Positions 1-33,643 of a stretch of DNA of 33,643 nt are shown in pieces. Source of the DNA: Chelativorans sp. (GTDB lineage: Bacteria > Pseudomonadota > Alphaproteobacteria > Rhizobiales > Rhizobiaceae); assembly GCF_031180965.1 (NCBI RefSeq), contig NZ_JAPSLH010000032.1, positions 1 to 33,643 of the forward strand, in the 5' to 3' direction. The position numbers and the translations under genes were made by a program. Within the stretch, counting starts at the first letter, position 1; every line of letters starts with the position of its first letter. Under the pieces are notes generated by a model. That model was not told where the DNA came from, ran no database searches, and saw only the letters and a list, made by a program, of their open reading frames with translations.

Positions 1-259
1 GCGCCGGAAGCGGATGACCAGGCTCGGCCTTCAAAGCTTCGGCGCGTTCAAGGCGTGTGCGTAGCTCCGGTTTGTCTTCACCGAGGTACCTGCTCACCAT
101 CTCGGTCCCGATCCGGAAGCGCTCGTAAAGATAGGTTCGTCCGTTGCGCCGTCGCTCCTCGATGGTGCCAATCAGGCTAGAGGCTTTTTCGTCGAGATGA
201 AGACGCAGCAGGTCTTGATACGCCACGATGGCCGGTCGACTGTGAGCGATGATTTCCAT
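1..259 (-). CDS. Nucleotidyltransferase-like protein, N-terminal part (cut by window edge)
   Basis: The minus strand has an open frame from an ATG preceded by GGAGA at a 4-base spacing. It runs off the left edge, so only the first 86 residues are visible. They read as a real protein: a charged helical start, a TIEERRRNGRTYLYERFRIG segment, then RYLGEDKPELRTRLERAEAL. This pattern (YLY-R-R-G, then RYLGED-PELR) resembles the N-terminus of the GSU2403-type nucleotidyltransferase-fold proteins, some of which belong to AbiEii-like systems. The assignment is from memory of the family; the catalytic part lies outside the window. A double-dyad promoter sits directly upstream and suggests tight or self-regulated expression. 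It borders decayed DNA with a transposase remnant. Confidence 0.6.
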   Translation of the reverse strand, partial: MEIIAHSRPAIVAYQDLLRLHLDEKASSLIGTIEERRRNGRTYLYERFRIGTEMVSRYLGEDKPELRTRLERAEALKAEPGHPLPA

Positions 260-268
260 ACTTCTCCG

Positions 269-342
269 TTCGGTGTGTGCATCAAGTTATATATTGCTGC
301 ACACACCGAATCAATGTGCATCAAAAAAATTACTGATGCACA
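269..342 (-). promoter_or_regulatory. Promoter with two nested inverted repeats for the nucleotidyltransferase-like gene
   Basis: On the minus strand a -35-like TTGATT (309-314) and a -10-like TATAAC (286-291) are 17 bases apart. A perfect 13-base inverted repeat (TTCGGTGTGTGCA at 269-281, complement at 298-310) brackets the -10. One arm fills the spacer. A second perfect 9-base repeat (TGTGCATCA at 315-323, complement at 334-342) lies upstream of the -35. Both repeats contain TGTGCATCAA, which also recurs directly at 276-285 and 315-324. This is the layout of a repressor operator; the regulator is unknown. Confidence 0.6.
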
Positions 343-344
343 CG

Positions 345-637
345 TCCCCGTTCCTCGGACGGCATGCTGTCACGCCGTTGATATACGCATCTTGCCGCCT
401 CTGTGAGTGCCCAGCGATCATCGAGCATCATCAGACGGCGGTCTGAAGCAAACGTCGCTCCCGGTCGTTGCGAGCCCTTGAGGCCCATGCAATTCGCTGA
501 TCTCGCCTACGCTGTCGTACAACAGGGATGGTTCTGTCGCGTGGGCTTCCTCAATCCCGATCAACCCGTCCCGCTTCAGACCAGAAATTTGCATCCCGCT
601 GCTCGTAGCTCGTCCAGGGGTACTTCAATCCGTTTGA
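345..637. other. Region without a confident gene, probably decayed
   Basis: No frame here has a convincing start, family match and ribosome binding site together. The best candidate is a minus-strand ORF of 58 codons (594 to 418) starting MQISGLKRDGLIGIEEA. It has plausible amino-acid composition, but I do not recognise it. A second frame just upstream, containing VPLDELRAAG, could be the same broken gene after a frameshift. It lies between a transposase remnant and the operator of the edge gene, so remnant DNA is the likeliest reading. Confidence 0.3.
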
Positions 638-820
638 AGTCGAATTAGCGACGCCTACGGCGTCTTGTCGGTGCCTCGCGCGGAACTCGAAGCCATAGCC
701 GAACGAGCTGAGGCGAAAGCGGCGGCAGAAGCCCTCCAGATGGAGCAGACCATCTCCGGAACGCTGGACCGTTCATGGATCGATAAGCGGCTAGAGGCTC
801 TGGGTTGCTCGGGAGGGTAG
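638..820 (+). pseudogene. C-terminal fragment of an unidentified protein
   Basis: An open frame without a usable start codon begins after a TGA at 635-637 and ends at a TAG. It reads YGVLSVPRAELEAIAERAEA and continues to RSWIDKRLEALG. The alanine- and glutamate-rich helical composition and GC-rich third positions look like true coding sequence rather than chance. I do not recognise the family. With no start and decayed neighbours on both sides, it is most likely the 3' end of a truncated gene. The transposase remnant begins seven bases after the stop. Confidence 0.35.
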
Positions 821-826
821 TCGGGA

Positions 827-979
827 GTGGCTCTGCGCACGATTCACACGCTCCAGCCGACCATCCGGCAACTCTCGCGGTCTTCACTGCGTCCGTCCCT
901 GAACCGCCATGATATCAGACTTCCGGAACTTCAAGGCGACAACGAGCCGAAGAAGTTCAGAAGCTATCCGACCTGCTAG
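827..979 (+). pseudogene. IS481-family transposase remnant
   Basis: Fifty codons from a GTG to a TAG read LQPTIRQLSRSSLRPSLNRH, then LPELQGD, then KKFRSYP. IS481/integrase-core transposases carry LQPTIPHLTRSSLHRCLQRHGI, LP-VEGD and K-FK-YPIG in the same order, just before the DDE core. Only this helix-turn-helix to pre-core segment is left; the DDE domain is absent because the frame stops right after YPTC. I recognise the motif series but could not run a search. It indicates an old insertion at the left border of the catabolic block. No terminal inverted repeats could be identified around it. Confidence 0.6.
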
Positions 980-1009
980 TTTAAGTTGAACCATATTGCT
1001 TGTCGGTAA

Positions 1010-1906
1010 TCAGCCGCGCACCTTCTGGGCCCGCGCAATCTCGCGCAGGAGTATGCGCTGCAACTGGAGCGCCTTGGGAGGCAGTGGCACACCTTCCTGC
1101 GAGATAATGCCAACCGTCCTCTTCACCGTCGGGTTTCTGATCGGGATGATGCGCAAGGAGTCGCTCACCGGTATTGCAGCGCGCGGCAACACGGTGATCG
1201 CCAACCCGCCAAGCACCAGGGCGCCTGCCATATAGGTGCGCTGGACTTCGTAGCACCAGTTCAGCTGGTGAGCGACCTCCCCTAAACTTTCGCTCAGGAT
1301 AACCCCGTGGCTGGTGGTGTTCGAGACGCGCGCCAACCGATGTCCGGCAAGCTCTGCCCATGTCAGCTCCTGCCTGTCGGCCAGAGCGTGGTCGGCGGGC
1401 ACGGCAGCCACGAAATCCTCATCATAGAGCCGCCGCTGCTTCTCCGCCCACCGCTGCGCGCCGAGGATTGTTAGCGCGAACTGTACTTCCCCCGCGGCCA
1501 CCCGGTCGCTCAGCATGGCTGCATGCTCGTCATAGATCACAACATCCGTATCGGGGTTCTGCTCACGGAAAAGACGCAATACGCGCGGCAGGTAGAGTTC
1601 GCCGAGCGAGCCAAGGCAGCCGATGCTCACGCGCTCATGCGCCTTCTGCCCCTCGATCTTCAGGCTATCGTAGAGGGAGTTCAGCCGCATCATCATTTCG
1701 CGTGCCTTGGGGAAGAACTCCTGGCCGGCGCGGGTGAGCGTCAAGGTTCGGGTCGTGCGCTGAAAGAGGCTGACGCCCACGTCTGCCTCCAGCTTCTTTA
1801 TGCGATGGCTGAGCGCGGTCTGCGACAGGTTCATGGCGACTGCCGCTCCGCGAAAGCTGCCGGATTCCGCGATCTGTATGAAGGCCTGCAGCCCCAGCAC
1901 GTCCAT
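1010..1906 (-). CDS. LysR-family transcriptional regulator
   Basis: The 298-residue length is typical of LysR regulators. The N-terminal winged helix-turn-helix is clear: AFIQIAESGSFRGAA at about residues 8-22, LSQTALSHRIKKLEADVGV at 27-45, then LFQRTTRTLTLTRAG. A periplasmic-binding-like effector domain follows from about residue 90. The ATG has GGAG six bases upstream. It is transcribed away from the FAD oxidoreductase/ABC operon, and the shared intergenic region holds a LysR-like dyad. This is the usual arrangement for an activator of the neighbouring operon whose inducer is a pathway metabolite. The effector cannot be deduced. The downstream side is decayed DNA, so it is probably monocistronic. 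Confidence 0.93.
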   Translation of the reverse strand: MDVLGLQAFIQIAESGSFRGAAVAMNLSQTALSHRIKKLEADVGVSLFQRTTRTLTLTRAGQEFFPKAREMMMRLNSLYDSLKIEGQKAHERVSIGCLGSLGELYLPRVLRLFREQNPDTDVVIYDEHAAMLSDRVAAGEVQFALTILGAQRWAEKQRRLYDEDFVAAVPADHALADRQELTWAELAGHRLARVSNTTSHGVILSESLGEVAHQLNWCYEVQRTYMAGALVLGGLAITVLPRAAIPVSDSLRIIPIRNPTVKRTVGIISQEGVPLPPKALQLQRILLREIARAQKVRG

Positions 1907-1923
1907 CGTAGCTCCAGCTATTG

Positions 1924-1942
1924 ATTAGTATCATTCACTAAT
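1924..1942. promoter_or_regulatory. Candidate LysR operator between divergent genes
   Basis: ATTAGT (1924-1929), a 7-base spacer and ACTAAT (1937-1942) form a perfect 6-base dyad. It fits the T-N11-A style of LysR recognition sites. It lies about 20 bases upstream of the lysR start and about 205 bases upstream of the FAD oxidoreductase start, in the only AT-rich stretch of the gap. The assignment to this LysR protein is by position. Confidence 0.45.
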
Positions 1943-2028
1943 ACCCTCACAAGCTTCAATTTATCAACCAATCTGCCGGACATATTATCCCAAGCGGCCG
2001 GTCAGCACCGACATCCGTGGGAGGATTC

Positions 2029-2160
2029 ATGATTTTCGAGCAGTACAACTGCCTCTGTTGCCGCTACCGCTCGCGCCGCTCTCTCGGGAACCGTCCGTCG
2101 TCAGGCTTGGCGCCCACGCACCATCTGAATGGGAACGGAGGAATTCGATGGGATCGATGA
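2029..2160 (+). CDS. Possible cysteine-containing leader peptide (43 residues)
   Basis: An ATG with an excellent ribosome binding site (GGGAGG, 4-base spacer) opens a 43-codon frame that begins MIFEQYNCLCCRYRSRR. Three cysteines lie at residues 8, 10 and 11, followed by an arginine-rich stretch. Its TGA at 2158-2160 lies just inside the next gene, whose start at 2148 is in another frame, so the two could be translationally coupled. Short Cys-rich upstream ORFs are known to control sulfur genes by ribosome stalling. The operon here carries an importer of the sulfonate/taurine class, which makes that idea attractive. Real expression is unproven, and the frame could be fortuitous. Confidence 0.35.
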   Translation: MIFEQYNCLCCRYRSRRSLGNRPSSGLAPTHHLNGNGGIRWDR

Positions 2161-3596
2161 GCGAGGAGGGCGGCCGGCTTTTCTTCCAGGCAGAGACTTT
2201 CGAGACAAAGAGGCTGGAGCGCCGCAAGCCCTCCAGCCGTGTCATGCACGAGCCGGCGCAACCGGTGCCGGTCCACACCGAATGCGATGTGCTGGTTGTG
2301 GGTGGCGGCCCGGCGGGGACCGCGGCCGCCGTGGCGGCAGCGAGGCTCGGCGCGGATGTCGTGCTGCTCGAACGGTACAACCACCTCGGCGGGCTTTCCA
2401 CGGGCGGGCTGGTCGTCTGGATAGACCGCATGACGGACTGGAGCGGCCGTCACGTCATCCGCGGGATTGCGGAGGAACTGCTGTCGCGACTGGACTCCAG
2501 CAAGATCGCCGGGCCGAGCCGAGCGGAATGGGGCTCACACGATCCCGACAAGGTCGCCTATTGGTCATTGCGCACGGCGGCCTATCACAACACGGTCACC
2601 CACTCGCCAACGCTGGATCCCGAATGGCTCAAGGCGGAATCCCTCGCTCTCGTGCTGGAAGCCGGCGTTCATCCGATCTTTCATGCCTGGGGCGCACGGC
2701 CTGTGGTCGAGGATGGCAGGGTTTCCGGCTGCATATTCGAGAGCAAGGAGGGACGGCGTGCCGTCCTGGCCAAAATTGTCGTCGATGCCACCGGGGATGG
2801 CGACCTTTATGCCCGTGCCGGCGCCGGCTTCGAAACCGAGGTCGATGCGCGTGACATCCATGGCTGCATGAACACCGCGTGGATGTTTGCCGGCGTGGAC
2901 ATGGATGCGTTCCTGCGCTTCAGGGCGCAAACCCCGGAACAGTTCTCCGCCTTCATGGCGCGGGGGCGCGAGGCGCTTCGCTTTTTTGAAAAGCCGGTCG
3001 TCTCATGGCGCAACGACATCGCCGTCTTCATGGGGCCGAGGCTTGCCGGCTACTCCGCCCTGAAGGTGGAGGACCTGTCCGAAGTCGAGATCCGAAGCCA
3101 CCAGCTGATGCTCGAGCATCTTGCCTTCTACCGCCAGCATGCGCCCGGCTTCGGCGATGCCTATATCATGCTTTCGGCGCCGCAGCTCGGCGTGCGACAT
3201 GGCCGGCGGCTGCAGGCCGTCAGCCGCCTCACCCGCGAAATGTGGGATGGTCGCGTGGCGCCGGACGAGATCGGCGTCTCGCCTTCTCTTGCCCCGAAAT
3301 TCGCGAACATCTCCATCCCCTATGGCAGCATCGTGCCTCGTGATTTGGATGGCCTGCTCGCGCCGGGGCGGCATCTCGCCTGCGATGCGACCAGCCATTC
3401 GTTCATGCGGGAGATTCCGCAGTGCTGGCTCACCGGCCACGCGGCCGGTGTTGCCGCGGCCATTGCCGCAGACCGCGGTCTTCGCCCCGCCGACATCCCG
3501 ATAGCAGATTTGCAGGAAAAGCTCCGCGCACAGGGAGCTTTTCTTAATTCCATGGAAGAACTAGCGGAAGCGAAAGCTGGTGGATACGATCGGTAG
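2148..3596 (+). CDS. FAD-dependent oxidoreductase (PF12831 type)
   Basis: A 482-residue flavoprotein. A dinucleotide-binding motif, CDVLVVGGGPAGTAAAVAAA, begins at about residue 46, with LLERYNHLGGLSTGG following as the FAD ribose-contact region. The C-terminal part, LLAPGRHLACDATSH-FMREIPQCWLTGHAAGVAAA, is the hallmark ending of FAD_oxidored (PF12831) proteins. The start at 2148 is chosen for GGAGG six bases upstream; an upstream in-frame GTG/ATG would add residues unlike the family. The substrate is unknown; members oxidise or reduce small organic molecules in the cytoplasm. As the first gene of an operon with an ABC importer, hydrolase and SDR, it probably acts on the imported compound. 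No signal peptide is present. Confidence 0.85.
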   Translation: MGSMSEEGGRLFFQAETFETKRLERRKPSSRVMHEPAQPVPVHTECDVLVVGGGPAGTAAAVAAARLGADVVLLERYNHLGGLSTGGLVVWIDRMTDWSGRHVIRGIAEELLSRLDSSKIAGPSRAEWGSHDPDKVAYWSLRTAAYHNTVTHSPTLDPEWLKAESLALVLEAGVHPIFHAWGARPVVEDGRVSGCIFESKEGRRAVLAKIVVDATGDGDLYARAGAGFETEVDARDIHGCMNTAWMFAGVDMDAFLRFRAQTPEQFSAFMARGREALRFFEKPVVSWRNDIAVFMGPRLAGYSALKVEDLSEVEIRSHQLMLEHLAFYRQHAPGFGDAYIMLSAPQLGVRHGRRLQAVSRLTREMWDGRVAPDEIGVSPSLAPKFANISIPYGSIVPRDLDGLLAPGRHLACDATSHSFMREIPQCWLTGHAAGVAAAIAADRGLRPADIPIADLQEKLRAQGAFLNSMEELAEAKAGGYDR

Positions 3597-3636
3597 GTGG
3601 GCAAATCAATCACAGAAGAAAAAGGAAGTGAAACAA

Positions 3637-4680
3637 ATGATCGCTGACATGTTCGGGAAGTGCTGGCGCGGGTTGATCGCCGGCATGGGCGCCTTTGCGC
3701 TGCTGGCGGTCCAGCCAGCCTCGGCCGCGGAGCCGGCACCCCTGGATCCACCTGTCGACGTGAAGGTCGCCTATGTGCCGATCATGAAGTTCGCCACGGC
3801 CTATGTCGCCGAAGCGCGGGGCATCTTCTCCAAATACGGGCTGAACGTCACGCTGGAGCGCGTGAAATCCGGAACGGAGGCGATCGCCTTTCTCGACCAG
3901 GGCAGCGTCGATGTGGGCGGCATCTCCATCGTGGCATCCCTGTGGTCGGCGTGGGATCGGGGCCTGGACGTGCGCATCATTGCGCCGGGTGCGCTCGATC
4001 CCATGACCAACGGCCCGACAAAGCTGATCGTGCGCAAGGACCTGTCCGATAGCGGCGAGGTCAAATCCATCGCCGATCTCAAGGGGAGGAAGATCGGCGC
4101 GGCGGGGGGACCCGGCAGCGGCGGCGAATTCTTCGTCAGCAAGGCGCTCGAGCAGGCGGACCTGACGATCCGCGACGTCGAATTGATCAATATCGGCAAT
4201 GCGGATATGCCCGCGGCGATCCAGGGCAAGTCGCTTGACGCCGCCCTGCTGAGCTCGCCCTATTCGGACGAGGTCCTGAATGCCGGCACCGGCGTGGTGC
4301 TCGCGCAGGATTTCACGCCCGGCCTGATGACTGTCGCATTCGTTGCCTCGGGCAAGCTCATCAGCGAGCGGCCGGAGGTGGCGGAACGCTTCGTTCTGGC
4401 TCTTGCCGAGGCAGCGCGCATGATGCAGGGCGACGACTATCTCTCGCCGGAGAACATCGAGGCCTATGTGAAGCATACCGCTTCCACCGAGGAAGCACTG
4501 CGCAAGGGAGCGCCAGTCATCTACGATCCCAATATCGAAATTCCGGTTGAAGGGCTCGCGGACATGGAGCGCGTGCACCGGGAAAATGGTCGCACGGAAT
4601 ATGACGAGCCGCTCGACCTCAGCAAGGCAATCGACACGACCTTTGTCGACAAGGCGATCGCGGCCATCGGCAGGCAGTAG
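3637..4680 (+). CDS. ABC transporter periplasmic substrate-binding protein (NMT1/SsuA/TauA class)
   Basis: The 347-residue protein starts with a Sec signal peptide: a basic N-terminus, a hydrophobic core around GLIAGMGAFALLAVQ, and cleavage after ASA at about residue 30. The mature part has the class pattern: VKVAYVPIMKFATAYVAEA, a GIFSKYGLNVTLERV lobe, then GSVDVGGISIVA and IADLKGRKIGAAGGPGSGGE. This class delivers nitrate, sulfonates, taurine, thiamine precursors or aromatic acids to the permease. The ligand cannot be read from sequence. The ATG at 3637 is preferred because AGGAAG lies eight bases upstream; an upstream ATG would bury the signal peptide. It is followed 61 bases later by the ATPase gene. 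Confidence 0.88.
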   Translation: MIADMFGKCWRGLIAGMGAFALLAVQPASAAEPAPLDPPVDVKVAYVPIMKFATAYVAEARGIFSKYGLNVTLERVKSGTEAIAFLDQGSVDVGGISIVASLWSAWDRGLDVRIIAPGALDPMTNGPTKLIVRKDLSDSGEVKSIADLKGRKIGAAGGPGSGGEFFVSKALEQADLTIRDVELINIGNADMPAAIQGKSLDAALLSSPYSDEVLNAGTGVVLAQDFTPGLMTVAFVASGKLISERPEVAERFVLALAEAARMMQGDDYLSPENIEAYVKHTASTEEALRKGAPVIYDPNIEIPVEGLADMERVHRENGRTEYDEPLDLSKAIDTTFVDKAIAAIGRQ

Positions 4681-4741
4681 AACTGCCTTCTCTTGGATGG
4701 GCGGGCGCACCGATGCCCGCCCGCATTGCAGGGACAGCCAA

Positions 4742-5545
4742 ATGACAAGGGCAAACGCCGTTGCCATGCCGAAGATATTAGCGCGCAACGTCTCCAAGAT
4801 CTATCCGACCATCGATGGCGAGACCGTCGCGGTAAAAGACTTCAGTCTAGAAGTCGCCGATGGCGAGTTCGTGTGCATCGTCGGTCCATCGGGCTGCGGC
4901 AAGTCCACCTTTCTGCGGATGGTCGCCGGACTGGACGACATATCGGCGGGGTCGATCCGCGTTTCGCCCGGCGACGAGCCGGGAAAGCCATCGAACAGCG
5001 TCGTCTTCCAGGAGTATGCCATTTTCCCGTGGAAGACCGTCATAGACAATGTGGCCTTTGGCCTTGAGATGCGCGGCGTGTCGCGGACCAAACGGCTCGA
5101 GGTGGCCCGTTACTGGCTCGACAGGGTCGGCCTGGCGAAATTCGCGGGCTATTATCCTCACCAGATCTCGGGGGGGATGAAGCAGCGCGTCAGCATTATC
5201 CGCGCGCTGGCAAACGACCCGGAGGTCCTGCTGATGGACGAGCCGCTTGGCGCGCTCGATGCACAGACGCGCGTCGTGCTGCAGGAGGAATTGCTGCGCA
5301 TCTGGGAGGAGACGCGCAAGACTGTGGTCTATATCACCCACAGCCTCGATGAGGCGGTGCTCCTCGGTGATCGCGTGATTCTGATGAGCGCCCAGCCCGG
5401 CCAGCATCTTGCCACGTTCAATATCGACCTGCCGCGCCCCCGCAGCATCGAAACCATCAACGGACCGCGTTTTGCCGAGTACCGCGCGATGATCTGGGAG
5501 AAGCTCAGTCACGAGGTTCGCCGCGCCATGGAGCAACAGCAATGA
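4742..5545 (+). CDS. ABC transporter ATP-binding protein (SsuB/TauB-like)
   Basis: A 267-residue nucleotide-binding subunit with all motifs in order. These are Walker A GPSGCGKST (48-56), Q-loop Gln90 in VVFQEYAIFPWKTVIDNV, signature ISGGMKQR (142-149), Walker B VLLMDEP (162-168), D-loop GALDAQTR and H-loop His200. The FPWKTV-DNV string after the Q-loop and the SGGMKQR form of the signature are characteristic of the nitrate/sulfonate/taurine importers. It energises uptake through the permease encoded next, with which its gene overlaps by four bases (ATGA). The start is the ATG after a GGGAC stretch; a second ATG eight codons later is possible. Confidence 0.92.
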   Translation: MTRANAVAMPKILARNVSKIYPTIDGETVAVKDFSLEVADGEFVCIVGPSGCGKSTFLRMVAGLDDISAGSIRVSPGDEPGKPSNSVVFQEYAIFPWKTVIDNVAFGLEMRGVSRTKRLEVARYWLDRVGLAKFAGYYPHQISGGMKQRVSIIRALANDPEVLLMDEPLGALDAQTRVVLQEELLRIWEETRKTVVYITHSLDEAVLLGDRVILMSAQPGQHLATFNIDLPRPRSIETINGPRFAEYRAMIWEKLSHEVRRAMEQQQ

Positions 5546-6624
5546 GCGAGCTTCCCCATTCCGCCGCGCAGGACGCAGGCCTGACGGTAAACTCCGCTGC
5601 CGTGCGTGACGCGGACCGTCGCGCCATTCTCCTTCTCTTCGGCGGCATAGTCGTCTTCAATTTGGCGCTTTTTGCGGTCGGCTTGTGGCGTCCGCTGGCC
5701 TGGTTGGCGATTGTCGCGAGTTTTGTGACACTGGTCCTGGTGTGCGAGCGCATCGGCCGCATGGTGTCTCCGCGCGCCCGGAGCGCCTATGAGCGGTCGC
5801 TCGCGTTCGGCTTTCCGCTGGCTGTTCTTGCCCTGTGGCAGATCGCCGGCGACACCGGCATGATCAACACAACCTGGTTCCCCCAGCCGAGCAAAATCGC
5901 CGCCGGCCTGTGGGACATGATCGTGCGCTATGACCGGCTGTCGGGCACCAGCCTTCTCGGGCGCCCATGGCTGATCCCCGAAGCCTTCTCGCAGAACGGC
6001 CTTGCCGGAGTTTGGGCACTGCTGTCGGAAAGCCATGTGCTGGCAACGGTCAGCCGCGTGCTGATCGGGTTCATCCTCGGCGCCGTGCCGGGCATCCTGC
6101 TGGGGGTCGTCATGGGTGTCAATCAGACGGTCCGGCTCATGCTGGATACCACCATCTCAGCTGTCTACGTTTTACCCAAGATCGCGATCTTCCCGATCGT
6201 GATGCTCATTTTCGCCGATCCGTTCGGCGAGGGACCGAAGATCCTCGTCGTGGCGCTGGCCGTTTTCATCCTGATGACGATCAACACGATGGCTGGCGTG
6301 CGCGGCATCGACAAGGTTTATCTGATGGCGGGGCGCAACTATGGAGCCAATGGCTGGCAGATGATGCGCCACGTCATCGTGCCGGGGGCTATGCCCGTCA
6401 TATTCGCCGGGCTGCGGATCGCGCTCGGCACGGCGATGATCGTCATCATCTCCGTCGAGTTCCTGCGCGCGAAACAGGGCGTCGGCTTCATCACCTTCTA
6501 CTATTGGGAGGTTCTCAACCCGGAAAAGATGTATGCGGGCCTCGTTGTGGTGATGCTGCTCGGCATCATGTTGACCTACCTGCTGCAATGGCTGCAGCGG
6601 AGAATGATGCCATGGCATCGATAG
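5542..6624 (+). CDS. ABC transporter permease (SsuC/TauC-like)
   Basis: A 360-residue integral membrane protein. It is longer than the usual ~260 because two extra hydrophobic segments at about residues 29-76 precede the standard BPD_transp_1 core. The core has about six further segments, with LATVSRVLIGFILGAVPGILLG and the EAA-type coupling loop around AGRNYGANGWQMMRHVIVPGA, which contacts the ATPase. The last segments match the family: GLRIALGTAMIVIISVEF, then GVGFITFYYWEVLN. The ATG overlaps the ATPase stop, implying coupled translation. The extra N-terminal pair is an unusual extension whose role is unclear. Confidence 0.9.
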   Translation: MSELPHSAAQDAGLTVNSAAVRDADRRAILLLFGGIVVFNLALFAVGLWRPLAWLAIVASFVTLVLVCERIGRMVSPRARSAYERSLAFGFPLAVLALWQIAGDTGMINTTWFPQPSKIAAGLWDMIVRYDRLSGTSLLGRPWLIPEAFSQNGLAGVWALLSESHVLATVSRVLIGFILGAVPGILLGVVMGVNQTVRLMLDTTISAVYVLPKIAIFPIVMLIFADPFGEGPKILVVALAVFILMTINTMAGVRGIDKVYLMAGRNYGANGWQMMRHVIVPGAMPVIFAGLRIALGTAMIVIISVEFLRAKQGVGFITFYYWEVLNPEKMYAGLVVVMLLGIMLTYLLQWLQRRMMPWHR

Positions 6625-7562
6625 GAACCGCTGCCGCTCGGGGCGATGTGCTCACGGAGCTTTTCCCAGCATTCATCCAGCAGACGGTGGAGATTGGCGA
6701 TGGCTCGACAATCCACACATTGAGCGCGGGCGAGGGGCCTCCGGTGCTCCTTCTACACGGCTACCCGCAGACGCTGGCGGCGTGGCACCGCGTGGCGCCG
6801 AAGCTGGCCGAGAGCGGGTTTCGCGTCATCGCTGCCGATCTGCCCGGATACGGGCGCAGCGCGCTGTCGCCTGCCGGTGCCGTACGGAGCGAACCATCCC
6901 GACGCACGATCGCCGCCTCTATAGCCGAAGCCATGGAAGCGCTTGGCCACAAGCGCTTTGCCATTGCCGGCCACGACCGTGGCGCACGGGCAGGCTACCG
7001 CCTCGCGCTGGATTTTCCCGATCAGGTGGCGGCATTCGCCTCGTTGACCGTGATCCCCACCCTTGATGTATGGGAGCAGATTGACGGTGGGTTCGCGGTC
7101 CGCGCACCGCACTGGTTCTTTTTCATGCAGCCGCCTGAACTGGTCGAGCGTCTGATCGGAGCCGACCCAATCTCTTATCTGGATCACGTTTTGGCTGGAA
7201 TGGCCGGCGGCCTCGACAGGCTGGATCCGCGCGCGCTCGCCGACTACCGCGCGGCTTTCGCCAGCAAAAGCGTGCGGGAAGCCATCTTTGCGGATTATCG
7301 CGCTGCGCTCGGCATCGACCTTGAGCATGAGCGCGCCGACCGCGCGGCGCGGCGTATGCTCGAATGCCCGGTGCTTTATCTCTGGAGCGCCGGTAACGGC
7401 TCCGATGACCCGCCATCCGTCTGGCGCCGCTGGGCCGCGGATGTCTCTGGCGAGGGGCTGGAAGGCGGACATCTGCAGCCGGAACGGGCTTGCGACAAAG
7501 TCGTCGAAGCCCTCGTCCCATTCCTTCACCGCTGCTTTGCACGCGGTGCTGCACAGCTTTAG
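6612..7562 (+). CDS. Alpha/beta hydrolase, haloacetate/fluoroacetate dehalogenase-like
   Basis: A 316-residue alpha/beta-hydrolase with HGYPQT (49-54) at the oxyanion site. The nucleophile elbow AGHDRGAR gives Asp122 as nucleophile rather than Ser, with carboxylate-binding Arg123 and Arg126 as in fluoroacetate dehalogenases. PHWFFFMQP (His167-Trp168) matches the halide pocket, ADYRAALGIDLEH supplies the pocket Tyr, and EGGHLQPE gives catalytic His287. The charge-relay Asp usually found in VLDI-PT is a Thr here (SLTVIPT, Thr146), so the relay may differ or use Asp152. The start overlaps the permease end by 13 bases. Dehalogenation or epoxide/ester hydrolysis of the imported compound is the inferred role. 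Confidence 0.85.
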   Translation: MASIGTAAARGDVLTELFPAFIQQTVEIGDGSTIHTLSAGEGPPVLLLHGYPQTLAAWHRVAPKLAESGFRVIAADLPGYGRSALSPAGAVRSEPSRRTIAASIAEAMEALGHKRFAIAGHDRGARAGYRLALDFPDQVAAFASLTVIPTLDVWEQIDGGFAVRAPHWFFFMQPPELVERLIGADPISYLDHVLAGMAGGLDRLDPRALADYRAAFASKSVREAIFADYRAALGIDLEHERADRAARRMLECPVLYLWSAGNGSDDPPSVWRRWAADVSGEGLEGGHLQPERACDKVVEALVPFLHRCFARGAAQL

Positions 7563-7570
7563 GAGCATAC

Positions 7571-8320
7571 ATGAAGGTTGCATTGATCACGGGCGGCGCT
7601 GGCGCCGTCGGCGCGGCCACGGCGCGCATGCTTGCCAGTGATGGGTTTTCAGTGGTCCTTGCAGACAAGGCAGAGGAAGCCGCGCAGCTTGTTGCCGAGG
7701 AAATCCGCAGCAATCACCCCGTCGAAGCCGTTGCGGAGCCGGTCGATCTCTCGATACCTGGCGCCGTGGCGGCGCTGGTCGCGCGTGTAGGAGAACGCTT
7801 CGGCAGGCTCGATTGCCTCGTTAACAATGCCGGTCGAAGCGGGGCGCCGAAGATCGCCGAGGTCGACCTCGACGAATGGAACGCCGTTATGGCCGTCAAT
7901 CTCACGGCACCGATGCTCCTCGTCAAAGAGGCGCTGCCGCTGATGCGCCGGACAGGCGGGGGCAGCATCGTCAATGTCGCATCCCGGGTCTATCTGAGCG
8001 GCACCGGCCTCGGATATGCTTCCAGCAAGACGGGGCTTATCGGCCTCACAATGGCCCTGGCTGTTCAGCTCGGCAGGGACCGCATCCGCGTCAATGCGGT
8101 GGCGCCGAGCTTTCTCAACTCCCCCTTCAACAAGAAAGCCGTCGAGGCGAATAACGACCTCGTCGAATCCTTCATCAGGATCACACCCCTGGAGCGAGTC
8201 GGCACGCCGGAGGATGTAGCCGGGGCTATCGCCTTCCTTGCCTCCGACCGCGCATCCTTCATCACCGGCGATATCCTCCATGTTTGCGGAGGTGCGCAGC
8301 TCGCGCCGCAGCCCGGATAG
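7571..8320 (+). CDS. SDR-family oxidoreductase
   Basis: A classical 249-residue short-chain dehydrogenase. It has the TGGAGAVG cofactor motif (7-14), Asp32 at the end of strand two (ADK, favouring NAD(H)), NNAG at 85-88, Asn110 and the catalytic set Ser138, Tyr149 and Lys153 (YASSK). It ends with ASFITGDILHVCGG, the normal SDR tail. AGGAG overlaps the stop codon of the hydrolase gene, with the ATG about six bases on, so it is the last member of the operon. It likely oxidises an alcohol released or modified by the preceding enzymes. The substrate is unknown. Confidence 0.9.
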   Translation: MKVALITGGAGAVGAATARMLASDGFSVVLADKAEEAAQLVAEEIRSNHPVEAVAEPVDLSIPGAVAALVARVGERFGRLDCLVNNAGRSGAPKIAEVDLDEWNAVMAVNLTAPMLLVKEALPLMRRTGGGSIVNVASRVYLSGTGLGYASSKTGLIGLTMALAVQLGRDRIRVNAVAPSFLNSPFNKKAVEANNDLVESFIRITPLERVGTPEDVAGAIAFLASDRASFITGDILHVCGGAQLAPQPG

Positions 8321-8322
8321 GA

Positions 8323-8338
8323 CGGGCTGGTCAGCCCG
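8323..8338. other. Short hairpin in the convergent junction
   Basis: CGGGCT, a 4-base loop and AGCCCG lie between the SDR stop and the convergent tctA stop. It is a perfect 6-bp stem usable on both strands, but no T-run follows it. It may slow polymerase at the converging ends. Weak evidence for a terminator. Confidence 0.25.
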
Positions 8339-9845
8339 GTCCCGCCGTTGCTTTCCTGCGGTTGAAGATCCTGCCCCAGAGCGGCGTCTGGTTCAGGATA
8401 AGCAGCAGGAAGGCTATCGTAAGCACGAGCGAGATGGGATTCACGAAGAACGACGTGAAGAAGTCCATCAAGTCGCCTCGCGACGACAGGATGGCCCGCC
8501 TGAACGAAACATCCATGAGCGGACCCAGGATCACGCCCAGGATGACTGGACCCGGCTCGAAGCCATAAACCTTCATGAAGTAGCCGAGAACGCCGAAGGC
8601 CAGCATCCAGTAGACGTCGGTGAAGCTGTTCTGGATCGTATAGGTGCCGACCACCGACAAAAGGATCACCAGCGGGATCAGCAAGCCGCGCGGCATTGTC
8701 ATGATCCTGGTGAAGATGCGCACGCCCGTGAGGCCGATGATGAGCAACAGGCTGTTGGCGAGCACGAGAGCGCCCACGATGAACCAGAAGAGGTGCGGCG
8801 TGTCGACCATGAGCATCGGGCCGGGGCGCAGCCCATGAATGAACAGCGCGCCGATGAACAGCGCGGTGACGGCGTCCCCGGGAATACCGAGCGTAAGCAT
8901 CGGCACGAACGCCCCGCCGATCACGGCATTGTTGGCGGATTCGGGCGCGACGAGCCCTTCGTAAGCTCCCTTTCCAAAGGGGCGGCTTGGATTCTTCACG
9001 GTTCGCTTTGCCTGGTCGTAGGCGATCAGCGCCGCGATGTCGCCGCCGGCGCCGGGCAATGCGCCTATGATGACGCCGATGGCGGAGCTGCGAATCGAGA
9101 GAGGCAGATACTTCCGCACCTCCTTCCAGGCGGGAACGATCTTGGAGACCTGCTGCTTTATCGGATCGATGTGCAGATCGCGCAGCTGATAAAGAGCCTC
9201 GGCGACACCGAAGAAGCCGATCATCGCAGCGATATAGGATATGCCCCCGAGCATGCTGACGCTGCCGAAGGTCAGGCGCGGCTGGGCCGTCAGGTTGTCG
9301 AGGCCGACCAGGCCGATGAGCACGCCGAGCGCTGCCGCGAAAATACCCTTTGCCAGTGATCCTCCGGAAAGGCCTCCAACGAGCAGCAAGCCTATCATGG
9401 CCAGCAGCAGGAAATCCCGTGGAGCGAACTGCAAAGCAATTCCCGAGACCATGGGAGCGCCCACGGCGAGGATGGCGATGCCGATATAGCCGCCGATGAC
9501 CGAAACCACGGTGCTGATGCCGATCGCCTTTCCAGCTTCTCCCAATTTTGCCAGAGGGTAGCCGTCGAAGGCCGTTGCAACTGCGGCGGGCGTGCCCGGG
9601 ATGTTGAGCAGGATCGCCGTTCGACTGCCGCCATAGACGCCGCCGCAATAGACGCCCACCATCATCGCCAGAGCGGCATTGACGTCCCACGAGAAGGTGA
9701 AGGAGATCAGCACCGATACGGCCATCGTGACCGAAATGCCTGGAATTGCCCCGGCATAGACGCCAGCGAACGTGCCGACCGCGACGATGAGGAGCAGGCT
9801 GGGATCGAGCCAGCTCATGAGAAAGTAGCTGAGGGTCTCGGGCAT
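8331..9845 (-). CDS. tctA: Tripartite tricarboxylate transporter, large permease TctA
   Basis: A 504-residue polytopic membrane protein of the TctA family (about 12 hydrophobic segments). Family motifs are present: GVYAGAIPGISVTMAV near residue 30, GVYCGGVYGGSRTAILLNIPGTPAAVATAFDGYPLA, and the second-half repeat GALPGAGGDIAALIAYDQAKR with APESANNAV and LGIPGDAVTA. It forms the main translocation subunit with TctB and takes substrate from a periplasmic TctC, usually a carboxylate. The ATG has GGAG eight bases upstream, 15 bases after tctB. Its own tctC upstream is only a fragment, so it must depend on a TctC encoded elsewhere, such as the one further right. Confidence 0.95.
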   Translation of the reverse strand: MPETLSYFLMSWLDPSLLLIVAVGTFAGVYAGAIPGISVTMAVSVLISFTFSWDVNAALAMMVGVYCGGVYGGSRTAILLNIPGTPAAVATAFDGYPLAKLGEAGKAIGISTVVSVIGGYIGIAILAVGAPMVSGIALQFAPRDFLLLAMIGLLLVGGLSGGSLAKGIFAAALGVLIGLVGLDNLTAQPRLTFGSVSMLGGISYIAAMIGFFGVAEALYQLRDLHIDPIKQQVSKIVPAWKEVRKYLPLSIRSSAIGVIIGALPGAGGDIAALIAYDQAKRTVKNPSRPFGKGAYEGLVAPESANNAVIGGAFVPMLTLGIPGDAVTALFIGALFIHGLRPGPMLMVDTPHLFWFIVGALVLANSLLLIIGLTGVRIFTRIMTMPRGLLIPLVILLSVVGTYTIQNSFTDVYWMLAFGVLGYFMKVYGFEPGPVILGVILGPLMDVSFRRAILSSRGDLMDFFTSFFVNPISLVLTIAFLLLILNQTPLWGRIFNRRKATAGPG

Positions 9846-9860
9846 CTGCGGCGCTCCCGG

Positions 9861-10325
9861 TCAGGGCAGGTAGATCTGGAAGATGAACCTGAAGACGATG
9901 TAGACGAATACCAGCGAAGCCGCCGTGGCAATCGCCGCCTTGAGCAGGCCCTTTTGGTGGAGCACGGCGAACGACACGCAGAGGAACACCGCTGATGCTA
10001 TCCAGAACCCGGCGATCTCGAGCGCCAGGACGTATGCAGCGCAAAGCAGGACGTATCCGATCATCGGCAAGGTGACGATCTTGGGGAATCGCTCAGTGAG
10101 CGGCGGCTTCTCCTCCGTTCCGCGCGGTCGCGCGAAAGCGCGCACCAGAAGCGAAAGGATGCAGAGGACCATCACCGCCGCCGCGATCATCGGAAATGTG
10201 CCGGGGCCGCTCAGGGCGCCAAAGCCCTCGATCCGCCACGCCTCCCAGAGGAGGACGCAGGATGACGCGAGCAGCACGACGTAGAACGGAATTGCGCCGG
10301 GGACGCGTGATTGAAACTCGTTCAT
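9861..10325 (-). CDS. tctB: Tripartite tricarboxylate transporter, small permease TctB
   Basis: A 154-residue protein with four hydrophobic segments. They include IPFYVVLLASSCVLLWEAW after a short polar start, then GTFPMIAAAVMVLCILSLLV, and a C-terminal pair from IVTLPMIGYVLLCAAYVLAL to LVFVYIVFRFIFQIYLP. The FP-I-A and closing VF-FIF--YLP features are normal for TctB. It partners TctA in the inner membrane. The start has GGAG seven bases upstream. The gene order (tctC remnant, tctB, tctA) is the canonical tctCBA order, which supports the reading that this operon lost its binding protein by decay. Confidence 0.92.
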   Translation of the reverse strand: MNEFQSRVPGAIPFYVVLLASSCVLLWEAWRIEGFGALSGPGTFPMIAAAVMVLCILSLLVRAFARPRGTEEKPPLTERFPKIVTLPMIGYVLLCAAYVLALEIAGFWIASAVFLCVSFAVLHQKGLLKAAIATAASLVFVYIVFRFIFQIYLP

Positions 10326-10404
10326 CGCTAGACTCCATTGCGACGGCGGCGTGGGCTTCAGCCCCGCCGCAACGATTCACCCCTGCAATATCCAAGCGAA
10401 CCGT

Positions 10405-10600
10405 TCAAGGGCACTCGATGCCGATCCGGTCGGGAGAGAATCGGCATCGCCGATTTCTTGCAAGATCCAGTTCGTCACTGACAGTCAGCCCTTCAGGAAC
10501 GCGTCAGCTTCTTTGCCGCTGATCGCCATCTCCATCATTCCGATCTGGTGACGAAATTGTTCACGCGCTCGTTCTCGGCCGCGATCATGATCGCAGCCGC
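10405..10600 (-). pseudogene. tctC: Decayed 3' end of tctC
   Basis: Reading the minus strand across frames gives NERVNNFVTRS, then (frameshift) GMMEMAISGKEADAFLKG, then an in-frame TGA, LSVTNWILQEIGDAD, and (frameshift) FSPDRIGIECP followed by a stop. This aligns with the end of the intact TctC in this window: VERVDDFIQKS, GMVKMGISGAEADEFMK, WQSVTSWILQDTGDAK, VSPEEVGIPRP. At least two frameshifts and a Trp-to-stop change inactivate it. About 260 N-terminal codons are gone, replaced by the promoter region of the divergent aldo/keto reductase. It precedes tctB on the same strand as an original tctC would. Confidence 0.85.
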
Positions 10601-10640
10601 ATGGCAATGACATTCCGTGACATGAGCTCCTCCACGCAAA

Positions 10641-10708
10641 GTTACTTGCCTGGTAACGTCTCCCGGCTGGGAGTTCTATACTGTGAACAAAGACATACAC
10701 AAGAACAA
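10641..10708 (+). promoter_or_regulatory. Promoter/operator region of the aldo/keto reductase gene
   Basis: A -10-like TATACT is at 10677-10682; no good -35 is seen at the standard spacing, suggesting activator dependence. Upstream, GTTAC (10641-10645), 7 bases and GTAAC (10653-10657) form a dyad. Overlapping the likely start point is TGTGAACAA (10682-10690), with another GAACAA at 10703. The two GAAC cores are exactly 18 bases apart, as they are before iclR. This suggests control by the IclR protein of this cluster. Confidence 0.45.
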
Positions 10709-10787
10709 ATTTTTGTGCAAAGTAGCTCGGTGCGGTATGTAGTCGGGGACGTGGACCTGAGACATCGCCGCTCAAGTCGGAGGATCG

Positions 10788-11747
10788 ATGCTCATGGATC
10801 TAAGCATTGCACGCCGAATCGCCCTTCCGGCGGTGGGCGTAGGCTGTGGCAGTCTCGCCAACGCCGCGGGCGCGGCGTCATTTGGTGAGATGATCGACTT
10901 GGCTGTCAGCGAAGGCATCCGCTATTTCGATACAGCCGCGCTCTATCTGGGCGGCGAAAGCGAGCGGCGGCTGGGCGCTGCGCTTGCGGCTCATACTGAC
11001 GAGAGCTTCACCGTCTCCACCAAGGTTGGGCGAACACAGAACCATACCGGATCGAGCATTGATCCCAGCGGCAAGAATTCCACGTGCGACTACACGGCCG
11101 CCGCGACATGTCGTTTGGTGGAAACAAGTCTGCGGAACCTGCAGCGTGACCGGCTCGACCTTGTCATGATCCACGATCTGACGAGGGAATTGCATGATGA
11201 TCGCTACGAACAGCGCTTCGAAGAAGCGATGATCGGTGCCTACGAAGCGCTGAAGGACCTGCGCGAGGCCGGCACGATCGGTGCCATCGGCGTCGCCACC
11301 ATGGAGTGGAGGAGTTGCCTTGATTTCGCACGCGCGGGTAATTTCGATGCATTCATGCCGGCCGGGCAGTACACGCTGCTCCACCGCGAATGCACGCCGC
11401 TCCTGGATCACTGCTTCCAAACGGGAGCTGCCGTGATTGCAGCTTCGCCGTTCAATTCAGGCATCCTGGCGACAGGGGCAGTGCCCGGCGCATTCCACAA
11501 CATGCGCGAGGCCACGCCTGACGTGCTCGCCAGAGTCGCAGCAATCGAGGCGATCTGCAGCCGCCACCGCGTTCCCCTTCCGGCGGCTGCTTTGCAGTTT
11601 CCCACGCGGCACCCGCCGGTATCGACCGTGGTTTTCGGAAGCCGTTCGGCAGACGAATTGCAGCGGAATCTCGACCTCCTCGCTATGCCCATCCCGGAAG
11701 GGCTGTGGGAGGAACTCGAACAGGACGCGGCGTCACGCCCAGGTTGA
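10788..11747 (+). CDS. Aldo/keto reductase
   Basis: A 319-residue NAD(P)-dependent TIM-barrel oxidoreductase. The AKR tetrad is complete: Asp48 and Tyr53 (YFDTAALYLGG), Lys79 (VSTKVG) and His129 (MIHD). GESERRLGAAL is the helix after the active Tyr, and ASPFNSGIL plus VVFGSRSADELQRNL provide cofactor contacts. It resembles the L-fucose/D-threo-aldose dehydrogenase-like branch, which oxidises sugars or cyclic polyols. The ATG has GGAGG four bases upstream. It is transcribed alone on the plus strand and ends by overlapping the convergent isomerase gene by 15 bases. It is a candidate for a ring-hydroxyl dehydrogenase in the proposed cyclitol route. Confidence 0.92.
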   Translation: MLMDLSIARRIALPAVGVGCGSLANAAGAASFGEMIDLAVSEGIRYFDTAALYLGGESERRLGAALAAHTDESFTVSTKVGRTQNHTGSSIDPSGKNSTCDYTAAATCRLVETSLRNLQRDRLDLVMIHDLTRELHDDRYEQRFEEAMIGAYEALKDLREAGTIGAIGVATMEWRSCLDFARAGNFDAFMPAGQYTLLHRECTPLLDHCFQTGAAVIAASPFNSGILATGAVPGAFHNMREATPDVLARVAAIEAICSRHRVPLPAAALQFPTRHPPVSTVVFGSRSADELQRNLDLLAMPIPEGLWEELEQDAASRPG

Positions 11748-12572
11748 TCGGGAAGCGGTTCCGGCGCGATGCGTGGATTGGATCAGATCGATCCCCCGCT
11801 GCATGTCGGCAATGGGATCGCTGGAGATGATCTCCAGGATCGCCGCGCCGTCGAAAGGCTGCTCGGCGATGGCTTCTACTATGGCGGCGAAATCCACCGA
11901 GCCTTTGCCCAGGGGATCATGGCGCCAGGCTGTGCGGGTGGCGTCCGACAGGTGATACTGTCCGATGAGCGGACCCCATCGCCGAATTGCCGCGGACTGA
12001 TCTTCGCCGATGAATTCCGCATTGGCCACGTCATAAGCTATCAGCGCGAAAGGTGAGTGGAGGCTGCTGACCCACTCGCCCAGCGCATCTGCGGTCGGGA
12101 CGGGAGTCTGCGGGTGCGACTCGAAAAACAGCCGGCAATTGGACTCGCCTGCAGCCTCGAGCAGCGCAATCGACGTTTCGGTGAGATAAGCGAGGCTGTC
12201 GGCGCGATCGGGCGCCATAAGGCCTGAGACACGGCCGGGAACGACCACGACGCCGCGCGCCCCGAGATCCGCCGCAAGAGCGATCGTCTTCTTGTAGGCG
12301 AAAACCGTGAGCGCGCGGACTTCCGGTACGACGCTTGCAAGATTGAAGTCCAGTGCCGGCAGGTTGAGTGACTCGATCCGCAGGCCCTCTCCCTCCAGCA
12401 TCCGGCGCAGCTCTCGCCGCGCGGGGGCGCCGAAATCGTCGAACCACAGGTGGCCCGCGGCGAGGAGGACGTCGAAATCGTTGAGGGGAATGCTTGAAAG
12501 CCGCTTCATCGATGCAAGGGCGGGTTCGCGCCAAAGAAACGAGAAGGTGCTGCCTCCCAGTTTGAGCTTCAT
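11733..12572 (-). CDS. Sugar phosphate isomerase/epimerase-family TIM-barrel protein
   Basis: A 279-residue AP-endonuclease-2-like (PF01261) barrel. Candidate divalent-metal ligands sit in the standard order: Glu151 (FFESHPQ), Asp181 (IAYDVAN), His207 (YHLSD) and Glu247 (AILEI). This fold covers isomerases, epimerases and dehydratases such as inosose dehydratase IolE. The start MKLKLGGSTFSFLW is chosen because longer in-frame readings add a low-complexity tail unlike the family. The ribosome binding site is weak, suggesting coupling to iclR, which ends 23 bases upstream. A role as dehydratase or isomerase of a cyclic polyketo intermediate is inferred from context only. Confidence 0.85.
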   Translation of the reverse strand: MKLKLGGSTFSFLWREPALASMKRLSSIPLNDFDVLLAAGHLWFDDFGAPARRELRRMLEGEGLRIESLNLPALDFNLASVVPEVRALTVFAYKKTIALAADLGARGVVVVPGRVSGLMAPDRADSLAYLTETSIALLEAAGESNCRLFFESHPQTPVPTADALGEWVSSLHSPFALIAYDVANAEFIGEDQSAAIRRWGPLIGQYHLSDATRTAWRHDPLGKGSVDFAAIVEAIAEQPFDGAAILEIISSDPIADMQRGIDLIQSTHRAGTASRSTWA

Positions 12573-12595
12573 TCTGCGGCCCCTATGTGAAAATT

Positions 12596-13417
12596 CTAAC
12601 GGGTCGTGCCCGCGCGATGCAGGCGCTGATGAATGCTGTCGACCGCCTTGCGAAGGGTGACGATGCACAGATCCCGCGTAGCGGCGTCGAACCGCGCCAC
12701 CGGCACCGCAACGTTGATCGACGCCATCGGATAACCGGATTTGCTAAGGATCGGGCGTGCTACGCCGGCAATGCCCGGTGTGAACTCCTCGACGACAAAA
12801 GCGACGCCTTGGCTGCGCACCTGCTCGAGATCCCGCCTCAGATCGTCAGCGTTGGTGATTGTGTTCGGCGTTACCTGCTCGAAAGTCACCCGGGCTAGAT
12901 ATTCCTCCAGCATCTCGTTCGGCAGGAACGCCAGGAGAGCCTTTCCGCCGGAGGTAGCGTAGAGCGGCGCCGTATCCCCCTGGCGCATGTGGTAGAGGAG
13001 GCGGTGAGGGCTCATGACGCAGGCGACCACTTCCGACTTGTCGCCTTTGATATAATTCAGAGCACAGGATTCCTGTGTCTCGGATGTGACCCAGGCGAGC
13101 GTTCCCTGTGCGATCGACACCAGGTCGTTGCCCTCGTTGATCCGTGTCGCCAGTTGCACGATGGCGGGGCCGAGGGCGTATCCCTTAGTGGCCGGCACGT
13201 AGGTCAGGTAATCGCGGCTCACCAGCGTCTTCAGAAGCTGGGTGAGGCTGCTCTTGGGGATTCCAAGTTCCTCGGCAATGGCGGTATGTGTCTTCTCGGC
13301 GTCCCAGCGTCCGAGGAACTCGAAGAGATCCAATACCCTGGTCGCGGATTTGACCGCACCGTCCTCGGTTGCCGGTGGTCGCGCGCGCGTAGGCAGTTCC
13401 TGCTGGTCCATTCTCAT
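12596..13417 (-). CDS. IclR-family transcriptional regulator
   Basis: A 273-residue regulator. The winged helix-turn-helix occupies about residues 22-82: SATRVLDLFEFLGR, then HTAIAEELGIPKSSLTQLLKTLVSRDYL and a wing ending KGYALG. The IclR effector domain (about 100-265) has the usual MRQGDTAPLYATSGGKALLAFLP and GVAFVVEEFTPGIAGVARPI strings. IclR proteins commonly govern aromatic and sugar-acid catabolism. It diverges from the shikimate-dehydrogenase-like gene and precedes an isomerase gene on its own strand. Its promoter carries GAAC repeats also seen before the aldo/keto reductase and tctC genes, so autoregulation and control of a small regulon are likely. Confidence 0.94.
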   Translation of the reverse strand: MRMDQQELPTRARPPATEDGAVKSATRVLDLFEFLGRWDAEKTHTAIAEELGIPKSSLTQLLKTLVSRDYLTYVPATKGYALGPAIVQLATRINEGNDLVSIAQGTLAWVTSETQESCALNYIKGDKSEVVACVMSPHRLLYHMRQGDTAPLYATSGGKALLAFLPNEMLEEYLARVTFEQVTPNTITNADDLRRDLEQVRSQGVAFVVEEFTPGIAGVARPILSKSGYPMASINVAVPVARFDAATRDLCIVTLRKAVDSIHQRLHRAGTTR

Positions 13418-13482
13418 CTTCCGCTTTGCCGGCCGAGAGACCCCCGCCGAAGTCTCTACTCTTTTGCCGGGTGCTTTACATA

Positions 13483-13508
13483 TCGAACTTGTTCACATAA
13501 TCGAACAA
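13483..13508. promoter_or_regulatory. Candidate IclR operator in the iclR / aroE-like divergent region
   Basis: TCGAAC at 13483-13488 begins GAACTTGTTC, a 10-base dyad (GAAC, TT, GTTC) at 13485-13494 that continues as GTTCACA. A third element, TCGAACAA, lies at 13501-13508, 18 bases from the first GAAC. A palindrome plus a direct repeat is the layout reported for PcaU/PobR-type IclR operators. The site lies about 70 bases before iclR and about 85 before the divergent gene. Confidence 0.5.
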
Positions 13509-13590
13509 TATCGCAAGAGGAAATGCAGGTCCATTCTGAGAGTCATCGGGGCGGTTTCAAGCCACGCCGCCCGCCGGAGCGGAGAACGCA

Positions 13591-14388
13591 ATGCTTGAAC
13601 GCTACAGCGGCGCAACGCGCGTTTATTTCATTCTCGGCCACCCCATCGCCCAGGTGAAGGCCCCGGCAGGAATGACGCGCTTTTTCGAGGAGCATGGCCG
13701 CGACGCGATTTGCGTTCCAATTGATGTCCCGCCTGCCGATTTCGAGGCGTTCGTCGCGGCCGCTGCCGCGCTGCTCAATGTCGATGGCTTCGCAATCACC
13801 ATTCCGCACAAATTCGCCGCCGCGCGCGTGTGCGCCACCATGTCTGAGCGCACGCGCCTACTCACCTCATGCAACATCATGCGCCGCAATCGCGATGGCA
13901 CATGGCACGGCGATATGTTGGACGGCGTCGGCAGCGTCGGGGCCATGCGGGCGAATGGCTGCACCATCGAGGGCAAACGTGCGCTGCTGGTCGGCGCCGG
14001 CGGCGCCGGCAGCGCGATCGGCCTTGCCCTTCTCGACGCAGGCGCCTCCGAACTCGCGGTGCACGATGCCGATCCGGCCAGGCGCGATGCACTGATTGCG
14101 CGGCTGCGGGAGCGGCATGGTGAAAAGGTGGTCACCGGCTCTGCCGACCCGAAAGGCTTCGCTGTCGTTGCCAACGCCACCCCCGCAGGGATGGCTTCGA
14201 GCGATTCCCTTCCGCTCGACGTGGAACGGCTGGACGCCGGCGCCTTCGTCAGCGACGTGATCACCGTGCCGGAGGTGACACCGCTGCTGCAGGCGGCACG
14301 GGAGCGCGGTTGCGGCACCTCGACCGGTGTCGAGATGTTCCTGGCCGCGCGCCGCTCCATGTATGATTTCTGGTTTGAGGGAGCCTGA
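13591..14388 (+). CDS. Shikimate dehydrogenase-fold protein with altered substrate pocket
   Basis: A 265-residue protein with both AroE domains. The N-terminal region, YFILGHPIAQVKAP, aligns with the AroE GNPIAHSKSP loop. The two serines that bind the substrate carboxylate are Val22 and Ala24 here. Catalytic Lys74 (ITIPHK) and Asp111 (GDMLDGVG) and Asn95 are retained, and the Rossmann motif GAGGAG is at 135-140. The C-terminal Gln of the family (ML-AQ) is Ala. So dehydrogenase chemistry looks intact, but the substrate probably lacks the shikimate carboxylate. GGAGA lies six bases before the ATG. It is the only plus-strand gene of its flank and diverges from iclR. A cyclitol-type substrate is inferred. 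Confidence 0.85.
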   Translation: MLERYSGATRVYFILGHPIAQVKAPAGMTRFFEEHGRDAICVPIDVPPADFEAFVAAAAALLNVDGFAITIPHKFAAARVCATMSERTRLLTSCNIMRRNRDGTWHGDMLDGVGSVGAMRANGCTIEGKRALLVGAGGAGSAIGLALLDAGASELAVHDADPARRDALIARLRERHGEKVVTGSADPKGFAVVANATPAGMASSDSLPLDVERLDAGAFVSDVITVPEVTPLLQAARERGCGTSTGVEMFLAARRSMYDFWFEGA

Positions 14389-14403
14389 CTGCAGGCAGCC
14401 GCC

Positions 14404-15120
14404 TCAGCGCCTTCCTAGCCTGCCGTTCGCGGAACAGAGATGCTGTTTTGCGAGCGACTCGCGATCCAGTGCAGAAGCGAGCTGGTAAACGGTCAGCGTT
14501 GTCGCCGCTTCGGAGAGCCTCATCCCATTCAGCCGGTCGACAAGGCCGGGTAGGCCCGCCTTGAACGCCTCCGCGTCGAAGCTCTCGAACAGAATTGCTC
14601 CAGCCTCCGGAAGGGCGGGTGTCTCCCCGCCGACGGTAAAGGGCACCGGCGGCACGGAAGGGTCCCGCTCAAGCAGGTGGACCGCTATGACAGACGGTTC
14701 CTCGAGGAACCCGCGCAGCCCTGTCTGCAGGTCCGGGGTTGTGGGGTTGACATCCTCGCCAAACACCATCGCCGCAAGAATGCTGCCCAGTCCCCCTCCG
14801 TATGATGCCTCCCGCGTGCAGCAAAGGCGAAAGAACCCGCGAAAGGATGGCCGCATGGACCGGGACCATTCCGTGGGATTTTCAAGAAGATGCCGGTAGG
14901 CCTCGCTCGCCAGAACGCCGGTGTCTTCCAGATCGTAAAGGGTAAAGTATTCGTGGAGCGGACCTTGCAGCCGGCGGTAGCGTCGGGCGCTGCACATGCC
15001 GGGCACCGAAAGCCTTTCCGGCACGTGCTCGCGTGTGTGCCAAATGTTGTATTCGGCGGCGCGCTCAGGATCCACACCGTTCCACAGTGCAATGAACGCC
15101 GTGCCTCGAAAACCCATCAT
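14404..15120 (-). CDS. Protein with two EthD/Dabb-like halves, function unknown
   Basis: A 238-residue protein. The first half contains ALWNGVDPERAAEYNIWHT and REHVPERLSVPGMCSARRYR, ending FTLYDLED. This is the pattern of small ferredoxin-like (dimeric alpha/beta barrel) domains of the EthD/DUF4286 kind. The second half repeats the theme more weakly, with an AVHLLERD strand and a TVYQLAS strand. Such proteins often sit beside aromatic or lactone pathway genes as isomerases or accessory factors, but no catalytic role can be claimed. It is the last gene of the run NTF2-fold protein, maleylacetate reductase, dioxygenase, and lies 92 bases after the latter. The start has two adjacent ATGs. Confidence 0.7.
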   Translation of the reverse strand: MMGFRGTAFIALWNGVDPERAAEYNIWHTREHVPERLSVPGMCSARRYRRLQGPLHEYFTLYDLEDTGVLASEAYRHLLENPTEWSRSMRPSFRGFFRLCCTREASYGGGLGSILAAMVFGEDVNPTTPDLQTGLRGFLEEPSVIAVHLLERDPSVPPVPFTVGGETPALPEAGAILFESFDAEAFKAGLPGLVDRLNGMRLSEAATTLTVYQLASALDRESLAKQHLCSANGRLGRR

Positions 15121-15212
15121 CTTCAGCGTTACCTCTTTGCCTCGACCTGCACCTGATGAGCTGGCATTTCACCCACCCGCGTCCGCGGGTATCGCAGCCA
15201 GTTTCATGCCGC

Positions 15213-16079
15213 TCAGGTCTTCGCAGGCGCCAGGACGAAATCATAGTTGAGATGCCGGCAGGGGCGCTCCTGCACGGTTCCGTCCGGAGCCGGTCCCGCG
15301 GGCAGGTGCTCGAAGCGGCTGATGAGAGAGTCCTTCACCCCGAACACCACGTCCGAATCCAGATACGGGTCTCCTTCCACGAAGACATGGGTGACGAGTG
15401 TCTCGAAGCCGCCATGGCCGATCATGAAGTGCACGTGGCCCGGACGGTAGGGATGACGCCCTTGGAGCTCGAGCATCTTGCCGACCGGCCCGTCATGCGG
15501 AATAGGGTAGGCGGCCGGCATGGTGGTCCAGAAAGAGAATGAACCGTCATCGCGTGCGCGCAGGCGGGCGCGCATGTTGGGCCCCTCCGCCTCGGTGTGC
15601 TGGACATCGTAATATCCATCCTCATCCGAGTGCCATACGTCGATCACGGCGCCTGCCAGCCCGTTTCCATGGGTGTCCCGCACGGAACCGGTTACCAGGA
15701 GAGGCTCACCGTCCGTGCCGGCGGAGATATTCGCCCCGTTTGGAAATTCGGGCGGGTTCTGCACGTAGAACGGACCGAGCACCGTCGTCTCGGTCGCCCC
15801 GTCGGGCAGGCGATGGTTTATGGCATCGACGAGCATGGAAACGCCGAGCGTATCCGACAGCAGGATGAACTCCTGGCGCTTGTGGTCCGTGATGTGTCCC
15901 GCGGCTGTGAGGAATTCGATCGCCTGCGCCCACTCCGCCTGAGTCGGCTCGATCTCGCGTACAAAATCGTGCAGGTGCCGTACCAACGATTCGCTTATTT
16001 GCCGGATACGCGGATTGGTCGTGGCCGAAAGGCTGGCAATGACCGCCTGTGTGATGGTGTGTTCGTCGAAATTCCGCAT
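15213..16079 (-). CDS. Intradiol ring-cleavage dioxygenase, hydroxyquinol 1,2-dioxygenase-like
   Basis: A 288-residue non-haem Fe(III) dioxygenase. The N-terminal dimerisation helix region (RHLHDFVREIEPTQAEW, then RQEFILLSDTLGVSMLVDAI) and LGPFYVQNPPE are typical of the hydroxyquinol/catechol branch. The iron ligands are Tyr157 (GYYDVQH), Tyr191 (PAAYPIP), His215 and His217 (PGHVHF). The DVWHSDEDG-YDVQ and PIPHDGPVG wording is closest to hydroxyquinol 1,2-dioxygenases, which convert benzene-1,2,4-triol to maleylacetate. The adjacent maleylacetate reductase gene supports this. The start at MRNFDE matches family N-termini; the GGAGG upstream is unusually close, so coupling to the preceding gene (19 bases away) is likely. 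Confidence 0.93.
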   Translation of the reverse strand: MRNFDEHTITQAVIASLSATTNPRIRQISESLVRHLHDFVREIEPTQAEWAQAIEFLTAAGHITDHKRQEFILLSDTLGVSMLVDAINHRLPDGATETTVLGPFYVQNPPEFPNGANISAGTDGEPLLVTGSVRDTHGNGLAGAVIDVWHSDEDGYYDVQHTEAEGPNMRARLRARDDGSFSFWTTMPAAYPIPHDGPVGKMLELQGRHPYRPGHVHFMIGHGGFETLVTHVFVEGDPYLDSDVVFGVKDSLISRFEHLPAGPAPDGTVQERPCRHLNYDFVLAPAKT

Positions 16080-16098
16080 CCATTCCTCCCAGTCAGGT

Positions 16099-17172
16099 TC
16101 AGCCTGCCGTGGCCGGTGGTTGACCCGACCATGCTCGAATGAGGAGATCCCGGATGCGGTCGCGTTCGATAGGGGCGGGGTTCCAATAGGGGTCGGAACC
16201 TGCTGCCTGGTCAACCGCCGCCTCGATGCCGCTTTCCGGCATGCCGATTTCCGCCAGGCTCGTGGGCGCTTCGAGCCTGACGTTCAGCTCGTAGAGGCCG
16301 CTGGCGGCGTGCTCGACACCGAGCGCCGCGGCAATGCGCGCCATGGCCTCGGGTGCGGCCTGGCTGTTGTAAGCCACCGCATGCGGCAGGATCACCGAAT
16401 GCGTATCGGAATGGGGAAGGTCGAACAAGCCGCCGAGCACGTGGCACAGCTTGTGATGGAGCGCCATGCCGACCGAACCAAGGCACGCACCGCACAGCCA
16501 CGCCCCATAAAGCGCATCGCTCCGGCTTTCGCGATCGTGCGGCCGTTCATGGATGACCGGCAGGCTGCGTGCCAAGGCGCGGACGCCTTCTTCCGCCATA
16601 AGCGAGATGACCGGGTTTCTGTCCTTGGCATAAAGCGCTTCGACGGCATGGGCGATCGCATTGATGCCGGAGGTGATCGATATTCCAACCGGCAGCCCGA
16701 CCGTCAGTTCGACGTCATAGATGACGCTTTCGGGAAGGACTGCCGGGGACCGCAAGGTGGTCTTCACCCCGTTTTCCGTCTGGCCCAGGATCGGCGTCAC
16801 TTCGGAGCCGGCGTAGGTCGTGGGGATGGCGATCTGCGGCAAATCCGTTCGCAGGGCCAGCGCCTTGGCAAGGCCGATGGTCGAGCCGCCGCCGATGGCC
16901 ACTATGCCGTTGCACCCTGCCGCCCGCAGCCGCTCCAGTGCCGTTTGCGTGACGTCCGTCGGCGTATGCATGCGCGCGCCGCTGAAAAACCCGCCGCAGC
17001 GCTCTCCCAGCAGCTCGCACGCCCGACGCGCCATGTCCTCCTGCTGCGGTGTGGAAAGCACCAGAGCATTGTCGATGCCAAGGTGTTGCGTCTCGTTGGG
17101 CAGCAGGCCGAGCGTTCCCGACCCGTAGGCCACCCTCATAGGCAGGGCCTCATAGAAGAAGGGCTGCATCAC
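16099..17172 (-). CDS. Maleylacetate reductase
   Basis: A 357-residue member of the iron-alcohol-dehydrogenase superfamily. The NAD(P) motif is AIGGGSTIGLAKALAL (GGGS at 94-97), followed by IPTTYAGSEVTPI. The SGINAIAHAVEALYA segment has Asn171 where metal-dependent relatives have Asp, as is usual in maleylacetate reductases. MALHHKLCHVLGG and LPHSDTHSVILPHAVAYN complete the family signature. It reduces maleylacetate to 3-oxoadipate, the step after hydroxyquinol ring cleavage, which fits the dioxygenase gene directly downstream. The gene follows the NTF2-fold gene by 26 bases in the same transcription unit. Confidence 0.95.
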   Translation of the reverse strand: MMQPFFYEALPMRVAYGSGTLGLLPNETQHLGIDNALVLSTPQQEDMARRACELLGERCGGFFSGARMHTPTDVTQTALERLRAAGCNGIVAIGGGSTIGLAKALALRTDLPQIAIPTTYAGSEVTPILGQTENGVKTTLRSPAVLPESVIYDVELTVGLPVGISITSGINAIAHAVEALYAKDRNPVISLMAEEGVRALARSLPVIHERPHDRESRSDALYGAWLCGACLGSVGMALHHKLCHVLGGLFDLPHSDTHSVILPHAVAYNSQAAPEAMARIAAALGVEHAASGLYELNVRLEAPTSLAEIGMPESGIEAAVDQAAGSDPYWNPAPIERDRIRDLLIRAWSGQPPATAG

Positions 17173-17198
17173 CGGCTCCTCGCGATCAGGGCAACTTC

Positions 17199-17816
17199 CT
17201 ACTCATCCCATCTGAGCGCTTTACCGCTCAGCCAGCGCGCCCCCTCGGCATAGAGCGCCTCGACCTTCGGGCCAGTCAGCCCCGGCATGTCCATCTTGAT
17301 CTTATAGCCGATCTCCGACTGGATGTAGGCGAGGTGCCGATAGCCTTCGGGGAAGGAGGCGAGGCGGTCGGCATCGAACTTCAGCGATGCGGCGGCGGTA
17401 TCGACAGGGTCGATCCTGTCCTTTTCATAGATTGGCTGTCTTAGCACCAGGCCCCACCGGCCGTCGCGCTTTTCGAGAAAATCATAGAAGCGGCCGGTGC
17501 ACACCACATCGCAGGTGACACCCTGAACCTCCGCCCGCTGCGAGATCGTCATCTTCGTCTGCGAGATGGCCCGGGTTCCGCTCAGCTCGATGGACATGCC
17601 GCCCAGGAAATGCAGGATTCTGACGCCCTTTTCGAACCCCTCACGGCTCACGCGGATGAAGTCGTCGGCGGAGCCTTGAAACCAGGTGGCCATCATCCGC
17701 CCGTCATCGTGCCACACGCTGCGAAACTTTTCCCAAAGACCTGCGTCACGCCACACGACCCAGTTCTCAACCAGCTCCCTGATCGCTTCGCGATCCCACC
17801 GAGCAACATCGTTCAT
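17199..17816 (-). CDS. NTF2-fold (SnoaL-like) protein
   Basis: A 205-residue protein. The first 135 residues fit a SnoaL_4 cone fold: IRELVENWVVWRDAGLW, FRSVWHDDGRMMATWFQG, a core strand with His69 (ILHFLGG), then DVVCTGRFYDFLEKRDGRWG and LRQPIYEKDRI. About 70 further residues are an extension. The fold includes scytalone dehydratase, which dehydrates and aromatises a cyclic ketone, and polyketide cyclases, but the full scytalone set of residues is not visible. GGAGG five bases before the ATG fixes the start. It is the first gene of the unit with maleylacetate reductase and the dioxygenase, so a role in forming the ring-cleavage substrate is plausible. Confidence 0.85.
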   Translation of the reverse strand: MNDVARWDREAIRELVENWVVWRDAGLWEKFRSVWHDDGRMMATWFQGSADDFIRVSREGFEKGVRILHFLGGMSIELSGTRAISQTKMTISQRAEVQGVTCDVVCTGRFYDFLEKRDGRWGLVLRQPIYEKDRIDPVDTAAASLKFDADRLASFPEGYRHLAYIQSEIGYKIKMDMPGLTGPKVEALYAEGARWLSGKALRWDE

Positions 17817-17890
17817 GCAAACCTCCACCATCCTCAGTGCACATAAGAGAACATCTTCGCCATGTAAACCGAATTGTTCTTATATGCGGC

Positions 17891-17912
17891 CTAATTCGTA
17901 ACTGTGAATTAG
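17891..17912. promoter_or_regulatory. Perfect inverted repeat between divergent operons
   Basis: CTAATTC (17891-17897), an 8-base spacer and GAATTAG (17906-17912) form a perfect 7-base dyad. It is in the AT-rich gap between the NTF2-fold/maleylacetate reductase/dioxygenase operon (minus) and the isomerase gene (plus). Near it, GAATTGTTC at 17871-17879 weakly resembles the GAAC repeats of the IclR region. It is a good operator candidate for coordinated divergent control. Confidence 0.5.
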
Positions 17913-18016
17913 AGCTGGCTGCGGGCTAATGGATGGGCTAAGAGGTGGAAGCCGCTTGCTCACGGCCCAAAGGCTGCCGAGTGGGCGTCCCAGAACTCCC
18001 CAGAAGAAGGTGTAAA

Positions 18017-18832
18017 TTGTCTGTACTTTCGCTGCACCACCTGACGATGATCGATGCCCACCCTCTGGACCTCATCGACGCGGCGGCTGCCGGCGGATTC
18101 AGCCATTGCGGCATCCGTCTCATCCCCCCTCGGAAGGGAGACCCCTTCATTGACGTCCTCAGCGACCCAACCGAAATCCCTGCCATCGGGCGGCGCCTTC
18201 GCGAAACTGGCATAAGGCTCTTGGACATCGAGGCGGTCTGGATAGCCTCCACCACCGACCTTGAGACGCTTCGCGCCCCCTTCGAGGTCGGCGCACGGCT
18301 CGGGGCAGAATATGTCCTTGTGGTCGGCTATGACGACAACAGAGCGCGGCTTCTGGAAAGCTTCGGCCATGTATGTGAGTTGGCCCGTTCGTTGGGCCTG
18401 AAGGTGGCGCTGGAGTTCATCACCTACACGAGCCTGAAGACGCTTGATGAGGTAGCTTCCTTCATCAAGGAGGCTGCGCAGCCCGATGCAGGCATGTTGA
18501 TCGATGTTCTTCAGTTCTTCCGCGCTGGTTGCAAGCCTGAGGAGATCGCGCAATACGATCCCAAGCTCTTCTCCTACCTTCAGATCTGCGACGGGCTCGC
18601 GCAAGCGCCTGTCACAATCGAAGACCGCCGCTTTGAGGCGCGCAGCAATCGGCGCCTGCCGGGCCGCGGCGAGTTGCCTGTCTCTGCGCTGATGCACGCC
18701 CTGCCGCGCGGACTGCCGATAAGCCTTGAGGCGCCGACGCCCGAACTGAACGGCTTCGAGTTCCGGGAGCAGGGCCGGATCGCGGGGGAGGCGACCCGGA
18801 CGTTTCTTTCCGAATGCGGCGTCAAGAGCTGA
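18017..18832 (+). CDS. Sugar phosphate isomerase/epimerase-family TIM-barrel protein
   Basis: A PF01261-type barrel, about 271 residues. It starts with LHHLTMIDAHPLDLIDAAAA and has GFSHCGIRL near the first strands. Metal-site strands carry Glu in VALEFITYT, Asp in MLIDVLQFFRAG, LQICDG, and Glu in ISLEAPTPE. Relatives have His in D-LHF at the second strand; here it is Gln, so metal coordination may be altered. The TTG start (AAGG six bases upstream) matches family N-termini; a GTG 72 bases earlier would add an unlikely basic tail. It is transcribed divergently from the NTF2-fold/dioxygenase operon and converges with the FAD dehydrogenase gene. Dehydratase or isomerase role inferred. Confidence 0.82.
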   Translation: MSVLSLHHLTMIDAHPLDLIDAAAAGGFSHCGIRLIPPRKGDPFIDVLSDPTEIPAIGRRLRETGIRLLDIEAVWIASTTDLETLRAPFEVGARLGAEYVLVVGYDDNRARLLESFGHVCELARSLGLKVALEFITYTSLKTLDEVASFIKEAAQPDAGMLIDVLQFFRAGCKPEEIAQYDPKLFSYLQICDGLAQAPVTIEDRRFEARSNRRLPGRGELPVSALMHALPRGLPISLEAPTPELNGFEFREQGRIAGEATRTFLSECGVKS

Positions 18833-18857
18833 TCTGGCCGCGGGCGCTGCCGCTTGG

Positions 18858-20588
18858 TCACCAAGCTGCCGTTCGATCCTCTCTCCCGGCAGCGTGCGAC
18901 GCCGCGATATAGCCGAACACGATGCCCGGACCGAGCGTGATCCCCGGCCCCGGATATACGCCCCCCATCACCGACTGCATATCGTTGCCGATGGCGTAGA
19001 GATTTTCGATCGCCGAGCCATCCGCGCGCAAGATGCGCGCGTTCTCGTCCGTGACAAAACCCTCTGCGCTGCCGATAGGGCAGGGGAAGAGCTTCACGGC
19101 ATAATAAGGCGGGGTCGCAATCTTTCCGAGCGTTGGGTTGGGACCATGCGAGGCATCGCCATTGGCGCGCTGGTACACGGTCGAGCCCCGGTCGAATTCG
19201 GGGTCCATGCCGCTTTCCGCGTATTCGTTCATCCGTGCGATGGTTTGCTCGACATTTGCGGCGTCTAGGCCGAGCCTGTCGGCCAGTTCGCGAGGAGTAG
19301 TGCCCATCGTGACGTAACCTGAGGCGAGATATTCCTTCAGGCCGCGCGCCCCTGGCCTCACCATGCCGAGGCCGTATTTCTGGACCGCAACCGAGTCCGC
19401 GATGATATAGGCAGGGATCGTCGCACCGTTCTTGTTGTGCTCGATCATAGCCGCGCCGAAGAGATGATAGGAGATACTCTCGTTGACGAAGCGCCGTCCG
19501 TTGCGGCCGACGCACACGGTGCCCGGCTTGCTGCGGTCGAAGACGAAATGCGGAAACACCGCCAGCGACCCGTCGGGCCGCCGGTTGATCGAGCACGGCG
19601 CCCAGAAGCAGGGCTGCCACGCCTCGGTGCCGTAATGGCCGCCTAGCTTCATCGCCATCTCATGCAACTCGCCCTTCGGCCCGGGAGCGCCGGGCCCAAA
19701 TTCAGGCAGCCCGGCAGGCAGTTTTTGCTTCCGCATCTCCGTGTTGCCGGCAAAACCGCCGGTGGCGAGCACCACGCCGCGCGATAGAAGAATCCTGCGC
19801 GTTGCGCCACCTTGCTCGACCACGATCCCGTCGACACGTCCATTCATCTCGATCAGCTGATCGACCCGGGCATCGACCATTATGTCCACGCCCGCATTTT
19901 TCGCAGCCAGGAGCAAATGGCCGACGAGAGCGTTCCCCATCACCAGCCGGGTACCCCGCCGATAGCGCATCCGGTCGGCAGCATAGCGCCCGACCAGCCT
20001 CAGCGACCGCAGGAATGATTTGGCCGAGCGCGTCATCGTCAGCAGGCTGGCGATGTCGTCCTTGTCCACCATCAAGCCGCCGAAAATTGTGAATTCAGGG
20101 ATCGGCGGTCGTACAAGATCGAGATCCTTGCCGAGCAGGCGTCCGTCGAACGGCGTCGGTTCCAGCGCCCGTCCGCCGGTCGTCGCCCCTTCGATCTCGG
20201 AAAGATAGTCCGGGTGGAAAGGGCGCGGCCGCAACCTTATGCCGGCACGATCTTCGAGAAAGGCGATCGCCTCCGGTCCGGCGCTAAGAAACCTGTCCCG
20301 CATGGCCTTCGGCGAATGATTGCCGACAGCGCGGTCGAGATAGCCGGATGCCTTCTGAAAATCGTCTTCCGCACCCAATGCCTGCGAATGCCGTGTGTTC
20401 GGCACCCACAGTGTTCCCGCCGAATAGGCGGAGGTGCCGCCGACATGCGACGTTCGCTCGACCAGAAGAACCCGACATCCTAAAAGGGCAGCGGTCGTGG
20501 CGCAGGCGAGCCCCGGTGCGCCTGCGCCGAGCACCGCGAGATCGTAACGGGCTTCACTTGGGAGGGTAGAAAGAGAGATGGTGGGCAC
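18858..20588 (-). CDS. FAD-dependent dehydrogenase, KstD/fumarate reductase-flavoprotein family
   Basis: A 576-residue flavoprotein. The N-terminal FAD motif is DLAVLGAGAPGLACA (GAGAPG at 21-26), with LLVERTSHVGGTSAYSAG next. The middle has RGVVLATGGFAGN, and the C-terminus has LYAIGNDMQSVMGGVYPGPG and LGPGIVFGYIAA. This ending is typical of the 3-ketosteroid delta1-dehydrogenase-like branch, which introduces a double bond next to a ring ketone. Such chemistry can turn a cyclohexenone into a phenol. The GTG start has GGAG about seven bases upstream. It lies beside the isomerase and dioxygenase genes and is the best candidate for the aromatising step, though its substrate is not shown by the sequence. 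Confidence 0.88.
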   Translation of the reverse strand: MPTISLSTLPSEARYDLAVLGAGAPGLACATTAALLGCRVLLVERTSHVGGTSAYSAGTLWVPNTRHSQALGAEDDFQKASGYLDRAVGNHSPKAMRDRFLSAGPEAIAFLEDRAGIRLRPRPFHPDYLSEIEGATTGGRALEPTPFDGRLLGKDLDLVRPPIPEFTIFGGLMVDKDDIASLLTMTRSAKSFLRSLRLVGRYAADRMRYRRGTRLVMGNALVGHLLLAAKNAGVDIMVDARVDQLIEMNGRVDGIVVEQGGATRRILLSRGVVLATGGFAGNTEMRKQKLPAGLPEFGPGAPGPKGELHEMAMKLGGHYGTEAWQPCFWAPCSINRRPDGSLAVFPHFVFDRSKPGTVCVGRNGRRFVNESISYHLFGAAMIEHNKNGATIPAYIIADSVAVQKYGLGMVRPGARGLKEYLASGYVTMGTTPRELADRLGLDAANVEQTIARMNEYAESGMDPEFDRGSTVYQRANGDASHGPNPTLGKIATPPYYAVKLFPCPIGSAEGFVTDENARILRADGSAIENLYAIGNDMQSVMGGVYPGPGITLGPGIVFGYIAASHAAGREDRTAAW

Positions 20589-20648
20589 TTTTTACTCCAA
20601 GCGGAGGCAGAGTCGGCGGCGGATAGCGGGGAGTTTGGTGCAGCGAGG

Positions 20649-20789
20649 TCAGATGAGCTGTAGCGCGTTCCTGTAGTTTGGCTCCATCTCGCCGATATGT
20701 GCCGTGAGAGAACCGCGAAGGGCGGCCGCGTCACGCTTATCGACGGCTTCGACCATTTCGAGATGTTCTTGAAACGTCCTTTGCCGATG
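20649..20789 (-). pseudogene. Remnant of a GntR-family (FCD domain) regulator
   Basis: The last 46 codons before a TGA read FQEHLEMVEAVDKRDAAALR, then GSLTAHIGEMEPNYRNAL. This is the closing helices of an FCD domain, where relatives have EH-AI-EAL-ARDAEAAR and M-AH. Upstream the frame becomes basic and cysteine-rich, and pieces of possible coding sequence appear in other frames, so the rest is broken or lost. No DNA-binding domain is seen before tctC. GntR/FCD regulators often sit beside TTT and TRAP transporter genes, so it may once have controlled tctC or the FAD dehydrogenase gene. Confidence 0.6.
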
Positions 20790-20886
20790 CTCCCTGGGTC
20801 GGATGGCGCCAGCGAGCCTTGAGCAGGATCCGGCTCGCATTGTACGTGTCCTGGCCTGACATGTTAGGCATAGGCGCCGAAGCTGA

Positions 20887-20912
20887 AGCGGCGAGGCTGA
20901 GGCCCCGCCGCT
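20887..20912. terminator. Strong hairpin downstream of tctC
   Basis: AGCGGCGAGGC, a 4-base loop TGAG and GCCCCGCCGCT pair with a single mismatch (10 of 11). The stem lies about 35 bases beyond the tctC stop, as a transcript end for tctC would. On the minus strand no run of T follows; on the plus strand ATTTT comes soon after. So it is either a Rho-assisted end or an mRNA 3' stabiliser. Confidence 0.4.
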
Positions 20913-20947
20913 GATTTTCGCTATGGCGTTCTGGAAAAAAGTCCCGC

Positions 20948-21940
20948 TTACGGCCTGGGAATGCCGACTTCTTCCGGAGAGACTTTCGCATCCCCCGTGT
21001 CCTGCAGGATCCAGCTCGTCACGGATTGCCACCGCTTCATGAACTCGTCGGCTTCCGCGCCGCTGATCCCCATCTTCACCATGCCCGACTTCTGAATAAA
21101 ATCGTCCACCCTTTCGACCTCGACCGCTTTTGCGAACGCCTCGGTGAGGGTCTTCTTTACCTCATCCGGCGCATCACGCTTGACGAATACGCCCTGGAAC
21201 GAACCCCACGGGAGGTACTGTCCCAGTTCAGGATACTCGTTGGTGATGGGCGGAATGTCGGGGAACTGCGCGAGCGACTCCTTGTCCAGGACGACAAGGC
21301 CGCGGACGCGCCCGGCGCGCAGCAGCTCGGCCGCCGCCGGAAGGCTTACCGGCATAAAGTCGACATGGCCGCCTTGCAACGCGGTGAGGCCAGGACCTTC
21401 ACCGTCGAACGGAACTTGCGTGACCTCACCCTCCACCACCGAATTGAGCATGCCCATCGACACCGCCGGCGAACCGCCAGGACCGGTTGCGCCCATCCGG
21501 ATCTGGCCCGGGTTGGCCTTGATGTCATTGACGAGTTCGGTCAGCGTCTTCCACTTGGCATCGGGATTCACGACGAACACCTGAATGTTGCGGCCGACGA
21601 TGATGACCGGGTAGAATTCGTTGTAATCGAGATTGGAAAGGCCCAGCACCTTGTGCAATTGGGGGTTCTCGGCGCCGAAGAGGATATTGTATCCGTCCGA
21701 CGGCCTGGAATGCACGTATTGCATCGCGATGGCGCCGACACCGCCGGGTCTGTTCACTAGGACGATTTTTGCGCCGAGAATCTCCTCGGCGGCCGGTGAC
21801 ATCACACGTGCGAGGTTATCCGTGGCACCGCCCGCGCCCCACATGATCGTGCCCTGGATGTCGCGACTGGGATAATCCTGCGCAAGGGCAGGGCCCCCGA
21901 TCAGCAAGGCAGCGACGGCCGTCATTATTGTTCTCAACAT
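20948..21940 (-). CDS. tctC: Tripartite tricarboxylate transporter substrate-binding protein TctC
   Basis: A 330-residue periplasmic protein (Bug/TctC family). The signal peptide MLRTIMTAVAALLIGGPALA is cleaved before QDYPSR. Family strings follow: GGATDNLARVMSPAAEEILG, VNRPGGVGAIAMQYV, SRPSDGYNILFG, and AALQGG-type LTALQGGHVDFMPVSLP. Such proteins bind carboxylates and feed TctA/TctB. AGGAGG five bases before the ATG is a very good ribosome binding site. No tctA or tctB lies beside it, so it is an orphan. It shares its 3' end with the decayed tctC copy beside tctBA, and may therefore have replaced it functionally. Its promoter holds a perfect TGTGAAC dyad. Confidence 0.94.
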   Translation of the reverse strand: MLRTIMTAVAALLIGGPALAQDYPSRDIQGTIMWGAGGATDNLARVMSPAAEEILGAKIVLVNRPGGVGAIAMQYVHSRPSDGYNILFGAENPQLHKVLGLSNLDYNEFYPVIIVGRNIQVFVVNPDAKWKTLTELVNDIKANPGQIRMGATGPGGSPAVSMGMLNSVVEGEVTQVPFDGEGPGLTALQGGHVDFMPVSLPAAAELLRAGRVRGLVVLDKESLAQFPDIPPITNEYPELGQYLPWGSFQGVFVKRDAPDEVKKTLTEAFAKAVEVERVDDFIQKSGMVKMGISGAEADEFMKRWQSVTSWILQDTGDAKVSPEEVGIPRP

Positions 21941-22001
21941 GTTTCCTCCTATTCAGGTATTCGCCGGTCGACAATATCATCGTAATCGTATTATTCTAGT
22001 G

Positions 22002-22017
22002 TGTGAACAAGTTCACA
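22002..22017. promoter_or_regulatory. Palindromic operator upstream of tctC
   Basis: TGTGAAC, AA, GTTCACA is a perfect 7-base dyad about 60 bases upstream of the tctC start, in a gap of 127 bases after the quiC stop. On the minus strand a TTGACA (22027-22022) overlaps its upstream side, and AATAAT-type -10 sequences follow, so the dyad is inside the core promoter and would suit a repressor. The core GAAC-NN-GTTC is also found before iclR. Confidence 0.6.
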
Positions 22018-22067
22018 AGCTTGTCAAGCCAATTGGTTGGGACAAGGCGAACAGGTTCGGCGGGTGG

Positions 22068-23969
22068 TCAGCTCTTCGGCATCCCGGCAGGCCTCAGCTG
22101 ACGCTTCTGCGCGGCAATGCGGAATGGGGCATTGGCCGCGCCGTAGCCGTGATAATCGCCGCGCCGCTGAACCACCTCGAAGAAGAAGCCCTCGCCATAA
22201 TTGGTGCTGTAGAACTGGAAATATTCGCCGCCTTCGTCCCGGTCGTAGAGGATGTTGTGCGATCGCAGCTGATCCGACAGCGCCGGATCGATGCCGAACC
22301 GTGCCTCGAGGTCGTCATAGTAGTTGGGGGAGATCTCCAGCGGGCGGAAACCGAGCTTCCGCATCGCCGTAGCGCTCGCAAAGATATCGCTGCTGGCGAA
22401 GGCGAGGTGCTGCACGGACGAACCGAAGCTCTCCGCGATGAAGTGGCCCGCCAGCGTCTTGCGGTTTTCGGCGCCGTTGAGGGTGAGCCGGAGCGTGCCA
22501 TTCTCGCTCTCTATGACCTGGCTGCGCACCAGCCCGCCGGGATCGATGACGTCCACCATCGGCGACTTCCGGGTGCGGAAGATGGCCGTGTAGAACAGGA
22601 TCCAGGTCAGCATCTCCTCATAGTTCATCGTCTGGGCGATGTGGTCGACGGCGACAAGGCCCGCGTCGGCCGCCAACTTTTTCTCCGGCAGCGGATCGAA
22701 TTCGATATCCCAGACGCGCGAGAGTTCGCTGTCGATGAAATAGATCACGCCGCCGCCCACGCCCCGGATGGCGGGGATTGCCAACTCGCCCGGCCCGCGC
22801 TTCTGCTCGAAGGGTTCCGCCCCGAGCGCGCGGGCGCGCGCCACCGTTGCCTGCGCGTCCTCGACACGGATGCCGAACGCATAGGCATTCGCTCCGTGAA
22901 CGAGATAGGAGGAATGGGCGAAGCCCTCGTGCTCCGTATTGATGACGATGTTGATGCCGGAGGCGGCGGGGCCCTGCCGCCAGAGCATCACGTCCTTGTT
23001 GCGGTGCTTTGCCTGCGCCGCAAAGCCCATGGTCGAAAGCAGCTGACCAAGCTCGCCCGCTTCCTCGTCATTGGCTGCGAATTCAACGAATTCCACCCCC
23101 TCCACCGGGATCCGGTCGGGCATGTCGGGGACGTCGATTGCAATTGCGTAAGCGTCGGCGCGGCGGACCTGATCCATCAGGTTCACCAGCGCCCGCCTGC
23201 CATCCACCGCGATCGATTTGGGGGAGCCGCCGCGGAACTGGTCGTTGAAGATTTCGAGCGAGAGCGGGCCGTCATAGCCGGTGACCGCCACGGCGCGCAT
23301 GAAATCGACCACGGGCAGGTCGCCCTGGCCTGGCATGTTGCGATAGTGCCGACTCCAGGAGAGCAGGTCCATTTCCATATAGGGGGCATCGGCAAGCTGC
23401 ACGATGAAGATGCGGTCGCCGGGGATGGCGCGGATCGTCTCGACGTCGAGCTTGCGCGCCAGCGTGTGAAAAGAATCGAGGATGAGACCGATATTGGGGT
23501 GGTCGGCGCGCCTGACAATCTCCCATGCGTCGCGATGATCGTTGATGTGGCGCCCCCAGGCGAGCGCTTCGTAGCCGACCCTCAAGCCCCGCTTCGCCGC
23601 GCGCTCGCCAAGCTCATGGAAGTCCGCTGCGGCGCGGTCAATGCCGCCGAGAGCGGCCGGCGAGACGTTGGAGCAGATGAGCATTAGGTCGGTGCCGAGC
23701 TCGGCCATCAGGTCGAATTTGCGCTCGGCCCGGTCGAAAGCGCGCGAGCGCTGGGGTTCGGGCAGACCCTCGAAATCGCGGAACGGCTGGAACAGCGTGA
23801 TCTCCAGACCGTGGTCGCGGATCATGCTGCCGACTTCGGCCGGCGTGCCGTCGAAGGCGAGGAAATCGGTTTCGAAAATCTCGACGCCGTCGAAACCGGC
23901 AGCGGCGATCGCCGCCAGCTTCTCGCGCAGGTCGCCGCTGATCGATACCGTGGCGATGGACGTCTTCAT
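22068..23969 (-). CDS. quiC: 3-dehydroshikimate dehydratase (QuiC type, isomerase barrel fused to HPPD-like domain)
   Basis: A 633-residue two-domain protein. The N-terminal TIM barrel (1 to about 280) holds metal ligands Glu134 (VGYEALAWGR), Asp165 and His168 (LDSFHTLA), Gln191 (IVQLADAP) and Glu239 (SLEIFND), as in the bacterial QuiC1 dehydratases. The C-terminal half (about 290-620) is a vicinal-oxygen-chelate region related to 4-hydroxyphenylpyruvate dioxygenase, with VDHIAQTM, VQHLAFA and FFFEVVQRR. It converts 3-dehydroshikimate to protocatechuate in the cytoplasm. The ATG overlaps the dehydroquinase stop by four bases, so the two pathway enzymes are coupled. It is the last gene of the quinate/shikimate operon. 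Confidence 0.93.
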   Translation of the reverse strand: MKTSIATVSISGDLREKLAAIAAAGFDGVEIFETDFLAFDGTPAEVGSMIRDHGLEITLFQPFRDFEGLPEPQRSRAFDRAERKFDLMAELGTDLMLICSNVSPAALGGIDRAAADFHELGERAAKRGLRVGYEALAWGRHINDHRDAWEIVRRADHPNIGLILDSFHTLARKLDVETIRAIPGDRIFIVQLADAPYMEMDLLSWSRHYRNMPGQGDLPVVDFMRAVAVTGYDGPLSLEIFNDQFRGGSPKSIAVDGRRALVNLMDQVRRADAYAIAIDVPDMPDRIPVEGVEFVEFAANDEEAGELGQLLSTMGFAAQAKHRNKDVMLWRQGPAASGINIVINTEHEGFAHSSYLVHGANAYAFGIRVEDAQATVARARALGAEPFEQKRGPGELAIPAIRGVGGGVIYFIDSELSRVWDIEFDPLPEKKLAADAGLVAVDHIAQTMNYEEMLTWILFYTAIFRTRKSPMVDVIDPGGLVRSQVIESENGTLRLTLNGAENRKTLAGHFIAESFGSSVQHLAFASSDIFASATAMRKLGFRPLEISPNYYDDLEARFGIDPALSDQLRSHNILYDRDEGGEYFQFYSTNYGEGFFFEVVQRRGDYHGYGAANAPFRIAAQKRQLRPAGMPKS

Positions 23970-24412
23970 GTCTCGCGCCCCCGGATCATCTCGATCAAAG
24001 CCTCCACTGCCAGCGCGTAGCCGCGCGGCCCGAGCCCGGCCAATACAGCGGTGGCGACGCTGGAGACGAGCGAGCGGTGGTAGATTTCCTCGCGCCGGTG
24101 GATATTCGAGATGTGGAATTCGATGATGGGCCCGGGAAACATCTTCAGCGCGTCGAGCAGCGGGATCGACCTGAAGCTCAGGCCTGCCGGATTGATGATG
24201 ATGCCCGCGCCCTCGTCTATGGCTTCATGGATCCAGTCGACAAGCTGATGCTCGGCATTCGACTGGTGGAACCGCACGGAGGTATGGCCCGCGGCCTCGC
24301 GGCACATCGCCTCGACCTCTGCGAGCGTCGTGGTGCCGTAGATTTCCGGCTCGCGTTTTCCAAGGCGGTTGAGATTCGGTCCGTTGAGGATGAAAATCGG
24401 CTTGATGGTCAT
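23966..24412 (-). CDS. aroQ: Type II 3-dehydroquinate dehydratase
   Basis: A 148-residue dodecameric-type dehydroquinase. It has ILNGPNLNRLGKREPEIYG with Arg20 and catalytic Tyr25, INPAGLS with Asn74, and EFHISN with catalytic His100. An Arg-rich segment, IHRREEIYH, follows at the lid contact. The common INPA-YTHTS loop is NPAGLSFRS here, a catabolic-type variation. It dehydrates 3-dehydroquinate to 3-dehydroshikimate. Between the TRAP permease (21 bases upstream) and quiC (four-base overlap), it clearly serves quinate breakdown rather than biosynthesis. The ATG is chosen with AGG at a 5-base spacing; a GTG two codons earlier is possible. Confidence 0.95.
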   Translation of the reverse strand: MTIKPIFILNGPNLNRLGKREPEIYGTTTLAEVEAMCREAAGHTSVRFHQSNAEHQLVDWIHEAIDEGAGIIINPAGLSFRSIPLLDALKMFPGPIIEFHISNIHRREEIYHRSLVSSVATAVLAGLGPRGYALAVEALIEMIRGRET

Positions 24413-24433
24413 AGTCACCTACCTTTCCGGCGG

Positions 24434-25735
24434 TCAGCCGCCATATCCGAGCAGCCTCGGCAGCCACAGCACGAGATCGGGGAAGAAGGTGATGAGGCCG
24501 AGCGCGGCCACCATGGCCCACAGGAACGGGAGCACGTCGCGCACGATGGCCCTCAACGGCACGTCGGCGATCCGCGTCATGACGAAGAGCAGCAGGCCGT
24601 AGGGGGGCGTGATGAGGCCGAGCATGATGTTGACAACGACCATGACGCCAAAATGGACCATGTCAATCCCGAACGCCTGCGCCGTGGGGATGAGCACGGG
24701 CACGACGACCAGAAGAATGGTAGTGCCCTCCAGCAGGCAACCAAGCAGCAGGAGCACGATGTTGACGACGATCAGGAAACCGGTAGGGGAAAGATCGCGG
24801 GCGGTGAGAAACGCGCTCAGCGCCTGCGGGATATTTTCAACCGTGACGACATAGTTGAAGACCAGCGCGCCGGCGATCAGCATGCCGATGGATGCCGATG
24901 TGCGCGCGCTCGACAGCACCGAACGATAGAAAGCGCCGAGGCTCACACTGCGATAGAGGATGGTCGACACGAGAAGCGCGTAGGCCGCGGCGATAGCCGC
25001 CGCCTCCGTCGGCGTGGTGACGCCGGAGTAGATGCCGCCGAGCAGGACGACGGGCATCATAAGCGTCGGCAGCGCCCCCCAGGTGATGCCCGGCAGGGCG
25101 CGCAGCGGCGTGGGCGGCTCGACCGGAAATCCCTTTCTGCGCGCATCGAACCAGACGATGATCATCTGCGACAGGGCCATCAGCAGCCCCGGCACGACGC
25201 CGGCCAGGAACAGGTATCCGATCGATGCATCGGAAACGAGGGCGTAGATGATCATGGGGATCGAGGGCGGAATGATGGGCCCGATCACAGCCGTCGCCGC
25301 CGTAAGTGCCGCAGCATAGCTCGGCGGATACTTCTGATCCCTGGTCATGATCTGCTGCATCATCTTACCGGTTCCGGCGGCATCGGCGATCGCGGAGCCG
25401 GACATGCCCGCGAAAATGATCGACTGGAGGATGTTGACGTGAGCCAGCCCGCCACGGAACCGGCCGACCACCGCGTTGCAGAAGGCCATGAGGCGATCCG
25501 TCATCGAGCCGATGTTCATCAGCTCCGCGGCGAGGATGAACAGCGGCACGGCAAGGATGATGTAGTTGAAATACATGCCGTTCAGCAGCTGTTCGGCGGC
25601 GGTTCCCATATCGAGGCCCGCAAGCAACAGGTAGAGAATGGAGCCGGCGATCATGGCATGGCCGATCGGCAGACCCAGGAAGGCGAGCGCGGTGATTGCC
25701 ACGAGCGACAGGGAGAACGGGCTGGCGAAGCTCAT
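24434..25735 (-). CDS. TRAP transporter large permease (DctM)
   Basis: A 433-residue membrane protein with about 12 hydrophobic segments. DctM features are ALAFLGLPIGHAMIAGS near the start, YFNYIILAVPLFILAAELMN, the FAGMSGSAIADAAGTGKMMQ loop, ATAVIGPIIPPSIPMIIYA, and in the second half GVTTPTEAAAIAAAYALLV and GLITPPYGLLLFV. It is the sodium-driven translocating subunit. The start overlaps dctQ by four bases. Together with the binding protein and dctQ, and followed by dehydroquinase and dehydroshikimate dehydratase, it is probably a quinate/shikimate or related carboxylate importer. Confidence 0.96.
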   Translation of the reverse strand: MSFASPFSLSLVAITALAFLGLPIGHAMIAGSILYLLLAGLDMGTAAEQLLNGMYFNYIILAVPLFILAAELMNIGSMTDRLMAFCNAVVGRFRGGLAHVNILQSIIFAGMSGSAIADAAGTGKMMQQIMTRDQKYPPSYAAALTAATAVIGPIIPPSIPMIIYALVSDASIGYLFLAGVVPGLLMALSQMIIVWFDARRKGFPVEPPTPLRALPGITWGALPTLMMPVVLLGGIYSGVTTPTEAAAIAAAYALLVSTILYRSVSLGAFYRSVLSSARTSASIGMLIAGALVFNYVVTVENIPQALSAFLTARDLSPTGFLIVVNIVLLLLGCLLEGTTILLVVVPVLIPTAQAFGIDMVHFGVMVVVNIMLGLITPPYGLLLFVMTRIADVPLRAIVRDVLPFLWAMVAALGLITFFPDLVLWLPRLLGYGG

Positions 25736-26256
25736 ACGCCGGAGCCCGCCTTGGGTGGGTCGAACGCATCGACGTTTCGGCCGGTGAGCGCCTTCCAGGA
25801 CAGCCAGATATAGCGGGCGATCACAGCCAGAACGAAGACGATGTAGATAGAGAAGACCCAGTCGAAGCGCAGCTTGAGATAGGAGCTCTTCTCTACCTTC
25901 ATGAAGGTGACGTAGTCGAGCACCGCCGGAAAGGAATATCCGTAGAGGAACAGCAAAGCCGCCGCCGAGAGCAGGAACATGATCCGGCGAGCCCGGGACC
26001 CTGCCGAGGCGTAGAGCAGGTCAAAGCGGATCTCCTCCTCCTCGTGCACGACGAAGGCCGCACCGAAGAGAACGATCCAGATCCAGAGGATGGAGCTGAG
26101 TTCGTTGGTCCATCCGACGGGCAGGTTGAGCACGTATCGGAACAGGACCTGCAGCAGGAATGCGAGGAACATAGTGCCGAGCATGAGCGCCAGAAGGTTC
26201 TCCGCCCGGCGGTATAGCCAGAGACCGATCCTTAATTTCGATGGCATGCGTTCCAT
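25732..26256 (-). CDS. TRAP transporter small permease (DctQ)
   Basis: A 174-residue membrane protein with four hydrophobic segments: NLLALMLGTMFLAFLLQVLFRYV, WTNELSSILWIWIVLFGAAFVV, IMFLLSAAALLFLYGYSFPAV and WVFSIYIVFVLAVIARYIWL. The second is the conserved DctQ segment: W-NE-S--LWIW-V--GAA. It forms the membrane complex with DctM. Two ATGs three codons apart are possible starts. It follows the binding-protein gene by 61 bases and overlaps the large permease gene. Confidence 0.93.
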   Translation of the reverse strand: MERMPSKLRIGLWLYRRAENLLALMLGTMFLAFLLQVLFRYVLNLPVGWTNELSSILWIWIVLFGAAFVVHEEEEIRFDLLYASAGSRARRIMFLLSAAALLFLYGYSFPAVLDYVTFMKVEKSSYLKLRFDWVFSIYIVFVLAVIARYIWLSWKALTGRNVDAFDPPKAGSGV

Positions 26257-26317
26257 CCCATCCTGCTAAAGAGATGAAGCAGCCCACCGCGGATCATGCC
26301 CGCGGCGGGCTGGGCAC

Positions 26318-27304
26318 TCAAAGCGCGTTGATTTTGTCGACCATGCCTTCCGGCCAGTCCTTGGCGAGATCGGAGGCAAGGTACTGCTGCTGCACATGCT
26401 CGCGGAAGGCGGCCTGATCGGGCTCGTAGATCTTCAGGCCTCTTTCCTTGAAGGATTCAACTAGCTCGGCCTCTTGCGCGAGATGCTTCTCCGTGGAGAA
26501 ATCGATCGCCGCGTCGGCCGCCGCTTGGAAGCGGGCCTGCGTGTCCGCATCCATTTCGTCCCAGACCTTCTTCGAGACGGTCAGCAGGTCGAAGCCGACA
26601 AGGTGCGAGGTGAGCACGATCTGCGACATGACCTCGTAGAACTTCATGTTCTCGACATTGGGCAGCGGGTTGTCCTGCCCGTCGATCGCGCCGGTCTGCA
26701 GGCCGGTATAGACCTCGGCGTAAGCCATCGGTGTTGGGTTGGCGCCAAGCGCCTCGCCAAGGAACTGCCAGGCGTCGCCCGGGGGCATGCGCAGCTTCAC
26801 ACCTGTCAGATCGGCGGGCGTGCGGATCTCTTTCTCGGGCTTCAGGCCGACCTGGCGAACGCCGAAATAGGTCGGTCCCAGGATCTTTATGCCAAGCTGG
26901 TCCTCGGCCATCTTCTTCAGTTCGGCGCCGGCCTCACTGTTGAAGAAGGCCCTCACATGGGCCGCGTCGCGGAACAGATAGCCGGCCGTCACGATCGACC
27001 AGGCCGGGATCTGCTTGGAGACGTCCTGCGGCGCGACGTTGCCCATCTCGAGATTGCCACGCTGCAGCGCGACGAGCTCGGTGCCCTGTTTGAACAGGTT
27101 GCCGCCAAAATAGCCTTCGAAGGTGAAGTCCTGGGCGATCGCGTCGGCGAACTGCTTCATCATCTCGGCGCGAATGTCCTGCTCGGAGAATACGGCGGAG
27201 AAGCGGAGCTTCGGCTTGTCCTGGGCGAGCACGGGAAACGCCGTTGCTGCGGAGGCAAGCCCCAGCCCGAGCATAAGCTGGCGGCGACTGATGGTGATGT
27301 TCAT
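26318..27304 (-). CDS. TRAP transporter substrate-binding protein (DctP)
   Basis: A 328-residue periplasmic solute receptor. The N-terminus has SRRQLMLGLGLA and a hydrophobic stretch ending VLAQDK, which looks like a twin-arginine or Sec signal with cleavage near residue 28. The DctP core is clear: LVALQRGNLEMGNVAPQDV, GVKLRMPPGDAWQFLGEALG with the Arg that clamps the ligand carboxylate, and AEVYTGLQTGAIDGQDNPLPNV. It captures an organic acid, and the operon suggests quinate, shikimate or dehydroshikimate. The ATG with GGGAGG upstream is preferred over longer in-frame readings, which have no signal peptide. Confidence 0.94.
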   Translation of the reverse strand: MNITISRRQLMLGLGLASAATAFPVLAQDKPKLRFSAVFSEQDIRAEMMKQFADAIAQDFTFEGYFGGNLFKQGTELVALQRGNLEMGNVAPQDVSKQIPAWSIVTAGYLFRDAAHVRAFFNSEAGAELKKMAEDQLGIKILGPTYFGVRQVGLKPEKEIRTPADLTGVKLRMPPGDAWQFLGEALGANPTPMAYAEVYTGLQTGAIDGQDNPLPNVENMKFYEVMSQIVLTSHLVGFDLLTVSKKVWDEMDADTQARFQAAADAAIDFSTEKHLAQEAELVESFKERGLKIYEPDQAAFREHVQQQYLASDLAKDWPEGMVDKINAL

Positions 27305-27465
27305 GATTTCCTCCCTTTTACGATGGTTGGTCCTAGAGCCTTCACGGGCCTGCTTGCGGTTGAGTAGGCCGCACCACTGTGATGTTGCGGGTTGGAGCTG
27401 CTCGGTGAAGAAGACGAAGGTTGGGCCCATCGCCTCCATGGCGGAACCTGATCACGGCCCTGACG

Positions 27466-27552
27466 TCATTGATTCCCGCGGGAATGGGTGCTTCTCCACT
27501 GAGGCGCGCGGCTGCAACAGCCCCCCAGGGCTGCGATATGAAGCGCTTTCAT
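27466..27552 (-). CDS. Small ORF with strong ribosome binding site (28 residues), in the gap before dctP
   Basis: GAGGAGGA lies eight bases before an ATG that opens MKALHIAALGGCCSRAPQWR, ending NQ and a TGA. It is in the 310-base gap between the quinate/shikimate dehydrogenase stop and dctP, on the same strand. The ribosome binding site is much better than expected by chance. It could be a leader or regulatory peptide (it has a Cys-Cys pair like the other small ORF here), or the start of a deleted gene. I do not recognise a family. The rest of the gap has no other feature I can support. Confidence 0.35.
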   Translation of the reverse strand: MKALHIAALGGCCSRAPQWRSTHSRGNQ

Positions 27553-27614
27553 GAAATTTCCTCCTCCTCAGCTCCAGCGGCTTCCAACTACGCTCGTCCT
27601 CCCGAGCGGGCGGC

Positions 27615-28505
27615 TCATGCCTGCGCCTCGAAATGCCTGGCCATGGCGGCCATGTCCGTCATCCTCCCCGTGAAGAGCTCGAAGGCGCGCGTCGCCTGTC
27701 CGATTGCCATGCCCATCCCCGGAAGAACCCTGCACCCGAGGCGGCGGGCGTGGCGCAGAAGCTCTGTCTCCCTCGGAAAGTAGACGATCTCGGCCACCCA
27801 TTGGTGGGATGCCAGAAGGTCCCCGGGAAAGGGCATCCCGGGACATTGGGCCATTCCCACAGGTGTCGTGTTAACCAGCCCGTCGGCGGCCGCGACCGCC
27901 GCCTCAATGTTCGTCGCCGCGCGGACCGCGGCATTGGCGGCGGTGTTCAGACGGTCTGCCAGGCGTTCCGCCCGCTCGGGCTGAGAATCGACGATCGCAA
28001 GTTCCTTCACGCCCAGCTTGATGAGGGCATAGGCGACCGCAGCTCCGGCGCCGCCGGCCCCGAACTGGACCACGCGGTCGAGGGATACGCCCGCCATGTC
28101 ACGCCTGAAGCTTTCGGCGAAGCCCCAGCAGTCGGTGTTGTGGCCGAAGCGCAACCCGTCCTTCAGCACCACCGTATTGACCGCGCCGACCACACGCGCT
28201 GCATCCGACAATTTGTCGAGCAGCGGCAGGATCTCCTGCTTGTAGGGGAAGGTGACGTTGAACCCGGAGAACCCGAAATATTCGACGAAACGGACGAGTT
28301 CGGAGATCGAGGGCGCCGGATCGCCCATGAGATCGGCATCAATCAGCCGGTAGACGTAAGCGATGCCCTGCGCACGCCCCTCCGCTTCATGCATAGCAGG
28401 GGTGCGGGAAAGCTGGATGCTGCGGCCAATGAGGCCGACCAGCACGCTGCTGCGTGGCGACACGAGCGTTCGTGCAGGTTCAGCGCTGATCACCGCTGGC
28501 TTCAA
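27615..28505 (-). CDS. Quinate/shikimate dehydrogenase (NAD-type, AroE family)
   Basis: A 296-residue AroE-family enzyme. GRSIQLSRTPAMHEAEG provides Ser33 and Thr35 for the substrate carboxylate; the Ser/Thr pair is the mark of catabolic quinate/shikimate dehydrogenases. Catalytic Lys89 (VTFPYK), Asn110 (AVNTV) and Asp125 (GHNTDCWG) are present. GAGGAG is at 149-154, and Asp in AIVDSQPERA at the end of strand two favours NAD(H). It oxidises quinate or shikimate in the first step of the pathway encoded downstream. The TTG start is preferred because GGGAGG lies about seven bases upstream; an earlier GTG would overlap that site. It diverges from the tetR gene. Confidence 0.92.
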   Translation of the reverse strand: MKPAVISAEPARTLVSPRSSVLVGLIGRSIQLSRTPAMHEAEGRAQGIAYVYRLIDADLMGDPAPSISELVRFVEYFGFSGFNVTFPYKQEILPLLDKLSDAARVVGAVNTVVLKDGLRFGHNTDCWGFAESFRRDMAGVSLDRVVQFGAGGAGAAVAYALIKLGVKELAIVDSQPERAERLADRLNTAANAAVRAATNIEAAVAAADGLVNTTPVGMAQCPGMPFPGDLLASHQWVAEIVYFPRETELLRHARRLGCRVLPGMGMAIGQATRAFELFTGRMTDMAAMARHFEAQA

Positions 28506-28565
28506 ACCTGATCCTCCCACGGGGATGCGCCGTCAAGGTGTGCCCAACTTATTTTTGAACTATCC

Positions 28566-28605
28566 GGTTAATTCAGTCAACCCTTTTGGACGAACAGGTT
28601 AGTTC
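28566..28605. promoter_or_regulatory. Candidate TetR operators in the divergent region
   Basis: A 17-base imperfect palindrome at 28566-28582 begins GGTTAATT and ends CAACC (pattern GGTT-A-T-A-T-AACC). A second dyad, GAAC, AGGTTA, GTTC, lies at 28592-28605. Both are between the quinate/shikimate dehydrogenase and tetR starts. TetR repressors usually bind 15-17 base palindromes in such divergent gaps. Confidence 0.45.
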
Positions 28606-28643
28606 CTATTATGGGATGTGGCAGAAGCCCAGAGATTCGGACA

Positions 28644-29312
28644 ATGGTCGAAGTGGCACTAGAAACGGAACGTGGGACCGGCCGGGGCGGCTGGAAGCAG
28701 GACCCTGCTGGCGTGCAGTCGGACATCCTAGCCGTCGCGACAGCGGAGTTCGCCGCCAACGGCCTGGCGGGCGCGCGCATGGACGAGATCGCGGCCAAGA
28801 CACGCACGTCAAAGCGCATGATCTACTACTATTTCGGCGACAAGGAGGGGCTTTACCGCCGCGTGCTAGAGGAAGCGTATCGGAAAGTGCGCGAGGGCGA
28901 GCGTAATCTCGACCTCGAAAATCTGCCGCCGGTGGAGGCGCTCACAGGCTTGGTTGAATTTACCTTCGATCACCACAGCAGCAATCCCGACTTTATCCGC
29001 CTCGTGATGATCGAGAACATCCACCACGGGGCCTTTCTCAGCCAGTCGAATTTGATCGGCAGCCTGAATGCGGGTGCTGTCGAAAAGCTGGAGGCGATCT
29101 GCCGGCGCGGAAAGAAGGAAGGAGTTTTCCGTGATGACATCGATCCATTGGAGCTGCACTGGCTAATAAGCGCACTTAGTTTCTTCAACGTGTCCAACCG
29201 CGCAACCTTCTCCCTGATTTTTGGAGAACGTCTTTATAGCGCCGCCGGTCAGGCAAGCTTACGCCGGCACGTGGTGACAATGGTGGTACGCTTTGCCGTC
29301 AAACTGGACTAG
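28644..29312 (+). CDS. TetR-family transcriptional regulator
   Basis: About 222 residues. The N-terminal DNA-binding domain reads ILAVATAEFAANGLAGARMD, EIAAKTRTSKRMIYYYFGDK and EGLYRRVLEEAY, the standard TetR helix-turn-helix. The C-terminal ligand domain has FIRLVMIENIHHGAFL and then GVFRDDIDPLELHWLISALS, as in regulators of aromatic and hydroaromatic catabolism. A start 33 bases earlier is equally possible; neither has a good ribosome binding site. It diverges from the quinate/shikimate operon and is its likely repressor, with a pathway intermediate as inducer (inferred). Confidence 0.92.
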   Translation: MVEVALETERGTGRGGWKQDPAGVQSDILAVATAEFAANGLAGARMDEIAAKTRTSKRMIYYYFGDKEGLYRRVLEEAYRKVREGERNLDLENLPPVEALTGLVEFTFDHHSSNPDFIRLVMIENIHHGAFLSQSNLIGSLNAGAVEKLEAICRRGKKEGVFRDDIDPLELHWLISALSFFNVSNRATFSLIFGERLYSAAGQASLRRHVVTMVVRFAVKLD

Positions 29313-29624
29313 ACAACCTAATCCAGGATGCTCAACGCGGTGAATTGCGACACAACGATATTGACCCTGAGCGACCGCATTCGGGCCCTATATTAGAAAC
29401 CGCAAATCGCTGCTTATGCGGGACGCCCATCGCGCCGTAAGCGAATGTCGGTATCGATAGTCGGGAGCCCACGCAGCATACAAGAGCAAAGACCGACGGA
29501 TTTTGCCACTAGCTGACGGTTGCCCTCTAGGATGTCGCGTCTTGGGTCGGAAGCTGACCGGCAGGTTCGGGATCAGCGTCTTAACGAGCGGACATTCACT
29601 TCGGCACGGTGTATTTGAGGGTCG
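29313..29624. other. Intergenic region, nothing recognised
   Basis: I see no frame with a start, ribosome binding site and family-like sequence. A minus-strand open frame here lacks plausible composition. This probably marks the border between the quinate module and the decayed right-hand genes. Confidence 0.3.
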
Positions 29625-30379
29625 ATGCGCTTCGCGATTGAAACCCTCGGCACACGCGGGGACGTCCAGCCATACCTTGCGTTGGCTATGGGCCTGATGG
29701 CGCGTGGACATGAGGTCCAACTGGCCGCTCCCGTCCAGTTCACCGACATGGCCGCCGAGTACGGTGTTCCGTTCGCGGGCTTGCCAGGAGAATTCCTGGC
29801 GCTGCTGGTTCCTTAATAGCCCCGATTGGCAGCCGGACGAGGCGCTGGAGGCTTTCCTGACAGCTGGACCCCCACCGGTCTATTTCGGCTTCGGGAGCGT
29901 GCCGGGAATCGACCGTGCGGCGATGGCGGGCACGATCCTGGAGGCTCTCGAAACCACCGGGAAGCGTGGCCTGCTGGCCGGCGGGGGGCGGCGCGATCGG
30001 TAAAGTGGATGCGAGCGCCCGCGCGTTCTTCCTGGACGCCGCGCCGCACGATCGATTGCTGCCACGGGCAGGTGCGGCGATCCATCACGGGGGAGCAGGA
30101 ACGACCGCGGCGAGCCTTCGTGCAGGGCTGCCCACGCAGATCGTGCCTTTCTTCGGTGATCAGCCCTTCTGGGGCAGGCGAGTAGCCACACTTGGCGCTG
30201 GGCCCGCCCCACTCGACTGGAGGACGCTCAGCGCCGCCGGGCTGGCCAAAGCGCTGGCAGCGATGGACACGGCCGCCATGCGGGCACGAGCGGCTGAGCT
30301 GGGCATCGCCATAGCGAAGGACCGCGGTGTCGAGACCGCAACTAAATTCCTCGAACGACTGAGCGTCACCTCGCGTTGA
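29625..30379 (+). pseudogene. Glycosyltransferase (UDP-sugar:sterol-type GT1) pseudogene
   Basis: The N-terminus MRFAIETLGTRGDVQPYLAL, then RGHEVQLAAP and GVPFAGLPGEF, is the start of a GT1 enzyme of the sterol/macrolide glycosyltransferase kind. After about 62 codons the frame stops. In another frame the protein resumes at GPPPVYFGFGSVPG and LEALETTGKRGLLAGG. It shifts again near 30000 to AIGKVDASARAFFLDAAPHD and the donor-site motif IHHGGAGTTAASLRAG. About 150-200 middle codons are missing compared with the ~400-residue family. The internal deletion plus two frame changes make it non-functional. It abuts the HxlR-type regulator gene. Confidence 0.85.
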
Positions 30380-30756
30380 GCGCAGCGTGTGGACGACGAA
30401 CAATGCCCGCCAGGTTCGTCGGCAACAAGTGGTCGTTGCTACTGCTGCGATCGATGGTGGTGGGTGCTAGGAGCTATTCGGACCTTCTGACTGCCCCGGA
30501 AAGGATCTCGACCAATATTCTTTCGGAACGCCTGCGCCGCCTTGAAGAGGCTGGCCTCATCACGCAGGTGCATCGGCGTCAGGGGTCCCATCGGGGCGCC
30601 TACGCGCTCACCAAAAGGGGCGCCGGGCTCATCCCGGCGCTTCAGGAAATCGCGCGCTGGGGCGAGACGCATCGGCACGATCGGTGGCCTGCTCCCGACC
30701 TCTATGCGGCACGCGCCGAGGTCTTTTGGAACGATTCTGACGCACCCTCCGGCTGA
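30376..30756 (+). CDS. HxlR/MarR-like winged-helix regulator
   Basis: A 126-residue protein with a full HxlR domain: VGNKWSLLLLRSMVVGARSY, SDLLTAPERISTNILSERLR, RLEEAGLITQVHRRQG, then YALTKRGAGLIPALQEIARWG. HxlR regulators are small dimeric repressors or activators responding to electrophiles, thiols or aldehydes. An N-terminal Cys (CGRR) is at residue 5. The TTG start overlaps the stop of the glycosyltransferase remnant by four bases; an ATG nine codons later is an alternative. It probably once regulated the glycosyltransferase gene. Whether it still acts is unknown, but the reading frame is intact. Confidence 0.82.
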   Translation: MSAACGRRTMPARFVGNKWSLLLLRSMVVGARSYSDLLTAPERISTNILSERLRRLEEAGLITQVHRRQGSHRGAYALTKRGAGLIPALQEIARWGETHRHDRWPAPDLYAARAEVFWNDSDAPSG

Positions 30757-31187
30757 TTAGCGTGCCCGACGTTCCCCGGTTGATTTGAGGCCGACAGCGG
30801 ACGGTCGGCTGCTGTGACAGCTAGCTCCATCACCGGACACACATGCTATCTGGTTTAGGGTACGAAAGGCCCGAAGCGGTCACCGCGGCGCCTGGATGAC
30901 GTGGAGCTTCATACTCGGAATGGTATTGTCCATGGCAAGGTGATGCGGATAGTCGTTCAAACAGCGTACCGCAAGGCGGGCCACTGATCGAGCCAAACCA
31001 GCCCGCACGCCAGCAATGATGATCGAATTAGGTCAACAGCCGGTGCTTGCACCGGTGCCGAACCAACCAAATGGGTCGCCCCCGTGCACTACGGGGAGCA
31101 CGCCAATCGGCGAGCGATTTGGCTCGACCTGCTCGCAGGGAACGCGCGCGTCCCAGTCTTTATGTCCGGCGCTTACCGGCAGCTATC
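30757..31187. other. Intergenic region between the HxlR gene and the autotransporter
   Basis: No gene can be supported. A plus-strand frame near 31060-31200 reads WVAPVHYGEHANRRAIWLDL, which has coding-like composition, but it has no clear start and runs into the autotransporter's antisense. No terminator-like hairpin with a T-run was found after the autotransporter stop. Confidence 0.25.
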
Positions 31188-33643
31188 TCAGAACTTGATG
31201 CTCAATCCGGCCTTCACGGTCTGGCTGTCTCCGCTGGTGCTGAACTCCCCGGCGTAGGAAATTCCGACAGAGGCATTCTCAGTCGCGGCAACGTCGAGGC
31301 CAAGGTGGACGTTGAAGCTGTCCCTGGCGGAGGAAACCCCCGAAACCTTGAACGGATCGCCTTCGGCAAATGTAAGGAGCGCTTCGGAGGTGGCATCGTC
31401 ATAGCGATGCCGCCAGCCGACCTCGGCCTGCAGGGACGCCACTGTGTTGCCCAGCATGAAGCGCTCGTCGAGACGGATGCCCAGCGTGGTGAATGCGGAG
31501 ACGCCGTTCTGGGTACGCCCGGACAGGGCCGCGGTGCCGGGATTCTCGCTGAACGAGGAGTAGGTCTGGTAGAGGACCTCGGCATTGAAGAACGGCTCGA
31601 GGCGACCGTGCGGCAGCTCGATCTCGTAAGCAAGCTCGCCGAAACCTTGCACGCGCGCCGCCATGTAGTCGGCCGACAACGTGTCCGTGTAGGTCGAGAG
31701 ATGTATGGGCCGGTGGGTCGAGATCGCATGTAGGGCCTGGGCATTGCCAAACCGGAAGTTCAGGTTTTCGGCCTCAAGCGAGCCGTAGAAGCCGAGCTCG
31801 AAGGTATCGATGTCGGCTTCCGCCGGCGCACCATCCTCCTTGATGGACGAATGGGCATATCCGCCGAGAATGCCAAGGTGCCAGCTGTGCTCCTGATAGA
31901 GATCGCGGCCCACATAAAAGCCACCGGTGTTCGCATGGGTGGCGCGGGCGCTGGACGTTTCATCAAAGTGGGCGAATTGGCCGAGGGACACTGTCCAGAG
32001 GTCGCCCTCTTTGTAAGCTGGCGCCGCGGATAGATGCCGGAGCGCCAGGCGTGGGAAATTGTGCGCCTGATCCGCGAGGGCCGCACGCAAGGAGGCATGA
32101 ATCTGCCCCGACAGCGCATCCAGCGCTCCGGAGGCTTCGCCTTCCTTCAGGTACAGGAGCGTTTCGAAGAGGGGACCCGGCCCCAGCGCATCGACCGCAT
32201 TGGCGACGGCAAGTTGGTTGGGGTTTTCCGCCTGCGAAGAAAAGGCCACGCGGTCGAGCGTCAGATACACACTCGTCGCGTCGTAGCTGAGCGATGAGGT
32301 GAGATAGGCAAAGTCGTCGCTCACGGAACCGAATGTGCCCGTCACGCCGCCTTCGGCGGAAACGATGGTGTAGGTCTTCGACCTTCCGTAGGTCGAGCCA
32401 TTGTCCATTCCGTTTTCCGGAGAAACTCTCACCGCGGCATTCGAGCTGATAATAGCCGTTCCGCCTGCCGCTATCAGGTCGGAACGGCCTGAAGAATCGA
32501 CCTCCACCAGGTAAGCGGATCCGTCGCCGAAATCCGCCACGTTGGCAACGTTAATCGTACCAATGGAATTGCCGGGCGCGATTGACGCGCCCGCGCCTGT
32601 GATGAAGGAGCCAACGTTCCCCGTCCCCGCTAAAGTGGCGCGATTGCCGATGGTGACGAGCGAAGAAAGGCTGCCGTCGACCGAAAGCATGCCGCTCATG
32701 ACGTAAGTTCCGCCGGTGAACGTGCCGGTTCCCGACCACGTCAACCCGCCACCGCCGGTTTTGGTGAGCGATCCGCTGCCGGAGATGTTGCCGGCGAATG
32801 TGCCGCTCGCCGCCTGGTCGAAGACAAGGGCGGCATTGTTGGCGATCTCGCCCTGAAGGCTCGTAGTGTTGCCAACCAGCGTTCCGGCGGAGATCGTCGT
32901 GCCGCCGGTATAGCTGTTGTTTCCCGTCAAGATGAGGCTTCCAGCGCCGGATTTGGTGAGCGAACCGCCGCCGGAGATGTTGCCGGCATAGGCGCCGTCC
33001 GTCGCCTGGTCGAAGACCAGGGCGGCGTTGTTGACGATGTTGCCGGCTAGGCTCTCGGCGTCGCCGACCAGCGTTCCGCCGGCAACAGTGGTCCCGCCCG
33101 TATAGCTGCTGCTTCCTTCAAGCCTGAGAATGCCGGCGCCGGATTTGGTGAGCGAGCCGCTGCCGCCGATATCGCCGGAGAAGCTGCCGTTCGCAGCCTG
33201 ATCGAACACGAGGGCCGCGTTGTTGAGGATGTCTCCTGTCAGGCTGTCGGTGTTGCCGACCAGCGTTCCGGCGGAAATCACGGTGCCGCCGGCATAGGCG
33301 TTCTGCCCCGTCAGGGTCAGGATCCCCGTTCCCGTCTTGATGAGCGTTCCGCTGCCGGCGATATCGCCGGAGAAGCTGCCGTTCGCAGCCTGATCGAACA
33401 CGAGGGCCGCGTTGTTGAGGATGTCTCCTGTCAGGCTGTCGGTATTGCTGATCAGCGATCCGGCGGTAATCATGGTACCGCCGGTATAGCTGTTGTTTCC
33501 CGTCAGGATGAGGCTTCCACCGCCGGTTTTGGTGAGCGATCCGCTGCCGGAGATGTTGCCGGCGAATGTGCCGCTCGCCGCCTGGTCGAAGACAAGGGCG
33601 GCATTGTTGGCGATCTCGCCCTGAAGGCTCGTAGTGTTGCCAA
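31188..33643 (-). CDS. Autotransporter with beta-strand repeats (5' end beyond window)
   Basis: About 818 codons are visible; the frame continues past the right edge. The passenger part has tandem 64-residue units of the autotransporter-associated beta-strand type (PF12951): NNAALVFDQA, SGSLTKTG and NSYTGGTTISAGTLVGN. Next come a linker with GAGASIAPGNSIGTINV and DFGDGSAYLVEVDSSGRSD. The C-terminal ~280 residues are the outer-membrane barrel (PF03797), with WTVSLGQFAHFDE, GGFYVGRDLYQEHSWHLGIL, GGYAHSS, and the outer-membrane ending SVGISYAGEFSTSGDSQ to AGLSIKF, closing in Phe. It displays an adhesin-like beta-helix at the cell surface. An internal ATG at 33473 is not the start, because the repeats continue in frame upstream. 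Confidence 0.95.
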   Translation of the reverse strand, partial: GNTTSLQGEIANNAALVFDQAASGTFAGNISGSGSLTKTGGGSLILTGNNSYTGGTMITAGSLISNTDSLTGDILNNAALVFDQAANGSFSGDIAGSGTLIKTGTGILTLTGQNAYAGGTVISAGTLVGNTDSLTGDILNNAALVFDQAANGSFSGDIGGSGSLTKSGAGILRLEGSSSYTGGTTVAGGTLVGDAESLAGNIVNNAALVFDQATDGAYAGNISGGGSLTKSGAGSLILTGNNSYTGGTTISAGTLVGNTTSLQGEIANNAALVFDQAASGTFAGNISGSGSLTKTGGGGLTWSGTGTFTGGTYVMSGMLSVDGSLSSLVTIGNRATLAGTGNVGSFITGAGASIAPGNSIGTINVANVADFGDGSAYLVEVDSSGRSDLIAAGGTAIISSNAAVRVSPENGMDNGSTYGRSKTYTIVSAEGGVTGTFGSVSDDFAYLTSSLSYDATSVYLTLDRVAFSSQAENPNQLAVANAVDALGPGPLFETLLYLKEGEASGALDALSGQIHASLRAALADQAHNFPRLALRHLSAAPAYKEGDLWTVSLGQFAHFDETSSARATHANTGGFYVGRDLYQEHSWHLGILGGYAHSSIKEDGAPAEADIDTFELGFYGSLEAENLNFRFGNAQALHAISTHRPIHLSTYTDTLSADYMAARVQGFGELAYEIELPHGRLEPFFNAEVLYQTYSSFSENPGTAALSGRTQNGVSAFTTLGIRLDERFMLGNTVASLQAEVGWRHRYDDATSEALLTFAEGDPFKVSGVSSARDSFNVHLGLDVAATENASVGISYAGEFSTSGDSQTVKAGLSIKF
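32706..33643 (-). repeat. 192-bp tandem repeats in the autotransporter passenger
   Basis: Four full units of 192 bp (64 codons) and part of a fifth at the edge encode the passenger repeats. Adjacent units differ, but the DNA at 32749-32875 is identical over 127 bases to 33517-33643, exactly four units (768 bp) away. A shorter stretch repeats one unit apart (33186-33253 and 33378-33445). This points to recent duplication or gene conversion and to length variation by recombination. Confidence 0.9.

Follow-up and report, generated by a model that had tools for sequence, protein, structure and literature searches.

The locus studied here poses the question of how hydroxyquinol is supplied to a ring-cleavage operon that has no hydroxylase gene beside it. 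The window, the whole stretch of DNA analyzed (33,643 nucleotides of a Chelativorans sp. contig), carries genes for a hydroxyquinol-type dioxygenase and a maleylacetate reductase (MacA) within the interval 10788–20588. The initial annotation, made from the sequence alone, had proposed that a non-carboxylated cyclitol is aromatized by the products of this interval; its observation was partly confirmed and its interpretation partly supported.

Gene content and extent of the cluster

The ten genes of the interval include an IclR-type regulator and a 238-aa open reading frame that the initial annotation had not mentioned (Table 1). The families of the clustered dioxygenase, MacA, aldo/keto reductase, NTF2-fold, AroE-fold and KstD-like genes were confirmed. 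The left border of the conserved cluster is near position 1010, beyond 10788, and transporter genes that we take from their sequences to be of the Tct families flank the interval on both sides; the LysR name of the leftmost gene is likewise our presumption. Of 17 window proteins compared (1010–21940), 16 have orthologues in a genome of another genus (G376), all within one stretch of approximately 20 kb, and conservation of the cluster is therefore more than chance. Conservation as a unit held in part only: the AroE and TIM-barrel genes tend to travel with the ring-cleavage unit in relatives, but the KstD-like and aldo/keto reductase genes are not core.

Table 1 Features of the extended cluster in the window
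Feature	Position	Strand	Remarks
LysR regulator	1010–1906	-	Left end of extended cluster; 71% in G376
FAD_oxidored (PF12831) protein	2148–3596	+	Extended cluster; 81% in G376, 79–80% in Bosea
Alpha/beta hydrolase, epoxide hydrolase/fluoroacetate dehalogenase group	6762–7562	+	62% in G376
Short-chain dehydrogenase	7571–8320	+	Extended cluster; 74% in G376
TctA transporter subunit	8331–9845	-	ORF; G376 orthologue 89%
TctB transporter subunit	9861–10325	-	ORF; G376 orthologue 52%
Aldo/keto reductase	10788–11747	+	71% orthologue in G376
TIM barrel 1 (AP_endonuc_2)	11733–12572	-	
IclR-type regulator	12596–13417	-	
AroE-fold dehydrogenase	13591–14388	+	Closest solved relative 4k28
238-aa protein without annotation	14404–15120	-	
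Hydroxyquinol 1,2-dioxygenase	15213–16073	-	25 bp from MacA; 1tmx match
Maleylacetate reductase MacA	16099–17172	-	26 bp from decarboxylase gene; 3hl0 and 3w5s matches
NTF2/SnoaL_4 decarboxylase, AGDC1/PPP2 type, putative, cofactor-free	17199–17831	-	Opens core operon
TIM barrel 2 (AP_endonuc_2), IolI/QuiC-like	18035–18832	+	
KstD-like FAD dehydrogenase	18858–20588	-	NF009477 above cut-off; accessory
TctC-type solute-binding protein	20948–21940	-	ORF; G376 orthologue 82%

No match to the flavin monooxygenase family PF01494 was found among the ten proteins of the interval, as the initial annotation had noted. The FAD_oxidored protein matched this family weakly (24.5 bits against a cut-off of 22), in a segment confined to its first 35 positions, and seven matches above 60 bits were found elsewhere in the genome. 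Among related loci, flavin-hydroxylase-like genes identified by eye lie approximately 3–4 kb from the decarboxylase–MacA–dioxygenase genes in L090 and L117; another, also identified by eye, adjoins the decarboxylase gene in L134, where the dioxygenase had no match.

Hydroxyquinol cleavage and maleylacetate reduction

The dioxygenase was compared with the hydroxyquinol 1,2-dioxygenases 1tmx, PnpC (3n9t) and 8r2x. It matched 1tmx with 50% identity (E 4.5e-90), and its five best chains, which are hydroxyquinol-type with one unnamed, scored 224–306 bits, against at most 128 bits for catechol and chlorocatechol enzymes. All four iron ligands of 1tmx and 10 of the 11 residues taken to set its hydroxyquinol specificity are kept; F108 of 1tmx is Leu in the window protein. 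By these sequence comparisons the protein groups with characterized hydroxyquinol enzymes and not with catechol enzymes. Its reading frame is readable to 16214, and homologues begin at 16073. MacA matched 3hl0 (E 1.8e-129) and 3w5s (E 4.1e-127) over nearly its full length and differs from these maleylacetate reductases only in its neighborhood. The earlier assignment of hydroxyquinol cleavage and maleylacetate reduction to 3-oxoadipate is thus supported by both sets of matches. Unlike in these known hydroxyquinol dioxygenase systems, the operon partner here is a putative decarboxylase and not a hydroxylase.

A putative cofactor-free decarboxylase in the operon

The NTF2-fold protein is predicted, on the basis of sequence, structure and eight active-site residues, to be an AGDC1-type cofactor-free His-Asp hydroxybenzoate decarboxylase. 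Its fold match to the decarboxylases AGDC1 of Blastobotrys (Arxula) adeninivorans and PPP2 of Madurella mycetomatis (structures 6w54, 7kd9, 7jmr and 7jmv) was well above that to other NTF2-like proteins, with 31–37% identity in the structural alignment. The eight active-site residues given for AGDC1 (W35, R39, D40, T60, W61, H86, Y150 and Q192; PMC7862292) are all present, including the carboxylate-binding Arg and the Trp clamp, and are invariant across 38 homologues. Scytalone dehydratase is probably not the nearest relation on sequence and structure comparison, and the dehydratase chemistry formerly attributed to this protein is not supported. The claims that the interval is without a decarboxylase and that the substrate is non-carboxylated are likewise not supported; this putative decarboxylase is encoded in one operon with the dioxygenase.

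The window protein differs from AGDC1 and PPP2 in being bacterial, in its operon with the dioxygenase and MacA genes, and at the position of AGDC1 Y146, which is R131 here and an invariant Arg among homologues. Y146 is described as contacting the third gallate hydroxyl in AGDC1, and PPP2 has V165 at that place; Y146 is therefore not essential to the AGDC1/PPP2 family (PMC7862292). According to PMC5605622, AGDC1 takes only gallate and protocatechuate out of seven acids tried, 2,4- and 2,5-dihydroxybenzoate being rejected, and a catechol-type acid is therefore expected for the window protein.

Co-occurrence across loci

The search returned 291 relatives of the decarboxylase, and 80 loci were kept for neighborhood counts (79 with a called gene, 48 of at least 20 kb). 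The dioxygenase was counted as present at 45% identity or more, and 14 of the 80 loci qualified, 12 of them full-length. Midpoints of the two genes are at most 2.2 kb apart in 13 of these 14 loci and 3.6 kb apart in one. The order decarboxylase–MacA–dioxygenase was found in 7/79 loci and decarboxylase–dioxygenase in 6/79, with MacA in 9 of the 12 full-length loci carrying both genes. Such a dioxygenase was absent from 64/80 decarboxylase loci, some of them short contigs, and from 36/48 full-length ones. Viewed from the dioxygenase side, the decarboxylase link was present in 4/6 of the closest family genomes and in one of the four plasmid loci fetched.

Among the 48 loci of at least 20 kb, TIM barrel 2 (10/12 loci with the dioxygenase vs 6/36 without), the IclR regulator (11/12 vs 7/36) and AroE (6/12 vs 3/36) were more frequent at loci with the dioxygenase; enrichment was not clear for TIM barrel 1 (4/12 vs 3/36) and not significant for the 238-aa protein (3/12 vs 3/36). 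Eight of the 14 loci with decarboxylase and dioxygenase had no AroE gene (L069, L083, L087, L090, L117, L133, L136 and L138); of these, L083 and L087 are minimal pairs with neither AroE nor TIM genes. In an order-wide search, AroE relatives were without a decarboxylase in the fetched stretch in 40/40 loci, and every fetched locus in which an AroE relative accompanied a dioxygenase of at least 45% identity also had the decarboxylase in the cluster.

Sister clusters carry QuiC-like and AroQ-type genes, which in our analysis would point to shikimate/quinate-like acids, and two sister dioxygenase clusters have sugar-type ABC importers. A DesA/LigM-type O-demethylase gene adjoins the decarboxylase gene in L141, and a CHMI-type tautomerase gene is beside it in G376. 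A QuiC gene and another AroE are encoded in the window as well, and contig C26 has two neighboring PF00775 genes that resemble protocatechuate 3,4-dioxygenase.

AroE-like and TIM-barrel proteins

At the positions of the two Ser of canonical 2egg, Val and Ala are found in the AroE-like protein, which retains Lys and Asp; we take these Ser to be the carboxylate-binding ones, which agrees with the earlier claim that such serines are lacking. It reads QVKAP where the SxS motif stands in canonical enzymes and scores 130.8 bits, below the curated aroE cut-off of 200.2. It shares the QVK stretch and the Lys/Asp pair with 4k28 (E 4.5e-46), presumably P. putida RifI2, whose Ser following QVK is Ala here. 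Ala stands at the second Ser position in eight readable decarboxylase-linked homologues as well as the window protein, and Ser in 14 unlinked homologues and a second copy in L075 (Ala 0/15). The Ser-to-Ala change was nevertheless dropped as a marker of hydroxyquinol clusters and is unusable as proof, because 15/40 AroE loci without the decarboxylase also carry Ala.

The two TIM barrels noted before belong to AP_endonuc_2, but an IolE identity was not supported: TIM barrel 1 scored 23.1 bits against the IolE NCBIfam cut-off of 290, and TIM barrel 2 had no match to this model up to E 0.01. In a model-based comparison TIM barrel 2 resembles IolI, although the model favored neither a cyclitol nor a shikimate-type substrate clearly; its identity to IolI and to the QuiC/AsbF 3-dehydroshikimate dehydratases is 13–18%, and the window protein has Gln where its relatives have His160. 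TIM barrel 2 (ORF 17945–18832, start probably 18035) neighbors the decarboxylase gene in 8/79 loci; TIM barrel 1 (ORF 11733–12668, start probably 12572) adjoins AroE in some relatives.

Proposed pathway and alternative explanations

The gene content suggests a decarboxylase-fed hydroxyquinol pathway, with well-supported terminal steps and upstream steps that would start from a hydroaromatic acid; to this reading as a whole we give an even chance. Carboxylate-type importers would bring in the acid, whose ring may be oxidized, dehydrated and desaturated by the TIM barrels together with the AroE-like dehydrogenase, joined in some species by the KstD-like desaturase, so that an aromatic acid would form without a monooxygenase. 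The putative decarboxylase would remove CO2 from this catechol-type acid, most simply converting 2,4,5-trihydroxybenzoate to hydroxyquinol, which the dioxygenase would convert to 3-hydroxymuconate/maleylacetate and MacA in turn to 3-oxoadipate. That a plant hydroaromatic acid reaches hydroxyquinol in this monooxygenase-free way, the AroE-like and TIM-barrel proteins, aided in some species by the KstD-like one, building the aromatic acid and the decarboxylase taking off its carboxyl group, we regard as possible but doubtful. In concrete form, the tertiary C1 hydroxyl of quinate would be kept; oxidation, loss of one water and desaturation would give a 1-carboxy-quinol, and loss of CO2 would yield benzene-1,2,4-triol directly. 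If true, quinate-like acids gain a second aerobic exit beside protocatechuate.

Against the decarboxylase-fed pathway, characterized decarboxylases of the family yield pyrogallol or catechol and not hydroxyquinol, AGDC1 does not take the two dihydroxybenzoates named above, and the ring oxygens of quinate and shikimate would lead to gallate or protocatechuate, not to 2,4,5-trihydroxybenzoate. The AroE-like protein has, by alignment, lost both carboxylate-binding Ser, most decarboxylase loci are without the dioxygenase, the link from the dioxygenase side is partial, and TIM barrel 1 and the 238-aa protein show no clear enrichment. Genes resembling flavin hydroxylases also occur close to the operon at L090 and L117, and elsewhere in the genome studied here. 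Such an enzyme, encoded elsewhere or nearby in relatives, might make trihydroxybenzoate from an aromatic acid for the decarboxylase, while the AroE, TIM and KstD genes form a neighboring shikimate/quinate-type pathway feeding protocatechuate. This is unlikely: loci that carry the two core genes are enriched in TIM barrel 2, IclR and AroE, these genes are interleaved with the core genes in the window and G376, and the interval 10788–20588 is without a hydroxylase; the minimal pairs, the hydroxylase-like genes of L090, L117 and L134, the O-demethylase gene of L141, the seven PF01494 matches, and the QuiC, second AroE and PF00775 genes speak for it.

We consider improbable the route first annotated, in which a non-carboxylated cyclitol or deoxy-inositol is oxidized, dehydrated and desaturated to hydroxyquinol with the NTF2 protein as dehydratase. 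The missing AroE serines, the Ala/Ser division between linked and unlinked homologues, the IolI resemblance of TIM barrel 2 and the sugar-type importers of the sister clusters agree with it, but the NTF2 protein is AGDC1-type with its carboxylate-binding Arg and Trp clamp kept, Ala also occurs at AroE loci without the decarboxylase, the KstD-like gene is rare at core loci, and the window importers are of types that mostly serve carboxylates. Quite improbable are two feeders to one drain, the decarboxylase giving hydroxyquinol from a ring acid and AroE, TIM barrel 1 and the aldo/keto reductase giving it separately from an uncharged ring: the core pairs without AroE and the 40 AroE loci without the decarboxylase would fit, but no fetched locus joined an AroE relative to the dioxygenase alone. 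A route from gallate via pyrogallol to 2-hydroxymuconate by the dioxygenase, as proposed for the yeast Arxula, is very improbable. The presumed hydroxyquinol-specificity residues, the frequent presence of MacA, which needs maleylacetate, and the invariant Arg at the Y146 position oppose it; the reaction reported for AGDC1 itself (PMC5605622), the Arxula gallate route as described in PMC10512348, and the CHMI-type and DesA/LigM-type neighbors favor it.

The decarboxylase-fed pathway would tie a cofactor-free decarboxylase family, recently described and characterized in fungi, to a bacterial operon for making and cleaving hydroxyquinol that is spread over several families. It would give many genes named only ‘SnoaL-like’ or ‘NTF2-like’ a candidate function that can be tested, considering the 291 relatives found, and, if the upstream genes act as proposed, would provide bacteria with a monooxygenase-free route from plant ring acids to hydroxyquinol. 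The terminal hydroxyquinol steps resemble known ones, but the putative cofactor-free decarboxylase is of a little-known type. A search of openly licensed papers found no description of the operon or route, which is weak evidence of absence; catechin breakdown in Bradyrhizobium reportedly proceeds via phloroglucinol carboxylate and hydroxyquinol. Decarboxylases without the prenylated-flavin cofactor are described as wanted for production of catechol-type chemicals (PMC7862292).

Accessory and remaining genes

The KstD-like protein scored 807 bits with NF009477 (‘FAD-dependent oxidoreductase’, cut-off 758) and fell below the cut-offs of 3-ketosteroid models. A copy of at least 45% identity was present in only 1 of the 14 decarboxylase–dioxygenase loci, and the gene therefore looks accessory; it was rejected as a conserved core step, and the central place in aromatization once given to its desaturation is not upheld. 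The best copy in G376 lies approximately 280 kb from the cluster. The aldo/keto reductase was also rejected as core, with no match at E 1e-10 across the 80 decarboxylase loci. The IclR-type regulator has a PcaR/PcaU-like score under the family cut-off. For the 238-aa protein, Pfam, NCBIfam and PDB gave no notable match; we presume an ‘EthD’ label from its WHTREHVPER stretch, and in G119 a 52% copy is separated from the decarboxylase gene by approximately 0.1 kb. The alpha/beta hydrolase, whose true start is upstream of 6762, matched 4b9a (E 8.5e-71) and 3r3u (E 1.3e-66).

Core enzymes and gene content

The window is part of contig C54 in a 95%-complete genome of 4.37 Mb and 64 contigs. In the PDB search, the dioxygenase scored 224–306 bits against five hydroxyquinol-type chains (1tmx, PnpC, the 6-chlorohydroxyquinol enzyme, 8r2w and the unnamed 8r2v) and at most 128 bits against catechol or chlorocatechol enzymes. 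Aligned to 1tmx, it retains each of the four iron ligands, together with 10 of the 11 residues we take to determine specificity. MacA matched the maleylacetate reductases 3hl0 and 3w5s with E-values of 4e-127 or better. The interval 10788–20588 gave no match to a cycloisomerase or dienelactone hydrolase family, and we therefore infer that hydroxyquinol is the natural substrate of the pair.

Profile matches confirmed every family that the initial annotation had named for this interval: an aldo/keto reductase, two xylose-isomerase-like TIM barrels, an AroE fold, an intradiol dioxygenase, a maleylacetate reductase, a SnoaL_4/NTF2 fold and a KstD-like FAD enzyme. It had omitted an IclR-type regulator and an unannotated 238-aa protein, the latter without a relative of note in Pfam, NCBIfam or solved structures.

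Features of the window, with the identity of orthologues in G376, a genome of another genus in the same family
Feature	Coordinates (strand)	Identity in G376
LysR	1010–1906	71%
FAD_oxidored	2148–3596	81%
Alpha/beta hydrolase	6762–7562	62%
SDR	7571–8320	74%
TctA/B/C transporter		89/52/82%
Aldo/keto reductase	10788–11747	71%
TIM1 barrel	11733–12572	67%
IclR-type regulator	12596–13417	76%
AroE-fold dehydrogenase	13591–14388	67%
238-aa protein	14404–15120	53%
Dioxygenase	15213–16073 (-)	62%
MacA	16099–17172 (-)	58%
Putative decarboxylase (AGDC1 type)	17199–17831 (-)	76%
TIM2 barrel	18035–18832	42%
KstD-like FAD enzyme	18858–20588	
Shikimate/quinate module	22068–28520	
761-aa ORF	31188–33473	

Recurrence of the core operon

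The decarboxylase, MacA and dioxygenase genes are separated by gaps of 26 and 25 bp. Four decarboxylase sequences searched against one genome per species gave 291 relatives, and the best 80 loci were kept; gene order was counted in 79, since L084 has no called decarboxylase gene. Among these best loci, decarboxylase-MacA-dioxygenase stood in direct order on one strand in 7/79 and decarboxylase-dioxygenase in 6/79. A dioxygenase match of any identity occurred in 16/80 and one of at least 45% in 14/80, the latter including Bradyrhizobium, Bosea, Plastoroseomonas, Ferrovibrio, Shinella, Sinorhizobium and Pseudomonas oryzagri; 64/80, some on short contigs, carried none. At 14 Bradyrhizobium loci (L088, L095, L098, L106–L109, L119, L120, L122, L123, L126, L130, L131), a solitary decarboxylase-family gene occupies one conserved chromosomal place with neighbours of the same families.

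Genes travelling with the core were compared by Fisher tests over the 48 loci of at least 20 kb, 12 with and 36 without the dioxygenase, at per-gene identity thresholds of 27–60% that we set. With Fisher values that overstate association because the loci are mutually related, enrichment was found for MacA (9/12 versus 1/36; 1.2e-6), IclR (11/12 versus 7/36; 1.4e-5), TIM2 (10/12 versus 6/36; 5.9e-5) and AroE (6/12 versus 3/36; 4.2e-3), and more weakly for the hydrolase (4/12 versus 2/36; 0.028) and TIM1 (4/12 versus 3/36; 0.055). The 238-aa protein (3/12 versus 3/36), KstD, FAD_oxidored, SDR and LysR had no significant link in this set. Of 13 aligned TIM2 proteins, 12 have His at the His160 position; the remaining one, that of the window, has Gln.

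In G376, a CHMI-type tautomerase gene (L139:11567–11956) directly adjoins the decarboxylase gene. In genome G030, its neighbour is a DesA/LigM-type O-demethylase gene (L141:6638–8053, under family cut-offs), hinting at methoxylated aromatic acids.

Extent of the cluster

Orthologues of 16 of 17 tested window proteins (1010–21940) occupy one ~20 kb stretch of G376 (L139 and L039), and the left end of the conserved unit is therefore near 1010, not 10788. Much of the extended cluster is repeated in Bosea (L075, L096), and four Bradyrhizobium loci (L082, L094, L104, L116) carry TIM2, hydrolase, TIM1, AroE, IclR, decarboxylase, MacA and dioxygenase. The KstD-like gene is the sole tested gene missing from the G376 stretch, and its best relative in that genome lies ~280 kb away.

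Of 394 genomes sampled from the family, 120 matched the dioxygenase at E 1e-70, and in six of these the identity reached at least 59%. A decarboxylase of at least 68% identity lay within ~18 kb of the dioxygenase by coordinates in four of these six, and no AGDC1-type decarboxylase was found in two (G047, G007). On plasmids, four loci were retrieved for the dioxygenase (L032–L035), and only L035 (Sinorhizobium meliloti) carried the decarboxylase, which is therefore one frequent partner of the dioxygenase and not its sole one.

Another putative hydroxyquinol cluster combines members of the same dioxygenase clade (61–69%) and MacA with an amidohydrolase, an NAD(P)-dependent oxidoreductase and ABC importers, in L040 and L041 (G047, G007), L032 (Bosea vaviloviae plasmid) and L034 (Skermanella plasmid). 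The amidohydrolase is PRK08204-type by model in L040, so annotated in L032 and L034, and recognised by eye in L041; the importers are sugar-type in L032 and L034. A further module, recurrent in L036, L038, L045–L054 and L057, comprises an AroE-like protein, a TIM2-like barrel and at least two KstD-like FAD enzymes, with neither hydroxyquinol dioxygenase nor AGDC1-type decarboxylase within the fetched stretch; it probably aromatises some hydroaromatic acid.

Proposed pathway

Homology, active-site residues and the recurrent operon strongly suggest the final three steps: the decarboxylase would yield hydroxyquinol from a ring acid, the dioxygenase would open the ring, and MacA would reduce the product to 3-oxoadipate. 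On gene families the initial annotation is largely correct; on the absence of a decarboxylase it is wrong. Overall, the cluster reads as the known hydroxyquinol branch, the variation being its predicted feed by a cofactor-free decarboxylase.

As the supply to the decarboxylase, our preferred candidate is a hydroaromatic acid that the AroE-like and TIM-barrel enzymes would aromatise, given that their genes are enriched at core loci and interleaved with the core. Ordinary routes, however, take quinate or shikimate to gallate or protocatechuate, L090 and L117 have flavin-hydroxylase-like genes, recognised by eye, ~3–4 kb from the operon, and seven flavin-hydroxylase-family matches above 60 bits lie elsewhere in the window's genome; a purely aromatic route may therefore supply the decarboxylase. 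The initial annotation had proposed a new aromatisation of a non-carboxylated cyclitol. The claim of a new aromatisation is partly supported, in changed form. Of the three main readings, a non-carboxylated cyclitol is the least parsimonious, but a second, uncharged feeder may enter the same hydroxyquinol drain.

Neighbouring genes

Adjoining the cluster is what its sequence indicates to be an ordinary shikimate/quinate module. It includes a QuiC-type 3-dehydroshikimate dehydratase (674 bits, below the cut-off of 1200), a second AroE scoring above a shikimate-dehydrogenase subfamily cut-off, and TRAP-type transporter genes recognised by eye. The 761-aa ORF has repeated glycine-rich units and appears autotransporter-like by eye.
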